Shown: positions 1 to 64,000, counted from the first letter of the stretch. The stretch is DNA of 64,000 nt from Bacteroidota bacterium (GCA_018669475.1 JABHCC010000117.1:19600-83599); one strand, 5' to 3'. Translations and numbers: made by a program. The notes: generated by a model from the letters alone, not told the origin.

Positions 1-1708
1 AGATGGATTTTATCATCGCAGATACCGACTGAATAGAGAAGTCTTCAAAACTAATAATTCGCTCAGGGCAAGATCCCATGCAAATACCACAACGACGACA
101 ACGGGTAGGATTAGGCAGTGGGGTACCTTTCTCTGTTTCATCGTACATTCCGAAAGGACATTCTTCAGTACAACGCTTACAATCAGTGCATCTCTGCATA
201 TATAACTGAGGGTAGCTTCTGTCGCCCGACCGGGGATGAACAGCACCTCCTTTTTTTACCGACTCAATAAGCTGAACAGCTTTCATTACCGCTCCACGTG
301 CATCAGTCTGAGAATCGCTTATTCCCATTGGAGCCCGCATCGCTCCGGCTGCATATATCCCGGTACGACGCGTCTCATAAGGAAAGCAAATGAAATGAGA
401 GTCACTGAATTCATATTTCAGTTCTGGCAAACCCGGACCTTGTCGATAAGCCAGATTGAGTTCCTTACTGTCATTCGGTACCATGCCTGTAGCCAAAATA
501 ACCATGTCAACAGGAATAGAAATATCCTCATCAATCAAGGATTCGGATACTTCAACGCTTAATTGTTTTTCAGATACGACAACTTTTTCAACTATACCTT
601 TTGTTAGAAAGATTCTGCTGTCTTTTTGCACCTCTTTGTAATACTGTTCCAGCATACCAGGCATTCTGATATCCTTATAAATCAGAAAAACACTTGTTTC
701 AGGATGCTGTTCTCTTATTATCTTTGCCTGTTTGAGTGATGTGCCGCAGCATATCGATGAACAATATGGGAGATGATCCGGATCCCGTGAACCGGCACAC
801 TGTACAAATAATACCGATTTGGGTACCATACCATCTGATCGACGCAATAAAACACCATTTTTCATTGCTTCTTCAGCCTCATGATTGCTTATGATATCAA
901 GTGATGAGCCGTAGCCAAATTTTTCTAATTTATTCGGGTTGTAGGGTTTCCATCCTGTCGCAGCAACAATAGAACCAACTTTAAAAGTGACTACCTGATC
1001 ATTATTGCTGACTGAAACAGTAAAATCGCCGGGTTGTCCGCCGATGGACTCAATTTTTGAGCCTGTAATAACCCGGATGCCCTCGTGATGAATGACCTCA
1101 CTAATTGTTGAATCAATATCATTTTTCTGCTCCTTGACCCAGGGTGCCTTATTTGGGATCGTTTTATTCAGATTCTTCAGGAAACCGCCTAAACTTTCTT
1201 CTTTCTCTATCAAAACAACTGAATACCCAGCATTTGCACCCTCTAATGCAGAAGTTAAACCAGTTATTCCGCCGCCTACAACAAGAATATCCATGCAGGT
1301 GATTTCAGGTATAAAGGCTGTAGGTAGCTGTGTGAATTTCAGTTTAGCCATTCCCATCCTGAGGTAATCTTCAGCCATCATCTGCGTGTCTTCTTCTCCG
1401 GCAGGTTGACAATAAACAACCTGTTCACGAATATTAACACGCTCAAGCTGAATCTCACTGCCAAAGCTGAATTCTGTTGTTTTAATCCGTGGAGAACAAG
1501 CTGCAATCAATACTGATGATCCGGGATTCTCTAAAATACCCTCCCGGATGAGATCAAGACCCTCCTCATGGCATAGCCGATCATGTACCACTACTTTCGT
1601 TACATCTGTGTTTTCACGGGCAATCTTTTCAAGCCCTGAACAATCAAGACAAGTTCCAATCTCGCAACCAGAACAAATAAAAACCGATATAGTATCAATC
1701 ACACTCAT
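1..1708 (-). CDS. qmoB: QmoB, HdrA-like flavin/iron-sulfur subunit of the Qmo complex (partial)
   Basis: This frame is open from an ATG at 1708 to the left edge (569 codons), so the 3' end is missing; it is absent from the ORF track because no stop lies in the window. The N-terminus carries a Cys-rich segment (CSGCEIGTCLDC). An FAD-binding GGGITG motif follows near residue 155, then a second Cys cluster (CSSICC), and near the edge a ferredoxin pair (CTDCKRCTEEC, CRRCGICMGSC). This is the HdrA-like layout of QmoB, which with QmoA and QmoC passes electrons between the quinone pool and APS reductase. Known QmoB proteins usually end in an MvhD-like domain, which would lie off the edge. The start overlaps the qmoA stop (TAATG), so the two are translationally coupled. 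A plain HdrA is the alternative, but the aprBA-qmoA context argues for QmoB. Confidence 0.9.
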   Translation of the reverse strand, partial: MSVIDTISVFICSGCEIGTCLDCSGLEKIARENTDVTKVVVHDRLCHEEGLDLIREGILENPGSSVLIAACSPRIKTTEFSFGSEIQLERVNIREQVVYCQPAGEEDTQMMAEDYLRMGMAKLKFTQLPTAFIPEITCMDILVVGGGITGLTSALEGANAGYSVVLIEKEESLGGFLKNLNKTIPNKAPWVKEQKNDIDSTISEVIHHEGIRVITGSKIESIGGQPGDFTVSVSNNDQVVTFKVGSIVAATGWKPYNPNKLEKFGYGSSLDIISNHEAEEAMKNGVLLRRSDGMVPKSVLFVQCAGSRDPDHLPYCSSICCGTSLKQAKIIREQHPETSVFLIYKDIRMPGMLEQYYKEVQKDSRIFLTKGIVEKVVVSEKQLSVEVSESLIDEDISIPVDMVILATGMVPNDSKELNLAYRQGPGLPELKYEFSDSHFICFPYETRRTGIYAAGAMRAPMGISDSQTDARGAVMKAVQLIESVKKGGAVHPRSGDRSYPQLYMQRCTDCKRCTEECPFGMYDETEKGTPLPNPTRCRRCGICMGSCPERIISFEDFSIQSVSAMIKSI

Positions 1709-2952
1709 TACTCTTCTTTTCTCCTGAATCCAAGCAAGCTAGCTCCTGTAGCACTTTTCACACTTGCAGAAATATCCATTGGCTGAATAGCACATCCGGC
1801 CATTTTTACTCCATCCGGCAGGCTATAATAATCTAAATAACTTCTTTGTTTAGGTAAGAGTCCTTCCACGGCGCTTTGATTTGGAATCAATCCTGTAGCA
1901 AGTACAAGCATATCAGCATCATATGTCAGCTTTTTGCCCGATTCGATATCTTCTGCTACGAACTCAAGTTCCTTATTGTTTGTATTCGTGTTCACCTTGC
2001 TTACCTTGCCTTTTATCAGACGAATTCTTGGATGATCCTGAATTTTACTGAGAAAATCCTCATTTCTGCCTGATACTCTCAAATCAATGTAGTGCAAACT
2101 AACTTCCACTTCAGGTAGAACCTCAACGGCATGAAGTGCTTGTTTTAGGCTGGCTGAGCAGCAAACGCCCGAGCAATATGGTAAATGATTTTCATCACGA
2201 GATCCGACACAATGAATAAATGCTATCTTTTTTGGTGCTTTCTGTGTTTCATGACACAGAATCTTCCCCATGGTGGATCCGTTTGGTGCACTTATCCTTT
2301 CCATCATCAGGTTTGTTAGAATATCAGGATGCTTACCAAATGAATAATCAGGAACTTCAGCAGGATCAAAACCTTCCCAGCCGGTAGCCAGAATTATTGA
2401 GCCGACGATTAGCTCAGTTTCCTTTGGCTTTGCCTCAAGATTGATGGCATCATATCTGCAAGTTTCAAAACAGGCATTGCAGCGATCGTAGAGACAAGAA
2501 GCATCATCAATAACATAACGCTCAGGAAAAGCAAGATCATGGGGATGATAAATAGCTTTTTTACTCGACATGCTGCGGTTGAAAACATCCTTCATCTCAG
2601 CCTTACAAACCTCCACACAATCACCACAAAGAGTGCAATTTGAATTGACATATTCCGGGGCAGAAACAAGCTCAACCGCGAAGCTGTCATCTTGCTCGAA
2701 TACACTTGATACTTCAGTAGAAACCATCAGACTGATTAGTGGATTATCTTTTATTCGTCTGAAATTTATCTCCATGCCACAATAGGGTGGGCACATTTTT
2801 GGAAAATATCGATTCATGCTGATGGCATTTCCACCGATATAGGGAAGTTTCTCAAGCAAAATAACAGAAAGCCCGGCCTCTGCCGCTTCCACAGCAGCCG
2901 TAATGCCCGACATCCCGGCACCAATCACCAATATTGGAAGTCTCTCTAACAT
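1708..2952 (-). CDS. qmoA: QmoA, HdrA-like flavoprotein of the Qmo complex
   Basis: This 414-aa flavoprotein opens with the dinucleotide-binding motif VIGAGMSG and the typical QmoA stretch IGGNAISMNRYFPKMCPPYCG. Two iron-sulfur Cys clusters follow (CTLCGDCVEVC near residue 102 and CLYDRCNACFETC near residue 153), then CSGVCC near residue 261 and a second FAD segment LVLATGLIPN near residue 350. QmoA is the smaller HdrA-like subunit of the quinone-interacting membrane-bound oxidoreductase that serves APS reductase. It lies 56 bp downstream of aprA and overlaps qmoB by one base. The gap to aprA contains a 10-bp tandem repeat. Length and motif order match the family, with no visible damage. Confidence 0.92.
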   Translation of the reverse strand: MLERLPILVIGAGMSGITAAVEAAEAGLSVILLEKLPYIGGNAISMNRYFPKMCPPYCGMEINFRRIKDNPLISLMVSTEVSSVFEQDDSFAVELVSAPEYVNSNCTLCGDCVEVCKAEMKDVFNRSMSSKKAIYHPHDLAFPERYVIDDASCLYDRCNACFETCRYDAINLEAKPKETELIVGSIILATGWEGFDPAEVPDYSFGKHPDILTNLMMERISAPNGSTMGKILCHETQKAPKKIAFIHCVGSRDENHLPYCSGVCCSASLKQALHAVEVLPEVEVSLHYIDLRVSGRNEDFLSKIQDHPRIRLIKGKVSKVNTNTNNKELEFVAEDIESGKKLTYDADMLVLATGLIPNQSAVEGLLPKQRSYLDYYSLPDGVKMAGCAIQPMDISASVKSATGASLLGFRRKEE

Positions 2953-2970
2953 ATTAAAATAAATATTTAA

Positions 2971-3004
2971 AACCGCGCGTCACCGTGCGTAACCCCGCGT
3001 AACC
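2971..3004. repeat. 10-bp tandem repeat between aprA and qmoA
   Basis: About 3.4 imperfect copies of a 10-mer of the form AACCNNGCGT lie between the aprA stop and the qmoA start, ending 18 nt before the qmoA ATG on the transcribed strand. The core resembles the GTGACGC-type arrays at 43657 and 61311. Confidence 0.75.
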
Positions 3005-3008
3005 ATCA

Positions 3009-4898
3009 TCACGCCAAATCAATCACCTCTCTCTTAATCATTTCCCATTCTTCGTCTTCAGGATTCCATTTGCAGTTGGCAAAAACTTTCCATTCTTCTT
3101 TCATTTCGGGAAAATCGGTTCGGAAGTAGTATCCAGGCCAACGTGTTTCCTCTCTGAAAAGAATGGTTCTGATATGCGATTCAGCCTGCCACATCCTGTG
3201 AATATTTTCCCAACACCTCATTAACTCATGGGTATCTTCGGCTGCCAGTTTCGAGGAGTCTTCCTTCATAAAGTCAAGAAAATGCATACCTCGCTCCAGC
3301 ATAGGTTTTGATGTTTTGAATGCTTGTGATGCTCCACCTGCATATTCATCCATAATTTTCTGCAGCCTAAACATAAACATTTGAGGCTTAATGAAATTAG
3401 GATTTATATTAGGATCGTTCGCGTAATCTTTGTGCTCATTATATAATTCCAGCGGACGAAAGGTGTCTTCCTTTAATTGTTGAATGACTGCCTCATCGAT
3501 ATCCGGTTTTTCGTTTGTATCCACTGCAAAAGATACAGCTCCTTTAGCAGCTATTCTTCCTTCTGTAAATGATCCTGAGGAGAATTTATGGCTGGATGCA
3601 CCTGAAGCATCTCCAGCGGCAAATAATCCTTTAACAGTAGTCATATTAGGATATCCCCAATGATATCCCTCCGGCGAAAGATCTTCAGGTCCACTTACCC
3701 AGGCGCCGTTTCCTCCTGAGTGTGAGCCAATGAAATATGGTTCACAGGCTGATATTTCAGATGGAGTCTCTTCAGGTTTTACATTTGTTGAAGCCCATAG
3801 AAGTGCCTGACTAACAGTCATATCCAGAAAGTCTTCCCAGGCTTCGGCTTCAAGTTTTTTCAGTGTGCGTTTGGCAGTCTTTGGATCTTCAGACTCATCA
3901 ACAATTTTTTGAATAGCCTCATCGGTGCGCATGTAAATCGGGCCTTTTCCTTCATTTACTTCGAGCATCATGAGGTGGTTTCGTAAATTAGCAGGAGTGG
4001 GCTTTGCTGCTCCGTATGGTAACCATTTTTGTAGTTCATCTTTCCTGGTCTCCATATAATCTTCACCCAATGCATTAGTCGCTTTTGATTTAAACAAGAG
4101 AAACCAGGCTCCAACCGGTCCATAGGCATCTTTAAATCGCACAGGAACGAAACGGATTTCCTGACAGGTCATCTCTGCACCTGCCTTTAAAGTGAAATAT
4201 GTACTGGCTCCTGAGTTGAAAGGAGGGTACCATGAACGTCCGAGTCCTTCACCAACTGATTTGGGTTTGAAAACATGCACTGCACCACCCAAAGCAGTTA
4301 TTACACTATTTGCAAGAAATACATAGAATTTCTTCTCCCGGATACTGAAGCCTGTAGCTCCAATACAGCGACCGTCTTTCATCAGAGGTTGTGTGATGAA
4401 TATACGCTCAAAGTACTGACCATCATCGCCTAGCTCTGCCAGTGCTTTTTTTGCTGCTTCTGCTACAATAGTTTTGTAAGATTCCCCATTGATCATTATC
4501 TGCCAACGTCCTTCATGTACGTATTTCCCATTCTCATCTTTCCAGATGGGAAGTCCCCATTTTTCAAAGAGATGAACAGATGAATCTACATGCCTGGCAA
4601 TATTTGCAACCAGATCATCACGGGCAATCCCCATCAGGTCATTCTTGACGTATTGAACATATTCAGACAGAGTATTATCACCATCTTTAAGTCCAACATA
4701 CTGGTTAATAGCTGATAAGCCCATGGCAACAGCACCACTGCGATCCATTGCTGCTTTGTCAACAACAGTGACCGATTTATTATGCTTTTTTGCCCAGTGA
4801 GCTGCTTCAAAAGCTGCTCCGCATGCTGCCATGCCACCACCCAAAATGAGAATGTCTGTCCGTACAATGACGGTTTCGTAACTATTGGTAATTTCCAT
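3009..4898 (-). CDS. aprA: Adenylylsulfate (APS) reductase alpha subunit AprA
   Basis: The 629-aa product is the FAD-carrying catalytic subunit of dissimilatory APS reductase, which interconverts APS and sulfite plus AMP in the cytoplasm. The N-terminal FAD motif (ILILGGGMAACGAAFEAA) is followed by RSGAVAMGLSAINQYVG. The active-site segment has RFVPVRFKDAYGPVGAWF with the conserved Arg, and GSHSGGNGAWVSGPEDL holds the conserved His. The length fits AprA (about 610-660 aa), and fumarate reductase or L-aspartate oxidase is ruled out by these AprA-specific blocks and the adjacent aprB. It starts 5 nt after the aprB stop. The sequence alone does not say whether it works in the reductive (sulfate to sulfite) or oxidative direction; Qmo genes occur with both. 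Confidence 0.95.
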   Translation of the reverse strand: MEITNSYETVIVRTDILILGGGMAACGAAFEAAHWAKKHNKSVTVVDKAAMDRSGAVAMGLSAINQYVGLKDGDNTLSEYVQYVKNDLMGIARDDLVANIARHVDSSVHLFEKWGLPIWKDENGKYVHEGRWQIMINGESYKTIVAEAAKKALAELGDDGQYFERIFITQPLMKDGRCIGATGFSIREKKFYVFLANSVITALGGAVHVFKPKSVGEGLGRSWYPPFNSGASTYFTLKAGAEMTCQEIRFVPVRFKDAYGPVGAWFLLFKSKATNALGEDYMETRKDELQKWLPYGAAKPTPANLRNHLMMLEVNEGKGPIYMRTDEAIQKIVDESEDPKTAKRTLKKLEAEAWEDFLDMTVSQALLWASTNVKPEETPSEISACEPYFIGSHSGGNGAWVSGPEDLSPEGYHWGYPNMTTVKGLFAAGDASGASSHKFSSGSFTEGRIAAKGAVSFAVDTNEKPDIDEAVIQQLKEDTFRPLELYNEHKDYANDPNINPNFIKPQMFMFRLQKIMDEYAGGASQAFKTSKPMLERGMHFLDFMKEDSSKLAAEDTHELMRCWENIHRMWQAESHIRTILFREETRWPGYYFRTDFPEMKEEWKVFANCKWNPEDEEWEMIKREVIDLA

Positions 4899-4903
4899 GT
4901 TTT

Positions 4904-5341
4904 TCAGAGTTTTGCTAATTCATCTAATCCATTTGAAGCTGGCTCGGTTCTTAAAAGCGGGCTTTTAAGGTCATCACTTGATGATTCGAATCCGGCATCT
5001 GGTACTGAACTGCCTTCAGGTATAGTACGGGTTTTGAAACGGAATCTTTTCAGCTCACCATCTCTGAATTTTACCGACCACATTATGGTATCAGTACTTC
5101 TTAATGGTTGAACAACCCCGCCCAATGGCATGAAATCGGCATATCCACGTATCTCAATGGCTTGGGTCGGACAAATTTTAACACAATTATAGCACTCCCA
5201 ACACATATCAGGTGCCCGGTTATAGGCCTTCATCTTCTCTGTGTCAAGAACCATCAGGTCATTAGGACAGATATACATACAGGCTGTACGATCGTGTGAT
5301 TTACATCCGTCGCATTTCTGATTGATCACAAAACTTGGCAT
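4904..5341 (-). CDS. aprB: Adenylylsulfate (APS) reductase beta subunit AprB
   Basis: This 145-aa ferredoxin-like subunit carries two [4Fe-4S] clusters that feed electrons to the FAD of AprA. The first Cys set is C10, C13, C21 and C25 (CDGCKSHDRTACMYIC) with the AprB-type insertion between Cys 2 and 3. The second is C47, C50, C53 and C57 (CWECYNCVKIC). The C-terminal half (GVVQPLRSTDTIMWSVKFRDG) matches the AprB tail that wraps AprA. It is the first gene of the visible operon. A 115-bp gap separates it from the upstream lipoprotein gene, so the operon promoter probably lies there; I found only a weak TAnnTTTG-like match. Confidence 0.95.
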   Translation of the reverse strand: MPSFVINQKCDGCKSHDRTACMYICPNDLMVLDTEKMKAYNRAPDMCWECYNCVKICPTQAIEIRGYADFMPLGGVVQPLRSTDTIMWSVKFRDGELKRFRFKTRTIPEGSSVPDAGFESSSDDLKSPLLRTEPASNGLDELAKL

Positions 5342-5456
5342 TCGATTAACTTTTGAATTATGCGAATAAAAATAACAATTCCCTTCAATGACTCGGTAGT
5401 GAGAGGCTTAAATGAAAGGGTTCTAAATAGGGACCTTTGGTCTTATATTTTTGCTG

Positions 5457-6464
5457 TCACCAATCTGGGTTGCTTACGAATTTCAGGTTTTTCGTGAATC
5501 GGCCTGTTCGCAGAGAGTCCATGGCTTTGTAGGAGAGTTTTAAATGATTGAAACGAACGGTGAATTTCGATGCAATAACTCCAATCGCTCCATCAATATT
5601 TCCTTTCGGATCTTTTTTAATGTCTGATGCCGGATGCATTTCTTTGAGATAAGTGGTGAGCTCCTCATCAGCCGCCGTAATGCTGGCAATCAATTCAAGA
5701 GGTTTGCGATAAGAGATGCTCTTATTGTTGGGAATCCGGGTGCCCAGGAAGGCATAAACAGGATCAGAATAGATCTGGAATTGGTATCTGTCTCTTTCCC
5801 ATCTTAGCTCGTTCTTCTGTATATGTCTGGAGTATTGCACCTTCCGGATGCTGGATTCGCCATCTTCAGTAAGCTCCTCGAAAACCAATTTAAAGGCAAT
5901 CTCATATGAAGCAGCGTTTTCAGATGGAAACCAGGAGAAAGTGAGAGGATCTTCATAAAAGTAAATCCTTTTTGCCTGAGAGTTTGGATAAATAATTTTC
6001 AGATCCTTGAATAATTCTGTTTCAGAGATTATAGGTTTTTCAACTCCAGGCAGTGTAATTCGAATTGTATATAATCCGGCAGGTAAAATTCTTTTTAAAG
6101 AATAAACAGGATTAGGACTTTCAGGGAAGACTCCTTCATTCCTGTGAGATGGACTCTCAAGAAATTGAATATCAAGATTGCTTCCTGTCTGAGCCAGGCT
6201 TATTTCAGGGGAATTATAGTACAGATTGCCAGGATTTTGCATTAACTTCATGGCATCCTCTTCACCCGAAAAACTTTTGGTAACTTTTATAGAATGTGCC
6301 GTGTCAGATGCATCGAAAATGCCATAAATAACAGGAATTGCTTCACCTGGATATACCAGGCTAACTTCATCGGAGCACGATGTAAACATGCTTGCAAAAA
6401 ATGCAAGCAAGACAAGATCACAGCATCTGAACCCAAACCTAAAAAACAAACGATTCACCAACAT
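5457..6464 (-). CDS. DUF4249-like outer-membrane lipoprotein
   Basis: The 335-aa product begins with a hydrophobic stretch ending in the lipobox FTSC, so it is a predicted lipoprotein. The segment just after it (PVIYGIFDASDTAHSIKVTKSFSG) is typical of DUF4249 proteins of Bacteroidota, which usually accompany TonB-dependent receptors; none is visible here. The upstream gene on the same strand is another large lipoprotein, with a 54-bp gap filled by a CA-rich 6-mer repeat. Function is unknown. The start is the first ATG; a later one would cut into the signal peptide. Confidence 0.7.
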   Translation of the reverse strand: MLVNRLFFRFGFRCCDLVLLAFFASMFTSCSDEVSLVYPGEAIPVIYGIFDASDTAHSIKVTKSFSGEEDAMKLMQNPGNLYYNSPEISLAQTGSNLDIQFLESPSHRNEGVFPESPNPVYSLKRILPAGLYTIRITLPGVEKPIISETELFKDLKIIYPNSQAKRIYFYEDPLTFSWFPSENAASYEIAFKLVFEELTEDGESSIRKVQYSRHIQKNELRWERDRYQFQIYSDPVYAFLGTRIPNNKSISYRKPLELIASITAADEELTTYLKEMHPASDIKKDPKGNIDGAIGVIASKFTVRFNHLKLSYKAMDSLRTGRFTKNLKFVSNPDW

Positions 6465-6487
6465 CGCACAAAACTAACAATTTTCAG

Positions 6488-6522
6488 CCCACACTCACAC
6501 CCACACCCAAACCCAAACTCAC
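6488..6522. repeat. 6-bp CA-rich tandem repeat
   Basis: About six imperfect units of ACACCC/AAACCC fill the short gap between the two lipoprotein genes and touch the 3' end of the upstream one. On the minus strand it reads as TTTGGG/TGTGGG units, similar to the stretch after tRNA-Ser at 27261. Confidence 0.65.
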
Positions 6523-8969
6523 CTTCCCCATCCCATCTTCTCACAATCAGCAGGATCAAGTTCAAATGTCATTTCAATATTCTGGCTGTTAACTGTAAAA
6601 GTGGAATCAGTCATTTTATTATCGAGAATCATACCAATCTCATACGTTGCATTCATTTCTGCATACATGATCAGATTACCTGCAACAATAAATAACTCTT
6701 TCCATTGTTCACCCGGAATACGGAAATATCCTTGAATGGTTGGCCTTATTTCTCCTGCCGGGCAGACTACTCTTAATGTGGCATGAACAAGTTTCTTTTC
6801 TGTTTTGATAAGGTTTACCTCCCAGTTAAGTGGAGGGTTTTTTGGATCTGGCACTCGTAAAATAAACGGATCAGTAACAAACAAGCCATCCGGATCATTC
6901 CTGGTTACGCGAATAAACAAAGGCGCATCTTCTACAAACTCGGAGTATTCTATGACAGGGTTAGATAGCTCTAGTTCATGTGTTGATTCTTTCATTACCT
7001 CCTCGGTTTTCCAATCAAGATATGCCAGTTTAATGGGTAAGCTTGTTTTAGATATGCCGTCTCCTTTGACGAAATTTATTGATCCGGCTAAGCGAATCAT
7101 GCTTGATGAATACTCAACCTCCTGGTTAATGGAACTGCTGCAAGGATTCTCCAATGAGATATTTCCGGGACTGAAAATCAGCGGATTATTGTCACTTACT
7201 GTTTGAAAAAGAATATTCACAGGAGTGTTCTGCGGGATAGATAAGTTCAGATTATATGTGCTATTTCCTGGAGTTATGGTGAAAACCCGATTATGAATAG
7301 TTCGCATATCACTTTCGCGTGAGATAATTATACGAACAGGAATATCCTCTTGACCGGAGTCTCCTCCAGCCTGAAAATCAAGTGCTCCTCTCATCCAACA
7401 GCTTGTTGAGCTTAATTCAAAATAAAGTATTTGATCCTCCTGGCATGATGAATTTACTTGTACAGATCCTGCCGGAATAATGAAATCGTTTGCTAATGAT
7501 CGAGTTTCCAGACTACATTCGACAGGGATCCCATCCGGCAGCATTAAAAAGAAGGAATAATCTGAAGTATTTTCTTCAATGTTGATATTTAGGGTTTTAA
7601 CTGTAGATCCTGAATCAGAATTGCGAATTCGCAGACGTGCCGGGATGGGGTAATAGGGAAAATCTGCACCCGGCTGAGCTTGCAGGGTTCCACTAAACTT
7701 ACACTTGAGCGGACGTAGAACAAGGTTTTCATCAAAGCTTAGTTGATCAGCTGAAATCACAAAACTGCCAGGGTCAGATGCAAATTCATAATCTGATCCC
7801 AAGGCCCTGAGTCTTACAGTGATATCATCCTCTGCCGGAACGAAGAAGTTGAGATTTAATGTGGATTCAGAGATGCTAAGCGGGATACGATGAATGATTT
7901 CTCCTGATTGCTGGCTCACTATTAATGCTTCTCCGCTAAATTGATCAGCAATAAAAGGTTTGGTGAACTGTAAATTTATTGCGCCACTTATTTCTCTGGT
8001 TTCTGATTCGCTGCCAGCCGCTAAGAAGGTGAGATGGGGCAGGGGGAAGGTGCCATAAAATGTACTGTCATTTTTGTTAACTGTTGCTTTCCCCTCAGAA
8101 ATCCAGACATTTGTTTCTTCGTTGAAAGACCAAACCTCAGGATCTGCACGATTCTCATCCCAGTTGTTGAGACCGAATTGCCATTCAGGAAGATTATCAC
8201 CAGAGAAATACCGAACAGGATCTCCATTCGCATTCAGAATATTGATTTCAGCCAGAGCCTCAGCATGGATGACCGCTTTCTTGATCTCTCCGTTTTCCAT
8301 GATGCTCAGAATCTTCTGTTCTCCCAGATTTGTTTGATCAAAATCCTGATATCTCCCAACTTCTAAAGTTATTTCACCCGCAATATTTTCATTCGCACTA
8401 TTCAGAAATTGCACATTCTCGGGAAAATGTAATTGTAAAAGATTATCGGGGGAGATTACTGTGAATTCTTGTTCTAACTGACCTTCCTCGAGGATACCAA
8501 GTTTTACTTTAAACTCAGAGGGTTTGTCGGTTTGATAGCCAGCTCTCGGCATAATGACTGAGTAGGTGAAATACCCGGTATCGCGCAGACTAACTGCAAA
8601 ACTTGCATCTGTAAATCCCGATGCTGTAGCTGAAACGGTGAATTCAATCGCCTGGTTTTCAGATGGAGGACCAGGCTCAAACGGGTTTAAAGCAATGCTG
8701 ATCAATCCAAAAACTGAGTTAATGGTCTCAGGATGTTCCCCCACCTGGGTTAGAATTGCATCCTTGTGTTTGCCTTCAAATTGAGCCGTCACCGAAGAAA
8801 GATCGTCGGAGCCTATCAGATTGCCAGTTTCTGCATCAACAAATCTAAACGATACAAAAGTCTCAAAGAGATCATAGTTAATGCTTATCTGAACTCCTTC
8901 CATCGGGTCGAAGTCATTACATCCGAAAAGAATCAGTAATAGGGCAAGAAAAGGAAGCTTCTTAATCAT
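6519..8969 (-). CDS. Large lipoprotein of unknown function, probably beta-sandwich repeats
   Basis: The ORF opens at 8990, but the ATG at 8969 (MIKKLPFLALLLILFGC) places the signal peptide and lipobox correctly, giving about 816 aa. After the lipid-anchored Cys, the protein looks like a series of extracellular beta-sandwich units with many Ser/Thr/Asn and repeated phrases such as TFTITPGNSTYNLNLSIP and NIEENTSDYSFFLMLP. No catalytic motif was recognised. It lies immediately upstream of the DUF4249-like lipoprotein and is probably co-transcribed with it, suggesting a surface pair. Binding or structural roles are guesses only. Confidence 0.65.
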   Translation of the reverse strand: MIKKLPFLALLLILFGCNDFDPMEGVQISINYDLFETFVSFRFVDAETGNLIGSDDLSSVTAQFEGKHKDAILTQVGEHPETINSVFGLISIALNPFEPGPPSENQAIEFTVSATASGFTDASFAVSLRDTGYFTYSVIMPRAGYQTDKPSEFKVKLGILEEGQLEQEFTVISPDNLLQLHFPENVQFLNSANENIAGEITLEVGRYQDFDQTNLGEQKILSIMENGEIKKAVIHAEALAEINILNANGDPVRYFSGDNLPEWQFGLNNWDENRADPEVWSFNEETNVWISEGKATVNKNDSTFYGTFPLPHLTFLAAGSESETREISGAINLQFTKPFIADQFSGEALIVSQQSGEIIHRIPLSISESTLNLNFFVPAEDDITVRLRALGSDYEFASDPGSFVISADQLSFDENLVLRPLKCKFSGTLQAQPGADFPYYPIPARLRIRNSDSGSTVKTLNINIEENTSDYSFFLMLPDGIPVECSLETRSLANDFIIPAGSVQVNSSCQEDQILYFELSSTSCWMRGALDFQAGGDSGQEDIPVRIIISRESDMRTIHNRVFTITPGNSTYNLNLSIPQNTPVNILFQTVSDNNPLIFSPGNISLENPCSSSINQEVEYSSSMIRLAGSINFVKGDGISKTSLPIKLAYLDWKTEEVMKESTHELELSNPVIEYSEFVEDAPLFIRVTRNDPDGLFVTDPFILRVPDPKNPPLNWEVNLIKTEKKLVHATLRVVCPAGEIRPTIQGYFRIPGEQWKELFIVAGNLIMYAEMNATYEIGMILDNKMTDSTFTVNSQNIEMTFELDPADCEKMGWGR

Positions 8970-9075
8970 GTTATCACTTGGTTTTACCACTTCAAAAGTA
9001 GCAAAACCAATTGTTCAATCATCAGAATTGACCAATCATAATGTTAGATCTGGTCAAAATTGTATGAAGACCCTG

Positions 9076-10524
9076 TTACACTTCGTAAGTGGAACTAGCA
9101 GTATCACCACCACGTCCTGTCCAGTTGGTGTGGAAGAACTCTCCTCTTTGCTTATCAGTCCTTTCGTAAGTATGAGCTCCGAAATAGTCGCGTTGTGCCT
9201 GCAGCAGGTTAGCCGGTAATCTGTCACAACGATAACCATCATAATATGTCAGGGCACTGGTGAGTGCAGGAATTGGTATTCCCTGTGATAATCCAGTGCT
9301 GCAAACATTCCTCCATCCCTCCTGAGCTTCGTCGATTTTCTTTTGAAAAAATGTATCAAGAAGCAGATTATCAAGATCTTGATCCTGGTCAAAAGCATCT
9401 TTGATTTTGCTCAGGAATGCAGAGCGTATTATACAACCACCACGCCACAACAGAGCGATACTGCCATAATTTAAATTCCATTTGTACTCTTTAGCCGCCT
9501 CCCTGAGTAAAGTAAAGCCCTGGGCATATGAGACCAGTTTTGCTCCATAAACTGCTTTTTCCAGATCATCAATGAAGTCTTGCTTATTCCCCTTAAAAGT
9601 TACAGACGGGCCTGATAATACTTTTGCTGCAGCCACCCGCTGGTCTTTTTGGGCTGATAAACAGCGCGAGAAAACTGATTCTCCAATCAGAGTAAGTGGT
9701 ATACCCAAATCCAAAGCAGTAACACCTGTCCACTTACCAGTACCTTTCTGTCCGGCAGTGTCCAGTATTTTTTCTACCAGAGGCTCTCCATCCTCATCAA
9801 TAAATCCCAGAATATCACGGGTAATTTCTATCAGATAAGAATCCAGATCTCCCTCATTCCACTTTCTGAACACATCATGCATTCCCTTATGACTCATGCC
9901 AAGCAGATTCTTCATCAGATGGTAGGCTTCTGTAATGATCTGCATGTCACCATATTCAATCCCATTATGCACCATTTTTACAAAATGACCTGCACCATCT
10001 GAGCCTACCCAGTCACAGCATGGAGTATCGTTTTCAACTTTGGCTGCAATGGCCTGGAATATAGGCTTCACCGATTCCCATGCCTCACTTGATCCTCCAG
10101 GCATCATTGAGGGGCCTAATAATGCACCTTCTTCTCCTCCGGATACACCGGTGCCAATGTATAACAAGCCTTTACTCTCTACATAGGCAGTACGCCTTAT
10201 GGTATCGGGGTAATGTGAATTTCCTCCGTCAATAATGATATCCCCGGGTTCGAGATAAGGAATAATCTGATCGATAAAATCATCAACCGGTTTGCCGGCT
10301 TTAACCAGAAGCATTACTTTTTTCGGACGCTCTAAACTGTCAACCAACTCCTTAATTGAATGAGTACCTATAAAATTTTTACCTTTTCCCCGACCATTTA
10401 TAAAATGATCAACTTTCTCAGTAGTGCGATTATATACGGCCACAGTGAAACCTTTACTTTCCATATTCAGTACCAGGTTTTCACCCATAACAGCCAGTCC
10501 GATTAATCCAATGTTTGCATTCAT
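9076..10524 (-). CDS. gnd: 6-phosphogluconate dehydrogenase (decarboxylating)
   Basis: The 482-aa enzyme oxidises 6-phosphogluconate to ribulose 5-phosphate and CO2 in the pentose phosphate pathway. It has the N-terminal nucleotide-binding motif GLAVMGENL, the signature GVSGGEEGALLGPSMMPGG near residue 130, the catalytic Lys segment HFVKMVHNGIEYGDMQ near residue 185, and the substrate-binding C-terminus YFGAHTYERTD. Length is typical of the long form. Its leader contains a composite heptamer array ending 9 nt before the ATG. It is downstream of pdxB on the same strand. Confidence 0.96.
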   Translation of the reverse strand: MNANIGLIGLAVMGENLVLNMESKGFTVAVYNRTTEKVDHFINGRGKGKNFIGTHSIKELVDSLERPKKVMLLVKAGKPVDDFIDQIIPYLEPGDIIIDGGNSHYPDTIRRTAYVESKGLLYIGTGVSGGEEGALLGPSMMPGGSSEAWESVKPIFQAIAAKVENDTPCCDWVGSDGAGHFVKMVHNGIEYGDMQIITEAYHLMKNLLGMSHKGMHDVFRKWNEGDLDSYLIEITRDILGFIDEDGEPLVEKILDTAGQKGTGKWTGVTALDLGIPLTLIGESVFSRCLSAQKDQRVAAAKVLSGPSVTFKGNKQDFIDDLEKAVYGAKLVSYAQGFTLLREAAKEYKWNLNYGSIALLWRGGCIIRSAFLSKIKDAFDQDQDLDNLLLDTFFQKKIDEAQEGWRNVCSTGLSQGIPIPALTSALTYYDGYRCDRLPANLLQAQRDYFGAHTYERTDKQRGEFFHTNWTGRGGDTASSTYEV

Positions 10525-10533
10525 TTAAAAAAT

Positions 10534-10605
10534 AGTTATCAGTTATCAGTTATCAGTTATCAGTTAAAAAAAAGTCCGGGGTCCTTGGTCTGGAGTCCGG
10601 GGTCC
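10534..10605. repeat. Composite heptamer array: AGTTATC units then GTCCNNG units
   Basis: Four and a half copies of AGTTATC (10534-10566) are followed by an A-run and about 4.5 units of GTCCGGG/GTCCTTG/GTCTGGA (10574-10605), both with exact 7-bp period. The array fills the gap between the pdxB stop and the gnd start. On the gnd transcript the GATAACT units end 9 nt before the ATG. Confidence 0.85.
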
Positions 10606-10618
10606 AAAAAACAACAAA

Positions 10619-11743
10619 TCAATTCTTTTCAAAACCCAATTTTTCTAAAATCTCAATTGTTTCTTTCTTCAGGTTTACTGTTGTGATTTTGTATGCTGGG
10701 AATTCTCTTCTTATTGGGTAATCACCTCTTTGCGCTTCGAAGGAATCAATATTTTGTCTTAAATTTTTGTCATCCTGCCGGATGTTATAGGTGCTTTTTA
10801 CAGCATGAGAAATAATTTGCTGCTTTGAAAAACCCGATCCATCCAGATAAATATTTCCTATCATCGGTGGTTCAATATACTCGGGATACCAATTTTTCAG
10901 TGGAAGATCAAAATGTTTGGCCAATTCCCTGATGGAATGAGCTGTTCCCATCGCTTTTCCGTCTCTTGAATAACCTGCTATATGCGGAGTGGCCAGATAA
11001 GCTTTTTCAAGCAGTTCACGATCTATCCCCGGCTCATTCTCCCAACAATCAATAATGCAAGCTCTTACCAGCTCTTTATTCAAGGCATTCTTCAGATCTT
11101 GAGTGTTGATTACTTCACCACGGCAAGTATTTATAATCAAGACTTGATTCTCAATCTTTTCGAATATGTCCTGATTAAACAATTGCAAAGTTCGATCTTG
11201 TCCACTACGGTTCAATGGTACATGCAAACTAATAATATCTGCCTCCCGGATGAGATCTTCGAGGCTGCAGAATCCGGTAGGGCCTTCTTCTCTTGCCCTT
11301 GGCGGATCATTTAGCAGAACATTCATGCCAAGTAAAGCTGCAGTACGTGCTACTTTTGATCCCACATGACCAACGCCGATAATACCAATTGTTTTTCCTT
11401 GGAGCTGCTCATTGCTTTCTTCGGCCCAGTCAAGTAAGGCTGCGGCAATATATTGATTCACAGATTCGGAATTGCATCCGGGAGCATTAGTCCAGGTGAT
11501 TCCCTTCTCTTTGCAATACTCAGTATCAATGTGATCAAAACCTATGGTTGCCGAAGCAATGAATGAAACTTTTGAACCCTCTAATAAGTTACGTGAACAT
11601 TGGGTTCGGGTTCTGGTAATCAAGGCATCAGCATCTGCTACTTCCCTTGCGCCTGTTCGATTACCCGGCAAATATTGCACCTCAGCAAATTCTTCCAGAA
11701 TGCCTTTCAGATAGGGGATTTTATTGTCGGCAATTACCTTCAT
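10619..11743 (-). CDS. pdxB: Erythronate-4-phosphate dehydrogenase
   Basis: This 374-aa NAD-dependent 2-hydroxyacid dehydrogenase fits PdxB, which oxidises 4-phosphoerythronate in pyridoxal 5'-phosphate synthesis. The N-terminus MKVIADNKIPYLKG is a PdxB hallmark. The Rossmann motif GIIGVGHVGSKVA lies near residue 125, the catalytic Arg in INTCRGEVI near residue 207, and the catalytic His in ATPHIAGYSRDGKAMG near residue 257. The C-terminal extension (FEAQRGDYPIRREF) matches the PdxB dimerisation domain. It overlaps the upstream LarA-like gene by 4 nt (ATGA), so the two are co-transcribed. Confidence 0.92.
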   Translation of the reverse strand: MKVIADNKIPYLKGILEEFAEVQYLPGNRTGAREVADADALITRTRTQCSRNLLEGSKVSFIASATIGFDHIDTEYCKEKGITWTNAPGCNSESVNQYIAAALLDWAEESNEQLQGKTIGIIGVGHVGSKVARTAALLGMNVLLNDPPRAREEGPTGFCSLEDLIREADIISLHVPLNRSGQDRTLQLFNQDIFEKIENQVLIINTCRGEVINTQDLKNALNKELVRACIIDCWENEPGIDRELLEKAYLATPHIAGYSRDGKAMGTAHSIRELAKHFDLPLKNWYPEYIEPPMIGNIYLDGSGFSKQQIISHAVKSTYNIRQDDKNLRQNIDSFEAQRGDYPIRREFPAYKITTVNLKKETIEILEKLGFEKN

Positions 11744-12981
11744 ATTGTAAAACGATCTTTACTCGACCACAAACCAAGAGCCGGGTTTTTTATGAAATAG
11801 AAATCTTCACCATCCGGTGTTTGATTATAGCCCTGATTGAGTTGGCTGACATTAAATTCTTCAAGATATGCATCCAGATCACCCCAGAGAAAGCCCACAC
11901 TTTCAATTTCCTCACGACTGAGCATGCCTTCCCCTTTACCCGGACAATAACGTATACTGAATCTTCCTTCTGATGATCCGTGTATTAAATGTGCGGCTGC
12001 GCTTAGATTATTTTTGAGTTCTTCAAATTGATCAACCGATTCCAGAGTTGTTTTTGTGCCATTGTATCCGTATTTCCTTATCAGACGATCAATCTCTTTA
12101 TCCTCACCAAACTCTCTGAGTCCGGGTGCTAATACAATCAATTCTCCTTCATCGGCCATGGCCATCCGTGTACGATATATACTTTTATTGCCTAGCCAGG
12201 TGCTTTTAAACTCCTCGGGATCAAGAAAGACAACTGCCTTCTTTATAGGATTATCAAGCATGATGAAGTTTTTCTCAAGGGCCATTTCTGAGGCATCAAG
12301 AAAGCACTGCTTATCGAAACCTGAGAAAAGACCTGATACTCCTTTATCTGTTACTACAGTCAGGAGATAATAAATAGGTAGATCGGTGGCGAAATGATCT
12401 GATCCATAGTCGAAAATTTTACGTACCGGGGTAGAGGCCCGGCCCATCATTCGTTCCATTCCATAAACTGCACCCACGAAATGGCTTTTGTTTATACCTT
12501 CAGGACCACCGGTACCAACGAAAACATTTTTGTTGTGATTGGCCATTCCAACAACTTCATGCGGAACAACTTGTCCGATCGATAAAATTAAATCATAATC
12601 TCCTTCAAGCAATAGACGATTTACCTGTACCGGCCATGGGGAATTTAGTTTTCCTTCAGTGACTTCATTAATAAAACTTGCCGGCACCTCCCCAATAGTG
12701 ACAACATCATTCCTCCAGTCGTGAACCCTGAAAAGACTGAGAGGAACAGCTCCGAACATTTTCTTTATCTGCGCTTCTGTCATTCCTGAATGAGTGCCCA
12801 GAGCGGGTAAAATGTCTTTTATCGCATCACCATAGTACTCCCATACCCACTCAGTTAGTTGGCCTGCATATGAATGGTATCGTGTAAAATCCGGAGGAAT
12901 AAGCAGTATACGTTTGCGAGACCCAATCGATTGAAGGGATGCAAATAGTTGTGCTTTTATTTCAGAGGGTGATAGTATCAT
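11740..12981 (-). CDS. LarA-like (DUF2088) lactate-racemase-family protein
   Basis: About 413 aa from the ATG at 12981. The ORF opens at 13038, but that start would overlap the upstream HAD gene by 50 bp, whereas 12981 leaves a 7-bp gap. The N-terminal phrase RILLIPPDFTRYHSYAGQLTE and the downstream ALGTHSGM and GQVVPHEVVGMANHNKNVFVG match the LarA/DUF2088 fold with its conserved His residues. LarA is a nickel-pincer racemase of lactate, but many family members act on other 2-hydroxyacids and no larB/C/E cofactor genes are visible here. The pairing with a HAD phosphatase and pdxB suggests a sugar-acid substrate, which is inference. Confidence 0.75.
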   Translation of the reverse strand: MILSPSEIKAQLFASLQSIGSRKRILLIPPDFTRYHSYAGQLTEWVWEYYGDAIKDILPALGTHSGMTEAQIKKMFGAVPLSLFRVHDWRNDVVTIGEVPASFINEVTEGKLNSPWPVQVNRLLLEGDYDLILSIGQVVPHEVVGMANHNKNVFVGTGGPEGINKSHFVGAVYGMERMMGRASTPVRKIFDYGSDHFATDLPIYYLLTVVTDKGVSGLFSGFDKQCFLDASEMALEKNFIMLDNPIKKAVVFLDPEEFKSTWLGNKSIYRTRMAMADEGELIVLAPGLREFGEDKEIDRLIRKYGYNGTKTTLESVDQFEELKNNLSAAAHLIHGSSEGRFSIRYCPGKGEGMLSREEIESVGFLWGDLDAYLEEFNVSQLNQGYNQTPDGEDFYFIKNPALGLWSSKDRFTI

Positions 12982-12988
12982 CAGTTTA

Positions 12989-13876
12989 TTATTTCTTCCA
13001 TGGTGGTATTTCAGGCAGGTAACTGTTGAACTCCTCAATCAGCATTTTCTCATAGCTACCTTCATATTGACCAGTGAAAAATTTGTCTAATCCTTCCAGG
13101 TGCAAGCTCTTCCAACTTAGCTCTTCCTGACCAGGGTTAATAGGGAAAAATAAGACCCCGTTATTTTTAGCTGCTTTCATGTCACCTGGTGCATCTCCGA
13201 TCATCAGGATATGATTATCGGGATACTTGTTTTTAGCTGCCATAGCCAGGTGTTCAGTTTTTGTTCCGTATTCCTGTCCGGCAATTACTCTGACATATTT
13301 TGAAATATTATTCTCTTTCCATTCCCTTTCAAGAGCTTCAACCGGAGTTTGTGAAATAACTATTGCATCGGCTTTTTCATTTAACAGCTCGAGACATTCT
13401 CTGACAAGAGGGAAGGGTGCAATTCCATATACCATTTCTCTCACTGTTTGGTTAACTGCCACAGACCATTTTAATGCCTGATCAATTATAGGATTATTTG
13501 CTTCGCGAGCGTATGCTTCCAGAACCGGATTTCCCAATTGAGTCTCTTTCCGGGTCCATTCAATCAATGGAGTAATATCCGGCAGGACAATATCTCTTGC
13601 TTTTACTTCCTGACGTTCAGATAATAATCGAAAAGATTCAATAAGAGTATGAAAACGGTTGGCTCCCCGGGTTTTGGAATAGAGATTTACGAATTCCCAG
13701 GCTTCACGTACATATTTTGATATAGTCTGCAGTTCCCAATGATGGACTACATTTGGACAAAAACACTCTTTGTGTTTAATTTCCATGGTGTCAAATGCGC
13801 AACCATCTGAGTCAATCCCGACAAAGAATTTCTTAGTTGGCTGGAGAGTGGTGAGTTGTTGCTGTTGTGGGTTCAT
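12989..13876 (-). CDS. HAD-superfamily hydrolase
   Basis: The 295-aa product has HAD motif I as GIDSDGCAFDTME near residue 20, motif II at IVISQTP near residue 173, and motifs III/IV at LMIGDAPGDMKAAKNNGV near residue 225. A helical cap lies between motifs I and II. It is probably a cytosolic sugar-phosphate phosphatase or related enzyme, with substrate unknown. Motif I is D-S-D rather than the common D-x-D with a hydrophobic middle residue, which is still compatible with activity. It is co-oriented with the LarA-like gene 7 bp downstream, suggesting a functional pair. Its start codon is preceded by a heptamer array 9 nt away. Confidence 0.8.
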   Translation of the reverse strand: MNPQQQQLTTLQPTKKFFVGIDSDGCAFDTMEIKHKECFCPNVVHHWELQTISKYVREAWEFVNLYSKTRGANRFHTLIESFRLLSERQEVKARDIVLPDITPLIEWTRKETQLGNPVLEAYAREANNPIIDQALKWSVAVNQTVREMVYGIAPFPLVRECLELLNEKADAIVISQTPVEALEREWKENNISKYVRVIAGQEYGTKTEHLAMAAKNKYPDNHILMIGDAPGDMKAAKNNGVLFFPINPGQEELSWKSLHLEGLDKFFTGQYEGSYEKMLIEEFNSYLPEIPPWKK

Positions 13877-13885
13877 TTTAGGAAA

Positions 13886-13914
13886 GTTCTCAGTTCTCAG
13901 TTATCAGTTTTCAG
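13886..13914. repeat. AGTTCTC/AGTTATC/AGTTTTC-type heptamer array
   Basis: Four 7-bp units (GTTCTCA, GTTCTCA, GTTATCA, GTTTTCA) lie 9 nt upstream of the HAD gene start codon on the minus strand. It is the same family as the arrays at 10534, 57871 and 59422. Confidence 0.8.
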
Positions 13915-13950
13915 AAAAAAAAATAGAAATATGATTTCAGTTGTATGTTG

Positions 13951-15225
13951 TTACTTGATATTATATTTATTTAGTTTTTGCTGTTCGAATATTGGTTTTA
14001 GTCTGGTGAATCTTTGAATTCCATTTTCCAGGGGGACATTCACCCATTCTTCACCAATCAGCGGTTTTACATATTTTATAAAATCTTCTGTTACATCTGT
14101 TCCGCTTTCTGTTATCCAGTTTTTCGGAAAGAAACGTTCACTCAGCGCTACCTTTTCAAGGGCTACTTTGTCGTATCTTACAGAATAATCTGGTCCGGGA
14201 TTTCTTAATATGGTTGCCATCCAGCCATTTTCACCTTTGGAAGCGATTTCAACAGCCTTTAAGCCTACCTGATAGGCTTCATCGAGATCAACTAGGGAGG
14301 CATAAACCATAGAATGACGCTGGTCGGTACCCATTACCTGTCCGCGGGCTGCACCTCTGGTTTTCAGTCCTTTGTCATTCAAATAGTTCACCACAGTTTG
14401 CTGAACTGATATTTTACTCGATCCGAATGAGGTATGTCCGAAAGCATCTTTCACTTCTCCAATCGATCCGCAGTCAAATCCTTCACTAATAACAACAATA
14501 CACCTTTTATCCTGAATCAACTGATTATTCACTCTGTCACCGAGTTCTTCAAGGCTCAAACCTGATTCTGTAAGATAGATCTGTAGTGGCATTTCATGAT
14601 TGGGATCTGCAAGACGGGCAGCTGCCGGGATATATCCGATTTTTCTTCCCATAGCCTGCAGAACCAAAACAGGATCAGCGGGACAGGAACCTTTGTTTTC
14701 TTCATTTGCTGTTTGTACAATATGTGACCAATAGCGGGCAACACTACCGTAGCCAGGTGTGTGATCGATTAATTTGAATTCATTGTCGCCTACGTCATTA
14801 TCAATTGTTTTGGGAACTCCGACAGCAACTACATCCAGGCCTTCTGCCTTAGCCAATTCGCTCACTTTAAAAGCTGTGTGCTGTGAGTCGTTTCCTCCGA
14901 TATAGAAGAAATAGCCAATATTGTGGGCTCTGAAAATTTCAATAATTCGTTTAAAATCAGCCTCCTGATTGTCTTTTAGCTTGTATCGGCAAGTGCCAAT
15001 GGATCCAGCTGCGGGGGTAGTTCGAAGGAGGGCGATCTCTTTTTTGTCCTGATCCGACAGGTTTAATAATTCCTCTTTCAATACTCCTTCTATTCCATGC
15101 CATGCTCCGTAAACAGTTCCGAATATGGATGGATAGCTATCGCAAGCATTTATGATCCCTCTCAGTGAATTATTAATCACTGGTGAAGGTCCGCCAGATT
15201 GGGCTACAAGAACATTTTTCTTCAT
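13951..15225 (-). CDS. pfp: Pyrophosphate-dependent 6-phosphofructokinase
   Basis: The 424-aa enzyme phosphorylates fructose 6-phosphate, probably with PPi. The N-terminus (VLVAQSGGPSPVINNSLRG) is the PFK nucleotide loop. GGNDSQHTAFK near residue 107 carries Asp where ATP-PFKs have Gly, and VPKTIDNDV near residue 138 carries Lys where ATP-PFKs have Gly; both mark PPi dependence. QAMGRKIGYIPAAA and the His/Arg-containing C-terminus fit the family. PPi-PFK is common in anaerobic Bacteroidota. The gene is divergent from surE across a 135-bp gap holding a 9-bp-arm palindrome and a TATCTTTG promoter element. Confidence 0.93.
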   Translation of the reverse strand: MKKNVLVAQSGGPSPVINNSLRGIINACDSYPSIFGTVYGAWHGIEGVLKEELLNLSDQDKKEIALLRTTPAAGSIGTCRYKLKDNQEADFKRIIEIFRAHNIGYFFYIGGNDSQHTAFKVSELAKAEGLDVVAVGVPKTIDNDVGDNEFKLIDHTPGYGSVARYWSHIVQTANEENKGSCPADPVLVLQAMGRKIGYIPAAARLADPNHEMPLQIYLTESGLSLEELGDRVNNQLIQDKRCIVVISEGFDCGSIGEVKDAFGHTSFGSSKISVQQTVVNYLNDKGLKTRGAARGQVMGTDQRHSMVYASLVDLDEAYQVGLKAVEIASKGENGWMATILRNPGPDYSVRYDKVALEKVALSERFFPKNWITESGTDVTEDFIKYVKPLIGEEWVNVPLENGIQRFTRLKPIFEQQKLNKYNIK

Positions 15226-15244
15226 AATTAATCGAATTTCATGA

Positions 15245-15252
15245 CAAAGATA
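15245..15252 (-). promoter_or_regulatory. Candidate -7 box for the PPi-PFK gene
   Basis: The minus strand reads TATCTTTG, an exact TAnnTTTG match, 20 nt upstream of the pfp ATG. No clear TTTG -33 box is visible; the palindrome at 15267-15288 occupies that place. Confidence 0.5.
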
Positions 15253-15266
15253 ATGACAATCTTTTA

Positions 15267-15288
15267 TTTCCGTGTGCGTACACGGAAA
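15267..15288. promoter_or_regulatory. Palindrome, candidate operator between pfp and surE
   Basis: The perfect inverted repeat TTTCCGTGT-GCGT-ACACGGAAA has 9-bp arms and a 4-nt centre. There is no T-run on either side, so a terminator is unlikely. It starts 14 nt upstream of the pfp -7 box, over the expected -33 region, as a regulator site would. Confidence 0.5.
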
Positions 15289-15331
15289 AATTCGCTTGTA
15301 AAAAGAAACCTGCTATTCTGGTGGGTTTTTA

Positions 15332-15339
15332 TATTTTTG
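15332..15339 (+). promoter_or_regulatory. Candidate -7 box for surE
   Basis: TATTTTTG matches the Bacteroidota TAnnTTTG consensus 21 nt upstream of the surE ATG. No convincing -33 box is seen at 19-21 nt spacing. Confidence 0.45.
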
Positions 15340-15360
15340 TGAGCTTAAAGATTATTGCTG

Positions 15361-16143
15361 ATGAATCACAAGAGACCACTTATATTAGTGACCAATGATG
15401 ATGGATACGATGCTCCTGGAATAAAGCATCTTACAGACATTGCCCAAGAATTTGGTGATGTTGTCCTGGTTGGACCGATGAAGGGACAGTCGGGAATGTC
15501 GCATGCCGTTACTTTGCATGAGCCAATTCGTTTGAAAAAAGTGAGTGAAGAAGATGGCCTGAGAATTTTTGCCTGCTCTGGTACTCCTGCTGACTGTGTT
15601 AAGATCGCACTACATCAATTACTTAATAGAAAGCCTGATCTGATTGTATCCGGGATAAACCATGGATCTAATTCATCAGTTAGCCTGTTTTACTCAGGAA
15701 CTGTGGCTGCTGTTGTGGAAGGTTGTATGAATGGTATTCAATCCATTGCCTTTTCAGTTGATGATCATTCAATGGATGCTGATTTCAGCATAGCTGTTAA
15801 ATATGTCAGAACAATTATCCGGGAGGCTCTTGCAAACGGTATCCCATCAAATACATGTTTGAATGTGAATTTTCCTAAGGCTGCAACAGAGATTTGTAAA
15901 GGAATTAAAGTTTGCCGCCAAACGATGGGTGTTTGGAAAGAGGAATTTGATCACCGGATTGATCCGCATGGTAGGGATTACTATTGGCTGACAGGATTCT
16001 TTCAGAATAATGAGCTGGGGGAGGAAGATACTGATGATTGGGCTGTGCAACATAATTATGCAGCTATCGTTCCAATAAAAGTAGACGTAACTGATTATGA
16101 CGCTCTGCAACCACTTAAAAACTGGAATGTTGACTACGAGTGA
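15361..16143 (+). CDS. surE: 5'/3'-nucleotidase SurE
   Basis: The ORF track starts at a TTG (15355), but the ATG at 15361 gives MNHKRPLILVTNDDGYDAPGI with the metal-binding NDDG motif in its usual position. The protein is about 260 aa. Other SurE hallmarks are GPMKGQSGMSHAVTL, CSGTPADCVKIAL, SGINHGSN and YSGTVAAVVEG. SurE is a metal-dependent phosphatase acting on nucleoside monophosphates. It heads a plus-strand run with a small membrane-protein gene and lpxB, an arrangement I associate with Bacteroidota. A candidate -7 box lies just upstream. Confidence 0.95.
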   Translation: MNHKRPLILVTNDDGYDAPGIKHLTDIAQEFGDVVLVGPMKGQSGMSHAVTLHEPIRLKKVSEEDGLRIFACSGTPADCVKIALHQLLNRKPDLIVSGINHGSNSSVSLFYSGTVAAVVEGCMNGIQSIAFSVDDHSMDADFSIAVKYVRTIIREALANGIPSNTCLNVNFPKAATEICKGIKVCRQTMGVWKEEFDHRIDPHGRDYYWLTGFFQNNELGEEDTDDWAVQHNYAAIVPIKVDVTDYDALQPLKNWNVDYE

Positions 16144-16186
16144 TTATATGCACCTTTTTTTGGTAAAAATATTATTGTGACCAAAA

Positions 16187-16474
16187 ATGAAACGACTCAA
16201 TAAAATGTGGATTGGTACACTTATGGGAATCCTTGTTCCCTTCATTGCCCTGGTGATTTACCAACAAATAAAATTCACCTCAATCAGCCTTTTGGAGTTT
16301 TTCCGGGCTTATGAGCAGATTGGTGTATTGTCCCATGTTATCTCTTTGGCTGTGATTCCTAATTTGCTTGTCTTTTTTGGTTTTATTCAGTTCAATTTCT
16401 TGAAGGCGGCACGGGGTGTACTCTTGTCAACCTTTTTATTTGCCTTTACGGTTTTGATTATGAGATTTATATGA
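16187..16474 (+). CDS. Small membrane protein between surE and lpxB
   Basis: The 95-aa product is very hydrophobic, with about three membrane segments (residues 9-25, 48-66 and 75-94) and a basic N-terminus (MKRLNKMW). I do not recognise a named family. It overlaps the lpxB start by 4 nt (ATGA), so the two are translationally coupled, which suggests an envelope-related role. No catalytic residues can be picked out. Confidence 0.75.
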   Translation: MKRLNKMWIGTLMGILVPFIALVIYQQIKFTSISLLEFFRAYEQIGVLSHVISLAVIPNLLVFFGFIQFNFLKAARGVLLSTFLFAFTVLIMRFI

Positions 16475-17574
16475 AATATTTTCTTATTGCCGGAGAAGCG
16501 TCGGGAGATCAGCATGCTGCACATCTGATGCGGGCACTGATGAGCTATGATAATGAGGCAGAATTTTGTTTTCTGGGTGGAGATGAAATGGCGAAAATTG
16601 GTGGTGAGCCAGAGATTCATATTGACGAGATGGCTTTTATGGGATTCACACAATTGCTTGGCCATCTGGGGAAAATACGGAGTAATTTCAAGAAAGCTAG
16701 ACAAGCACTTGTTGACTATCAGCCTGATGTGCTAATATTAATTGATTATCCGGGTTTTAACCTCCGGATGGCAAAATGGGCAAAAAAACAGGGTTTGAAA
16801 GTCTATTATTACATCGCACCAAAAGCCTGGGCCTGGAATTCAAAAAGAGTGTTTACACTCAAAGCTTATACAGATAAGGTGTATTCAATTTTGCCATTCG
16901 AAAAGGACTTTTTTAATCGTTTTGGACTGCATACTGAATATGTAGGTAATCCAGTGCAAGAAGAAATTGCCAGGAAATATCCTGAAACTGAGAATGCCGA
17001 CAAAGATAAATCTCGCATAATTGCATTGTTGCCCGGAAGCCGCAAGCAGGAGATTGAATATGTTTTGCCAGTCATGCTGGATCTAATGTCTCAATTTGAA
17101 GAATATTCTTTTATGATTGCCGGGATGAAAGTGCATGACGAGCTTTATAAACGTTTTGTCGGGGAGAAATCACAAGTATCTGTTGATTATAGCGGAAGCC
17201 TTTCTGTTCTAAGCAGGTCAGTTGCTGCCCTTGTGACTTCTGGTACGGCCACACTCGAAACTGCCCTCATGGGTATTCCTCAAATTGTGTGCTACAAAAC
17301 AAACAAATTGTCGTACCAAATAGCAAAAAAATTAATCAAGGTACCCTATATCAGCCTGGTGAATCTGATTCTCCGGAGTAGGGCAGTGCCTGAAATGATT
17401 CAGGACAATTGTACAGTCGATTTTCTTAGTGAGGGGCTCATGAAGATACTACCGGGTGGTGAAAACCGGCATGACCAATTGGGAATAACTGATCTTCTGC
17501 GTAAAGAAATTGGAAATGTTAGTGTGTCAGATAAATTAGCCTTGCTGATTATCAATTCATTATCTGCCTCCTGA
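16471..17574 (+). CDS. lpxB: Lipid-A-disaccharide synthase
   Basis: This 367-aa GT19 glycosyltransferase joins UDP-2,3-diacylglucosamine and lipid X to form the lipid A disaccharide at the inner membrane. The N-terminus YFLIAGEASGDQHAA is the LpxB signature, followed by FMGFTQLLGHL, DYPGFNLRMAKWAKK, YYIAPKAWAWNSKR and LPGSRKQEIEYVLPVM. The C-terminal SGTATLETALMGIPQIVCYK is the donor-binding region. Length is normal (about 370-380 aa). It confirms a Gram-negative lipid A envelope. Confidence 0.95.
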   Translation: MKYFLIAGEASGDQHAAHLMRALMSYDNEAEFCFLGGDEMAKIGGEPEIHIDEMAFMGFTQLLGHLGKIRSNFKKARQALVDYQPDVLILIDYPGFNLRMAKWAKKQGLKVYYYIAPKAWAWNSKRVFTLKAYTDKVYSILPFEKDFFNRFGLHTEYVGNPVQEEIARKYPETENADKDKSRIIALLPGSRKQEIEYVLPVMLDLMSQFEEYSFMIAGMKVHDELYKRFVGEKSQVSVDYSGSLSVLSRSVAALVTSGTATLETALMGIPQIVCYKTNKLSYQIAKKLIKVPYISLVNLILRSRAVPEMIQDNCTVDFLSEGLMKILPGGENRHDQLGITDLLRKEIGNVSVSDKLALLIINSLSAS

Positions 17575-17592
17575 CCGCTATGGAATTTTTCC

Positions 17593-17600
17593 TAAATTTG
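17593..17600 (+). promoter_or_regulatory. Candidate -7 box for gldF
   Basis: TAAATTTG matches TAnnTTTG 25 nt upstream of the gldF ATG, in the 51-bp gap after lpxB. No clear -33 element. Confidence 0.4.
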
Positions 17601-17625
17601 TAACTCTTTTAAAGCAAGTGGTATT

Positions 17626-18357
17626 ATGTTAACTTTATTCAGACGGGAGATTAACAGTTTTTTTAGCTCACTAACAGCCTATGTTGTGATTGTGGTCTTC
17701 CTGGTTATGAACGGATTGTTTTTATGGGTTTTCCCAGGAGAATTCAACGTCATAGATTCAGGTTATGCCTCTCTTGACAGTATGTTCATTTTAGCTCCAT
17801 GGTTATTCCTGTTTCTGGTACCTGCGGTAACCATGAGACTTTTTTCAGATGAAAAACGATTGGGAACAATTGAACTGCTCTTTGTTCGTCCTTTGACAGA
17901 TTTGCAAATAATTATGGCAAAATTCCTGTCTGGATTAGTTCTGGTAATCCTTTCATTATTACCTACTTTGATTTACTACCTCACTGTTTACCTTATGGGG
18001 AATCCGGTAGGGAATATTGATAGCGGTGGATTCTGGGGATCATTTATAGGACTATTTTTTCTGGCTGCTGTTTACGTGTCAATTGGATTATTTACTTCTA
18101 CTATAACTGAAAACCAGATTGTCTCCTTTATTCTGGGTGTACTGGCATGTTTCCTCGTCTTTCTCGGCTTTGATTATGTTGGTGGATTGGGATTATCAGG
18201 AGGTGTTCAGAATTTTGTTGAAGGTTTAGGACTTTCTTACCATTACAATTCTATGTCGAGGGGGGTGATTGACACACGTGATATCATTTATTTCCTATCT
18301 GTTATTTCAATATTTGTGGTCTTTTCAAAAATTGTTCTTGAAAGCAGAAAATGGTAA
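17626..18357 (+). CDS. gldF: Gliding-motility ABC transporter permease GldF
   Basis: The 243-aa protein has about six membrane segments and the ABC-2 permease phrase AVTMRLFSDEKRLGTIELLFVRPLTDLQIIMAKF. With GldG and the ATPase GldA it forms an ABC transporter linked to gliding in Flavobacterium; many non-gliding Bacteroidota keep gldFG. gldA is not in the window. It overlaps gldG by 7 nt. The call rests on the permease domain together with the adjacent GldG. Confidence 0.88.
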   Translation: MLTLFRREINSFFSSLTAYVVIVVFLVMNGLFLWVFPGEFNVIDSGYASLDSMFILAPWLFLFLVPAVTMRLFSDEKRLGTIELLFVRPLTDLQIIMAKFLSGLVLVILSLLPTLIYYLTVYLMGNPVGNIDSGGFWGSFIGLFFLAAVYVSIGLFTSTITENQIVSFILGVLACFLVFLGFDYVGGLGLSGGVQNFVEGLGLSYHYNSMSRGVIDTRDIIYFLSVISIFVVFSKIVLESRKW

Positions 18358-20108
18358 GACAGACAAAGAAAATCATGAAAAAGAAGCAAGTTAAAACACA
18401 AAATATTATTCAGCTCGTATTATTATTGGCTGTTGTGATTCTGATAAATCTGATATCCCATTTTGTATATCACCGTTTTGATCTTACTGAGGAGAAGAGA
18501 TATACACTGACACCTAGCACCAAAAACTTCCTGACTGAAATGACGGATGTCATTTATATCAAAGTTTATCTCGAAGGAAAAAATCTGCCCGGAGGCTTCA
18601 GAAGATTGCAAAAAGCGACAAAGGAACTGATGGATGAATTCAAAGTGAATGCAGGTGCAAATCTTGAATTTGAATTTATCAATCCATCAGAAAGTCCTGA
18701 TGGAATCACACGGAATGAAGTTTATCAACAATTAGCGATGGATGGGCACATATATTTTAATGTGCAAGTTGAAGATCGTGATGGTGGTACATCCACTATT
18801 CCGGTTTTTCCTTCAGCTATGGTAAGCTTCAGGGCACATGGTCAGCAGCTTGATCGCCCGGTAAATTTATTTCAGGGTTCAAGTACAGGCCAGGTTAATG
18901 ATGCTATAATTAACAGGGCAGTTGAAAATCTGGAGTATGAGTTTGTTTCTGCGATGAGGGTTGTTACCCGCGAAATGGTGCCCAGTGTGGCAATGTTACA
19001 AGGACATGGTGAGTTGGATGAACTGGAGTCATTGAGTTTGTTTAATGCTCTGTCGATGTTCTATCGTGTTGAGCGCGTAAATATGAATATGCAATTAAAT
19101 TCATTAGCAGATTTTGATGCAATACTTGTAGCAGATCCTGATTCCAGCTTTCCCGAACGCGATAAATTTATTATTGACCAGTTTATAATGCATGGAGGAA
19201 AAGCCCTGTGGTGTGTGGATGCAGTAAAAGTTCAGATGAATGAACTGGCTGATTCAAATGAAATTATGAGCAGGTCAAATGCTATAAACATCGGAGATAT
19301 GCTATTTGACTACGGTGTTAAGATCAATTCTTCACTGATCCAGGATTTGCAATGTGCTTTTATCCCAGTTTACCCGGATGATGGTGCAGGAGTTACTCTT
19401 GAACAGCAAATGGTACCATTTTTCTATTTACCTCTGATTACACCCCGTCAGGATAATCCCATTACCCGCAATCTTAATATGTTGAAGATGGATTTTGTTA
19501 GTCCGATTGATACAATTGGTGATAATCCTAATATTAGAAAAACTGTTTTATTGAACTCTTCTAATCGTAGCAGAATCTTGAGGCAGCCCGTACGTGTTGC
19601 ATTAGACGTATTCAGTGAAAAACCTGATGTTAGCCGCTTTCCGATGGAGAATCTTCCGGTCGCGGTATTGTTGGAGGGGAAATTTCCGAGTTTTTACCAG
19701 AACAGGCTACCTGAGCAATGGGTGAATAATGAGTTATACGAGGTTCTTGACGAGAGTAAAGTTGCTACAAAGATGATAGTAATCAGTGATGGCGATATTG
19801 CAAGAAACTTCGTTAGCTATCAAAATGGGCAAGCACAGGCCAACCGTTTGGGTTGGGATCGATATATGGGACAAATGTTTGGGAATAAGGATTTTCTTTT
19901 GAATTGCATGAATTATTTGTTGGATGATGAGGGGGTTATGGGAGTAAGGTCGAGGGAAGTACAGCTCAGGCTCATGCAATATGAAGAAATAACTGACCAC
20001 AGGCTCAAATGGCAGCTGATTAATGTAATTATACCAGTTGCCCTTGCCATGTTTTTCGGGATACTATATACCTGGCGAAGAAGAAAAAAGTACGGAAGGA
20101 AAATATGA
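18351..20108 (+). CDS. gldG: Gliding-motility ABC transporter auxiliary protein GldG
   Basis: The 585-aa product has one N-terminal membrane helix (IIQLVLLLAVVILINLISHFVY), a long periplasmic region with the phrase FDLTEEKRYTLTPSTKNFL typical of GldG, and a C-terminal helix (VIIPVALAMFFGILY) followed by a basic tail. The periplasmic part contains an ABC_transp_aux-like domain (VAMLQGHGELDE, ILVADPDSSFPERDKFIIDQFIMHGGKALWCVD). It partners GldF, with which it overlaps. An in-frame second Met at residue 9 could also serve as start. Confidence 0.9.
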   Translation: MVRQTKKIMKKKQVKTQNIIQLVLLLAVVILINLISHFVYHRFDLTEEKRYTLTPSTKNFLTEMTDVIYIKVYLEGKNLPGGFRRLQKATKELMDEFKVNAGANLEFEFINPSESPDGITRNEVYQQLAMDGHIYFNVQVEDRDGGTSTIPVFPSAMVSFRAHGQQLDRPVNLFQGSSTGQVNDAIINRAVENLEYEFVSAMRVVTREMVPSVAMLQGHGELDELESLSLFNALSMFYRVERVNMNMQLNSLADFDAILVADPDSSFPERDKFIIDQFIMHGGKALWCVDAVKVQMNELADSNEIMSRSNAINIGDMLFDYGVKINSSLIQDLQCAFIPVYPDDGAGVTLEQQMVPFFYLPLITPRQDNPITRNLNMLKMDFVSPIDTIGDNPNIRKTVLLNSSNRSRILRQPVRVALDVFSEKPDVSRFPMENLPVAVLLEGKFPSFYQNRLPEQWVNNELYEVLDESKVATKMIVISDGDIARNFVSYQNGQAQANRLGWDRYMGQMFGNKDFLLNCMNYLLDDEGVMGVRSREVQLRLMQYEEITDHRLKWQLINVIIPVALAMFFGILYTWRRRKKYGRKI

Positions 20109-20205
20109 ACCAAGCATAACAAAAGGTAAAATATTTTAACACATATGCGGATGATTGTTTTTGTTATGCGAGCTCCATCCGACAAAAAAGATTAGATATA
20201 AACGG

Positions 20206-21207
20206 ATGAAAAAGAATAATCTATACCTGATTTTAGCTGTTGTCATTCTTGGTGTTTTTGCCATTGTATTGATTACTAAACAAAATAGCTCGAGTATAAA
20301 ACCTGAATTACGGGACTTTGCTGTTCAGGATACTGCTGCAGTTGATAAAATATTTATGGTTGATAAGGCGAATAATCAGGTTGTGCTAACCCGGGAAGAC
20401 GGACGATGGGTAGTGAATGGTAAATACACAGTTCGTAGAGATGCCATTAATCTATTACTGAAAACTTTGCATCGTGTAAGGGTTAAAGCACCTGTACCTA
20501 ATACAGCTAAGGATAATGTGCTCACCATGATGGCCACGCGAAATACAAAAGTTGAAGTATACAACAAGAAGAAGCTGATAAAAACATTATATGTTGGCGG
20601 ACCAACCCAGGATCAGATGGGTACTTTCATGATGCTGGAAGGATCATCGGTTCCATTCGTTGTATCAATTCCAGGATTTGTCGGTTATTTGAGCACTCGC
20701 TTTTTCATACTGGAGAGAGAATGGCGCTCACCCATGATTTTCTTATATAATTTTGATGATATCGCCGAGATAAAATCAGTAAACAATACTGATCCTGACC
20801 AGTCTTTCAGGATTAAGCACCGAAATGAAAAATTCTCCATTGAAAGTCTGAATGGAAAGCTAAGTACCCGGGTTATGGATACTCTAGCTGTGAAGTTTTT
20901 TATTTCAAATTACGAAAGAGTGGCTTCAGAATTTTTTGCCGATGGTCTTGAACAATCAATAAAAGACTCTCTGGATGCCGCTACTCCGTTCAGAGTCTTG
21001 TCAGTAACTGATCAGCAGGGTAAAACGACAAGCGTGGAGGCCTATCGCCGTAAACCTGGAGAACAAACAGATCCTGAATTAGCTGTTCCTGAATGGGATA
21101 ATGAGAGAATGTATGCCAAAATTAATGACAGCGATTGGGTAGTTATTCAATATTTTGTCTTTGACCTGCTTTTTAGAGATTTCAATTTCTTCATCCCGGT
21201 GGAATGA
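20206..21207 (+). CDS. DUF4340 domain protein
   Basis: The ORF opens at 20155, but the ATG at 20206 (MKKNNLYLILAVVILGVFAIVLI) puts a membrane anchor at the N-terminus and gives about 333 aa. The periplasmic part has DUF4340 features (VDKIFMVDKANNQVVLTREDGRWVVNGKYTVRRDAINLLLKTL). DUF4340 proteins are commonly encoded beside GldF/GldG-type ABC transporters, as here (97 bp after gldG), and probably belong to the same envelope assembly. The biochemical role is unknown. Confidence 0.8.
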   Translation: MKKNNLYLILAVVILGVFAIVLITKQNSSSIKPELRDFAVQDTAAVDKIFMVDKANNQVVLTREDGRWVVNGKYTVRRDAINLLLKTLHRVRVKAPVPNTAKDNVLTMMATRNTKVEVYNKKKLIKTLYVGGPTQDQMGTFMMLEGSSVPFVVSIPGFVGYLSTRFFILEREWRSPMIFLYNFDDIAEIKSVNNTDPDQSFRIKHRNEKFSIESLNGKLSTRVMDTLAVKFFISNYERVASEFFADGLEQSIKDSLDAATPFRVLSVTDQQGKTTSVEAYRRKPGEQTDPELAVPEWDNERMYAKINDSDWVVIQYFVFDLLFRDFNFFIPVE

Positions 21208-21262
21208 GGATAAATTGTTTATAATTTGAAAATAAGCACCGGCTTTATGCCAATGTTTTTTA

Positions 21263-21270
21263 TATTTTTG
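21263..21270 (+). promoter_or_regulatory. Candidate -7 box for dnaN
   Basis: TATTTTTG matches TAnnTTTG 41 nt upstream of the dnaN ATG, in the 104-bp gap after the DUF4340 gene. Confidence 0.45.
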
Positions 21271-21311
21271 GTTAGGCCAAGTCAATTAGTTAGAACTTAA
21301 TCATCAGACCA

Positions 21312-22442
21312 ATGAAATTTGTTGCTTCCAGTACCGATCTATTAAGCCACCTTCAGGCGATAAGCCGGGTGATCAGCACCAAGAATACTCTGCCAATTCT
21401 GGATAATTTTCTTTTTGAGCTTCGTGGCAATGAGCTTGTAATTACGGCATCAGATCTTGAGTCGACTATGATTACCACCATGTCGTTAGAGAATGCTGAT
21501 GGTGAAGGTGTGATAGCTATACCAGCAAGAATTATTACTGATACTCTGAAAGAATTTCCTGAACAACCATTGACTTTCGAGATAAATAATGATTCAATGG
21601 GTGTTGATCTGATCTCAGAAAATGGAAAATATAGCATTGTTGGAAAGCCCGGTATTGATTTTCCGCAGTTGCCAAGTCTGAAAGAGGACAAAACCACTGA
21701 GGTTTCTTTTGCTTCAGACATGCTATTAAAAGGTATCAACAGAACATTATTTGCTACGGCAGATGATGAGTTGAGACCAGTTATGAACGGAATTTTTGTT
21801 GAATTGGATCTTGAAAGTGTAACTTTTGTTTCTTCTGATGCACATAAGTTGGTGCGATGTCGGAGAATGGATGCCAAATCTTCACAAGAGGCATCATTTA
21901 TTCTGCCAAAAAAGCCAGCTAATCTGCTAAAAAATATTCTACCTAAAGAAGAGAATAATGTGACTCTTTCTTTTGATGATAAAAACGCAGTGTTTACATT
22001 ATCAAACTATAAGCTTATTTGTCGTTTAGTTGAGGGTAATTACCCGGGGTATGAGGCAGTTATTCCAAAGAATAATCCCAATCTGCTAACTATCGACCGA
22101 CTTGCTATATATAATACGTTGAGGCGTGTATCAGTTTATTCAAATCAGGCCAGTAATCTCGTCAAGCTTCATTTAAAAGCAAATGAACTTATAATCTCCG
22201 CCCAGGATATTGATTACAGTATTTCTGCAGTTGAAACATTAAACTGCCAGTATGGGGGTGATGAGATGGAGATTGGATTTAAATCAGTATTTCTTATTGA
22301 GATTCTTTCTAATATCAATTCAGATGAAGTTGTAATCGAATTATCTGATCCAACAAGGGCTGGAATTCTACTACCAAAAGAGAAAGATCAGGAGGATGAG
22401 GATTTGCTGATGCTACTAATGCCTATGATGATCAATGCCTAA
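21312..22442 (+). CDS. dnaN: DNA polymerase III beta subunit (sliding clamp)
   Basis: The 376-aa product forms the ring clamp that holds the replicative polymerase on DNA. It begins MKFVASSTDLLSHLQAISRVISTKNTLPILDNFLF, the clamp domain 1 signature, and ends with LPKEKDQEDEDLLMLLMPMMIN, the family's C-terminal hydrophobic-cleft peptide. Three clamp domains of about 120 aa are consistent with the length. It overlaps the downstream exonuclease gene by 8 nt, which couples two replication or repair functions. dnaA is not adjacent. Confidence 0.97.
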   Translation: MKFVASSTDLLSHLQAISRVISTKNTLPILDNFLFELRGNELVITASDLESTMITTMSLENADGEGVIAIPARIITDTLKEFPEQPLTFEINNDSMGVDLISENGKYSIVGKPGIDFPQLPSLKEDKTTEVSFASDMLLKGINRTLFATADDELRPVMNGIFVELDLESVTFVSSDAHKLVRCRRMDAKSSQEASFILPKKPANLLKNILPKEENNVTLSFDDKNAVFTLSNYKLICRLVEGNYPGYEAVIPKNNPNLLTIDRLAIYNTLRRVSVYSNQASNLVKLHLKANELIISAQDIDYSISAVETLNCQYGGDEMEIGFKSVFLIEILSNINSDEVVIELSDPTRAGILLPKEKDQEDEDLLMLLMPMMINA

Positions 22443-23205
22443 ACTCAAGCTTACTAAACCTATAGTTTTTTTTGATATTGAGTCTACAGGAATAGATGTT
22501 GTATCTGATAGAATTGTTGAGATTTCTTTTCTGAAGATCTCTCCGGATGGAAAAGAAGAGGTTAAGACCATGAGGATTAATCCAACTATTCCGATACCAC
22601 CTGTTGTAACAGAAATACACGGAATTAAAGATTCTGATGTTGCGGATGAACCAACTTTTGCCGACAGAGCTAAAGAGATAGCATCTTTCCTTAAAGGGTC
22701 TGATCTGGGAGGATATAATTCAAACAGATTTGATATTCCTATGCTCGCTGAAGAATTTGCAAGGGCTGGTGATGATATTGATCTGAAGAAAATGCGTTTT
22801 ATTGATGTTCAGGTCATCTTTTTCAAAATGGAACCCAGAAGTCTTACAGCAGCGTATAAATTCTACTGTGATAAGCAACTTGATAATGCCCATTCTGCTG
22901 AGGCGGATACCAGAGCAACATGGGAGGTTTTTAAATCTCAATTGGTTAAATATCCAACTCTTAGTTCTACAATAGATGGTTTATCGGAGTTTTCAGCTGC
23001 TACGCGAAATGCCGACTTTTTGGGACGCATTATTTTCGATAAGGATGGAGTTGAACTGATTAATTTTGGCAAACATAAAGGGAAAAAAGTTACTGATGTT
23101 TTTCAGAAAGAACCTTCTTATTACCGTTGGATGATGGATGGTAACTTCCCTGAATACACAAAACGTGTTATTACACGTATTTACCTCAAAATGCGTGAAA
23201 ATTAG
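22435..23205 (+). CDS. DnaQ-like 3'-5' exonuclease (DEDDh)
   Basis: The 256-aa protein has exonuclease motif I at FFDIESTG (D14, E16), motif II around GYNSNRFDIPMLAEEF near residue 95, and motif III NAHSAEADTRAT near residue 150 with the DEDDh His. A C-terminal extension (FGKHKGKKVTDVFQKEPSYYRWMMDGNFPEYTKR) is seen in Bacteroidota homologues of this type. It probably proofreads or trims DNA, but whether it is the polymerase III epsilon subunit is not certain. It overlaps the clamp gene by 8 nt. Confidence 0.88.
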   Translation: MPKLKLTKPIVFFDIESTGIDVVSDRIVEISFLKISPDGKEEVKTMRINPTIPIPPVVTEIHGIKDSDVADEPTFADRAKEIASFLKGSDLGGYNSNRFDIPMLAEEFARAGDDIDLKKMRFIDVQVIFFKMEPRSLTAAYKFYCDKQLDNAHSAEADTRATWEVFKSQLVKYPTLSSTIDGLSEFSAATRNADFLGRIIFDKDGVELINFGKHKGKKVTDVFQKEPSYYRWMMDGNFPEYTKRVITRIYLKMREN

Positions 23206-23219
23206 AAATTGCTTGAAAC

Positions 23220-23831
23220 ATGAAGATAATTGCTATTGGTCGAAACTATCTTGAGCACGCCAAGGAGCTTAACAACCCGGTGCCTGCAGAGCCAGTTGTA
23301 TTTTTAATGCCTGATACATGCATTCTTAATAATAACAAGCCTTTTTATTACCCTGATTTTTCGCATGATATTCACCACGAGATTGAAATTGTTCTGAAGA
23401 TCAACAGGGTAGGCAAGTGTATTGACCCAAGATTTGCCCATCGCTATTTCAGCGAAGTTACCGTAGGAGTGGATTTTACCGCCCGCGATATTCAAAAGAT
23501 TGCAAAGGAGAAGGGACTCCCATGGGAGAAGGCCAAAGCTTTTGATGGATCTGCACCCCTCGGAAAATTTGTTGAGTTTGAAAAATTACCTGATTCAGCA
23601 AATATCCCCTTTTCTCTGGATGTAAATGGAAAGACTGTGCAATCGGGCAATAGCGCAGACATGATCTTCAGCTTTAGTGAGATTATTGCCCATGTATCTA
23701 AATATTTTTCTTTGAAAATGGGTGACCTGATCTATACAGGCACTCCATCCGGTGTTGGTCCGGTTGCAATCGGAGACCGTTTAACCGGAAGGATAGGCGA
23801 TCAGGTTTTGATTGATTTTTATGTCAGATAG
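23220..23831 (+). CDS. Fumarylacetoacetate hydrolase (FAH) family protein
   Basis: The 203-aa protein has the FAH fold motifs: IGRNYLEHAKELN at the N-terminus, HHEIEIVLKINR with the metal-binding glutamates, VGVDFTARDIQ, and YTGTPSGVGPVAIGD at the C-terminus. Related enzymes cleave or decarboxylate oxo-acids such as acylpyruvates or oxaloacetate; the true substrate is not deducible. It follows the exonuclease gene by 14 nt and ends next to the convergent aminotransferase gene with no gap. Confidence 0.87.
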   Translation: MKIIAIGRNYLEHAKELNNPVPAEPVVFLMPDTCILNNNKPFYYPDFSHDIHHEIEIVLKINRVGKCIDPRFAHRYFSEVTVGVDFTARDIQKIAKEKGLPWEKAKAFDGSAPLGKFVEFEKLPDSANIPFSLDVNGKTVQSGNSADMIFSFSEIIAHVSKYFSLKMGDLIYTGTPSGVGPVAIGDRLTGRIGDQVLIDFYVR

Positions 23832-25019
23832 TCACTCGATCTCATTGAGAGACTGAATTATCAGAGATAGCATTTCTTCAAGTTCGGATTGACTTACTGT
23901 TAATGGGGGTGCAATTCTGAACGAATCATTGTTGAACAGGTAAAAGTCAAAAAGAAGACCCAGATTCATACATGATTTGAACATCTTGTTTACATAATCT
24001 GCGTTGGGTAATTTAAAACCAAGGAATAATCCGCGTCCGCGCTTTTCAAGTATAAGTGGATGATTCAGATTGTCCAATATCCATTGCCCCATTTTGCCTG
24101 ACTCATTTGCAAGCTTATTATCAATTATCACTTCAAGGGCAGCCTTTCCGGCGGCACAGGAGAGAGGATGACCTCCAAAGGTGGTAATGTGTCCCAGTAC
24201 AGGATTATGGCTCAGTTTGCTCATAATCTCATTGTCTGAAATAAATGCTCCGAGAGGTAAACCTCCTCCAAGGGCTTTTGCCAGCACCAGTATATCTGGA
24301 ACAATATCAAACTGCTCAAAAGCAAAGAGACTACCAGTACGCCCAAAGCCCGTTTGAACCTCATCAAAAATCAGTATAGATCCTGTTTGGCTGCATTTCT
24401 GGCGCAGAGCTTTCAGGAAATCATTTTCTGGTTCAATGATTCCGGCTTCAGCTTGAATTGGCTCGACTAAAACAGCTGCTGTTCGTTCACTTATCTTATC
24501 GAGATCTTCAAATTGGTTAAAATTGATCAAACGTGTATCCGGCAGGAGGGGGCGATAGGCAGTTTTAAATTTTTCATCTCCCATCATGCTTAATGCTCCA
24601 TGTGTACTTCCATGGTACGCTTTATGAAAAGAGATGAGCTCAGACCTTCCAGTTTGCCTTTTGGCCAATTTTAAGGCACCTTCAATAGCTTCAGTGCCCG
24701 AATTAACGAAAAAAACCTGGTTAAGAGTCGCGGGTAATACAGAGCAGAGAAGTTTTGCGTATTCAACCTGAGGGGCTTGTACAAATTCACCATAAACCAT
24801 GGTGTGCAGATATTTATCTAACTGCTTTTTGATGGCCTCCTTAACTTTCGGATTTCCGTGTCCGGTATTACTTACAGAAAATCCACTAATCAGGTCAAAA
24901 TATCGTTTGCCTTCACTGGTATATATAAATACTCCCTCAGCACGATCGATATTAAGAGCTACCGGGAAAGGATTAGTTTGCCCAAGAAAACGGAGAAAAT
25001 CCGACTTGAGGTTTTCCAT
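23832..25019 (-). CDS. Class III PLP-dependent aminotransferase
   Basis: The 395-aa enzyme is of the acetylornithine/4-aminobutyrate aminotransferase type. It has FVNSGTEAIEGALKLAKRQTGR near residue 105, the PLP-binding ILIFDEVQTGFGRTG near residue 218, and the Schiff-base Lys in ILVLAKALGGGLPLGAF near residue 250. Substrate specificity is unclear because no arginine or lysine pathway genes flank it. It overlaps the upstream LytTR regulator gene by one base (TAATG-type), so the two are probably co-transcribed, an unusual combination. Confidence 0.9.
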   Translation of the reverse strand: MENLKSDFLRFLGQTNPFPVALNIDRAEGVFIYTSEGKRYFDLISGFSVSNTGHGNPKVKEAIKKQLDKYLHTMVYGEFVQAPQVEYAKLLCSVLPATLNQVFFVNSGTEAIEGALKLAKRQTGRSELISFHKAYHGSTHGALSMMGDEKFKTAYRPLLPDTRLINFNQFEDLDKISERTAAVLVEPIQAEAGIIEPENDFLKALRQKCSQTGSILIFDEVQTGFGRTGSLFAFEQFDIVPDILVLAKALGGGLPLGAFISDNEIMSKLSHNPVLGHITTFGGHPLSCAAGKAALEVIIDNKLANESGKMGQWILDNLNHPLILEKRGRGLFLGFKLPNADYVNKMFKSCMNLGLLFDFYLFNNDSFRIAPPLTVSQSELEEMLSLIIQSLNEIE

Positions 25020-25741
25020 TAATGTGACATGAGATTTAAGCTTGAGAGCAGGTCTTCTTTGTAGGATCTGCCAATTGGTATTCTTTTGGCTTCAGGTCCT
25101 TCAGTTATAAAGAGATTATTATTCTTAATCAGCTGAATTTTGTTAACATTCACGATATAAGATCGATGCACCTGTTGGAAATAATCTGCTGGTAGTTTTT
25201 CCAGAATCGCTTTCATTGTGAAATGTACAGTGAGTTTCTCGCGTGTAGTATTCAGCATTACATAATTCGCGAGTGCTTCAATCCATAAGATTTCACTGTA
25301 GCCGAATTTCACAAGACTCGATCCTTTTCTAACAAATATCTCCTCCTGGGTTTTCTGTATATTCTGATCTTTCCTCCACCTGGTATATGCTCTCGATACA
25401 GCCTTATAAAATCTTGAGTAAGTGATTGGTTTCAGAATGTAATCGGTAACATCATATTCATATGCCTCCAGGGCGTACTTTTCCTGTGCTGATAGAATTA
25501 TTACAACCGGATTCGTCTCCAGGGTTCGTAGGTACTCCATACCTGACATTTCAGGTAATTCAATATCAAGGAGGACCAAATCAACTTTAAGTTTTTGCTC
25601 TTGATCGTTAATGGCCTCCACTGCACTTTCGTAGGATCCAATTAAGTTGAGCATTCTGGTTTTTTCTACAAAGATTTCGACTAATTTTCTTGACTCTTCG
25701 TAGTCCTCTATGATTATACAATTCATAGCTTGTTGTGGCAT
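25019..25741 (-). CDS. LytTR-family response regulator
   Basis: The 240-aa protein has a receiver domain (residues 5-120) with phospho-acceptor Asp in VDLVLLDIELPEMSGMEYL and the conserved Lys in YILKPITYSRF, followed by a LytTR DNA-binding domain (residues 140-235: ILWIEALANYVML, VHRSYIVNVNKIQLI, IPIGRSYKEDL). It is a cytoplasmic transcription regulator of the LytR/AgrA type. No partner histidine kinase gene is adjacent; only the aminotransferase gene follows. Confidence 0.92.
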   Translation of the reverse strand: MPQQAMNCIIIEDYEESRKLVEIFVEKTRMLNLIGSYESAVEAINDQEQKLKVDLVLLDIELPEMSGMEYLRTLETNPVVIILSAQEKYALEAYEYDVTDYILKPITYSRFYKAVSRAYTRWRKDQNIQKTQEEIFVRKGSSLVKFGYSEILWIEALANYVMLNTTREKLTVHFTMKAILEKLPADYFQQVHRSYIVNVNKIQLIKNNNLFITEGPEAKRIPIGRSYKEDLLSSLNLMSH

Positions 25742-25903
25742 GGTAAGTCGATTTTAGCTTGCTCCCCAGAGCTGTTCGTCAAATAAAAATGTAAATTAGT
25801 CAAAAATATTTGGTTTTTTCAACAAGGTTGGAGAGTTTTTAACATGTTGAGTGTTAATAAACTTAAAAGAAAGTTGGATTTCGAGGATTGTTATGTGTCT
25901 GGA

Positions 25904-26575
25904 TTATTTTGTACCGAAGAATTGTTCTTCGATCAAATCTGCTTTTTTTATTGATTGTTTAAGCCATGATAGTTTGAGCTCATCTTTTTCTTCTTTGGAT
26001 AATTGCCACATGATACCAGAATTTTCCAGTTTTTGTCTCAGATGATGGAGGGTGATAGCAGCTGAAACAGAAATATTAAAGCTCTCGGTAAAACCATGCA
26101 TTGATATCTTTACAAATTCATCAGCATTATCCAGCATTGTCTTACTCAACCCGGTGAGTTCTGTACCAAAGAAAAGAGCTATTTTACCTTTTGTTAAATC
26201 CAGATTCTGCAATTCCACATCATCTTTATGTGGAGTTGTTGCAACGATTCTATATCCTTTAGTTCGGAGTTGATTTATTGCTTCGAGGGTGGGGGTTTTG
26301 CTATTACTAAGGTTATAGCGATACATGGAAAGCCACTTAGTTGATCCCATCACAACATCGGGGTTCAGCTTGTATTGGTTTCGATCTTCGATAATATGTA
26401 CATCCTGAACTCCGAGGCATTCGCAGGTTCTTAAAACTGCGCTTGCATTTTGCGATTGATAGATGTCTTCAAGGGCAACAGTGATATACTTGCTACGCTT
26501 AGCAAGTACTTCCTCAAAAAGCTCGAGTCGTCTGGGCAATACGAATTCAGACAGATGTTCTAGTAGATTTTTCAT
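25904..26575 (-). CDS. trmH: SpoU/TrmH-family RNA 2'-O-methyltransferase
   Basis: The 223-aa protein has the SPOUT motifs: motif 1 near residue 35 (ITVALEDIYQSQNASAVLRTCECLG), motif 2 in KIALFFGTELTGLS, and motif 3 in ISMHGFTESFNISVSAAITLHHLR. The N-terminal phrase RRLELFEEVLAKRSKYITVALEDI is typical of TrmH, which methylates guanosine 18 of tRNA. Other SpoU enzymes are possible. It lies downstream of the HU gene, separated by a strong terminator, so it probably has its own promoter or receives readthrough. Confidence 0.88.
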   Translation of the reverse strand: MKNLLEHLSEFVLPRRLELFEEVLAKRSKYITVALEDIYQSQNASAVLRTCECLGVQDVHIIEDRNQYKLNPDVVMGSTKWLSMYRYNLSNSKTPTLEAINQLRTKGYRIVATTPHKDDVELQNLDLTKGKIALFFGTELTGLSKTMLDNADEFVKISMHGFTESFNISVSAAITLHHLRQKLENSGIMWQLSKEEKDELKLSWLKQSIKKADLIEEQFFGTK

Positions 26576-26604
26576 AAAAAAAAAGGGAGTGCAAGCACTC
26601 CCTG
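26576..26604 (-). terminator. Rho-independent terminator of the HU gene
   Basis: The inverted repeat GGGAGTGC/GCACTCCC is followed on the minus strand by a run of nine Ts. It lies just after the HU stop codon. Confidence 0.9.
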
Positions 26605-26622
26605 AAAATACATTTGCATTTT

Positions 26623-26895
26623 TTATCCTACTGAATCAGATAATTCAGTACCAGCTTTAAATTTAACTACTTTTTTTGCAGCAATGTTGATAGGAGCACC
26701 AGTTTGTGGGTTACGTCCGGTACGGGCGTTACGTTGAGAAACTGAGAAAGAACCGAATCCAACCAGAGCTACGCGTCCACCGCTTTTAAGAGAATCGGTA
26801 GTGGCATTAATGAAGGCATCTAAAGCTCTTTTAGCGTCAGCTTTAGTTAAATTGGCATCCTTAGCGATGGCATCAATCAATTGTGCTTTGTTCAT
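26623..26895 (-). CDS. hup: HU-family DNA-binding protein
   Basis: The 90-aa protein is a standard HU histone-like protein: [28 protein letters not shown] at the N-terminus, then [43 protein letters not shown] with the DNA-clasping beta arm. It compacts and bends chromosomal DNA as a dimer. It is a single-gene transcription unit with a clear consensus promoter upstream and a strong terminator downstream. Confidence 0.97.
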
Positions 26896-26937
26896 AATTT
26901 ATTATTTAAGGGTTAGAAAAAAAATTGCAACAGTGAA

Positions 26938-26968
26938 CAAATATAGGCCAATTAGGGCCTGTGGCAAA
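26938..26968 (-). promoter_or_regulatory. HU gene promoter with internal palindrome
   Basis: On the minus strand TTTG (26968-26965) is followed by a 19-nt spacer and TATATTTG (26945-26938), matching the Bacteroidota consensus exactly. The spacer carries AGGCC-N6-GGCCT, a possible operator. Confidence 0.75.
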
Positions 26969-27150
26969 TTTCACGACGTAAAAAAATCAATTTTTCGCTA
27001 TTACTTCCAAGGATTTGTTAATAAGTCGGCAATATTGTGAATTACTTTAGCCAAAAACCATGCAAATGCACTGTTTATGCTGTCTAAGGGTGATTTTGAA
27101 TAAGATTTCAAAGATGAGCACAAAAATTTTCTCAGTATGGAAAAGATTCT

Positions 27151-27158
27151 TATTTTTG
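27151..27158 (+). promoter_or_regulatory. Candidate -7 box of tRNA-Ser
   Basis: TATTTTTG matches TAnnTTTG and ends 9 nt before the tRNA start. A weak TTTT lies at the -33 position with a 20-nt spacer. Confidence 0.6.
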
Positions 27159-27167
27159 CACCGCTTT

Positions 27168-27253
<86 letters not shown>

Positions 27254-27260
27254 AAATAGG

Positions 27261-27295
27261 TGTGAGTTTGGGTGTGGAGGTAGTGTGAGTGTGAT
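27261..27295. repeat. GT-rich degenerate 6-mer stretch after tRNA-Ser
   Basis: Units TGTGAG, TTTGGG, TGTGGA, then TGTGAG and TGTGAT lie between the tRNA and its terminator. They match the minus-strand reading of the repeat at 6488-6522. Confidence 0.5.
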
Positions 27296-27321
27296 TTTGG
27301 AGAGTGATTTTTAAGGCATTG

Positions 27322-27348
27322 GCCGGTTCTTTTGAGCCGGCTTTTTTT
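27322..27348 (+). terminator. Rho-independent terminator after tRNA-Ser
   Basis: GCCGGTTC-TTTT-GAGCCGGC forms an 8-bp stem with one G-T pair, followed by seven Ts. It lies 70 nt downstream of the tRNA. Confidence 0.88.
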
Positions 27349-27625
27349 GTGTGGCGTACACATCATTGAGGGACAGGATCCTTCACGAATATTTTGTTAA
27401 TCTGAATGTCCAGCCATACCTGAAAACTTAATTCATGAGATTTGCTGCTTGAGTTTTGGTAATCTACTTGATTTTTGATGTACAATTAGATGCTGGATTA
27501 TTACAGTTTACATCTTGAAGGTATTGATAAAATACCATCCTATTTTGTATTTAATGCAGTTTTTGAATGATCTATCAGGTCTGGGTAGAAATTCCTAAAT
27601 TGCAGATTGAACTAATTCTAAAGCT

Positions 27626-30154
27626 ATGTTCCAATCAAAAAGCTTCCGTTTTTCATTGCCTATACTGGCAGTTATAATCACCACACTGTTAATTGTGCAA
27701 GGGGATATAGTTCAGAAATCAGATGTGGAATACACTCCAAACGACTGGTTATTAGCTCAGAGAGTATTCCCACATGGGTATATAAATCCAGATGCATATG
27801 AGGCTTCCCGCCAACAGGCAATTTCTTTACAGGAAGAACTTAAACAACTAAAGTCAGGTGGAGAAGAATGGGAATTTGCCGGTCCATTTAATGTTGGAGG
27901 GCGAGTAACTGACGTTGAAATGCATCCAAGCGATCCTTATATAATATACACTTGTGCAGCTTCAGGAGGAATATACAAATCAATCGACCAAGGAAGGGAA
28001 TGGGTACAGATTTTTGATGGTTATGAAACGCAATCAATTGGGGACATGGCTATTGCAAAAACAGACAAGCGGATTCTTTATGTTGGAACAGGTGAACCAA
28101 ATGGAGGGACCGGATCTGTTACTTATGATGGTTATGGAGTATATAAATCAAATGATGAAGGAGAAAGCTTTACTCATATAGGATTAAAAAATGCCGGAGG
28201 AATTGGGAAAGTAGAGATTGATCCCACAAATTCTGATATAGTTTTTGTAGCAGCAATGGGTAACTTGTTTTCAAACAATCCTGAAAGAGGCATTTATAGA
28301 ACCCTTGATGGTGGAGCAACATGGGAAAATGTACTTTATATTTCTGATTCAACAGGTGGAATTGATGTTGTTATTCATCCCAATCATCCTGATACAATAT
28401 TTGCCACCATGTGGGAAAGAACTCGATCCGCCGAAAAAAGAACATATGGTGGCAATTCCAGTGGTATGTTCAGATCTTATGATGGTGGAGATACCTGGGA
28501 AGAATTAACCAATGGGCTACCTTCTGGTAATATTAGCCGTATAGGTATAGGATTATGTGAATCACAGCCAGATATAATGTATGGTCATTATTCAGATCAT
28601 AATAAAAAATGGATTGACCTTTTTAAAACGACTGATGGAGGTGACCATTGGGTACCCACAAATTCAGATATAGAGGGGAATTATTGGAGAGGAAAAGTCC
28701 ATGTAGATCCAACTAATCCCGACATCGTGTGGTCGACGGGTGTATATATGTGGTATTCAAATGATGGAGCACAATCTTGGAAAACAATAAGTGGTCAGGA
28801 TTTCTGGGTTGACCAGCACGCTGTGTACGTTCATCCTCAAAACAACCAGTTTGTTGTTATTGGAAACGATGGTGGTGTTTATGTTTCTTATAATGGCTCA
28901 ACTACAAATCTCAAAGTCATGACTTTGCCTATTACTCAGTTCTATACCTGCGAAGTTAATCCTCATGATGTGAATGACATTATGGGAGGAACCCAGGATC
29001 GGGGAACACAAAGATCAGAAACAGGTAATCCAATGGAATGGGAAAGCATATATGGTGGTGATGGATTTGTCGTTCGGGTAGATCCAAGTGATCCAAAATA
29101 TATGTATGCGGCCTCTCAACGAGGTGGATTCGGAAGATCCACTAACGGAGGACAAAGATTCAGTGGAGCAAATCCGAACAGGAATGACAGATATAACTGG
29201 AAAACTCCATACGTTTTAGATCCAAATAATTCAAGGATAGTTTACTTAGGATCACATCGCGTTTATCGTTCAACAAATAGAGCGGTGACATGGAGCAGAA
29301 TCAGCGATGATCTTACAAATGGCGATCAACCACCCTGGAATTATGGAACTATAACAACACTTGCTGTATCACCAGTAAATTCAAAAATACTTTATGCCGG
29401 AACTGATGATGGAAATGTTTGGGTTAACCCAGATATATCTATCAGCAATAACTGGACTAAAGTATCGGATGATCTTCCATGGAGATGGGTGAGTTGTGTT
29501 GCGACTGACCCGCATGATGCTAATACTGCATATGTTACATTCACAGGATTAAGGTATTTTGATTATGTTCCTCATGTGTTTAAGACTACAGATTTAGGAG
29601 CTACCTGGATTGATATATCCAGCAATCTTCCTGATTTTCCTGTGAATAATATTCAGATTGATCCAGATATCAAAGACTATTATTACCTGGCTACTGATGG
29701 AGGTGTATTTGCTACTTATAATTCAGGAGATAGCTGGGAATTGATGGCACCTGGCATACCGAATGCACCTGTACTTGACCTGAATATTCACAAGACAACG
29801 CGTACTCTTTTAGCGGCAACATTTGGAAGATCAATGTGGAGAATTAATTTGCCAATCGCCAGCTCAATACATGATAGCAGGGTAGTAACTTCCAACTTGA
29901 AAGTCTATCCAAATCCTTCTACGGATCAGGTTAATATAAATATTTCTCTGGATCAGCCGCAGGAGGGGCAATTATTAGTATTTGATATCAATGGAAGAAT
30001 TGTTACCAAGATTCACGAGGGGATTTTCCATGCAGGGGAAGAAGAATTTATCTGGAATGGCAATACATCCAGGGGACAGCGAATTCCGGGCACTTATATA
30101 TGCCGATTAGTAAGCAATAAAACCACTAAAGCCATCAGGATCCAGATTCAATAA
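27626..30154 (+). CDS. Secreted beta-propeller (sortilin/BNR-like) protein with T9SS sorting domain
   Basis: The 842-aa protein has an N-terminal membrane/signal segment (LPILAVIITTLLIVQG). A long repeat region follows with phrases such as GGIYKSIDQGREWVQIFDG, GIYRTLDGGATWENV, GMFRSYDGGDTWEEL and GVFATYNSGDSWELMAPGIP, the Asp-box repeats of sialidase/VPS10-type propellers. The last 80 residues (LKVYPNPSTDQVNINISLDQPQEGQLLVFDINGRIV) form a type A T9SS sorting domain, so it is exported to the surface or outside. No sialidase catalytic set was identified; binding or glycan-related roles are possible. It stands alone after the tRNA terminator. Confidence 0.82.
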   Translation: MFQSKSFRFSLPILAVIITTLLIVQGDIVQKSDVEYTPNDWLLAQRVFPHGYINPDAYEASRQQAISLQEELKQLKSGGEEWEFAGPFNVGGRVTDVEMHPSDPYIIYTCAASGGIYKSIDQGREWVQIFDGYETQSIGDMAIAKTDKRILYVGTGEPNGGTGSVTYDGYGVYKSNDEGESFTHIGLKNAGGIGKVEIDPTNSDIVFVAAMGNLFSNNPERGIYRTLDGGATWENVLYISDSTGGIDVVIHPNHPDTIFATMWERTRSAEKRTYGGNSSGMFRSYDGGDTWEELTNGLPSGNISRIGIGLCESQPDIMYGHYSDHNKKWIDLFKTTDGGDHWVPTNSDIEGNYWRGKVHVDPTNPDIVWSTGVYMWYSNDGAQSWKTISGQDFWVDQHAVYVHPQNNQFVVIGNDGGVYVSYNGSTTNLKVMTLPITQFYTCEVNPHDVNDIMGGTQDRGTQRSETGNPMEWESIYGGDGFVVRVDPSDPKYMYAASQRGGFGRSTNGGQRFSGANPNRNDRYNWKTPYVLDPNNSRIVYLGSHRVYRSTNRAVTWSRISDDLTNGDQPPWNYGTITTLAVSPVNSKILYAGTDDGNVWVNPDISISNNWTKVSDDLPWRWVSCVATDPHDANTAYVTFTGLRYFDYVPHVFKTTDLGATWIDISSNLPDFPVNNIQIDPDIKDYYYLATDGGVFATYNSGDSWELMAPGIPNAPVLDLNIHKTTRTLLAATFGRSMWRINLPIASSIHDSRVVTSNLKVYPNPSTDQVNINISLDQPQEGQLLVFDINGRIVTKIHEGIFHAGEEEFIWNGNTSRGQRIPGTYICRLVSNKTTKAIRIQIQ

Positions 30155-30384
30155 GGTCGCAGGCCAATAGTAAAATAAAGAATTGATCCACCGTATGGCG
30201 TGCGCATTAATAAATACTTACTATGGTGGTTGGGTGTTTAACTTCTTTTTCAATTGTATATAATTGCTCTTAAAGTTATTGGATAGTTTTTGCAAGTCTC
30301 ATTCGAATTAGAACAATATTATCATGAACTGTTGGGATGTTGGAAACTCTAAGAGATCTTAATAGTTGCAAAACAACCGTTATA

Positions 30385-31404
30385 TCAGTCTTTGATGCAG
30401 CGGACCGAATTCCCGTGATCGTGGCGTTCGTCGCCTCGATATACATCATCCTTGTAGCAGCTCAGTTCCCGGCACCATCCTTCGTGCGACAAACCAATCT
30501 CTGAAGACGACCAAAAGGAGGCTCCATATCCCACCATAAGGACTAAACCTTTGGGCGCGCGATTGCCACCCGGAAGAGCTTTGAACCCACTGCTATTATC
30601 ACCATTCAGATCGTATTTCCAACCAGATATTGATTTTAGCTTAATCCCAACATCTCCAGAACTTCGCCACCAGGTATCATCTGCATCGGATGAACTCATC
30701 CCAAGATGTTTCTCCAATATCTTCCATTCCTCATCACTTGGTAAATGCCATCCTTTTGGACATGAAATATTTGCAGCATTCCAATTGTACAGTACCCCGT
30801 AGGTACGATAATTGTCCGTTGACTTTGCCTCAGCAACATTATTACCATTATAACCATTCACATAATAATACGCCTCATCAGTAGAACCTTCAAATGCGCT
30901 TGATACTACAGGTAAATAGGCTAGGTTTTCAGCCATCCAACACTGTTCACCAATTATTACCGTCTCATATTGATTGCCATCTCGTATATCGCTAAAACTT
31001 TCATTAATAGTGACAATTACCTCATCTGTTTCTTCAATAATATCTGCTCCATCTTCCTCGGTGATTATGCCTTCTTCAATAAGTTCATTAATTGCATTAA
31101 TAACTGCTTTTAACTGATTTGAAGCTGCTTTCTCATTTCCTTTTGTCAGGCTTTTCTTCGCATTTTCAAGCTTTGAGATCAGGGATTTGGATATTCCCTC
31201 GTCCAAAATTCCTTCGCTCACATATTTTTCAATCAACTGAATAATTTCATCAATGGATGAAATAGAGATGTTTGAGTTTTTTAACTGATTAGACTGTGTC
31301 ATTTCATTTTGTAGCTTAGTGTCTAGCATAATTTCATCCTTCTGACAAGATGATCCTGCACTGATTACTAAGGCAATTACCAATAATTTAAATAGAGTTT
31401 TCAT
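30385..31404 (-). CDS. FISUMP-domain lipoprotein
   Basis: The 339-aa protein has a lipobox at residues 17-20 (GSSC) after a hydrophobic signal. Residues 40-140 are helical and charged (KLENAKKSLTKGNEKAASNQLKAVINAINELIEEG). The C-terminal 190 residues are a FISUMP domain (Fibrobacter succinogenes major paralogue): CWMAENLAYLP, YGVLYNWNAA, CPKGWHLPSDEEWKILEKHLG, GFKALPGGNR, ASFWSSSE, NSVRCIKD. It is a predicted surface lipoprotein. Function is unknown, and paralogues are usually numerous in such genomes. Confidence 0.82.
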   Translation of the reverse strand: MKTLFKLLVIALVISAGSSCQKDEIMLDTKLQNEMTQSNQLKNSNISISSIDEIIQLIEKYVSEGILDEGISKSLISKLENAKKSLTKGNEKAASNQLKAVINAINELIEEGIITEEDGADIIEETDEVIVTINESFSDIRDGNQYETVIIGEQCWMAENLAYLPVVSSAFEGSTDEAYYYVNGYNGNNVAEAKSTDNYRTYGVLYNWNAANISCPKGWHLPSDEEWKILEKHLGMSSSDADDTWWRSSGDVGIKLKSISGWKYDLNGDNSSGFKALPGGNRAPKGLVLMVGYGASFWSSSEIGLSHEGWCRELSCYKDDVYRGDERHDHGNSVRCIKD

Positions 31405-32253
31405 GATGTATATTTTTTTGATATATGAAACTTCCTGTAAGTAAAGGCCAAATATCTCTGACCGCTTTAATGATTCTTATAAGTATTCTTTTCAACTTTT
31501 CATATCCTTAATGTTTCAGCAATTGAAAGGTCACCTACTGAGTGAGGTGCTTTTTGTATGGATCATATCCTTGATCAATAGTTGAGGTATAATTCTTGAT
31601 AACCAGGGACAGTGATATTTTGATCCTGGCCTATCACATAGATAGTTAAGAAAAAGGTCTGGAATTGAATGGTTTTCATTTAGCATTGGATTATGGTTTA
31701 ATTAGTTATACTGTTGTACTCACAATCGCATAATAAAATTAGACCATATCCGTATCGGAAATGTCAAGCTTTCAATCATATTCTTTCGATTTACAATTAA
31801 AAGCTTTAAAAACCTTTCAAAGGCTATTACATCTTAGATTTAAGTCCATATTTACAATTGAATCTTGAAAATTTTTGAATGAAAAGATTGTGGAGATACT
31901 CCGGCATATTCCGAAGTGGCTACCATTTGGGATCCGCCTCGCAGTCAACTCTCACAATATTAATATTGCCAACCTGGCCAGCAACACTATGAAATTTATA
32001 AAAAGTCCATTCAGCTGGATGCCAAAATGTCTGCTTTAGAGTTTGGGAGGTAAAATCATCACCGAGGCACAATGCACTGGTATAAGCCAGGCTTTTTCAT
32101 GCTCCTGACATGCAGTTGGTCACCTTTTGTGTCATCTTTTCAGGTGCTTATTAGGGACCTTCATTGCACAGATCTGAACTAGGCCCCTAATAAGTCTCAC
32201 AGGGTCAATGTCCGGGCCGTAACGATCCATCATATGTATATGTAAATATATCA
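31405..32253. other. 849-bp gap without an intact gene
   Basis: All frames are broken by stops and no protein family was recognised. Its right part (31870-32220) has a more gene-like composition than the AT-rich left part and may be a decayed insertion. The only clear structure is the inverted repeat at 32147-32194. Confidence 0.5.
32147..32194. repeat. Inverted repeat with 14-bp arms
   Basis: CTTATTAGGGACCT and AGGCCCCTAATAAG are complementary at 13 of 14 positions with a 20-nt spacer. No T-run follows. It could be an old mobile-element end or a structured RNA. Confidence 0.5.
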
Positions 32254-32572
32254 TCATAGCTGCTTGTTTTTAAATGGAATAGTAAAATAAAACTGAGAAC
32301 CTTTGCCTTCTTCTGATTCTACCCAGATTTCTCCTCCTAGCATTTCTAAATAGGCTTTTGATATGGACAGGCCTAATCCAGCTCCCTCATAAGCTCTGGC
32401 CTTATGACGATCAGCCTGAATAAAGCGCTCAAAAACATTCTGTTGAAGTTATTTTGGAATACCAATACCTGTGTCTTTTACGAAAAATTCAATGAACTTA
32501 CTTTTTAGCTGACAGCCAAATTCAATGCCACCCTGATTTGTATACTTAATAGAATATTTGATGAGGTTTGCC
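32254..32572 (-). pseudogene. Histidine kinase remnant (C-terminal ATPase domain)
   Basis: Translation of the minus strand gives an N-box-like NLIKYSIKYTNQGG, then FFVKDTGIGIPK, an in-frame TAA, LQQNVFERFIQADR, GAGLGLSISKAYLEMLGGEIWVESEEGKGSQFYFTIPF and a stop. That is the C-terminal half of a HATPase_c domain, with N, G1, F and G2 boxes. Everything upstream of the N-box is gone: at about 32565 the sequence passes directly into an LtrA remnant on the other strand. The internal stop and missing dimerisation domain mark it as dead. Confidence 0.85.
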
Positions 32573-33433
32573 TTGCCTTATGTCGTTATCCGAATCCTCG
32601 GGATAGGATTATATGTGCGGGTTACGACCACCTTACATTCCGCAAGGACTTCTATAATCGTATTTACATCTATCGCAACTATAGGAATGGCTACTGTGTT
32701 GGTTGGGATATTTACCGAACCGGATGTGCGTATTTGGTGGTGGTTGGCTGCAATTGTTTTTGATATGCTTGCCGGACTTGTTGCCGGGCGTCTTGAGGGT
32801 TAGTCGGTACATCCAAAACATTTTGCAGAGCGACACGGTTTGATCATTATAATAGCTCTTGGAGAATCATTGATTGTTGCAGCAAGTGCTATAGCCACTC
32901 AGGGAATAACTACGGAGCTAATTATTGTGGGTGGATTGACTTTATTAATTACCTGTCTTCTTTAGTGGAGTTATTTTGCCTGGATTATAGAATATCTTGA
33001 AGATTATTTTTCTCAAAAATCCGGAGGGGATCAAAATGCTATGGCAAGAGATGTGTATAGCTTAATGCACTTTCCAATTGTAGCCGGTATAATTGGTATT
33101 GCCGTTGGATTTGAAATAATCTTATCCCATCCACATGATCTTCTGACTGTCCCTTTAGCTGCGGCAGTAGGTGGGGGATTTGTACTATTTATTGGATTTA
33201 CCGGTGCAGCAGTATTCAGGTCAAGCGGACTGTTCCTTGTTCCCCGAACCGCTATTCTTATTTTAACGTGTATAGGTGTAGTTTTTTCTGTTGGACACCC
33301 ACCTCAATTAATACTATGTGTGCTATCCGCAAGCCTGGCCCTGCTGATTATCATTGAATGGAAAAAGTGTCGTCACTTTTATCTGAATATAGTTAAGGAC
33401 AGGAGAACAATCATATTAATACGTAGAATTTAA
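32558..33433 (+). pseudogene. Low-temperature-requirement protein A (LtrA-like) remnant
   Basis: One continuous reading frame with two internal TAG stops (32801 and about 32963) encodes RFALPYVVIRILGIGLYVRV, HFAERHGLIIIIALGESLIVAAS and a membrane-rich C-terminus (FPIVAGIIGIAVGFEIILSHP). HFAERHG...IALGES is the LtrA signature. By comparison with the family, both TAGs look like former Trp codons (TGG). The N-terminal third is missing, cut at the junction with the kinase remnant. The two ORFs in the track (32558-32803 and 33041-33433) are pieces of this gene. Confidence 0.82.
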
Positions 33434-33620
33434 AGCAAATGATCTTGAAAAAATTAAGAAGTTTTATACTAACTCTTTTGATTGGACTTTTACAGATTTG
33501 GTAGATGTTAAACCAATAGGAGCTGAAGCGCATATTGATTCATCAATAGGTCCATCTATTGACTCGGTTGGATTGGAAAGAGCAGCGCATGTGTTCGCTT
33601 TGCCAGAGCTGAATGTGTAG
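33423..33620 (+). pseudogene. VOC (glyoxalase/bleomycin-resistance-like) fragment
   Basis: Overlapping the end of the LtrA remnant in another frame, 65 codons encode VEFKANDLEKIKKFYTNSFDWTFTD, the typical first strand and helix of a VOC-family protein. The following residues (VDVKPIGAEAHIDSSIGPSIDSVGLERAAHVFALPELNV) do not look like VOC and end in TAG, suggesting a deletion fusion. No start codon or complete domain remains. Confidence 0.55.
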
Positions 33621-33953
33621 TACCAGCATTGCCCATTTACAATAAAGGGAAGATTAGAGTTAATAAAAGGATTGAGGACTTTTTAATCCATTTTAGCCGT
33701 ATATTATTGCTAATTAACATAAAGTAAAGGTGTTTTTGTTCTTGAAAACTGCCTTAGGTTTTGTTTTTTAATAAACTTATCAAAAATTCAAATAAAAGGT
33801 TAACTCCAAACTGAATGGACATCTGAATGTTAGAGTGCTCCCACTCTTTGATATGATCAAACCATCTCTTATCTTTAGGCTACACTGGGGGATTACTATT
33901 GACAAAAAACAGAATGTTTATGGTAATAGATATTTTTATTCAAATCCTTTGAT
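33621..33953. other. AT-rich leader region of the hybrid kinase, with two palindromes
   Basis: No gene is seen. Two adjacent inverted repeats lie about 100 nt before the kinase start: AGAGTG-CTCC-CACTCT (33832-33847) and TTTGAT-ATG-ATCAAA (33847-33861). The motif CTTTGATATGAT from the second recurs over the start codon (33947-33958). Confidence 0.4.
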
Positions 33954-36446
33954 ATGATGAGTTATTCAGATCTTACAAAAGAAGAGTTGATTGCTATAGT
34001 TGAGAAACTTGAACGAGAGAGAAAAGATCTTAGAGATAGACCAGAATTAACTTTTGAGCAAGCTGCTGTGGGTATAGCGTTTGTTTCAGGCAAAGGGGAA
34101 ATCATAAAGGTCAATAATAAATTCGCACAATTATTTGGCACTGACCCTGTAGATATGATTTCCAGTAATGTAAATGATATAAGCCATCCAGATGATCCAA
34201 ATATAGATAATAGTGAAGTACGTAAAGTTTGGACAGGAGAATTGGATGAGTTGGAAATAAAAAAGAGATATATCAAAAAAGATAAATCTGTATTTTGGGC
34301 TAACCTTACATTATCCCTTGCAAAGTCTGCTAAAAATGAACCAAATTATTTTATTGCTGTTTTGCAAGATATCACGGAAAAGAAATCTGCCGAAGATAAT
34401 TTTTTTAAAGAAAGACAGTTCACTGATAAATTAATAAATAGCCTGCCAGGGATTTTTTATTTGTACTCAATTGATGGCAATGAAACTCAATTAATAAAAT
34501 GGAATAAGAATCATGAGAAAGTAACTGGCTATTCAACAGAAGAATTAAGGGGGATGACAGTTTTTGATTTTTTCTCCAAAAAAGAATCTCCAGCAATAAG
34601 AGCCGCTTTAAATAATATAATAAAGAAAGGGAAGGTTGCTATAGAAGCTAATCTCAAGCTAAAAAGCGGTGAACTAATTCCTCATTATTTCGAAGGACAT
34701 TTGTTATCAGATATTGATGAATATTTCTTTTTAGGAGTTGGCTTGGATATTTCAGAGCAGTATAAAGCCCAGAAAGTACTCAGGAAAAGTGAAGAAAAAT
34801 ATGCTGCTGTGGTTGAAAACAGTAACGATGGTATTGTTATACATAAAGCAGGTAGGGTTATTTATGTGAATCCTATTGTTGAGAAGGAATTGGGTTATGA
34901 TCCAAAAGAAGTCATTGGAAAAGACTTGACGGATTTTATAGCTCCTGAATACCAAAAAATTGTTGCACAAAGGGTTATGGATCGACTTTTGGGTAAATCA
35001 GTACCCAAAATTACAATTGTTGATTTGGTACGAAAAGATACAAGCCGACTGTCAGTAGAATTAAACACTTCCTTAATTAAATATGAAGGGGAGAAAGCAT
35101 TTCTGGTTACCATACGTGATATTACTGAAAGAAAAATTGCCGAAAGCAAACTAAGGGAAAGTGAATCTAAATTAAAGGAGGCACAAGAGATAGCAAAAAT
35201 TGGGCATTGGGTTTTAGATCTTGTCGAAAATTCATTAGAGTGGTCTGATGAGGTATACCGGATATTTGGATTAAAACCACAGGGATTCAAAGCTACTTAT
35301 GAAGCTTTTCTCGACAACATTCATCCTGACGACAGAGATATGACTAATGAAGCTTATAGCGACTCTCTGGTTAACAAGAAACCTTATGAAATAGTGCATA
35401 GGCTAAAACTGAAGGATGGAACTATCAAATATGTTATTGAAAAATGTGAAAGCACATTTGATAAAAATGGCGAACCGCTCCGTTCTGTTGGGACTGTGCA
35501 GGATATCACAAAACAAATAGAATTTGAAAATAAACTAAAAGCGAGTGAAGAGAAATTCAGACGCATATTTGAAACAACTCAAGATGGTTATTTGCTTGCT
35601 GATATTGAAGGCAATTTAGGTTCTGCAAATCCTTCAGCTATTAGAATTCTGGGATATAATAATGAGGAAGAGTTAATTGGCAAATCCTTAGGTCGTGATA
35701 TTTATACAGACGATAAACAAAGAGAAAAGACCTTAAAAGAGTTATTTATCAATGATAAGGTTCTCAATAGAGAGCTAATATTTAGGAAAAAAAATAAGGA
35801 TGAAATATATGTAGAGTGTAATATTCAGGCAATTAGAAATACTCAAGGTGAAGTTATTGCAACAGAAGGTACCTTCAGAGATATTACTAAGCGTAAACTG
35901 GCAGAAGAAGAATTAAAAAAATATCAAAACAATCTTGAAGGACTTGTTAAAGAAAGAACCATAGAGCTGGAAAAATCTCATAAAGAAAATTTAAAACTAT
36001 CTAAAGCTATTGATCACAGTTATGCTACAGTGGTGATTACTGATAAGGATGGAAATATTGAATATGTAAATCCAAATTTCACCAGAACTACCGGATATTC
36101 AGCTGATGAAGCAATGAATCAGAATCCAAGAATCCTGAAATCCAACCAAATGTCACAATCACATTATAAAGAAATGTGGGATACAATACTGGCGGGCGAA
36201 ATATGGAAGGGTGATTTTATAAACAAAAAGAAAAATGGAGACATCTATTGGGAAAGTGCTATAATCTCCCCTTTTTATAATGAAAAAAATGAAATTACTC
36301 ATTTTGTGGCGGTTAAAGAGGACATAACCAAAAGAAAAAGAGCCGAAGAAGAACTTGAACTATTTAAAACTTTTCCGATTCATCAACTGAAGGATTTGGC
36401 ATGGCTGATCTGGATGGTAATATTCTTTATCAAAATAATGCATTAA
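33954..36446 (+). CDS. Multi-PAS sensor, N-terminal part of a frameshifted hybrid histidine kinase
   Basis: The 830-aa frame encodes a short coiled start (TKEELIAIVEKLERERKDL) and about six PAS/PAC units, each ending in the linker type DITERKxAE, for example near residues 140, 275, 395, 520, 645 and 810. A PAS_3-type unit reads IGHWVLDLVENSLEWSDEVYRIFG. There is no signal peptide or membrane helix, so it is cytoplasmic. After AEEELELFKTF the frame goes out of register and ends in a nonsense tail (PIHQLKDLAWLIWMVIFFIKIMH). The expected next PAS unit continues in the -1 frame as the following ORF. Treat the two ORFs as one broken gene of about 1,650 codons. Confidence 0.85.
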   Translation: MMSYSDLTKEELIAIVEKLERERKDLRDRPELTFEQAAVGIAFVSGKGEIIKVNNKFAQLFGTDPVDMISSNVNDISHPDDPNIDNSEVRKVWTGELDELEIKKRYIKKDKSVFWANLTLSLAKSAKNEPNYFIAVLQDITEKKSAEDNFFKERQFTDKLINSLPGIFYLYSIDGNETQLIKWNKNHEKVTGYSTEELRGMTVFDFFSKKESPAIRAALNNIIKKGKVAIEANLKLKSGELIPHYFEGHLLSDIDEYFFLGVGLDISEQYKAQKVLRKSEEKYAAVVENSNDGIVIHKAGRVIYVNPIVEKELGYDPKEVIGKDLTDFIAPEYQKIVAQRVMDRLLGKSVPKITIVDLVRKDTSRLSVELNTSLIKYEGEKAFLVTIRDITERKIAESKLRESESKLKEAQEIAKIGHWVLDLVENSLEWSDEVYRIFGLKPQGFKATYEAFLDNIHPDDRDMTNEAYSDSLVNKKPYEIVHRLKLKDGTIKYVIEKCESTFDKNGEPLRSVGTVQDITKQIEFENKLKASEEKFRRIFETTQDGYLLADIEGNLGSANPSAIRILGYNNEEELIGKSLGRDIYTDDKQREKTLKELFINDKVLNRELIFRKKNKDEIYVECNIQAIRNTQGEVIATEGTFRDITKRKLAEEELKKYQNNLEGLVKERTIELEKSHKENLKLSKAIDHSYATVVITDKDGNIEYVNPNFTRTTGYSADEAMNQNPRILKSNQMSQSHYKEMWDTILAGEIWKGDFINKKKNGDIYWESAIISPFYNEKNEITHFVAVKEDITKRKRAEEELELFKTFPIHQLKDLAWLIWMVIFFIKIMH
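36372..36384 (+). other. Frameshift site in the hybrid kinase
   Basis: The first frame reads TTT AAA ACT TTT CCG ATT. Adding one base in the four-T run restores FKTFSDSSTEGFGMADLDG, which matches the sister PAS units (FKMFADGSGEGFGMADLDS). This is a one-base loss by mutation or by sequencing. Confidence 0.8.
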
Positions 36447-38917
36447 ATAATTTGCTTGAAGAAAATGAAACGCCAGTTGGGGAAAGTCTCTTAAAAAACT
36501 ATTCTAAAGAAAACCAGGAATTATTTAGTGGTATAATCAAACAATTAATTGAAACAAGTCATTGGAAAGGAGAAATAGAAGTTCTTAGTAAGAATGGCAA
36601 TGCTGTTCTTACCCTACAAACTTTCTTTCTGATAAAAGATTCAAATGGTAATCCATCACAAATAGCAGCAGTAATCACAGATATTACTGAACAAAAAAAA
36701 GCAGAAGAGGAACTCGAATCGTTTAAAATGTTTGCTGATGGTTCTGGTGAGGGATTTGGTATGGCTGATTTAGATTCCAATATTCTATACATGAATAGAA
36801 GATTACTTGAATTATGTGAGCTTAATGAAGTTAGTCCAGAGGATAGTTTTCTAAGATTCTACACAAAAGATTCCATCGATGCTATTAATAATATTGTCAT
36901 GCCGGAACTAAAATCCAAGGGGCAATGGCAGGGAGAACTGGAATTTCTGACAGCGAATAATAATCTTTTAATAACTTACCACAATTTCTTCCTGATTAAA
37001 GATGAAAATGGACAACCATACAGAATGGCAGCCTTAGTTATGGATATGACAGATAGAAAAAGATCAGAAGAAGAGTTAAGAACATTTAAACGATTTGCAG
37101 AATCATCCAATGAAGGAATTGGAATAGCTGATATGAAATCCAATATCCTTTATATGAATAAGAGACTTCTTGAATTTGCTGAAATTAAGAATGTATCTGA
37201 ACATGTATCTTTTTTTAAATATTATCAGGGTAAAGACAGGGAGATCATAACAAAATTGATATTACCCGCTCTTAACACCAAAGGTCAATGGCAAGGGGAA
37301 ATTGATTTTACTTCAGTAGAAGGAAAGCTTACACCTACCTATCACAATTTTTTTGTGATTAATGATGAAAATGGAAAACCCTATAGAATTGCAACTATAA
37401 TTACTGATATTACGCAAACCAAGAAAATTGAATCGGAACTTAAGAAATCAAAAGAACAGGCAGAAGAAGCTAACAGATTAAAAAGTACATTTTTATCCAA
37501 TATGAGTCATGAGATTCGTACTCCGATGAATGCTATTTTGGGATTTTCTGAAATTTTATCAAAAGGCTTAAAAGACCGATCTCAATTAGATTATCTTTCT
37601 TCAATACAAAGCAGTGGTAAAACTCTATTGCAATTAATAAATGATATCCTGGATTTGAGCAAGATTGAATCAGGGAAACTGGATTTTAGTTATCAGCCTG
37701 CCAATATCCAGAATCTCATACAGGAAACAATAAATATGTTAAAGGTAAAATCTGATGAAAAAGATCTGCAAATAAACACAGTGATCTCAAAAGACTTACC
37801 AGGAATATTAAATATTGATGAGTTGCGTATAAAACAAGTTTTGATAAACCTTATAAGCAACGCTATAAAATTCACTGATAAAGGATATATCGAAGTTGAA
37901 ATTGGATGCCTGAATAAGAAGAAAGAACATCTTGATTTGTTTATTAAAGTAGAAGATACCGGCATAGGTATATCTAAAACAAATCATCAGAAAATCTTTC
38001 AGGCATTTGATCAAATCGAAGGAAAGGATAGTAAGAGATTTGAAGGAACCGGATTAGGACTTGCCATTACAAGACACCTTGTTACAATAATGAATGGAAC
38101 AATTGAGTTGGAAAGTGTAATTGGTAAAGGCAGTATTTTCACTATTGTATTGAACAAAGTAAAGTATAATGAAGCTGATGTTGAGTTTGAAGATAGTATT
38201 GACTTTGATCCTGATTCACTTGAATTTGAAGAATCAAGCGTATTGATTGTTGATGATATAAAAACCAACAGAGATGTATTAATAGGGTATCTAAGTAGTT
38301 ATAACATCAAAATTATTGAAGCTGAAAATGGAAAAGAAGCTTTAACAGCAATAGAAAAATACAAACCTGATTTAGTATTTCTTGATTTACGAATGCCTGT
38401 GATGGACGGTTATGAAGCACATAAGACGATCATGAAAAATCCCAAATGGTCACAAATTCCGATCATTGCAATTACAGCCTCCGCATTTGACAAAGATGAG
38501 AGAAAAATAATTGCTTTAGGATTCAGTGGTTACATTCGTAAACCGGCAAGCTTAAACGAAATCCTGAGCTGTTTAATGAAACACCTGAAACATACTGCTG
38601 AAGTCAAACATGAAGAAATTGCAGCAGAAGTCATCTTTGAGTTAATTGATAAACTGGATGAAGTTTTATTGGAAATTGACAAAAAAGCTATGCCTGTGTG
38701 GGAAGGAATAATGAAAATCAGAAAAATGAAAGATGTGCTTCTTTTGTCAGAACTTATAGTAGAAATTGGAAAAAAATATAACGCAGAATCATTAATAGAT
38801 TACGGGAATGAATTACATCTAGCAACTCAATCGTTCAATATCGATAAAGAATTGAAATTGATCCAACAATTTCCTGATTTTGTTAAAAAATTAAATTCTT
38901 CAAGCAATGGAAGATGA
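36401..38917 (+). CDS. Hybrid histidine kinase, C-terminal part of the frameshifted gene
   Basis: The 838-aa frame has the rest of a PAS unit (MADLDGNILYQNN), then two further PAS units of nearly the same sequence (GMADLDSNILYMNRR, GIADMKSNILYMNKR). HisKA follows (FLSNMSHEIRTPMNAILGFSEIL, phospho-His), then HATPase_c (N-box NLISNAIKFTDKG, DTGIGISKTN, GTGLGLAITRHL) and a receiver (VLIVDDIKTNRD, acceptor Asp in LVFLDLRMPVMDGYE). A helical C-terminal tail of about 100 aa ends it. The ATG at 36401 lies inside a PAS domain, so it is unlikely to be the native start. It overlaps the next gene by 11 nt. Confidence 0.87.
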   Translation: MADLDGNILYQNNALNNLLEENETPVGESLLKNYSKENQELFSGIIKQLIETSHWKGEIEVLSKNGNAVLTLQTFFLIKDSNGNPSQIAAVITDITEQKKAEEELESFKMFADGSGEGFGMADLDSNILYMNRRLLELCELNEVSPEDSFLRFYTKDSIDAINNIVMPELKSKGQWQGELEFLTANNNLLITYHNFFLIKDENGQPYRMAALVMDMTDRKRSEEELRTFKRFAESSNEGIGIADMKSNILYMNKRLLEFAEIKNVSEHVSFFKYYQGKDREIITKLILPALNTKGQWQGEIDFTSVEGKLTPTYHNFFVINDENGKPYRIATIITDITQTKKIESELKKSKEQAEEANRLKSTFLSNMSHEIRTPMNAILGFSEILSKGLKDRSQLDYLSSIQSSGKTLLQLINDILDLSKIESGKLDFSYQPANIQNLIQETINMLKVKSDEKDLQINTVISKDLPGILNIDELRIKQVLINLISNAIKFTDKGYIEVEIGCLNKKKEHLDLFIKVEDTGIGISKTNHQKIFQAFDQIEGKDSKRFEGTGLGLAITRHLVTIMNGTIELESVIGKGSIFTIVLNKVKYNEADVEFEDSIDFDPDSLEFEESSVLIVDDIKTNRDVLIGYLSSYNIKIIEAENGKEALTAIEKYKPDLVFLDLRMPVMDGYEAHKTIMKNPKWSQIPIIAITASAFDKDERKIIALGFSGYIRKPASLNEILSCLMKHLKHTAEVKHEEIAAEVIFELIDKLDEVLLEIDKKAMPVWEGIMKIRKMKDVLLLSELIVEIGKKYNAESLIDYGNELHLATQSFNIDKELKLIQQFPDFVKKLNSSSNGR

Positions 38918-40046
38918 AAAATATAAGATCCTGGTCGTGGACGACATTTCCAAAAACGTTCAGTTATTGGCTAATTTGCTTTCCGAAAAAGGCTATAGTG
39001 TTGAATTTGCATTAAACGGACCTGATGCCATACGGTTGGTTTCTTCTGAAAATTTCGACCTTATTCTGTTAGATATTATGATGCCGGGAATGGATGGTTA
39101 TGAGGTTTGCAAAACAATTAAAAAGGATGAAAGGATTAAAGAAATACCCATCATTTTTCTAACTGCCAAAACAGATATTGAAAGCATTGAAAAAGCATTT
39201 GAATCTGGGGGAATAGATTATGTCAGCAAACCGTTCAATACTAATGAATTATTAGCTCGAGTTAAAACACATGTTGAGCTTAAAAGAAATAAAGACAGGC
39301 TGATAGGAGTTAATAAATGGCTGGAAGAAGAAGTTTTAGCCAGAACCGAAGAGCTTGTCGATGCCAAAGAAAGGGCAGAGGAGTCAGATCGATTAAAATC
39401 GGAATTTCTTGCTTCAATGAGCCATGAAATCAGAACTCCCTTAAACTCCATAGTAGGTTTTTCTGGCCTGATTGCAGAAAGTGCTGCGGATACTGAATGC
39501 AAGGGGTTTTCAGAGATTATCAACCGGCAGAACGAATTGCTTTTGAAAATCATAGATGATATAATTGATTTAGCAAAAGTTGAATCTGGAAAACTTGAAA
39601 TCATTGTAAAAGAATTTGAGCTTAATGAATTTGTAAACAATATGTTTCAAACGTTTAGACGGGAATGTCAACCTTACGTTAAGCTGATTCCAAAAGTAGC
39701 TTTTGACAGATTTATCGTGAATACAGATCCGGATCGACTTAAACAAATTTTCTCAAACTTAATGTCCAATTCAATAAAGTTCACAGAAAAAGGACAAATT
39801 GAAATTGGGTACACCCTTGATAAACAAAACAAAGTAATCTTTCATGTATCCGATACTGGGATTGGAATCCCTGAGGATAAATGTGACATAATATTTGGTC
39901 GATTTGCTAAGCTCGATAAGTTTACCCAGGGAACTGGTCTTGGACTAGCAATTGTAAAGAACATCATCGAAGGCATGGAAGGAAAAATATGGATGGAATC
40001 TGAAATTGGAAAAGGATCAACTTTCTATTTTAGTTTACCTGTGTGA
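38907..40046 (+). CDS. Receiver-histidine kinase
   Basis: The 379-aa cytoplasmic protein has an N-terminal receiver (KILVVDDISKNVQLLANLL; acceptor Asp in LILLDIMMPGMDGYEVC; Lys in DYVSKPFNTNELLARV). A short coiled linker (VLARTEELVDAKERAEESDRLK) leads to HisKA (FLASMSHEIRTPLNSIVGFS) and HATPase_c (NLMSNSIKFTEKG, DTGIGIPEDKCD, GTGLGLAIVKNII). It overlaps the hybrid kinase by 11 nt and probably receives phosphate from it. No dedicated output regulator is visible downstream, only a decayed DUF885 gene. Confidence 0.92.
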   Translation: MEDEKYKILVVDDISKNVQLLANLLSEKGYSVEFALNGPDAIRLVSSENFDLILLDIMMPGMDGYEVCKTIKKDERIKEIPIIFLTAKTDIESIEKAFESGGIDYVSKPFNTNELLARVKTHVELKRNKDRLIGVNKWLEEEVLARTEELVDAKERAEESDRLKSEFLASMSHEIRTPLNSIVGFSGLIAESAADTECKGFSEIINRQNELLLKIIDDIIDLAKVESGKLEIIVKEFELNEFVNNMFQTFRRECQPYVKLIPKVAFDRFIVNTDPDRLKQIFSNLMSNSIKFTEKGQIEIGYTLDKQNKVIFHVSDTGIGIPEDKCDIIFGRFAKLDKFTQGTGLGLAIVKNIIEGMEGKIWMESEIGKGSTFYFSLPV

Positions 40047-40087
40047 ATTCAGCAAATGCCGGACAGTTCTTAGGTTAAAATTACTAA

Positions 40088-40456
40088 CTGGTTTTTCATG
40101 AAACATTTCCCGATCACCATGTTCAAATAGGTTTAAAAAAAGAAATCGGTGATTTATATCCAATTGTAAAGATTATGTCTTTTACCAGTTATGTTGAAGG
40201 TTGGGCAAGATATTGTGAGCAATTTGCTGAAGAAATGGCTATAAACCTATATTACAGAAGTATTACCATGCCAGCTCAACTTGCATCTTATAATGTTGGC
40301 GGTGAAGAAATTAAAGCACTTATAAGTATTGCAGAAAAAGAATTGGGCGATAAATTTGATATCAGGGAATTTCATAAAAGAATATTAGAAAATGGTGCAA
40401 TCCCCCTTATTGCACTTCGAACTGTTATTAATCAATGGATTGAAGAGAAGAACTAA
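40088..40456 (+). pseudogene. DUF885 (M-like metallopeptidase fold) C-terminal remnant
   Basis: In frame with the 93-aa track ORF, the sequence upstream of its ATG reads VFHETFPDHHVQIG, the HExxPxHH motif of DUF885 proteins, followed by SYVEGWARYCEQFAEEM and the C-terminal LASYNVGGEEIKALISIAEKELGDKFDIREFHKRILENGAIPL. A stop precedes the motif, so the N-terminal two thirds are lost. The stretch between EEM and QLASYNVGG is also shorter than in the family. Probably dead; the short ORF alone would lack the metal site. Confidence 0.78.
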
Positions 40457-40755
40457 CACCCCCGGCAACACAAGATTTAACAATGATGTAAAATTCCCGA
40501 ACAGGTAACGACTGATATAGTGACGTTTAATGACATTTTGCTCCTTTTTGAAATAACACTTTGTCATTAATGTTCGTTGGTTCACAAGTACCCCTCATAC
40601 AGAATAGTGTGGTCTTCATATATACTTTGGTCAACTCAAAAAAGGACGAGACAACTAACCGAATAACCGAATAACCGTATTTGGAGAGAACAACTCTTTA
40701 TTATAGCTTTGCTAATACTTAGCCAGAAACCCTTTTCAAGCTAATAATCCTTTGT
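40457..40755. other. 299-bp gap with an 8-mer repeat
   Basis: No gene or RNA is seen. Its right part carries the AACCGAAT repeat at 40657-40680. Confidence 0.5.
40657..40680. repeat. 8-bp tandem repeat AACCGAAT
   Basis: Three units (AACCGAAT, AACCGAAT, AACCGTAT) lie 75 nt upstream of the orphan 100-aa gene. A related 8-mer array lies just after that gene. Confidence 0.75.
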
Positions 40756-41058
40756 ATGGTTAACAATCATAAAAATCGAATTCATTTTTACAAATCCTTG
40801 CATGGAAGTGGTTTGCGATATTCAGGGATGACCAATAGAAAAGGAAAAATAATCGGTAAACGGAATAAATATGGCCTGTTCGGACGGAAAGTCTATTACA
40901 TAGATGTCCGTTTTGATCAAAAGTATAACTATCATGGACATGATCAATTTGAATATCCGGTTGATTCTGATTTATTCGAAGATGTGATCATCGGAGCCTT
41001 TGTAAGAGGTGAATTCGAACAAATCCCAGATGGCCTAAGACCATTATTCCTATACTAA
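40756..41058 (+). CDS. Orphan 100-aa basic protein of unknown function
   Basis: I do not recognise this protein. It begins MVNNHKNRIHFYKSLHGSGLRYSGMTNRKGKIIGKRNKYGLFGRK, a strongly basic N-terminal half rich in Lys, Arg and Gly. The second half is acidic and aromatic (FDQKYNYHGHDQFEYPVDSDLFEDVIIGAFVRGEFEQIPDGLRPLFLY). There is no signal peptide or membrane segment. It is flanked on both sides by 8-bp tandem repeats and lies between a pseudogene and the proline-racemase-like gene. The ordered codons and natural end suggest a real gene, but with only moderate certainty. Confidence 0.55.
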   Translation: MVNNHKNRIHFYKSLHGSGLRYSGMTNRKGKIIGKRNKYGLFGRKVYYIDVRFDQKYNYHGHDQFEYPVDSDLFEDVIIGAFVRGEFEQIPDGLRPLFLY

Positions 41059-41060
41059 AC

Positions 41061-41084
41061 CGAGTAACAGAGTAACAGAGTAAC
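41061..41084. repeat. 8-bp tandem repeat AGAGTAAC
   Basis: Three units (CGAGTAAC, AGAGTAAC, AGAGTAAC) lie between the convergent orphan gene and the proline-racemase-like gene. They share the TAACCGA junction with the array at 40657. Confidence 0.75.
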
Positions 41085-41091
41085 CGATCCC

Positions 41092-42120
41092 TCACCCCTT
41101 CGGCCATGTATCAGTCAATCGATACCCCTGCGGCCAGGGATCATCGGGGTCAAGCATGATCTGATGAGTGCCCGTTACCCATGCCCCGCCACGAACGCTT
41201 GGAGTAATGGCCAGGTTCTCTCCGATCATGGTTTCGGTAATAATCGAGCATTCGAATTTTGATCCTATTATGGATTCAGCAATATATGTGTCACCGACCT
41301 TCATTTGTGCCTTTGCATGCATAACAGCCATTCTGGCTGAGCATCCGGTACCAGTGGGGCAGCGATCGAGTTTTCCCGGATCAATGACAACTGTATTCCT
41401 TCCGCAAAAAGCTCCGTTAATCAGCTGAACGGGTTTGGTGAACTGGCAGAAAGAGATTCCTTCCCAGCCTGAATCACCGGGATGAACGAATCCAATCTGT
41501 TCATTTGCCGCTCTGGTAATCCTGATTCCTGTGTCGGCTAATTCTTTGGCCTCATCCGGGAGGATATCAAAACCTAGCGCCTCAGCATCAACAATAACGA
41601 AACTGTCTCCTCCATAGGCAGTATCTACGATTAGCGTTCCCAATCCTTCAACTTCAAGGTTTACACCTAGTTTATCAGCAAAAGAAGGAACGTTCTGGAT
41701 TTGTATACTCTTTGCTTTACCGTTTTCACAATAGGCTTTCACTGCAACCAGGCCACCCGGAGCTTCAAGGAAGAAATTAGTCTCTGGTTCGTGCATTTCC
41801 ACTAAACCTGTATCCAGAAGTACGGTAGATACACATATGGAATTTGATCCGGACATTGGAGGTGTATGCTCAGGTTCCATGATGATGAAACCGTATTGCG
41901 CTTTTGGATTGATGGCGGGAACCAGCAGGTTAATATGCTTGAAAACGCCTCCACGGGGCTCATTTAGTACGAAATTTCTTAAGGTCTTATCCCGATCGAT
42001 CCATCTCGACTGCTCCCATATAGTGTCTCCGGGAGGTACCGGAACTCCACCTACAATTACATTGCCTACTTCTCCTTCGGCATGGCATGAAACCATATGA
42101 ATGACTTTGCTCGATCTCAT
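41092..42120 (-). CDS. Proline-racemase-superfamily enzyme with atypical active-site residues
   Basis: The 342-aa protein has the superfamily fold: [18 protein letters not shown] at the N-terminus, [41 protein letters not shown] and a late [14 protein letters not shown]. Characterised proline racemases and 4-hydroxyproline epimerases use two Cys, and trans-3-hydroxyproline dehydratases use Cys/Thr. By eye this protein has Ser90 at the first position and Thr256 at the second, with a Cys displaced to 254. It is probably a hydroxyproline epimerase or dehydratase relative, reaction uncertain. It overlaps the upstream esterase gene by 4 nt. Confidence 0.82.
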
Positions 42121-43610
42121 TGTTTGTATTTTAGTACCCGATGTGTTTGATTCTTACTTATGTCCGTGCTGATTATTCTCACCAGATACCATCCTGCCGG
42201 ATAGTATTCCATATTAAAATGCATCTGACCAGCTTCTGTTCGGATGTCCTTATAAATTCTCCCATCTGATCCGTAAATAATTATTCTGGCTCCATCCGGT
42301 AGGTTATTAATGAAAATATTTTCTCCTGCCGGATTAGGAAAGATGCTTATTTGATCTGCTTCCGGATGAAGTATTCCGGTGTTACTAATGCTTATGTCCT
42401 GACTAAAAGAATCCCAGCTTTTGATCTCATTCTCAATGTATAATGTTACTGTAAAATTACCTGATGAGGGATAAGTATGGCTTGGGTTTGGATCCTGGCT
42501 GCTATGTCCGTCCCCAAAATCCCACAACCATGATTGGGCATCAGAACTTGCATCGTGGAAGGCAATATTCAGTCCTTCAGGTGTATATGTAAATCCGGCT
42601 TGAGGTTTATGCTGTTGATAGAAAAAATCGCTTGCTTTTTCAATTGTTGTACCCCAATATTGATTTGGAACAGGGGCCCAGTTACCATTTGATACACCGT
42701 AGAACTCATGGCCTTCGCCTTCAACAAACCATGTTTGAAAATTATCTGATCCCAACCCAGATAATCTTGCACTGATCGGATTACTGCCATAAGTAGCACT
42801 GAAGGCGGGATATCCGAATGGTGAACCAATATTGAAAGGAACAATATCATCACTGGTGCCATGAATCAAGTAAACAGGAGTATCGTCTTTTGCCAGTATC
42901 AGATCAGTATGTTTTAGGGCACCCCACAAACTGAAAATTGCATCAGGATTACCGTTCTGGTCCAGATTTGTTCCTATATCATAAGAACCCAGATCTGGTG
43001 CTGTAATCTGATTGAAAGGAAGAATTGGATTATTGTAAGAATATGTGTTCGCCTGAGTTGGCTTTTCAGTGGCATCATTCATGTACACGCTTTGGAGACA
43101 GATAAATGCCCCAGCACTTGATCCTGCCATATAAATACGGCTGGGATCAATGCCATAGCTACTGGCATTTGCCCGCAAAAACCGCACGGCTGACCGGCCA
43201 TCCTGCAGCCCCCTGTAAACGGCCCTTGTTGTACTGGCTTCGCTGGAAATATACATTCCCAGACGATAATCAATTGTTGCAGTGACATAACCTTTCCGGG
43301 CCAGACTATCGCAGAAAGCCTCCATATCGTCGTGATTGCGATTTCCGGAGATGAAAGCACCACCATGAATGAATATTATTGCTGGTCTGAGCGATAAATT
43401 ATCATCAGATGGTTGGTAAATATCCATTTTGTAATCGACTATGCTGGTATTACTTTCATCATTAAACAAACCATTGAGCCTGGGTGCCTGTGTGTACACC
43501 ACATCTGTGTTTACAGTTATATTTGTGAATAATGATTCAGTGTAACGATAATCCTGGGCCTGAAGGCTAAAGGTAGCCATAGCAAGAAAAATGAATATAA
43601 AATTCTTCAT
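42117..43610 (-). CDS. Secreted alpha/beta-hydrolase esterase with PKD and T9SS domains
   Basis: The track ORF opens at 43637, but the ATG at 43610 begins the signal peptide ([19 protein letters not shown]), giving about 497 aa. The esterase domain (about residues 60-320) has the oxyanion motif [14 protein letters not shown] and the nucleophile elbow MAGSSAGAF, with a His near [11 protein letters not shown] or GEGHEF. A PKD domain follows ([28 protein letters not shown]), then a type A T9SS sorting domain ([14 protein letters not shown]...). Such enzymes often deacylate plant or algal glycans, but the substrate is unknown. Coupling to the proline-racemase-like gene (4-nt overlap) is unusual. 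Confidence 0.87.
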
Positions 43611-43656
43611 AAGACAGAGTGTAGAGGTATCTGCCATGAAGATAGGGAAAGCTCAA

Positions 43657-43870
43657 CGTGACGCCAAATCGTGACGCCGAATCGTGACGCGAAATCGTGA
43701 CGCCAAATGCGTGACGCCAAATCGTGACGCCGAATCGTGACGCCGAATCGTGACGCGAAATCGTGATGCCGAATCGTGACGCCCGACGTGACGCCGGACT
43801 TCGGACCCCGGACTCCGGACCCTGGACTCCGGACCCTGGACCCTGGACCCTGGACCCTGGACCCCGGACC
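43657..43870. repeat. Composite array: 13-bp CGTGACGCC units then 7-bp GGACCCT units
   Basis: About 11 units of CGTGACGCC plus AAAT/GAAT (period 13) run from 43657 to about 43798. About nine heptamers GGACCCC/GGACTCC/GGACCCT follow up to 43870. The array fills the gap between divergent genes (esterase and HMA lipoprotein). Read on the minus strand, the order is GTCC-type then GGCGTCACG-type, as at 61280-61427. Confidence 0.9.
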
Positions 43871-43943
43871 TTTCCCCGGTATAGAAAAAACTCTGATGAA
43901 AAGAATAATTGCTTAACTTCAGACCTTAACGAAATACTATATT

Positions 43944-44258
43944 ATGAGGAAAGTATTAGGAGTTGTTATTATTTTGGCTGCCATAGTATCTTGTAAATCA
44001 GGAGGTGATAGTAAGAAGGAGCTGAGTACTGAACCGATTGCCATGGAAATAGGTATTGAAGGAATGTCATGCAATGGCTGTGTCGCTACTGTTGAGTCAA
44101 GCGTTAAGCAGATTGGAGATGGAATTACTTCGGTAAAGGTCAACCTGGAAAAGAAAAACGCATTGATTGAGTATGTTCCTGCAAAGGTTGATGCAACAAA
44201 GATCAAAGAAGCCATAGAGCTAAATGGCTACAAAGTAAGCCTACCAGATTCTCAGTAG
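43944..44258 (+). CDS. Heavy-metal-associated (HMA) domain lipoprotein
   Basis: The 104-aa protein has a lipobox ending IVSC after a short hydrophobic signal, a Lys/Ser linker, and one HMA domain (IGIEGMSCNGCVATVESSVKQIGDGITSVKVNLEKKNALIEYVP) with the metal-binding CxxC (MSCNGC). It would be a lipid-anchored periplasmic or surface metal-binding protein, probably for copper or similar ions. No P-type ATPase or metal regulator is adjacent. Heptamer arrays flank it on both sides. Confidence 0.85.
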   Translation: MRKVLGVVIILAAIVSCKSGGDSKKELSTEPIAMEIGIEGMSCNGCVATVESSVKQIGDGITSVKVNLEKKNALIEYVPAKVDATKIKEAIELNGYKVSLPDSQ

Positions 44259-44334
44259 ACCAAGGACCAAGGACAGACCAACGACCAACGACCAACGACT
44301 AACGACCCCGGACCCCGGACCCCGAACCCCGAAC
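44258..44334. repeat. Heptamer array: GACCAAG, GACCAAC and GACCCCG units
   Basis: About 11 heptamer-like units begin at the stop codon of the HMA gene and run to 12 nt before the start of the aminotransferase gene. They are the reverse-strand version of the GTCCNNG family. Confidence 0.8.
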
Positions 44335-44346
44335 AATTTTTAAACT

Positions 44347-45513
44347 ATGAAATCACGAAAACTCTTAATGATACCCGGCCCAATTGAATTTACTCCTGAA
44401 GTGATGCAAGTTTTTGGGGCACATACTGATAGTCATGTATCGGTTGATTTTATAAATAGTTTTGGCCATTCGCTTGAACTAATGCGTGAAGTATGGATGT
44501 GTCCTTCAGGTCAGCCTTTTATTGTGGCCGGATCGGGTACTCTTGCGATGGATATGGCCGGCGCGAATCTGATAGAGCACGGTGACAAAGCTTTAGTTAT
44601 TTCAACCGGATATTTTGGTGAAAGATATGCTGAGCTGCTAAAGCGTTATGGTGCTGATGTGAAAGTGTTAAGAGCCGGCATTGGAAAAGTTGTGCCTCAT
44701 GAGCTGATAGAAAAGGAATTAGCTGGTAATGATTATAAGCTTATGACTTTTACTCATGTGGATACATCAACTGCCGTGCGTGTGGATCCAGAACCTATTG
44801 GATTATTAGGTAAAAAATATGATGTGCTTACCATTCTTGATGGAGTATGCTCAGTTGCCGGGGAGGAAATCCGGCAGGAGGAGTGGGGTATTGATGTAGT
44901 TTTGACGGCTTCGCAGAAAGCTATTGGTGTACCGCCCGGGTTAGCTCTTTTAGTAGCTTCTCAAAAAGCAATGGAGGTTTGGAGAAAGCGTAAACATCCG
45001 GTAGGAAATTATTATGCTGACTGGATGAATTGGTTACCTATAATGCAAGCTTATGAAATAAGGAAACCTGCCTATTTTGGTACTCCGGCAGTTAATTTGG
45101 TTGCTGCCCTTGAAGTTAGCCTGATGCAAATTCTCGATGAAGGATTAGAAACCCGCTTCAGACGTCATGAGAAATGTGGGAATGCTTTCAGAGCTGCATT
45201 CTCTGGCTTGGGGATGAAGCAAATTCCTGTGAGAGATGATATTGCAGCTAATACTCTGTCAGCTCCTTATTATCCTGATGGGATAATGGGTTTACAACTA
45301 ATTGCCGATATGAATAAAGCAGGAGTTATTGTTGCTGGAGGATTGCATCCTGATAACAGAACTGAATATTTTCGGATCGGTCACATGGGAGCAATTGCCC
45401 CTAATGATATTCTGGCTACCCTTGGTGCATTGGAACAAAGCCTCTGGAAGGGCGGATATGAGTTTACCTGTGGTGCCGGGTTATCGGCCGCCCAGTCTGA
45501 ACTAGAATTCTAA
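44347..45513 (+). CDS. Class V aminotransferase (alanine-glyoxylate / serine-pyruvate type)
   Basis: The 388-aa PLP enzyme begins MKSRKLLMIPGPIEFTPEVMQVFG, typical of the alanine-glyoxylate aminotransferase family. It has FIVAGSGTLAMDMAGANLIEHGDKALVISTGYFGERYAELLKRYG, the PLP-phosphate and Asp segment TILDGVCSVAGEEI, and the Schiff-base Lys in VVLTASQKAIGVPPGLALL. It likely moves amino groups between Ala or Ser and glyoxylate or pyruvate. It stands between the HMA gene and a convergent protease gene whose 3' end overlaps by 4 nt. Confidence 0.88.
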   Translation: MKSRKLLMIPGPIEFTPEVMQVFGAHTDSHVSVDFINSFGHSLELMREVWMCPSGQPFIVAGSGTLAMDMAGANLIEHGDKALVISTGYFGERYAELLKRYGADVKVLRAGIGKVVPHELIEKELAGNDYKLMTFTHVDTSTAVRVDPEPIGLLGKKYDVLTILDGVCSVAGEEIRQEEWGIDVVLTASQKAIGVPPGLALLVASQKAMEVWRKRKHPVGNYYADWMNWLPIMQAYEIRKPAYFGTPAVNLVAALEVSLMQILDEGLETRFRRHEKCGNAFRAAFSGLGMKQIPVRDDIAANTLSAPYYPDGIMGLQLIADMNKAGVIVAGGLHPDNRTEYFRIGHMGAIAPNDILATLGALEQSLWKGGYEFTCGAGLSAAQSELEF

Positions 45514-48116
45514 TTCAGGATCAGCTTCTGATAAAACACTTCAGAATCAGTTTGTATTCGAAGGTAGTAGATACCTGGCCGAACAGCTGATATGTTTATG
45601 TTTTCCTGATAATCCCCTGCAGGAACCTCAATTTGTTTAGCAATGATCTCCTGACCTGACAGTGAAATAAGTGAATACAATACTTTTCCTCCATTTGCAA
45701 GGCTGAGATTCATGTTAAGCTGCTCATGAGCAGGATTTGGATAAACAAAGACAGATTCTTCAAGAGGCAAATCTTCAACATTTGTTATTTTAATGCTTAC
45801 TAAATTTTCAGTTGTGTCATTTTTGCAAATATGATTGATTGCAATTAACTGAACCACATAATCTCCCGAAAGTGCATAGGTGCGAGATGGTTCCTCCTGG
45901 GTTACCTTCATTCCATCTCCGAAATCCCACATATAGGCAGTGGCATATGTTGAGGTATTTCTGAATGTGACGGTTTTATGATTGATTGTTTTACTGAATC
46001 TGGCTGTGGGCGGACGAACGATATTGACGACTTCTTCTTTAGCTATTTCGTCTAATCCGTTGAGAATGAGATTGACAGTTTTCGGACCGCTTGATTTGTA
46101 TACTACTGTGTGAGGTCCTTCAGTGTCGGCGTACCGGGGATCAGCTCCAACTCCAAAATCCCAGGAGTAAGTATTGCGTGTACCGGTGGAGTGATCGGTG
46201 AAAATTACTGCAGTATTCAGACATATTTCTTCCACATCGCATGTGAAATCAGGTACTCCCGGATTGGCAATATTTGTAATTTTTATATTATCAATTCCGG
46301 CTCCATATCCTACACCGCCGTTGTCAGTATAGTAAAATGCCAGTTGAACATTTTCGGTGAGGGCTCCATCCGGCAGGTAAGTTTTAAAATTTGTCCAGTT
46401 ATCATAGCTTTTCGTGGACTCTAGTTCATGGAATTCTATCCATTCATTATCTCCAAAAATTCTGTACATAAGATAGAGGTGATCAATATCCTGCCATTGT
46501 CTGAGAATGTAATCGAAAGATAAAACCAGGTGAGTGGAGCCTGAAAAATCGAAACCATTTGAGATCATATAATCTGAAACCACAACGTTATTTCCGGCCA
46601 CTCCTGAGTTGATTCCGATAAATTTATTATTGTCATCAGTACCCATGTCCAGTTCATTTGCTGTACCCCAGTTAAAGCCAGTATTTGTACCGCTGATTTC
46701 CCAGCCATTAAAACCATCTGCAAAGCCTTGCTCAAAAGGAATAGTGAAACCTTCAGCTGCCTGTGCAGATATGGCCTGGGTTTGATCAGACTCATAATCA
46801 GCAGTGTCGGTCTCGTAAACTGAAGATATCGAGTAGTTATAAAGAACCCCGTTTACAGCAGTAATATCAGTATAAGAAGTTTCAGTAGACTCTCCCACAA
46901 GGCTGCCATTACGGTAAATTTTGTATCCCGAAAGATCGCGATGATATTGAGAGGTCCAGGCCATGGCGACTTGTGAATCACCGGCTAATGCGGCCACATT
47001 GTATGGTCGATCCCACATCATCATGGTGTTAGGATAAATACCTTTCACACAGCCCTGAGATTCTGAGAAGTTGTGTGAGCCGGGTGTAAGCGAGGTAACA
47101 ATAAAATATCCATTACTGGATCCACTCCAACCCCAATTGACATGAAAAAAGTCCCCCTCAAAACCATCAAAGTTGAAAGCATGGCCTCCGGAGCCTTGTC
47201 CACGATATATTATAGGACGTCCATTGATCAGTTCATTCTTCACCATATTGGTCCAGTTTTTCACTGTTCCATAGTCTGACATGGTTTGATATGTGATTCT
47301 GTCAGGGCTGTAGGAAAAATTATCTCTTAGCAGGGTACGACATCTGTGTGTGCTGGCTCCTGAACCACCAGGTGCATAATTCATATGCAGGGCAATACCT
47401 GCATACAACATTAATGTTGCAATATTGTCATTGGGAGAATTCATTGGCATGGCTGCCCAATCAAGTTTAACTGTATCAAGATTTACAGCAAAATCGCCAT
47501 ATTCTCCATGTGTATATTCGTGCAGACCCTGGCAGGTGTCGGGCCATGCCCAGTGACGCATGATCTGAACCATGGCTACAGCCACACATCCGGTAGGTGT
47601 ATTGTCGGGAGTAAATGCATTGTATCCGGCACCCTGTCCCCAGGTAACCTCCATCATCGGTTCAACCGACTCAGCGGTTTGCATACCTTTGAGTTGTCCT
47701 GTTTTTAAGTTTGTCCAGCCAGGATGCTGCCCTCCTGACTTGAGTGAATTATCACGGTTGTCGGCTATTTCAGATTTGTAGAGATCAAGAAATTCCTTTG
47801 CAGGAAGATTATTGTTCAGATCATCTCCATTTGACTCAAAACTATATGCCAGAACAGGTGAATTTAGTTTATCGGCTGATACCCAGACGAATCCTAAAGG
47901 CTTTATCCGGAAACGATATATGATGGCCAGTTTTTCATGAGATAAACTATCAACAAATTCAAGAGATTGAACTGAATATGCTGTTTTTTGCTTATTTTCC
48001 AACCAGTTATGAGCAACAAGAGATGCCTCTTCAATGTTTACTTTTTGTGCATGCGAAGAAATAAATATAAATAGCAAGGATAAGATAATCAGACTCTTCT
48101 GGAATATTCTGGTCAT
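45510..48116 (-). CDS. Secreted C10-family (streptopain-like) cysteine protease with PKD and T9SS domains
   Basis: The track ORF opens at a TTG (48134); the ATG at 48116 begins a normal signal peptide (MTRIFQKSLIILSLLFIFISSHAQ), giving 868 aa. The propeptide-like region is followed by the catalytic domain with nucleophile Cys in TPTGCVAVAMVQIMRHW near residue 180 and His in SGGHAFNFDGFEGDFFHVNWGW near residue 315. An fn3-like unit (PYNVAALAGDSQVAMAWTSQ), a jelly-roll-like region, a PKD domain (YMWDFGDGMKVTQEEPSRTYALSGDYVV) and a T9SS sorting domain (VFVYPNPAHEQLNMNLSL) follow. Relatives include SpeB, interpain and periodontain. It probably digests extracellular protein. Confidence 0.9.
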   Translation of the reverse strand: MTRIFQKSLIILSLLFIFISSHAQKVNIEEASLVAHNWLENKQKTAYSVQSLEFVDSLSHEKLAIIYRFRIKPLGFVWVSADKLNSPVLAYSFESNGDDLNNNLPAKEFLDLYKSEIADNRDNSLKSGGQHPGWTNLKTGQLKGMQTAESVEPMMEVTWGQGAGYNAFTPDNTPTGCVAVAMVQIMRHWAWPDTCQGLHEYTHGEYGDFAVNLDTVKLDWAAMPMNSPNDNIATLMLYAGIALHMNYAPGGSGASTHRCRTLLRDNFSYSPDRITYQTMSDYGTVKNWTNMVKNELINGRPIIYRGQGSGGHAFNFDGFEGDFFHVNWGWSGSSNGYFIVTSLTPGSHNFSESQGCVKGIYPNTMMMWDRPYNVAALAGDSQVAMAWTSQYHRDLSGYKIYRNGSLVGESTETSYTDITAVNGVLYNYSISSVYETDTADYESDQTQAISAQAAEGFTIPFEQGFADGFNGWEISGTNTGFNWGTANELDMGTDDNNKFIGINSGVAGNNVVVSDYMISNGFDFSGSTHLVLSFDYILRQWQDIDHLYLMYRIFGDNEWIEFHELESTKSYDNWTNFKTYLPDGALTENVQLAFYYTDNGGVGYGAGIDNIKITNIANPGVPDFTCDVEEICLNTAVIFTDHSTGTRNTYSWDFGVGADPRYADTEGPHTVVYKSSGPKTVNLILNGLDEIAKEEVVNIVRPPTARFSKTINHKTVTFRNTSTYATAYMWDFGDGMKVTQEEPSRTYALSGDYVVQLIAINHICKNDTTENLVSIKITNVEDLPLEESVFVYPNPAHEQLNMNLSLANGGKVLYSLISLSGQEIIAKQIEVPAGDYQENINISAVRPGIYYLRIQTDSEVFYQKLILN

Positions 48117-48173
48117 TTTTACTGTATTTTTCAATTCAAAGATAATTATTTCAGAGAGTATAACGTTATTAAA

Positions 48174-49187
48174 ATGTTTATGCTAAGATACCTGCTAATA
48201 CTACTGCTGATAGGGACTTCAGGTTGGACTACCCGAAATAGTCTGAATTTTGCTGTTAAATATCAGAATCCGGATCGCCAGGTGATTGCTGAAGTGATTG
48301 ATATGTTAGAAGATCACTATCAACGTATTGCTGTTGAGGTTGGATCAGATATCAATCATCGGGTTGAAGTATATATTCATCCTGACCGACACAGTCTTCT
48401 TCAATCATCCGGTCTGCGTTTGGCTTCTGAATGGTTAGTTGGTGTGGCAATTAATGATCGGGAGATTCATCTGATCAGCCCTTTAAATCCACCCGGAAAT
48501 CATGATTCTGAATCTGTTATGGATGGGTTAATTCATGAACTTGTTCATATATGTGTTGCCAACGCGGGGGATGCGGAATTGCCGCTTTGGCTGAACGAAG
48601 GTCTGGCGGTTTATCATGCAGGGCAATACCGTTTTGCACAGGAAGTGCCGGGCTTGGTCAGGGAAAGGATTTTCTTCCCCAGTCTTAATACTTTGTCAGA
48701 GTCTGAGGGATTTGATCGTGAGCATGGATATTCTCTTTCTTATACTATTGTTGAATTTATGATGCGGGAGTATGGGCCTGAGCGTGTTCGCGCTTTTATA
48801 AAAAATTATCCAAATTACAATGTGCTTGGCCTCAGGAGTGAAATGGAATTAGAGAATGCATGGCACTATTATCTGAAATACAATTATGCTGATCCGCCTG
48901 CCTTGCAACAATGGGTAGATCACAATGAGAATATTTTTCATGCCACTCTGGATCCTAATCCTGTACTGGAATATGCAAAACTTGATTTCACAGCTATGGG
49001 AGATGAAGATTTCATTCTACGAGTATTAGATCCATGGGGCAGAAGAATGCAAACCCTTTTTTACCGACCAATTATTGCGGGATTTCACACTTTCAGAATT
49101 GATGCAACAAAATTTCCGGATGGGATATTCTATCTTGAAATGACTCATGGAGATTCTCAGCAATTAATACGTTTCACTACAGAATAG
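48174..49187 (+). CDS. Gluzincin-like (peptidase MA type) secreted protease
   Basis: The 337-aa protein has an N-terminal signal (LRYLLILLLIGTSGWT), then a zinc motif HELVH near residue 123 and a downstream Glu in LWLNEGLAVYHAG, the pattern of the peptidase MA/M1-like fold. The last 55 residues (RVLDPWGRRMQTLFYRPIIAGFHTFRIDATKFPDGIFYLEM) resemble the end of a T9SS sorting domain but lack its usual YPNP start, so type IX export is possible rather than certain. It diverges from the C10 protease with a short gap. Confidence 0.72.
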   Translation: MFMLRYLLILLLIGTSGWTTRNSLNFAVKYQNPDRQVIAEVIDMLEDHYQRIAVEVGSDINHRVEVYIHPDRHSLLQSSGLRLASEWLVGVAINDREIHLISPLNPPGNHDSESVMDGLIHELVHICVANAGDAELPLWLNEGLAVYHAGQYRFAQEVPGLVRERIFFPSLNTLSESEGFDREHGYSLSYTIVEFMMREYGPERVRAFIKNYPNYNVLGLRSEMELENAWHYYLKYNYADPPALQQWVDHNENIFHATLDPNPVLEYAKLDFTAMGDEDFILRVLDPWGRRMQTLFYRPIIAGFHTFRIDATKFPDGIFYLEMTHGDSQQLIRFTTE

Positions 49188-49223
49188 TGTAATTAGTATA
49201 GCCATAAGCCACTACTATTCTAC

Positions 49224-49937
49224 TCAATCAATTCCCAATCGTTTCAATACCATGTTCTTATACGTGCGTCCAATAGGGATCTCTTTTTCTCCTAAACGGA
49301 TGTGAGTAGGTGAAACAGCGCTAACCTTATCTAAAGGAATGAGATATGACTTATGTACGCGTAGGAAATGGTCATCCTGCAGCTCCTCTTCAAGGTTGGA
49401 TATCCTGGCTTTATAAATATATTTTTTATCCGGGAGGAAAATTTGAACATAATCTTTTAAACTCTCAATGTACATGATTTCACTCACTTCAATGCGAATC
49501 ATTTCATGACCACTGCGAATGAAAAAAGAGCGGGAATCTGAAACCCCGGGAATACTCACAAGGGGGAGATCCTGTTTGTTGCCATGCCTTTCAACGTATT
49601 TATTCACTGCTTTAAGGAATCTTGGGAATGCAATGGGTTTTATCAGGTAATCAAGGCCATCAAGATCGTAGGCATCTGCTGCAAATTGACGATATGCTGT
49701 AGTAAAAATCACAACAGGTTGCCTGGGTAAACTCTCAAGAAACTCAAGTCCTGTTAGCTCAGGCATCTGAATGTCAAGAAAAATCAGATCGGCCTTTTTC
49801 TGTTTCACCTGCTCAATGGCTTCAACCGGATTAGTGCATGTGAAGCTTATATCAAGCCATGGGATCTTTTGAATATGATTTTCCAATACTCTGATTGCCA
49901 AAGGCTCATCATCTATGATCATGCATTTTACAGTCAT
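49224..49937 (-). CDS. LytTR-family response regulator
   Basis: The 237-aa regulator has a receiver (CMIIDDEPLAIRVLENHI; acceptor Asp in LIFLDIQMPELTGLEFL; Lys in YLIKPIAFPRF) and a LytTR DNA-binding domain (EIMYIESLKDYVQIFL, RVHKSYLIPLDKVSAVSPTHIRLGEKEIPIGRTYK). It is the output partner of the membrane kinase encoded 3 nt upstream on the same strand, forming a LytS/LytTR system typical of Bacteroidota. Confidence 0.95.
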   Translation of the reverse strand: MTVKCMIIDDEPLAIRVLENHIQKIPWLDISFTCTNPVEAIEQVKQKKADLIFLDIQMPELTGLEFLESLPRQPVVIFTTAYRQFAADAYDLDGLDYLIKPIAFPRFLKAVNKYVERHGNKQDLPLVSIPGVSDSRSFFIRSGHEMIRIEVSEIMYIESLKDYVQIFLPDKKYIYKARISNLEEELQDDHFLRVHKSYLIPLDKVSAVSPTHIRLGEKEIPIGRTYKNMVLKRLGID

Positions 49938-49940
49938 ATT

Positions 49941-51002
49941 CTATAAATTGAGCTTTAAATATACGATGAATTCTGATCTTGTTTTCTGAGATGTTAATGT
50001 ATGACGATCAGGGTACATAAGTTCGAGTCGTCGTTGAACATTTTTCAAACCAATTCCTTCAGAATATCCTGCCGGATCATCACTTGTTGTATCAGCCTTT
50101 GTATTCCGTACCTGGAAGATTAATTCCTCCTCATGAAGATTTAGATTAATACTCACCCTGGCATTTCTGGCAATCTTACTTACCCCATGTTTAAAAGCGT
50201 TCTCAACAAAAGGAAGCAAAAGCATTGGAGCAATCTTTTTTCCCGCAATCTCGCCTGCTACCTGGAAATCGAGCTCCATGTTTTCACCATAACGTATCTT
50301 TTCAAGGCTAAGGTAATTCTCAATCAGTTTAATCTCTTTTGACACTAATATGGTTGGCTCATTGCATTCATACAACATGTAATTGAGTAATTCTGAAAGC
50401 TTAAGAACGACTTCCGAGGCTTTGTCTGATTGCTCAAGAGTTAAGGCGTAAAGATTATTCAATGTATTAAAGAGGAAATGGGGATGCACCTGAGCTTTCA
50501 GGAACTTAAGCTCTGCCTCTATTTTTTTCTCACTCAGCTCCTGCATATTTTTCTCTTTTCTGAAATTTCTTTGTAGAAGCTTAATTACTGATACAGCAAA
50601 GACAACCAGATAAATATTCGTGAAAGTGTATAACCAGTTTATTGGGAAGAAAGGTGACGAGGGTTGTGTCTTATACACATTCGGATACATATAGTACCAT
50701 ATAATTGATCTTTGGAGAAGAATAAAACCAATAGCTGTAATAATGAAGATGACAGAAAACAGCACTAGCCTCTTCCTGTATAGAAGTTTGGGTAATAGAA
50801 AGTAAGCTGTAAAGTAGGTAGCCATAACATCTATTGGCAGAGTGAAGATATATCGCGACATAATGACCCACACGCTCTCATCGGGATAAAACTTCTTTAC
50901 TGTCGCAGCTGAAATGAACAGATAGAGAAACCAGAACAAGAGATGCAATAAGATACGAACCGGGGGACGCCGGATAAAAGCATTGATATTATCGGTATTC
51001 AT
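49941..51002 (-). CDS. LytS/YehU-type membrane histidine kinase
   Basis: The track start (51017) is a TTG; the ATG at 51002 is preferred, giving 353 aa. Four membrane segments occupy residues 10-150 (LLHLLFWFLYLFISAATV, YIFTLPIDVMATYFTAYFLL, VLFSVIFIITAIGFILL, WLYTFTNIYLVVFAVSVIKLL). The His_kinase domain follows (LKAQVHPHFLFNTLNNLYALTL with phospho-His, then LLPFVENAFKHGVSK and GIGLKNVQRRLELMYP as ATPase motifs). It senses a membrane or extracellular cue and phosphorylates the LytTR regulator encoded just downstream. Confidence 0.94.
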   Translation of the reverse strand: MNTDNINAFIRRPPVRILLHLLFWFLYLFISAATVKKFYPDESVWVIMSRYIFTLPIDVMATYFTAYFLLPKLLYRKRLVLFSVIFIITAIGFILLQRSIIWYYMYPNVYKTQPSSPFFPINWLYTFTNIYLVVFAVSVIKLLQRNFRKEKNMQELSEKKIEAELKFLKAQVHPHFLFNTLNNLYALTLEQSDKASEVVLKLSELLNYMLYECNEPTILVSKEIKLIENYLSLEKIRYGENMELDFQVAGEIAGKKIAPMLLLPFVENAFKHGVSKIARNARVSINLNLHEEELIFQVRNTKADTTSDDPAGYSEGIGLKNVQRRLELMYPDRHTLTSQKTRSEFIVYLKLNL

Positions 51003-51227
51003 AATTCTTTTAGACAAGGTTGTACAAATGTATGAAGATGGCTCAATTGATTGCTAGTTTTCTGCCGATTGGTGAAAAAAGTCATCCGAATGGTATGTTA
51101 GCGTCGATGAAATTCATATGACCTTAGAATCTGTCGGGATGACCTTAAGTTTTAGGCCAGGGTCGAAAATAATTCTCCTCTAATATATGAATAGATACAT
51201 TGCCACCGAAAATTCAAGATAGATATT

Positions 51228-53360
51228 ATGATTACTAAACGAACTCTTTTTATTCTAACCTTTCTAGTGTTCAGCTTTGGCGCATTTGCTCAGATTCAGT
51301 TTGAGAAACATCAAATTGGTACCAGTACTACACCATTTGATGTTTTTATTGTTGATCTCGATCAGGATGGGAGGCAGGATATACTGACAGCATCCAACTC
51401 GAACGGTGGAGAAATAAGGTGGTGGCGTAATAACGCAAATCAAAACTTTACTCAGCAGGCAATTGCTACTCAAATTACCAATCCGAGATCAGTTAGAGCT
51501 GGCGATATTGATTTAGATGGAGATATTGATATTATCGCCGCAATTCTGAGAAGAGATGAAATTTACTGGTGGGAGAATGATGGCAGCAATAATTTTACTT
51601 TACATGTTCTGAGTGATGATTTCAAGGGAGCTCATACAGTTGAATTATGTGATCTGGATCTCGATGGTGATATTGATGTGCTCTGCAGTGGATTTGACAA
51701 CTCTGCAGCAATGAGTGATGTGGCCTGGTGGGAGAATGATGGTGATCAGAACTGGACAAAACACATTGTATCATCCAGATTTAATCAATCCCCTTTTGTG
51801 TTTGGAGCTGATCTCGACAATGATGGTGATGTTGATCTGGCTGCATGCGGTGAAGTAAATGGTGAGATTTATTGGTGGGAGAATGATGGTAATATGGGAT
51901 GGACCGAGAAATTGATTGACAATGCAATTACTATGATCCACACAATATTACCCCGTGACTTTGACAAAGACGGAGACCTGGATATTCTGGCCCATGCTTG
52001 TGTAAGCGGCCTTCAGGCCTGGTATGAAAATGATGGATTGGGTAATTATACAAAGCATGCAATGGAGAATCTTGGTGGTGCAATCTGGTTGGAACAGGCT
52101 GATTTTGATCTTGACGGTGATAACGATCTGATTGGAACCGGAATGGGTGCACCAAGTTTGATCTGTTATGAAAATAATGGAAACCAACAACTTACCGGAC
52201 AGTGGGCTGATGGTGGACTAACATCAGGTTTTGCCCTGAATGTAGCTGATATGGATGGTGATCACGATATGGATGTCGTGGCTATAGGTTATAATTCGAA
52301 TAGTCTGGCATGGTGGGAGAATATCTCCACTAAGGCCTTGGCATTGAATGGTCCCAAGTGGCTCAGTCGTAATCCGGAGGATGAAAGCATATTTATTTCA
52401 AATGAAGAAGTAGGGGATATTGCTAAAGCAGAGGCATCTGGCTTCGATCATATAATCAGGAATGACTTTCCGGTTTGTACCTCAACTTGTGTAATAAATG
52501 ATATCTTATGGGTTAATGTTGCCACTGAAATAATAGGTCTTGATCCCAAAACTGGCGCAAAATTGAATAGTTTCCGTCTGGGAGCCCAGTTTCTGGCTGG
52601 CTTAACTACAGATAATCAGGGCTTTTTGTTTGCCACAGATCCTGCATCAGGAAATATCTTTAAAATCAATCCTGCTGATGGAACAATAATTACCCATACT
52701 ACAGGACTGATTTTTCCTCAGGATATTATTTATGATTCTCATTTAGAAAAACTTCTTGTTCTTGATGGTGACGGAGATATAGTAATCAAAGTTATCGACC
52801 CTTCAACTGGTGCAATTTCTTCAGAGATTGAAACTCTTATCAAATCTGGTGGCACAATTATTTCAGATGGGAATGGCAATCATTATATCTCCAGCCCGGA
52901 TGAGAATGCGATTTATGCGCTTACTAATTCCCTGTCTGATGAGCCCGTTATTTATTTCGAAGGATTAAATCAGCCTCATGGGATGATTTATTTTGCAGAC
53001 AGCCAGGAATTGCTGGTAGCAAATACGGGGGAGAATAATTTGCAGATTATTGAAGCTCATGCAAGCGCTCTCAATAATGAATTTTCTCTAAATCAAACAT
53101 TACAAATATTTCCGAATCCTTTCATCGATCAACTTGAATTCATACTTCCTGAGTCTTCGGGCAAGGATGCTGATTTGATGATAACAAGCTCAACAGGGAA
53201 GCTTGTCTGGAAAGATAATCTGGATAATAATAATTCAAGGACTTCATATAAACTTTCACTGTCTAAAGCAGGAATTAATAAGCTGCCGGATGGTACCTAT
53301 TTCCTTACCTGGACAGATGGTAGTAAGCGAATCAGTAAATCAATTTTAAAAATAAAATAG
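51228..53360 (+). CDS. FG-GAP/VCBS-repeat secreted protein with T9SS sorting domain
   Basis: The 710-aa protein starts with a signal peptide (LFILTFLVFSFGAFAQ). Residues about 25-370 hold seven Ca-binding FG-GAP/VCBS-like repeats of the form DLDxDGDxDIxAxGxxxxxIYWWENDG, probably a beta-propeller. Residues about 400-610 form a second NHL/SMP-30-like propeller (GLDPKTGAKLNSFRLG, FATDPASGNIFKINPADGTI). The C-terminus (QIFPNPFIDQLEFILPESSGKDADLMITSSTGKLVW) is a T9SS sorting domain. It is likely an extracellular binding or adhesion protein. It is followed after 8 nt by a paralogue. Confidence 0.88.
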   Translation: MITKRTLFILTFLVFSFGAFAQIQFEKHQIGTSTTPFDVFIVDLDQDGRQDILTASNSNGGEIRWWRNNANQNFTQQAIATQITNPRSVRAGDIDLDGDIDIIAAILRRDEIYWWENDGSNNFTLHVLSDDFKGAHTVELCDLDLDGDIDVLCSGFDNSAAMSDVAWWENDGDQNWTKHIVSSRFNQSPFVFGADLDNDGDVDLAACGEVNGEIYWWENDGNMGWTEKLIDNAITMIHTILPRDFDKDGDLDILAHACVSGLQAWYENDGLGNYTKHAMENLGGAIWLEQADFDLDGDNDLIGTGMGAPSLICYENNGNQQLTGQWADGGLTSGFALNVADMDGDHDMDVVAIGYNSNSLAWWENISTKALALNGPKWLSRNPEDESIFISNEEVGDIAKAEASGFDHIIRNDFPVCTSTCVINDILWVNVATEIIGLDPKTGAKLNSFRLGAQFLAGLTTDNQGFLFATDPASGNIFKINPADGTIITHTTGLIFPQDIIYDSHLEKLLVLDGDGDIVIKVIDPSTGAISSEIETLIKSGGTIISDGNGNHYISSPDENAIYALTNSLSDEPVIYFEGLNQPHGMIYFADSQELLVANTGENNLQIIEAHASALNNEFSLNQTLQIFPNPFIDQLEFILPESSGKDADLMITSSTGKLVWKDNLDNNNSRTSYKLSLSKAGINKLPDGTYFLTWTDGSKRISKSILKIK

Positions 53361-53368
53361 AACTCATC

Positions 53369-55408
53369 ATGTATCACAAATACTTTTACATATTTCTCTT
53401 TGTAGCTTGCTTGCCCTTGACTCAGGCATGGTCGCAAGCCAGGTTTGAAGCCAACGCGGCAGCTCAGTCATTCACCGCTCCTGCCGGGATGTATGCTGGT
53501 GACATCGATCAGGATGGAGATCAGGATATTCTCGCAGCATCCGGAGATCATGGCGTTTTTATTGTCAGAAATGATGGTGGAAACCCAATTCAATGGACTC
53601 CGGTTGCGGTGGATGCAAATTTGGGAGCATCTTTAACTGTCTGGATGGATGATATTGATAGTGACGGATACCAGGATATCTTAACTGGTGGATGGGATAC
53701 AGGCCAGGTTGTCTGGTATAAAAATAATGGAGATTCTCAGAGCTGGACAAAAATGATAATTGCTACTGGATTCCAAAGGCCACATGAAGTTATGACCAGC
53801 GATATTGATCTGGATGGGGATCCTGATGTTTTGGTCTCAGGGGCAGGAAATAATCAGATTACATGGTGGAGCAACAATAATAGCCTTGGTACCAGCTGGA
53901 CAAAGCAAATAATAAGCGATCATTTTATGGGTTCACGCTCAGTTGGAGCCAATGATCTTGATAATGATGGTGATATCGATGTTGTAGGAGCTTCTCTTGA
54001 CGGACATGAGATAACAATATGGAGAAATGATGGTGGTACACCTATAAACTGGACTGAGGTCACCCTGACAAATACGTTTAACGGTTCACACAGAGTGGAG
54101 TTAGTTGATATGAATCAGGATGGACTGAAAGATATTCTTGGAACAGCTTATATGGAAAGTACTATAGCCTGGTGGCAAAATACCGGAGATATCAGTGTAG
54201 GCTGGGAGAAACATATTGTTGACAATACGCTCACCGGTGCTGTAATGGGTTCAGCCCACGATTTTGACCATGATGGAGATATGGATGTCGTCGGAACCGC
54301 TCAGCCTTCCCATACCTTAGCATGGTATGAAAATACCGGTGATCCTGAATTGCCATGGAAAAAGAATATTTTGGATGATGGTTTTGGAGGTATCTGGCCA
54401 TTGTGTGTTGCTGATTTTGATAATGATATGAATACCGATTTTGCTGTTGGGGGAAATACAGCAAACAAAATTACCTGGTTCAGAAATGTCCAGGAGGGGC
54501 GATTGTCCAGAGTAATGGATCTGGATGGAGGGAAAGAGCGCTTAGGATTATTTATTCCGCCTGATGTGCAGGAACCTGCAAAGCTATTCCTGGCATTGCC
54601 ATATTGTGGTGATCCATTTGGCTATTCGAGATTGAGGGATATGCTTATCGCTCTGGCTGAAGAAACCGGCGGTATTGTGATGGTGCCAGAAGCAGTAAAT
54701 GCCGGAGCCCCAAATTATGTTTTGCAGCAACCATCATACATACAGCAATATATTGCTTATGCTATTGCTAATTTGAACATCCAGCCTGACTCAATATATT
54801 TGATTGGAATGGATTGTAACGGACTGCCTGTTTTAGACTACGGACAGTCTGGTGATTTATCTGTTTTAGGTGTGATACCCTTCAACCCCCGGATCTCTTC
54901 AATTCCATCCGGGGGTTTTGAAGGCTACCCTGATGTACCGGTATGTCTCTGTTCAGGCACTTTACATTCTGAGCGACAAAATCATCAGACTGTTGTGAAC
55001 AGTATAAATAGCACATATGGTAAAGCCTGGATGAATGATCTGGATGGAGTAGGTGAGGAGGTACTGATTGGTGATATGATTGCTGAGCTTCTTAACTGTG
55101 TAAATTACATCGATACGGTTAAAACAAATACTTCCTCCCGGATAGGCTATGGCGCTGAAAACTCTATCATGATTTACCCCAATCCAGCTCATGGCTATAT
55201 TCAGTTGCTGGCAAAGAATGGTTTTGGAAATGACTCAAGGTTCAGCCTGCTCGATGCAAGTGGTCGTGAAATCCTGACTCAAAGCATAGAAAACCAGGTG
55301 AAAAATCAACGCATACAGTTAAATCATCTGCAACTGGCTAAGGGCTTGTACTATATAAAACTACAGGCTAATCAGCATGTTAGTGTTCATAAATTAATGA
55401 TACAGTAA
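53369..55408 (+). CDS. FG-GAP-repeat T9SS protein with a degenerate hydrolase-like domain
   Basis: The 679-aa paralogue of the upstream gene has a signal peptide (YFYIFLFVACLPLTQAWS) and about seven FG-GAP repeats (DIDQDGDQDILAASGDHG...) through residue 375. A domain of about 200 aa follows that resembles a secreted alpha/beta hydrolase (LGLFIPPDVQEPAKLFLALPYCGD, SIYLIGMDCNGLPVLDYG). At the expected nucleophile elbow (GxSxxG) it has Asp (GMDCNG), so catalysis is doubtful. It ends in a T9SS sorting domain (IMIYPNPAHGYIQLL). Eight nt after the preceding gene, it is probably its co-transcribed partner. Confidence 0.82.
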   Translation: MYHKYFYIFLFVACLPLTQAWSQARFEANAAAQSFTAPAGMYAGDIDQDGDQDILAASGDHGVFIVRNDGGNPIQWTPVAVDANLGASLTVWMDDIDSDGYQDILTGGWDTGQVVWYKNNGDSQSWTKMIIATGFQRPHEVMTSDIDLDGDPDVLVSGAGNNQITWWSNNNSLGTSWTKQIISDHFMGSRSVGANDLDNDGDIDVVGASLDGHEITIWRNDGGTPINWTEVTLTNTFNGSHRVELVDMNQDGLKDILGTAYMESTIAWWQNTGDISVGWEKHIVDNTLTGAVMGSAHDFDHDGDMDVVGTAQPSHTLAWYENTGDPELPWKKNILDDGFGGIWPLCVADFDNDMNTDFAVGGNTANKITWFRNVQEGRLSRVMDLDGGKERLGLFIPPDVQEPAKLFLALPYCGDPFGYSRLRDMLIALAEETGGIVMVPEAVNAGAPNYVLQQPSYIQQYIAYAIANLNIQPDSIYLIGMDCNGLPVLDYGQSGDLSVLGVIPFNPRISSIPSGGFEGYPDVPVCLCSGTLHSERQNHQTVVNSINSTYGKAWMNDLDGVGEEVLIGDMIAELLNCVNYIDTVKTNTSSRIGYGAENSIMIYPNPAHGYIQLLAKNGFGNDSRFSLLDASGREILTQSIENQVKNQRIQLNHLQLAKGLYYIKLQANQHVSVHKLMIQ

Positions 55409-55449
55409 TTTTCTCCTCGCAGGATATCTCTTGAGCGCAATTCGAAGTT

Positions 55450-56205
55450 TTAAAGCAGATTAATTCGTTCAAGAGCTTTTTTTTCATTTTCCTGAGGAGT
55501 ACATTCCAGCCCCACGTAGCCAGAGTAGCCTAGTCTCGCAGCTTCTTCCAGTACTTTTTTGTAATTAATTTCACCTGTTCCCGGTTCATGGCGACCAGGA
55601 TGATCTGCAAGTTGCAGATAAGCAATTTGATCAATACCCTCCCGGATGTGACCACATAAATCACCCTCGGTGATTTGCATATGATAGAGGTCCCAATTGA
55701 GTTTTACCATAGGGGAATCTACCTCTCTGCAGATTTTTATGCCAGGTGCACTTCCGTAAAGGCAATGACCGGGATGGTCAACCCTGATATTCATAGGTTC
55801 GAGAATAAGCATAAATTCATTCTCTTCAACAATCGGAACCACAGCCTTAAGCCCAGTAGTAATCTGATCATGCATTTCTTTCTGTGTCATGCCAGGCTGA
55901 TCATCTCCACCTACAACGGTACCCATTGAACAATTTAGCCTCCTTCCAACTTTGCAAGCCTCAGATATTTGCTCAACAAATGCTGCAAGATTATCGGGAT
56001 GATTCATGCCCTTTTCCCAACCCCAGGCCGTAAACTGAGTAAGTTTCATCTGGAAATCCTCCAGACGTCTGGCCATTTTGTCAATATCCTTACCCTCTAA
56101 TTCCCATATCTCAACAGCCTCAAAGCCCGCATCAGAAGCCGCATTAATACGATCAAGAAAAGCAATATCAGTCCACCAAAGCTCAATATTAGCAGCAAAT
56201 TTCAT
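55450..56205 (-). CDS. TIM-barrel sugar isomerase (hydroxypyruvate isomerase-like)
   Basis: The 251-aa protein begins MKFAANIELWWTDIAFLDRINAASDAGFEAVEIWELEG, as in hydroxypyruvate isomerase and related xylose-isomerase-like TIM barrels. Conserved metal-ligand segments are visible: LILEPMNIRVDHPG with Glu, VKLNWDLYHMQITEG with Asp and His, YLQLADHPGRHEPGTGEINY with His, and VGLECTP with Glu. It probably interconverts a ketose or hydroxypyruvate intermediate. It is the last minus-strand gene of the sugar cluster, 16 nt after the ribulokinase gene. Confidence 0.85.
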   Translation of the reverse strand: MKFAANIELWWTDIAFLDRINAASDAGFEAVEIWELEGKDIDKMARRLEDFQMKLTQFTAWGWEKGMNHPDNLAAFVEQISEACKVGRRLNCSMGTVVGGDDQPGMTQKEMHDQITTGLKAVVPIVEENEFMLILEPMNIRVDHPGHCLYGSAPGIKICREVDSPMVKLNWDLYHMQITEGDLCGHIREGIDQIAYLQLADHPGRHEPGTGEINYKKVLEEAARLGYSGYVGLECTPQENEKKALERINLL

Positions 56206-56221
56206 TATATTATTGTATTAA

Positions 56222-57862
56222 TTAAAAACCACCGATTCCCGACTCCCGACTCCCGATTTCCCGGTATTCCATATACTTCCTGTCATAAAAACCAACCCTC
56301 TCAGAATTCGGCACATAAATCTTGTCAAAGCCTTGTCCCATTGCGACCATCGCATCATCCACCTTTGGATAGAGGTCTGCTACAGTTGCTGCAAACATTG
56401 CTGCACCATGAGCGCATGATTCATCTGTTGATGCTACTTTGATCTCCATATTCATCACATCAGCAAGAGTCTGCATGACAAAATGTGATTTTTTCGCCAC
56501 TCCTCCAATCGCAATCACTTCATTTATTGCCACTCCTTCCTCCGAAAAGCGCTCCACAATTGCCCTTGATCCGAATGCAGTCGCTTCCACCAGTGATTTG
56601 AAAATCTTAGGAGCTGATGTACCCAGACTTAGACCAGTGATTGTGGCTTTCAGTGTTGAATCAGCATCCGGGGTTCGCCTTCCGTTAAACCAATCTGTTG
56701 ATAGTGGGATTGTATCATCATCCGGCAGTTGGGCTGCTGCAGCTGAAAGTGCCGGAATTATTTTATTATAAAATTCTTCATTATCGTTATCTGGCATTAG
56801 TGAACTTGTGGCCCATGACAGCAAGTTTCTAAACCAGGCATAAACATCACCAAAAGCTGATTGACCTGCTTCCAATCCCATCATTCCGGGAACAACAGAT
56901 CCATCTACCTGTCCGCAAATTCCCCTTATAAGTTTCCCCTCTACATCTGAATTGGGAGCAATAATAATATCACAGGTTGATGTTCCCATCACTCTGACAA
57001 GGGTATAAGGCTTAATTCCGCCGCCTACTGCCCCCATATGGCAATCAAATGCACCGGCTCCAATAGCAATATTGGCTGGCAAACCCAGAATTTCAGCCCA
57101 CTTCTCACTCAGCCCTCCTACTTTATAGTCGCCAGCGAAAGTTTCTGAATATAAACGATCTCTGAAACCAGCTAAAAGCGGATCCAGGGTAGTCAGGAAT
57201 TCTTCTGAAGGTAAGCCATCAAACTCTTTGTGCCACATAGCTTTATGTCCTGCTGCACAGCGACTTCTGATTACTTTCTCTGGTTTAAGATTGCCAGTTA
57301 GCAGAGCTGGCATCCAATCACAATGTTCGATCCATGAATAAGTGGCTTTTTTCACTGAATCATCATCTCTTAGCACATGCAGTACTTTGGCCCACACCCA
57401 TTCTGAAGAATATATTCCACCTTCATATTTGGTGAAATCGATTTCCCATTTCTTTGCCAGCTCATTTATCTCATCAGCTTCCTTATTTGCAGTATGATCT
57501 TTCCATAACACGAACATAGCATTAGGATTCTCTGCAAATTCCTCGGTAAGAGCAAGTGGTACACCATCAGAATTTACCATGACAGGTGTACTGCCGGTTG
57601 TGTCAAAAGAAACTCCGACAATATTCTCCCTAATGTCAGCCCTAAGTTTTGCCTGTGATTCTTTGATCACCTGGATCATTGTATCGATATAATCCTGAGG
57701 ATGCTGTCTATACTGATTCTTTGCCGGATCACAATACAAACCCTGTTTCCAACGAGGATATTGGGCAACAGCATTTGCAACTTCTTCACCATTCATAGCA
57801 TCAACAATAACTGCCCGAACAGAATCACTACCAAAGTCAAGACCAATTACATATTTATTCAT
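56222..57862 (-). CDS. araB: Ribulokinase (FGGY family)
   Basis: The 546-aa kinase begins MNKYVIGLDFGSDSVRAVIVDAMNGEEV, the ribulokinase form of the FGGY N-terminus. It has FDTTGSTPV near residue 110, the cofactor loop VRVMGTSTCDIIIAP and the C-terminal FGGY motif IAIGGVAKKSHFVMQTLADVM. It phosphorylates L-ribulose at position 5, or a related ketose. Its last 13 residues (EIGSRESGIGGF) are encoded by a heptamer array, so the native C-terminus was probably altered or extended. Its leader has another array ending 8 nt before the ATG. Confidence 0.9.
   Translation of the reverse strand: MNKYVIGLDFGSDSVRAVIVDAMNGEEVANAVAQYPRWKQGLYCDPAKNQYRQHPQDYIDTMIQVIKESQAKLRADIRENIVGVSFDTTGSTPVMVNSDGVPLALTEEFAENPNAMFVLWKDHTANKEADEINELAKKWEIDFTKYEGGIYSSEWVWAKVLHVLRDDDSVKKATYSWIEHCDWMPALLTGNLKPEKVIRSRCAAGHKAMWHKEFDGLPSEEFLTTLDPLLAGFRDRLYSETFAGDYKVGGLSEKWAEILGLPANIAIGAGAFDCHMGAVGGGIKPYTLVRVMGTSTCDIIIAPNSDVEGKLIRGICGQVDGSVVPGMMGLEAGQSAFGDVYAWFRNLLSWATSSLMPDNDNEEFYNKIIPALSAAAAQLPDDDTIPLSTDWFNGRRTPDADSTLKATITGLSLGTSAPKIFKSLVEATAFGSRAIVERFSEEGVAINEVIAIGGVAKKSHFVMQTLADVMNMEIKVASTDESCAHGAAMFAATVADLYPKVDDAMVAMGQGFDKIYVPNSERVGFYDRKYMEYREIGSRESGIGGF
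56234..56261. repeat. Heptamer array GACTCCC inside the 3' end of araB
   Basis: Four units (GATTCCC, GACTCCC, GACTCCC, GATTTCC) lie within the last codons of the ribulokinase gene. Confidence 0.8.
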
Positions 57863-57870
57863 ATTAAAAT

Positions 57871-58011
57871 AGTTTTCAGTTTTCAGTTATCAGTTGTCAG
57901 AAGTCCGCGGTCCGGGGTCAAAAGTCCATGGTCGTTAGTCGCTGGTCGTAGGTCCAAGGAAAAGACTATCTCTTCTGAAGACTGATAACTGATAACTGAA
58001 AACTGATAACT
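57871..58011. repeat. Composite heptamer array with inverted outer arms
   Basis: Four AGTTTTC/AGTTATC units (57871-57900) are followed by eight GTCCNNG-type heptamers (57903-57959) and then four ACTGATA/ACTGAAA units (57980-58011). The outer blocks are reverse complements of each other. The array fills the gap between the isomerase stop and the araB start. Confidence 0.88.
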
Positions 58012-58017
58012 TCTTTA

Positions 58018-59415
58018 TTATACCTCAACATACTCAATTCTCAAAATATCACAAAGCATCTCCCATCTTCTTCTTGTATCTCCAAGATGCAGAGTTTGAT
58101 GATGAGTTCCTCCTGCTCTCAGCCAGGCATCATTACATTCATTCAGGCCTGATTCTGGTCTGAAATGAAAATATGGCATTTCAATAAATGGTATCGGATC
58201 AGTATCTAATATTTCACCATATGTCACAACCAATCTGAAATAATCACCTTCTATGGCCACAAGAGAAACGAAAGTTGCAGGCCCTGGTTCACCCTGAAAA
58301 ACACAGGTAGGCGGATTATCAAGGTCTCCAATTCCTAAAACGCGATCAGCAAGTCTTATCGGACGATCTTTGCGTGCAATTTTGTAATTTCCTTCGCCCA
58401 TATGACTCATAAGCATGCTGCCAAGTTTAAAATCCATGGCGTACATCTCCGTAAAATGCGCATCATCTGCCAGCAAATGTCCGGCAGCAACCATCGTTAC
58501 AGTATTTGTATCCCCTTCAGCAGCATATCCATAGCCTTCAGCCATCAGACGTGATGCTGCATACATAGGTATTTGGTCGAAACGGCCATCGCCTTTGAAT
58601 ACATCAAAATGTGCTGAGAAACCCGCATATCCACCTTCTTCAAGTAATTTCCTGAATCCCAAATACATCCTGATGGCATAACGATGATTCTTTTCAGGCA
58701 TACCTTCATCAATTTTAAAGGTTTCCTTGTTGAAGCTAATTTCCTTATCAATTTCATCGTCAGTTACCGCTTCCATATTCCGGTGCACCTGACCAATATA
58801 TTCCTTGTGGATAACCGGACCGAGGATTCTCATAAAAGAAGCCTCATCAGCGATAGTGTCGCCCATGTCATGCATTTTACCAATCTCTGCGATTTTCATC
58901 CCTTTCATTTGACTTGCCGTCATAGCGGCATGACTCCAGTCATTAACAAAAGATTTGAACTCCTGATCTTTCCAATAGCCGGTGCAGATTGCATAAGTAG
59001 ATCCAATTGTGCGCAACAGTGTGTTTGAGATGTCCTGCGCCCCATGAATTCCCTGATTATAAGTCAGATCATCCATGTTCCAGTCATCTGTAACCTCAGG
59101 AACCGGCTGAGTGTTAGTAAGAAGAACAGGCAAGTTGTTCTCTCTGAAGGCTCTGACAATCCTCATTCCGGGACCATAGGTCAGCATCACAATCATAATT
59201 CCATCCAGGCGCTCAGCATTAAACTGAGCAACGATTTCCTCAATGTTCTTTCGGTCACGTGCAGCCCGGGGAAAAACAAGGTCAATATCACTTTCAAATT
59301 CTTTCACTATCTCCCTGGCATAAGCCTCCTGGCGTTCAGTAATTCCAGGTAAGGATTTATCGTATAACTCCTGCATAATTCCCAGGAGTCCGATTTTAGG
59401 TTTACGAATTGGCAT
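58018..59415 (-). CDS. L-arabinose/L-fucose isomerase-family protein
   Basis: The 465-aa protein begins KIGLLGIMQELYDKSLPGITERQEAYAREIV. Active-site-like segments are visible: SAHFDVFKGDGRFDQIPMYAASRLMAEGYGYAAEGDTNT with Asp/Glu and GTHHQTLHLGDTRRRWEML with His residues. This is the AraA/FucI fold, which isomerises an aldose to a ketose with a divalent metal. It is shorter than canonical AraA (about 500 aa), so the true sugar may differ from L-arabinose. Its product would feed the ribulokinase downstream. A heptamer array ends 6 nt before its ATG. Confidence 0.85.
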   Translation of the reverse strand: MPIRKPKIGLLGIMQELYDKSLPGITERQEAYAREIVKEFESDIDLVFPRAARDRKNIEEIVAQFNAERLDGIMIVMLTYGPGMRIVRAFRENNLPVLLTNTQPVPEVTDDWNMDDLTYNQGIHGAQDISNTLLRTIGSTYAICTGYWKDQEFKSFVNDWSHAAMTASQMKGMKIAEIGKMHDMGDTIADEASFMRILGPVIHKEYIGQVHRNMEAVTDDEIDKEISFNKETFKIDEGMPEKNHRYAIRMYLGFRKLLEEGGYAGFSAHFDVFKGDGRFDQIPMYAASRLMAEGYGYAAEGDTNTVTMVAAGHLLADDAHFTEMYAMDFKLGSMLMSHMGEGNYKIARKDRPIRLADRVLGIGDLDNPPTCVFQGEPGPATFVSLVAIEGDYFRLVVTYGEILDTDPIPFIEMPYFHFRPESGLNECNDAWLRAGGTHHQTLHLGDTRRRWEMLCDILRIEYVEV

Positions 59416-59421
59416 AAAAAA

Positions 59422-59515
59422 AGTTTTCAGTTTTCAGTTTTCAGTTTTCAGTTAAAAAAGTCATCAGTCATCAGTTATCAGCAAGAATAAGAAATAAGTT
59501 ATAAGAAATAAGTAA
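59422..59515. repeat. Heptamer arrays AGTTTTC and GTCATCA
   Basis: Four exact AGTTTTC units (59422-59449), then three GTCATCA/GTTATCA units (59460-59481) and a looser AGAAATAAGTT repeat (59484-59515) fill the gap between the symporter stop and the isomerase start. Confidence 0.82.
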
Positions 59516-59522
59516 TATGCTA

Positions 59523-61181
59523 TTACCAGAAGTATATGTAGAAACCTATTACTACTGTTAGAATAATTACTGAATTTACTATATCCCAGTTGCTGTAGCT
59601 GGCTCTTGTGATTGCTCTTTGTTCGGGTGATGCTGAATAGTATGTTAAGCCTTTCACCTGATCCGGATGTGGAGGTTTTGTCATTAAACTAACCACCACA
59701 ATTACTCCTATACATATCGCAAACAAGTAGATACAATAGTGTAGCCAGTTTGGTGCAACAAAAATATTATAGAGTAATCCTTCATGATCTAATGAAGATT
59801 CAAATACTTTCAGACCTAAGCGTGTCATTCCGAGTACAAATCCAACAATAAGTCCCCACATTCCTCCCTGAGCTGAGGCTCGTTTCCAGAATACTCCAAG
59901 CAGGAATACAGCTGCTATTCCCGGAGCCAGTAAGGACTGTACATCCTGCAGATATTCATATAAAACCTTGCCTATACTTTTCATAACCGGAATCCAGAGT
60001 ATGCCAAGGATCACAATTACGACAGTCGCTATTCGACCAATTTGCACTAATTTTTTTTCAGGCGTATTCGGTCGGTATTTCTGGTAGAAATCAACCGTAA
60101 ACAACATAGCTGAAGAATTGAAAAGACTTGCCAGTGAGCTCATCAGTGCTGCAATGAGTCCTCCCACTACAATTCCTTTCACACCTATTGGCAACAATTG
60201 TGATACAAGAGTAGGAAATGCAGCATCTGAACTGCTAAGTTCAATCAGCCCTTTTTCATTCAAAGCGTAGGCGATCATTCCGGGGATCAGAAAGATAAAT
60301 ACCGGTAGAAGTTTCATGTATCCCCCGAATATAGCTCCTCTTCTTGCCTGTGTCTGGTCCCTACCGGATAATACCCTTTGCACAATATATTGGTCAGTGC
60401 ACCAATACCAAAAACCAATTATAGCAGATCCCAACAGAACTCCTGTCCAGGGGAAATCAGGATCATTTCTTGATCTGATCAGGCTGGTCATCTCGTCTCC
60501 CTGCATGGTCACATTGGCCCGGCAAATTTCCATTAACTCATTCCAACCACCAAGCTTTGTTAAACCGATAACCAGAATAACAATAGAACCAATCAGTAAT
60601 ATTGGTGTCTGTAAAATCGAAGTATATAATACAGATTTCATTCCGCCAATAACTGTGAATATCCCGGTAAGAACCACTAAGCCGATAGCCCCCACCCAGA
60701 AAAAGTCAATGCCCATAAATGTTTCGATACCAAGCACCTCCTTAAATACTATGCCACCTGCGTATACAGTAACAGCTACTTTTGTTAGTACATAGCTAAC
60801 CAGAGATATGATTGAAAGAAATGATCTTGATGCAGCGTTATATCTTTTCTCAAGAAATTCAGGCATTGTAAAAACCCCACTTCGGGCATAAAATGGTACA
60901 AATACCCAACCCAGAATGAGAATCAGCCAGCCATGCATTTCCCAGTGGGCCATAGCCATACCTGTACTTGCACCCGCACCAGCCAGACCAACAAGATGTT
61001 CAGATCCAATATTTGATGCGAAAATTGAAGCCCCGATTGCCAGCCAAGTTGCATCCCTCCCTGCTAAAAAATAGTCGGTGGAAGTATCCTCCTTCATCCG
61101 GCTTACCCATATGATAATTCCAAGCAAAGCAAGGCCAAAGATCCCGAGAACAGACCAGTCTAACCAATGAAATCCAACCAT
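59523..61181 (-). CDS. Sodium:solute symporter (SSS/SGLT family)
   Basis: The 552-aa protein has about 13-14 membrane segments. SSS hallmarks include STDYFLAGRDATWLAIGASIFASNIGSEHLVGLAGAGASTG near the N-terminus, GGMKSVLYTSILQ, FWYWCTDQYIVQRVLSGRDQTQARRG and GLIAALMSSLASLFNSSAMLFTVDFYQKY. It belongs to the SGLT-like branch and most likely imports the sugar handled by the downstream isomerase and kinase, using a sodium gradient. The start codon lies next to the composite repeat at 61280-61427. Confidence 0.92.
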   Translation of the reverse strand: MVGFHWLDWSVLGIFGLALLGIIIWVSRMKEDTSTDYFLAGRDATWLAIGASIFASNIGSEHLVGLAGAGASTGMAMAHWEMHGWLILILGWVFVPFYARSGVFTMPEFLEKRYNAASRSFLSIISLVSYVLTKVAVTVYAGGIVFKEVLGIETFMGIDFFWVGAIGLVVLTGIFTVIGGMKSVLYTSILQTPILLIGSIVILVIGLTKLGGWNELMEICRANVTMQGDEMTSLIRSRNDPDFPWTGVLLGSAIIGFWYWCTDQYIVQRVLSGRDQTQARRGAIFGGYMKLLPVFIFLIPGMIAYALNEKGLIELSSSDAAFPTLVSQLLPIGVKGIVVGGLIAALMSSLASLFNSSAMLFTVDFYQKYRPNTPEKKLVQIGRIATVVIVILGILWIPVMKSIGKVLYEYLQDVQSLLAPGIAAVFLLGVFWKRASAQGGMWGLIVGFVLGMTRLGLKVFESSLDHEGLLYNIFVAPNWLHYCIYLFAICIGVIVVVSLMTKPPHPDQVKGLTYYSASPEQRAITRASYSNWDIVNSVIILTVVIGFYIYFW

Positions 61182-61279
61182 ATCAGTTTTGTTGTTTTGG
61201 TTTACACAAGTATTAAACGTTGAATTTACACTTTTTGTTTGTCAAAAAGAAATGAGGACCGAAGATCCGGGGGACCAAA

Positions 61280-61427
61280 GTCCATGGTCGTTGGTCGTTG
61301 GTCAGGACTTGGCGTCACGATCGGCGTCACGATTGGCGTCACGATCGGCGTCACGATTGGCGTCACGATCGGCGTCACGATTGGCGTCACGATTGGCGTC
61401 ACGATCGGCGTCACGATTGGCGTCACG
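61280..61427. repeat. Composite array: GTCCATG/GTCGTTG heptamers then 12-bp GGCGTCACGATY units
   Basis: Four heptamers (61280-61307) are followed by nine full and one partial 12-bp unit GGCGTCACGATC/GGCGTCACGATT (61311-61427). The track ORFs here (VTIGVTIG..., SASRLASR...) are translations of the repeat. The order equals that of the array at 43657 read on the other strand. Confidence 0.92.
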
Positions 61428-61431
61428 CCTC

Positions 61432-62364
61432 CTAACTATTCTCCCAAGTTTCTCGATAAATGGGCTTCAGAATTTCTTGAACTTCAGCGAGTAATTGTTT
61501 ATTGATGGCTTCTTCAGTCCATCGGGCATTTTTAATGATATTATCAGGATTGGACGTGCTTACGAGTGTAGTTGCGATATAAGGATGATTGACAGCATAT
61601 TGGATAGCAAGTTTTTCTATTGGATAATCTTTGGATTTACAGTGATCTGCTGCTTTCTTACATGCATTTTTAATGGCATTTGAAGCAGGATGCCAGGCAG
61701 GAGCACCTCTCTCACTTAATAGGCCCATACTTAATGGTGAGGCATTAATGATTCCAACATTATTGCCATGGTAAAATTCTGTATCATCGGCCAGGGCATC
61801 GTCGTTGATACAATAATGGCAGAAGTTCAAAATGGTTTCAATATGTCCCTTTGGAGCTTTTTCAACAAGGTATTTTAATTGATCAAGGGGCAGACCTGTG
61901 ATTCCCACGTGACCAACCACACCTTTATTCTTCATCTCATGCAAAGCTGGCAGAGTTTCCTGTATAATTTGATTCAGGTCGCTAAATTCAATATCATGGC
62001 AGTTGATTAAATCAATGTATTCAATATTTAGTCTGTCCATACTTTCTTCAACACTTCGAACTGCCCGCTTCCCTGAATAATCCCATGTTTTAACACCATC
62101 TTTTCCGTAACGTCCGACTTTAGTGGATAAGTAATAACTCTTGCGGTCGATGTGTTTTAATGCTTTACCCAGAACAGTTTCAGCTTTCGTGAATCCATAA
62201 TAGGGAGATACATCAATGAAGTTGATTCCTGAATCTATGGCTGCATAAACTGCTTCTATAGCGCGACCCTCATCTATATCATGAAAAACTCCTCCAAGTG
62301 ATGAAGCGCCAAAACTAAGGATGGAAACATCTAATCCGGTAGCCCCCAATTGCCTGTATAACAT
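61432..62364 (-). CDS. Aldo/keto reductase
   Basis: The track ORF opens at 62556, but its first 64 residues are not protein-like. The ATG at 62364 (MLYRQLGATGLDVSILSFGASSLGG) is the standard AKR start and gives 310 aa. The catalytic set is visible: Asp/Tyr in INFIDVSPYYGFTKAETVLGKAL, Lys in YYLSTKVGRYG and His in YIDLINCHDIEF. The C-terminal NAD(P)-binding part is TTLVSTSNPDNIIKNARWTEE. It probably oxidises or reduces a sugar such as L-fucose or L-galactose. It belongs to the sugar cluster by position. Confidence 0.9.
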   Translation of the reverse strand: MLYRQLGATGLDVSILSFGASSLGGVFHDIDEGRAIEAVYAAIDSGINFIDVSPYYGFTKAETVLGKALKHIDRKSYYLSTKVGRYGKDGVKTWDYSGKRAVRSVEESMDRLNIEYIDLINCHDIEFSDLNQIIQETLPALHEMKNKGVVGHVGITGLPLDQLKYLVEKAPKGHIETILNFCHYCINDDALADDTEFYHGNNVGIINASPLSMGLLSERGAPAWHPASNAIKNACKKAADHCKSKDYPIEKLAIQYAVNHPYIATTLVSTSNPDNIIKNARWTEEAINKQLLAEVQEILKPIYRETWENS

Positions 62365-62599
62365 AGTTCTGATGTGATAAATTATTTTGAAAAACCCAAA
62401 GTTAGCAATAACTTGTATTCCTTCTTGACAATGAATTTTTTTCTCTTTACATTTGACATGGCATGGAATAGAATAGAATAGTTTCGAGGAGGAGAGTGAA
62501 AGACTTAAAGTTCTTAAATTGCTCAAAGTGCCTGTTTTACTTATGGCATCCAACAAACTAAAGAAACACAGATATTAAATATTAAAACCTTTGAATAAA

Positions 62600-63997
62600 A
62601 TGAAAAAACCTCTTGATCGTCGATCTTTCTTGCGGGTATCTGCTCTAACAGGTGCTTTTATGGGGATTCCCGGACTTGGCATGGCTGGAAAAAGGGCCGA
62701 TGCTGAAGAAATTCTTGACCGTATTGGACACGTACCTGCACCAGGTGGCAAATCAGTAATGGGTCTCACAGTTGATCCGATAAAGCAAGTTCGTGTTGGT
62801 ATTATTGGCCTCGGTAATCGCGGTAGCGGCATGTCCAGACACATAGAAGTAATGTCTCCGGATAAGGCAAAAGTTGTTGCTATTTGTGACATCCAGGATA
62901 AGAAAGCTGATGCTGTTTATTCACGGATGAAGAAGAATGGGCATGATCCGGCAGTTTATAAGGGCTCACCTAATGCTTGGAAAAAACTGGTTGAAAGGGA
63001 TGATCTTGACCTGGTTCTGATTTTTACCAACTGGAAGTGGCATACACCAATGGCTGTTTATGCTATGGAGCAAGGAAAACATGTAGCAACCGAGGTGCCT
63101 GCATCTTATACGATTGAAGATACATGGAAGCTGGTAATGACAGCTGAGGAGACTCAGCGCAACTGCATGATGCTAGAGAATGTATGTTACGGGAATGAAG
63201 AATTATGGATGTTGAAAATGGTTCAGGACGGAGTATTTGGCACTCTTACCTATGCTGAAGCAGCGTATATTCATAATCTTCGTGGCATGTTGTTTGGCAA
63301 TTCTTATTATAATCAATGGAGAATTCGTCACCACCTGAATCGTGATGCAAACCTTTATACCACTCACGGACTCGGACCAGTTGCTCAGTATATGGATATT
63401 GATCGTGGAGACCGCTTTGACTATCTCACTTCTATGAGTAGTCCGGCTGCATCACTTGCCGAGCATTCAAAAAACGTTGACCGCAATGATGAGTTTTACA
63501 ACCGCGATGATTTCAAGCATGGCGACATGAATACCTCATTGATCAAAACTGCAAAAGGCAGAATGATTCATCTGTATCATGATGTTGTTACCCCAAGACC
63601 ATACTCTCGTAAAAACTGTTTGGCTGGAACTAAAGGTTATCACGAAGGTTATCCCAGTCGTCTGGCAGTTGAAGGCAAAGGGCACGGATGGCTCAATGAT
63701 GATGACTATAAAGCCATGCGTGAAAAGTACAATCATCCTATATGGGACAGGATGAAAAAGGAAATTGAACTGTACGGCGGACACGGAGGAATGGACTTTG
63801 TTGAGATGTTCAGAATGATTGACAACCTGAACAAAGGATTACCACTTGACATGGATGTTTACGATGCTGCATCATGGAGTGTCGTAGGACCATTATCAGA
63901 GATCTCAGTCGAAATGGGTTCAGTACCGGTTAAATTCCCCGATTTCACAAGAGGAAAGTGGCAGGAAGAGAGAACGCTTGGGATACTTGAATATTAA
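62600..63997 (+). CDS. GH109-like Gfo/Idh/MocA oxidoreductase with Tat signal
   Basis: The track start (62591) is a TTG; the ATG at 62600 gives MKKPLDRRSFLRVSALTG, a Tat signal with the twin-Arg motif, and 465 aa. The Rossmann motif VRVGIIGLGNRGSGMS follows near residue 68, then VAICDIQDKKA and the Gfo/Idh/MocA Lys segment MEQGKHVATEVPA. EAAYIHNLRG and TTHGLGPVAQYMDIDRGDRF match GH109 NAD-dependent glycosidases such as alpha-N-acetylgalactosaminidase. It is exported to the periplasm with bound NAD. It ends 3 nt before the window edge; the exact glycoside is unknown. Confidence 0.87.
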   Translation: MKKPLDRRSFLRVSALTGAFMGIPGLGMAGKRADAEEILDRIGHVPAPGGKSVMGLTVDPIKQVRVGIIGLGNRGSGMSRHIEVMSPDKAKVVAICDIQDKKADAVYSRMKKNGHDPAVYKGSPNAWKKLVERDDLDLVLIFTNWKWHTPMAVYAMEQGKHVATEVPASYTIEDTWKLVMTAEETQRNCMMLENVCYGNEELWMLKMVQDGVFGTLTYAEAAYIHNLRGMLFGNSYYNQWRIRHHLNRDANLYTTHGLGPVAQYMDIDRGDRFDYLTSMSSPAASLAEHSKNVDRNDEFYNRDDFKHGDMNTSLIKTAKGRMIHLYHDVVTPRPYSRKNCLAGTKGYHEGYPSRLAVEGKGHGWLNDDDYKAMREKYNHPIWDRMKKEIELYGGHGGMDFVEMFRMIDNLNKGLPLDMDVYDAASWSVVGPLSEISVEMGSVPVKFPDFTRGKWQEERTLGILEY

Positions 63998-64000
63998 AAA

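What the first reader, a model, noticed from the sequence alone, without database searches (positions are those of the whole stretch)
1..5341. Dissimilatory APS reductase and Qmo operon in a Bacteroidota chromosome
aprB, aprA, qmoA and qmoB are intact as far as visible and tightly packed (5-nt, 56-nt and 1-nt-overlap junctions). Every flanking gene is ordinary Bacteroidota. Apr/Qmo is the core of dissimilatory sulfate reduction and reverse sulfur oxidation, and I know of no characterised Bacteroidota that uses it. A tandem repeat of the style found elsewhere in the window lies inside the operon, which argues against a chimeric assembly and for residence in this genome.
Basis: partly seen in the sequence, partly recalled or inferred. 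Interest (0 to 1): 0.87.

Follow-up and report, generated by a model that had tools for sequence, protein, structure and literature searches.

The report
Orphan APS reductase–Qmo module in Bacteroidales
A group of uncultured environmental Bacteroidales bacteria carries the complete middle step of the sulfate-respiration machinery as one inherited gene block, but none of the enzymes that normally come before or after it, so it probably handles sulfite rather than breathing sulfate, and the gene can no longer be read as a sign of sulfate reduction.

Summary
In detail: aprB, aprA, qmoA and qmoB are intact at the stated coordinates. The contig extends 19.6 kb to the left, and there qmoB is completed and followed by qmoC and ordinary genes. 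Assembly or binning error is excluded: the same aprBA-qmoABC block, in the same order, occurs in about 35 Bacteroidales genomes from many studies (25 of 393 sampled; 12 families), and AprA, AprB, QmoA and QmoB each form one Bacteroidales clade. All iron-sulfur cysteines and active-site residues are kept.

None of the carriers has ATP sulfurylase Sat or any siroheme sulfite reductase (Dsr, CysI, Asr), whereas all four non-Bacteroidales AprA carriers tested with the same searches have both. So this is neither sulfate respiration nor reverse-Dsr sulfur oxidation. What does accompany it is the assimilatory APS reductase CysH: 16 of 16 carriers versus 61% of non-carriers (p = 0.0006), often within 1-10 kb. 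CysD is present in 76%.

Best reading: a quinone-linked APS/sulfite interconverter, probably oxidising cytoplasmic sulfite to APS (direction inferred, about 50%). The rival is menaquinol-driven APS reduction feeding sulfonate synthesis. New variant of a known kind. Interest 0.62.

The parts
4904..5341 (-). aprB, APS reductase beta subunit, 145 aa, two [4Fe-4S] clusters
   Evidence: TIGR02060 196 bits over cut-off 136, PF12139; all 8 cluster cysteines invariant
3009..4898 (-). aprA, APS reductase alpha subunit, FAD, 629 aa
   Evidence: TIGR02061 881 bits over cut-off 642; aligns end to end with A. fulgidus 1jnr, E 7e-235; N74, W234, R265, H398 and eight other recalled or published active-site positions identical (residue roles PMC2211403 for N74, W234, R265, H398, R317)
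1708..2952 (-). qmoA, HdrA-like flavoprotein, 414 aa
   Evidence: HdrA2 model 315 bits; syntenic, 43-56% identical to other Bacteroidales QmoA; conserved cysteines kept
1..1708 (-). qmoB, N-terminal 569 of 713 aa; the rest, then qmoC (353 aa), lie left of the window at contig C51:19166-19599 and 17946-19007 (L002)
   Evidence: score 47; weak
5342..5456 (.). gap between aprB and the next gene upstream (putative lipoprotein, no Pfam match, 5457-6464), presumed to hold the operon promoter
   Evidence: no composition break here (tetranucleotide profile of the operon fits the contig, r 0.707)

Best explanation
This is a complete, functional-looking dissimilatory-type APS reductase (AprBA) with its menaquinone partner complex (QmoABC). 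It was acquired once by an ancestor within Bacteroidales and kept as a stand-alone module after, or without, Sat and Dsr. Shown here: gene identity, intactness, shared ancestry, absence of Sat and of siroheme sulfite reductases, association with CysH. Inferred: it interconverts APS + 2 e- with sulfite + AMP in the cytoplasm, exchanging the electrons with the menaquinone pool. Inferred with less certainty: the net direction is oxidative. Sulfite that accumulates in cells with no sulfite reductase (made by CysH or released from sulfonates) is converted with AMP to APS, passing electrons to menaquinone. APS is then returned to sulfate by CysDN running backwards where CysDN exists, reused by CysH/CysC, or hydrolysed by an unidentified enzyme. 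It would act as a sulfite safety valve with a small respiratory gain.
For: Identity and integrity. Complete operon with qmoC. Same order aprB-aprA-qmoA-qmoB-qmoC in all Bacteroidales loci long enough to show it. One clade in each of four trees (SH-aLRT AprA 100, QmoA 98, QmoB 100, AprB 96). No Sat and no NIR_SIR in 24 handles (22 distinct genomes) against 4 of 4 non-Bacteroidales carriers with both, and none in 25 carriers of a 393-genome draw. CysH in 16/16 carriers vs 136/222 non-carriers, Fisher p = 5.7e-4; cysH within 10 kb of aprA in 10 of those 16, plus G371 and G301. Nearly all full-length CysH copies checked keep CC..CxxC and the catalytic ECG[ILM]H (the exceptions are cut by a locus or contig end). 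Oxidative direction: CysH already covers APS to sulfite, so a second enzyme in the same direction would be redundant; and six carriers (G062, G093, G184, G334, G371, G396; two of them 98-99% complete) lack CysD as well as Sat, leaving AprBA as the only evident maker of APS.
Against: No dedicated sulfite-producing enzyme was found beside the operon. A glycyl-radical enzyme 9 kb away in G313 proved to be hydroxyproline dehydratase, not a sulfite-lyase. With CysH in the same cell, AprBA working oxidatively could make a futile cycle unless regulated. Co-presence with CysD is not above background (19/25 vs 231/368, p = 0.20). Published comparison finds no structural difference that separates APS reductases of sulfate reducers from those of sulfur oxidisers (PMC2211403), so the sequence cannot give the direction.
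Confidence: 0.5

Rival explanations
1. Reductive use: menaquinol-driven reduction of APS (made by CysDN) to sulfite, which is built into sulfonates such as cysteate for sulfonolipids instead of being reduced to sulfide.
For: In the window's genome cysH-cysD-cysN stand in a row with a PLP enzyme of the threonine synthase / cysteate synthase superfamily (L136:5486-9911; the match to solved cysteate synthase 9k3c is 49 bits). There is no sulfite reductase to use the sulfite. Bacteroidota make sulfonolipids from phosphoserine via cysteate synthase (PMC11211663).
Against: CysH already does this step. The PLP enzyme is under the cut-off of both the cysteate and threonine synthase models (124 of 325 bits; 170 of 303) and has no close copy in the other fetched carrier loci. 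Six carriers lack CysD.
Confidence: 0.25
2. Ordinary dissimilatory sulfate reduction or reverse-Dsr oxidation, with sat and dsr merely missing from incomplete assemblies.
For: AprBA-QmoABC is the core of that pathway; the carriers are mostly MAGs; a study of Zodletone spring lists Bacteroidota among sulfate reducers (PMC9040765).
Against: About 35 distinct carriers, many 95-99% complete, all lack both families, while the same searches find both in 4 of 4 non-Bacteroidales AprA carriers.
Confidence: 0.04
3. Decaying remnant of a lost sulfate-reduction pathway, no longer under selection.
For: Patchy: 25 of 393 genomes of the order; absent from the other members of the window's family sampled. 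QmoA diverges quickly (43-56% within the clade).
Against: No internal stops in any AprA copy; 238 of 245 outgroup-invariant AprA columns and all cluster cysteines kept; intact across 12 families.
Confidence: 0.06
4. Thioredoxin-to-menaquinone shuttle: CysH reduces APS to sulfite with thioredoxin, AprBA-QmoABC reoxidises sulfite + AMP to APS and gives the electrons to menaquinone, sulfur acting only as a carrier.
For: A stoichiometrically closed reading of the genotype CysH + AprBA-QmoABC without Sat, CysD or sulfite reductase, seen in G062, G093 and G184; cysH-aprBA linkage in one of these, G093.
Against: No precedent known to me; most carriers do have CysD; missing CysD could partly be MAG incompleteness.
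Confidence: 0.05
5. Chimeric assembly or binning error.
For: The operon ended at the window edge and lacks sat/dsr neighbours.
Against: Same block in many independent MAGs; Bacteroidales clades in four trees; composition fit; host-type heptad repeat inside the operon; host-type genes on both sides.
Confidence: 0.01

Closest known systems
Sat-AprBA-QmoABC branch of dissimilatory sulfate reduction (Desulfobacterota, Zixibacteria, Acidobacteriota and others)
   Same: Same AprBA and QmoABC proteins and residues, often with aprBA near qmoAB; nearest outgroup AprA are Zixibacteria/FCB-type
   Different: No Sat, no DsrAB or any siroheme sulfite reductase in any Bacteroidales carrier
Chlorobia and 'Ca. 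Thermonerobacter'/Kapabacteria (Bacteroidota in the wide sense) Apr-Qmo systems
   Same: AprBA with QmoABC in the same superphylum
   Different: Those have sat with aprBA and a Dsr set (PMC6338057, PMC10591310); an Ignavibacteria and a Kryptoniota AprA tested here fall outside the Bacteroidales clade
Dsr-independent AprBA of SAR11 and SAR202 (sulfite from organosulfur compounds)
   Same: AprBA without Dsr and, in SAR202, without sulfite reductase; proposed sulfite oxidation (PMC5864207)
   Different: SAR202 has Sat (PMC5864207); the SAR11 enzyme is of Apr lineage I, whose membrane link does not involve Qmo homologues (PMC2211403); here Qmo is present and Sat absent
Assimilatory APS reductase CysH
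   Same: Same chemistry, APS to sulfite; co-occurs and is often a neighbour
   Different: Unrelated protein, thioredoxin-dependent, not quinone-linked

Membership tests
Dissimilatory APS reductase AprBA | AprA and AprB over curated family cut-offs | tested here: met
Dissimilatory APS reductase AprBA | FAD/APS active-site residues and eight [4Fe-4S] cysteines | tested here: met
Dissimilatory APS reductase AprBA | Catalyses APS/sulfite interconversion | not testable with these tools
   needs enzyme assay
QmoABC complex | QmoC over cut-off; QmoA and QmoB HdrA-like; all three present and contiguous with aprBA | tested here: met
Dissimilatory sulfate reduction pathway | ATP sulfurylase Sat (PF01747) | tested here: not met
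Dissimilatory sulfate reduction pathway | DsrAB (PF01077) | tested here: not met
Reverse-Dsr sulfur oxidation | DsrAB and Sat | tested here: not met
SAR11/SAR202-type AprBA sulfite oxidation | AprBA without Dsr | tested here: met
SAR11/SAR202-type AprBA sulfite oxidation | Sat to turn APS into ATP + sulfate | tested here: not met
   CysD in 19 of 25 carriers
SAR11/SAR202-type AprBA sulfite oxidation | Enzymes releasing sulfite from organosulfur compounds | not tested
   only one candidate checked, and rejected
Assimilatory sulfate reduction to sulfide | CysDN and CysH | tested here: met
   window genome G000:C60
Assimilatory sulfate reduction to sulfide | Siroheme sulfite reductase | tested here: not met

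The most novel reading that the evidence does not exclude
In part of the clade the cell has two opposite APS/sulfite enzymes (CysH and AprBA-QmoABC) and no ATP sulfurylase or sulfite reductase, so APS and sulfite act as a catalytic redox couple that moves electrons from thioredoxin to menaquinone: a sulfur-carrier shuttle rather than a sulfur pathway.
Probability: 0.05. Interest if true: 0.9.

Novelty: new variant of a known kind. Interest (0 to 1): 0.62.

Why it matters
aprA is widely used as a marker for sulfate reducers and sulfur oxidisers in sediments; here is a clade spanning 12 Bacteroidales families in which aprA (and the whole Qmo complex) cannot mean either, so surveys based on aprA or qmo will misassign it. 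It also poses a concrete biochemical question: what makes or uses APS and sulfite in cells that hold a quinone-linked APS reductase but no Sat and no sulfite reductase? The tight link to CysH makes that question testable.

Tried and rejected
Chimera or misbinning: rejected (trees, relatives, composition, repeats). Missing sat/dsr through incompleteness: rejected by about 35 genomes with a positive control. A glycyl-radical enzyme near the operon in G313 as a sulfite-lyase: NCBIfam says trans-4-hydroxyproline dehydratase (1254 bits). The PLP enzyme next to cysHDN as a proven cysteate synthase: below both cut-offs and with no close copy in the fetched carrier loci, so only a candidate. Association with CysD: tested, not significant. 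Negative association with sulfite reductase: 0/25 vs 26/368, not significant, because the order as a whole rarely has one.

Full report
OBSERVATION. AprA and AprB pass the curated NCBIfam cut-offs (881 of 642 bits; 196 of 136), and QmoA and QmoB are HdrA-like as expected. The window is bases 19600-83599 of contig C51 (83,599 bp) in a genome 95.4% complete with 0.93% contamination. Reading left of the window, qmoB is completed (713 aa) and followed by qmoC (353 aa; NF038018 356 of 300 bits). The operon ends there and is followed by an endonuclease/exonuclease/phosphatase family protein, a weak GH43-like protein and a sulfatase. The operon is therefore aprB-aprA-qmoA-qmoB-qmoC, without sat.

NOT AN ARTEFACT. 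One scan of named genomes returned AprA loci at 74-81% identity almost entirely from Bacteroidales/Bacteroidota MAGs of many studies; in every one long enough the five genes stand in the same order. A draw of 393 genomes of the window's order has AprA in 25, in 13 genera and 12 families. AprA, AprB, QmoA and QmoB each form one Bacteroidales clade (SH-aLRT 100, 96, 98, 100), with several families grouped inside it; neighbouring outgroups are Zixibacteria and other FCB-type genomes. In the contig the operon's tetranucleotide profile fits the rest as well as any segment (r = 0.707), and a heptad array AGTTGTC x5.3 between qmoB and qmoC is of the kind scattered between the other genes.

FUNCTIONAL BY SEQUENCE. 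AprA aligns end to end with the solved Archaeoglobus enzyme. N74, W234, R265 and H398, named as FAD/APS residues in PMC2211403, R317 at the channel entrance, and seven further positions I recalled are all identical. All eight AprB cluster cysteines and the conserved QmoA/B/C cysteines are kept; of 245 AprA columns invariant in outgroups, 238 are kept. No carrier AprA copy has an internal stop.

THE PATHWAY IS MISSING. In the window's genome there is no PF01747 (Sat) and no PF01077 (DsrAB, CysI, AsrC). Among 24 carrier handles (22 distinct genomes, since two are duplicates), none has either, while four of four non-Bacteroidales AprA carriers searched in the same calls have both. In the 393-genome draw, Sat occurs in 1 and NIR_SIR in 26, none of them among the 25 carriers. 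Because sulfite reductases are rare in the whole order, the absence in carriers is not itself an association (0/25 vs 26/368, p = 0.39). It does mean that carriers cannot run sulfate respiration or reverse-Dsr oxidation by any known route.

WHAT GOES WITH IT. All 16 carriers in a 238-genome draw have CysH, the thioredoxin-dependent APS reductase, against 136 of 222 non-carriers (Fisher p = 5.7e-4). Related genomes inflate this figure somewhat. The CysH copies checked keep their cluster and catalytic motifs unless cut by a locus or contig end. In 10 of the 16, cysH lies within 10 kb of aprA, in six families and with different intervening genes; chance for one genome is about 0.5%. CysD is in 19 of 25 carriers (231 of 368 others, not significant); G062, G093, G184, G334, G371 and G396 lack it. 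In the window's own genome cysH lies elsewhere, in a cysH-cysD-cysN row with a PLP enzyme of the threonine/cysteate synthase superfamily (L136).

MECHANISM. Shown: a complete quinone-linked APS reductase without Sat or sulfite reductase. Inferred: it interconverts APS and sulfite + AMP against menaquinone. Direction: CysH already covers reduction, and in CysD-less carriers AprBA is the only evident source of APS, so I favour sulfite oxidation to APS as a valve or minor energy-yielding step (0.5). The main rival is menaquinol-driven APS reduction for sulfonate synthesis (0.25). A thioredoxin-menaquinone shuttle through the APS/sulfite couple is the most novel reading not excluded (0.05).

RELATION TO KNOWN SYSTEMS. 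Apr/Qmo in Bacteroidota in the wide sense is known from Chlorobia and Kapabacteria with Dsr sets (PMC10591310, PMC6338057). AprBA without Dsr is known from SAR11 and SAR202, with Sat in SAR202 (PMC5864207). A Zodletone study listed Bacteroidota as sulfate reducers (PMC9040765); one carrier here (record Zod_Metabat.810, L029/G115) seems by its name to come from that spring and has neither Sat nor a sulfite reductase by these searches, but I could not see which genomes that paper counted. I found no paper describing AprBA-QmoABC in Bacteroidales without Sat and Dsr; the library holds open-licence papers only. Hence: new variant of a known kind.

Noticed in passing
window 43657-43795, 61309-61427; L002 303-446, 6025-6084: Arrays of 12-15-bp repeats sharing the core GGCGTCACG / CGTGACGCC, up to about 11 copies, on both strands of one contig.
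   Followed up: no
window 10534-10566, 13885-13914, 57871-57900, 59422-59453; L002 8106-8137, 15599-15665, 19016-19052: Many intergenic 7-bp tandem repeats (AGTTNTC and others) across the contig, including one between qmoB and qmoC; apparently a habit of this genome.
   Followed up: partly
window 33000-41000: Lower GC (0.31-0.36) than most of the contig (about 0.40-0.43), with AT skew; possibly a separate acquired region.
   Followed up: no
L136:5486-6811 (genome contig C60): PLP enzyme of the threonine/cysteate synthase superfamily placed right after cysH-cysD-cysN; candidate cysteate synthase for sulfonates.
   Followed up: partly
order-wide: Most sampled genomes of this order that have CysH (137 of 152) lack any siroheme sulfite reductase: sulfate is apparently activated and reduced to sulfite but not to sulfide.
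   Followed up: partly
G024: The only genome of 393 in the order with a Sat-type ATP sulfurylase; it has cysH about 1 kb away on contig C221 but no AprA.
   Followed up: no
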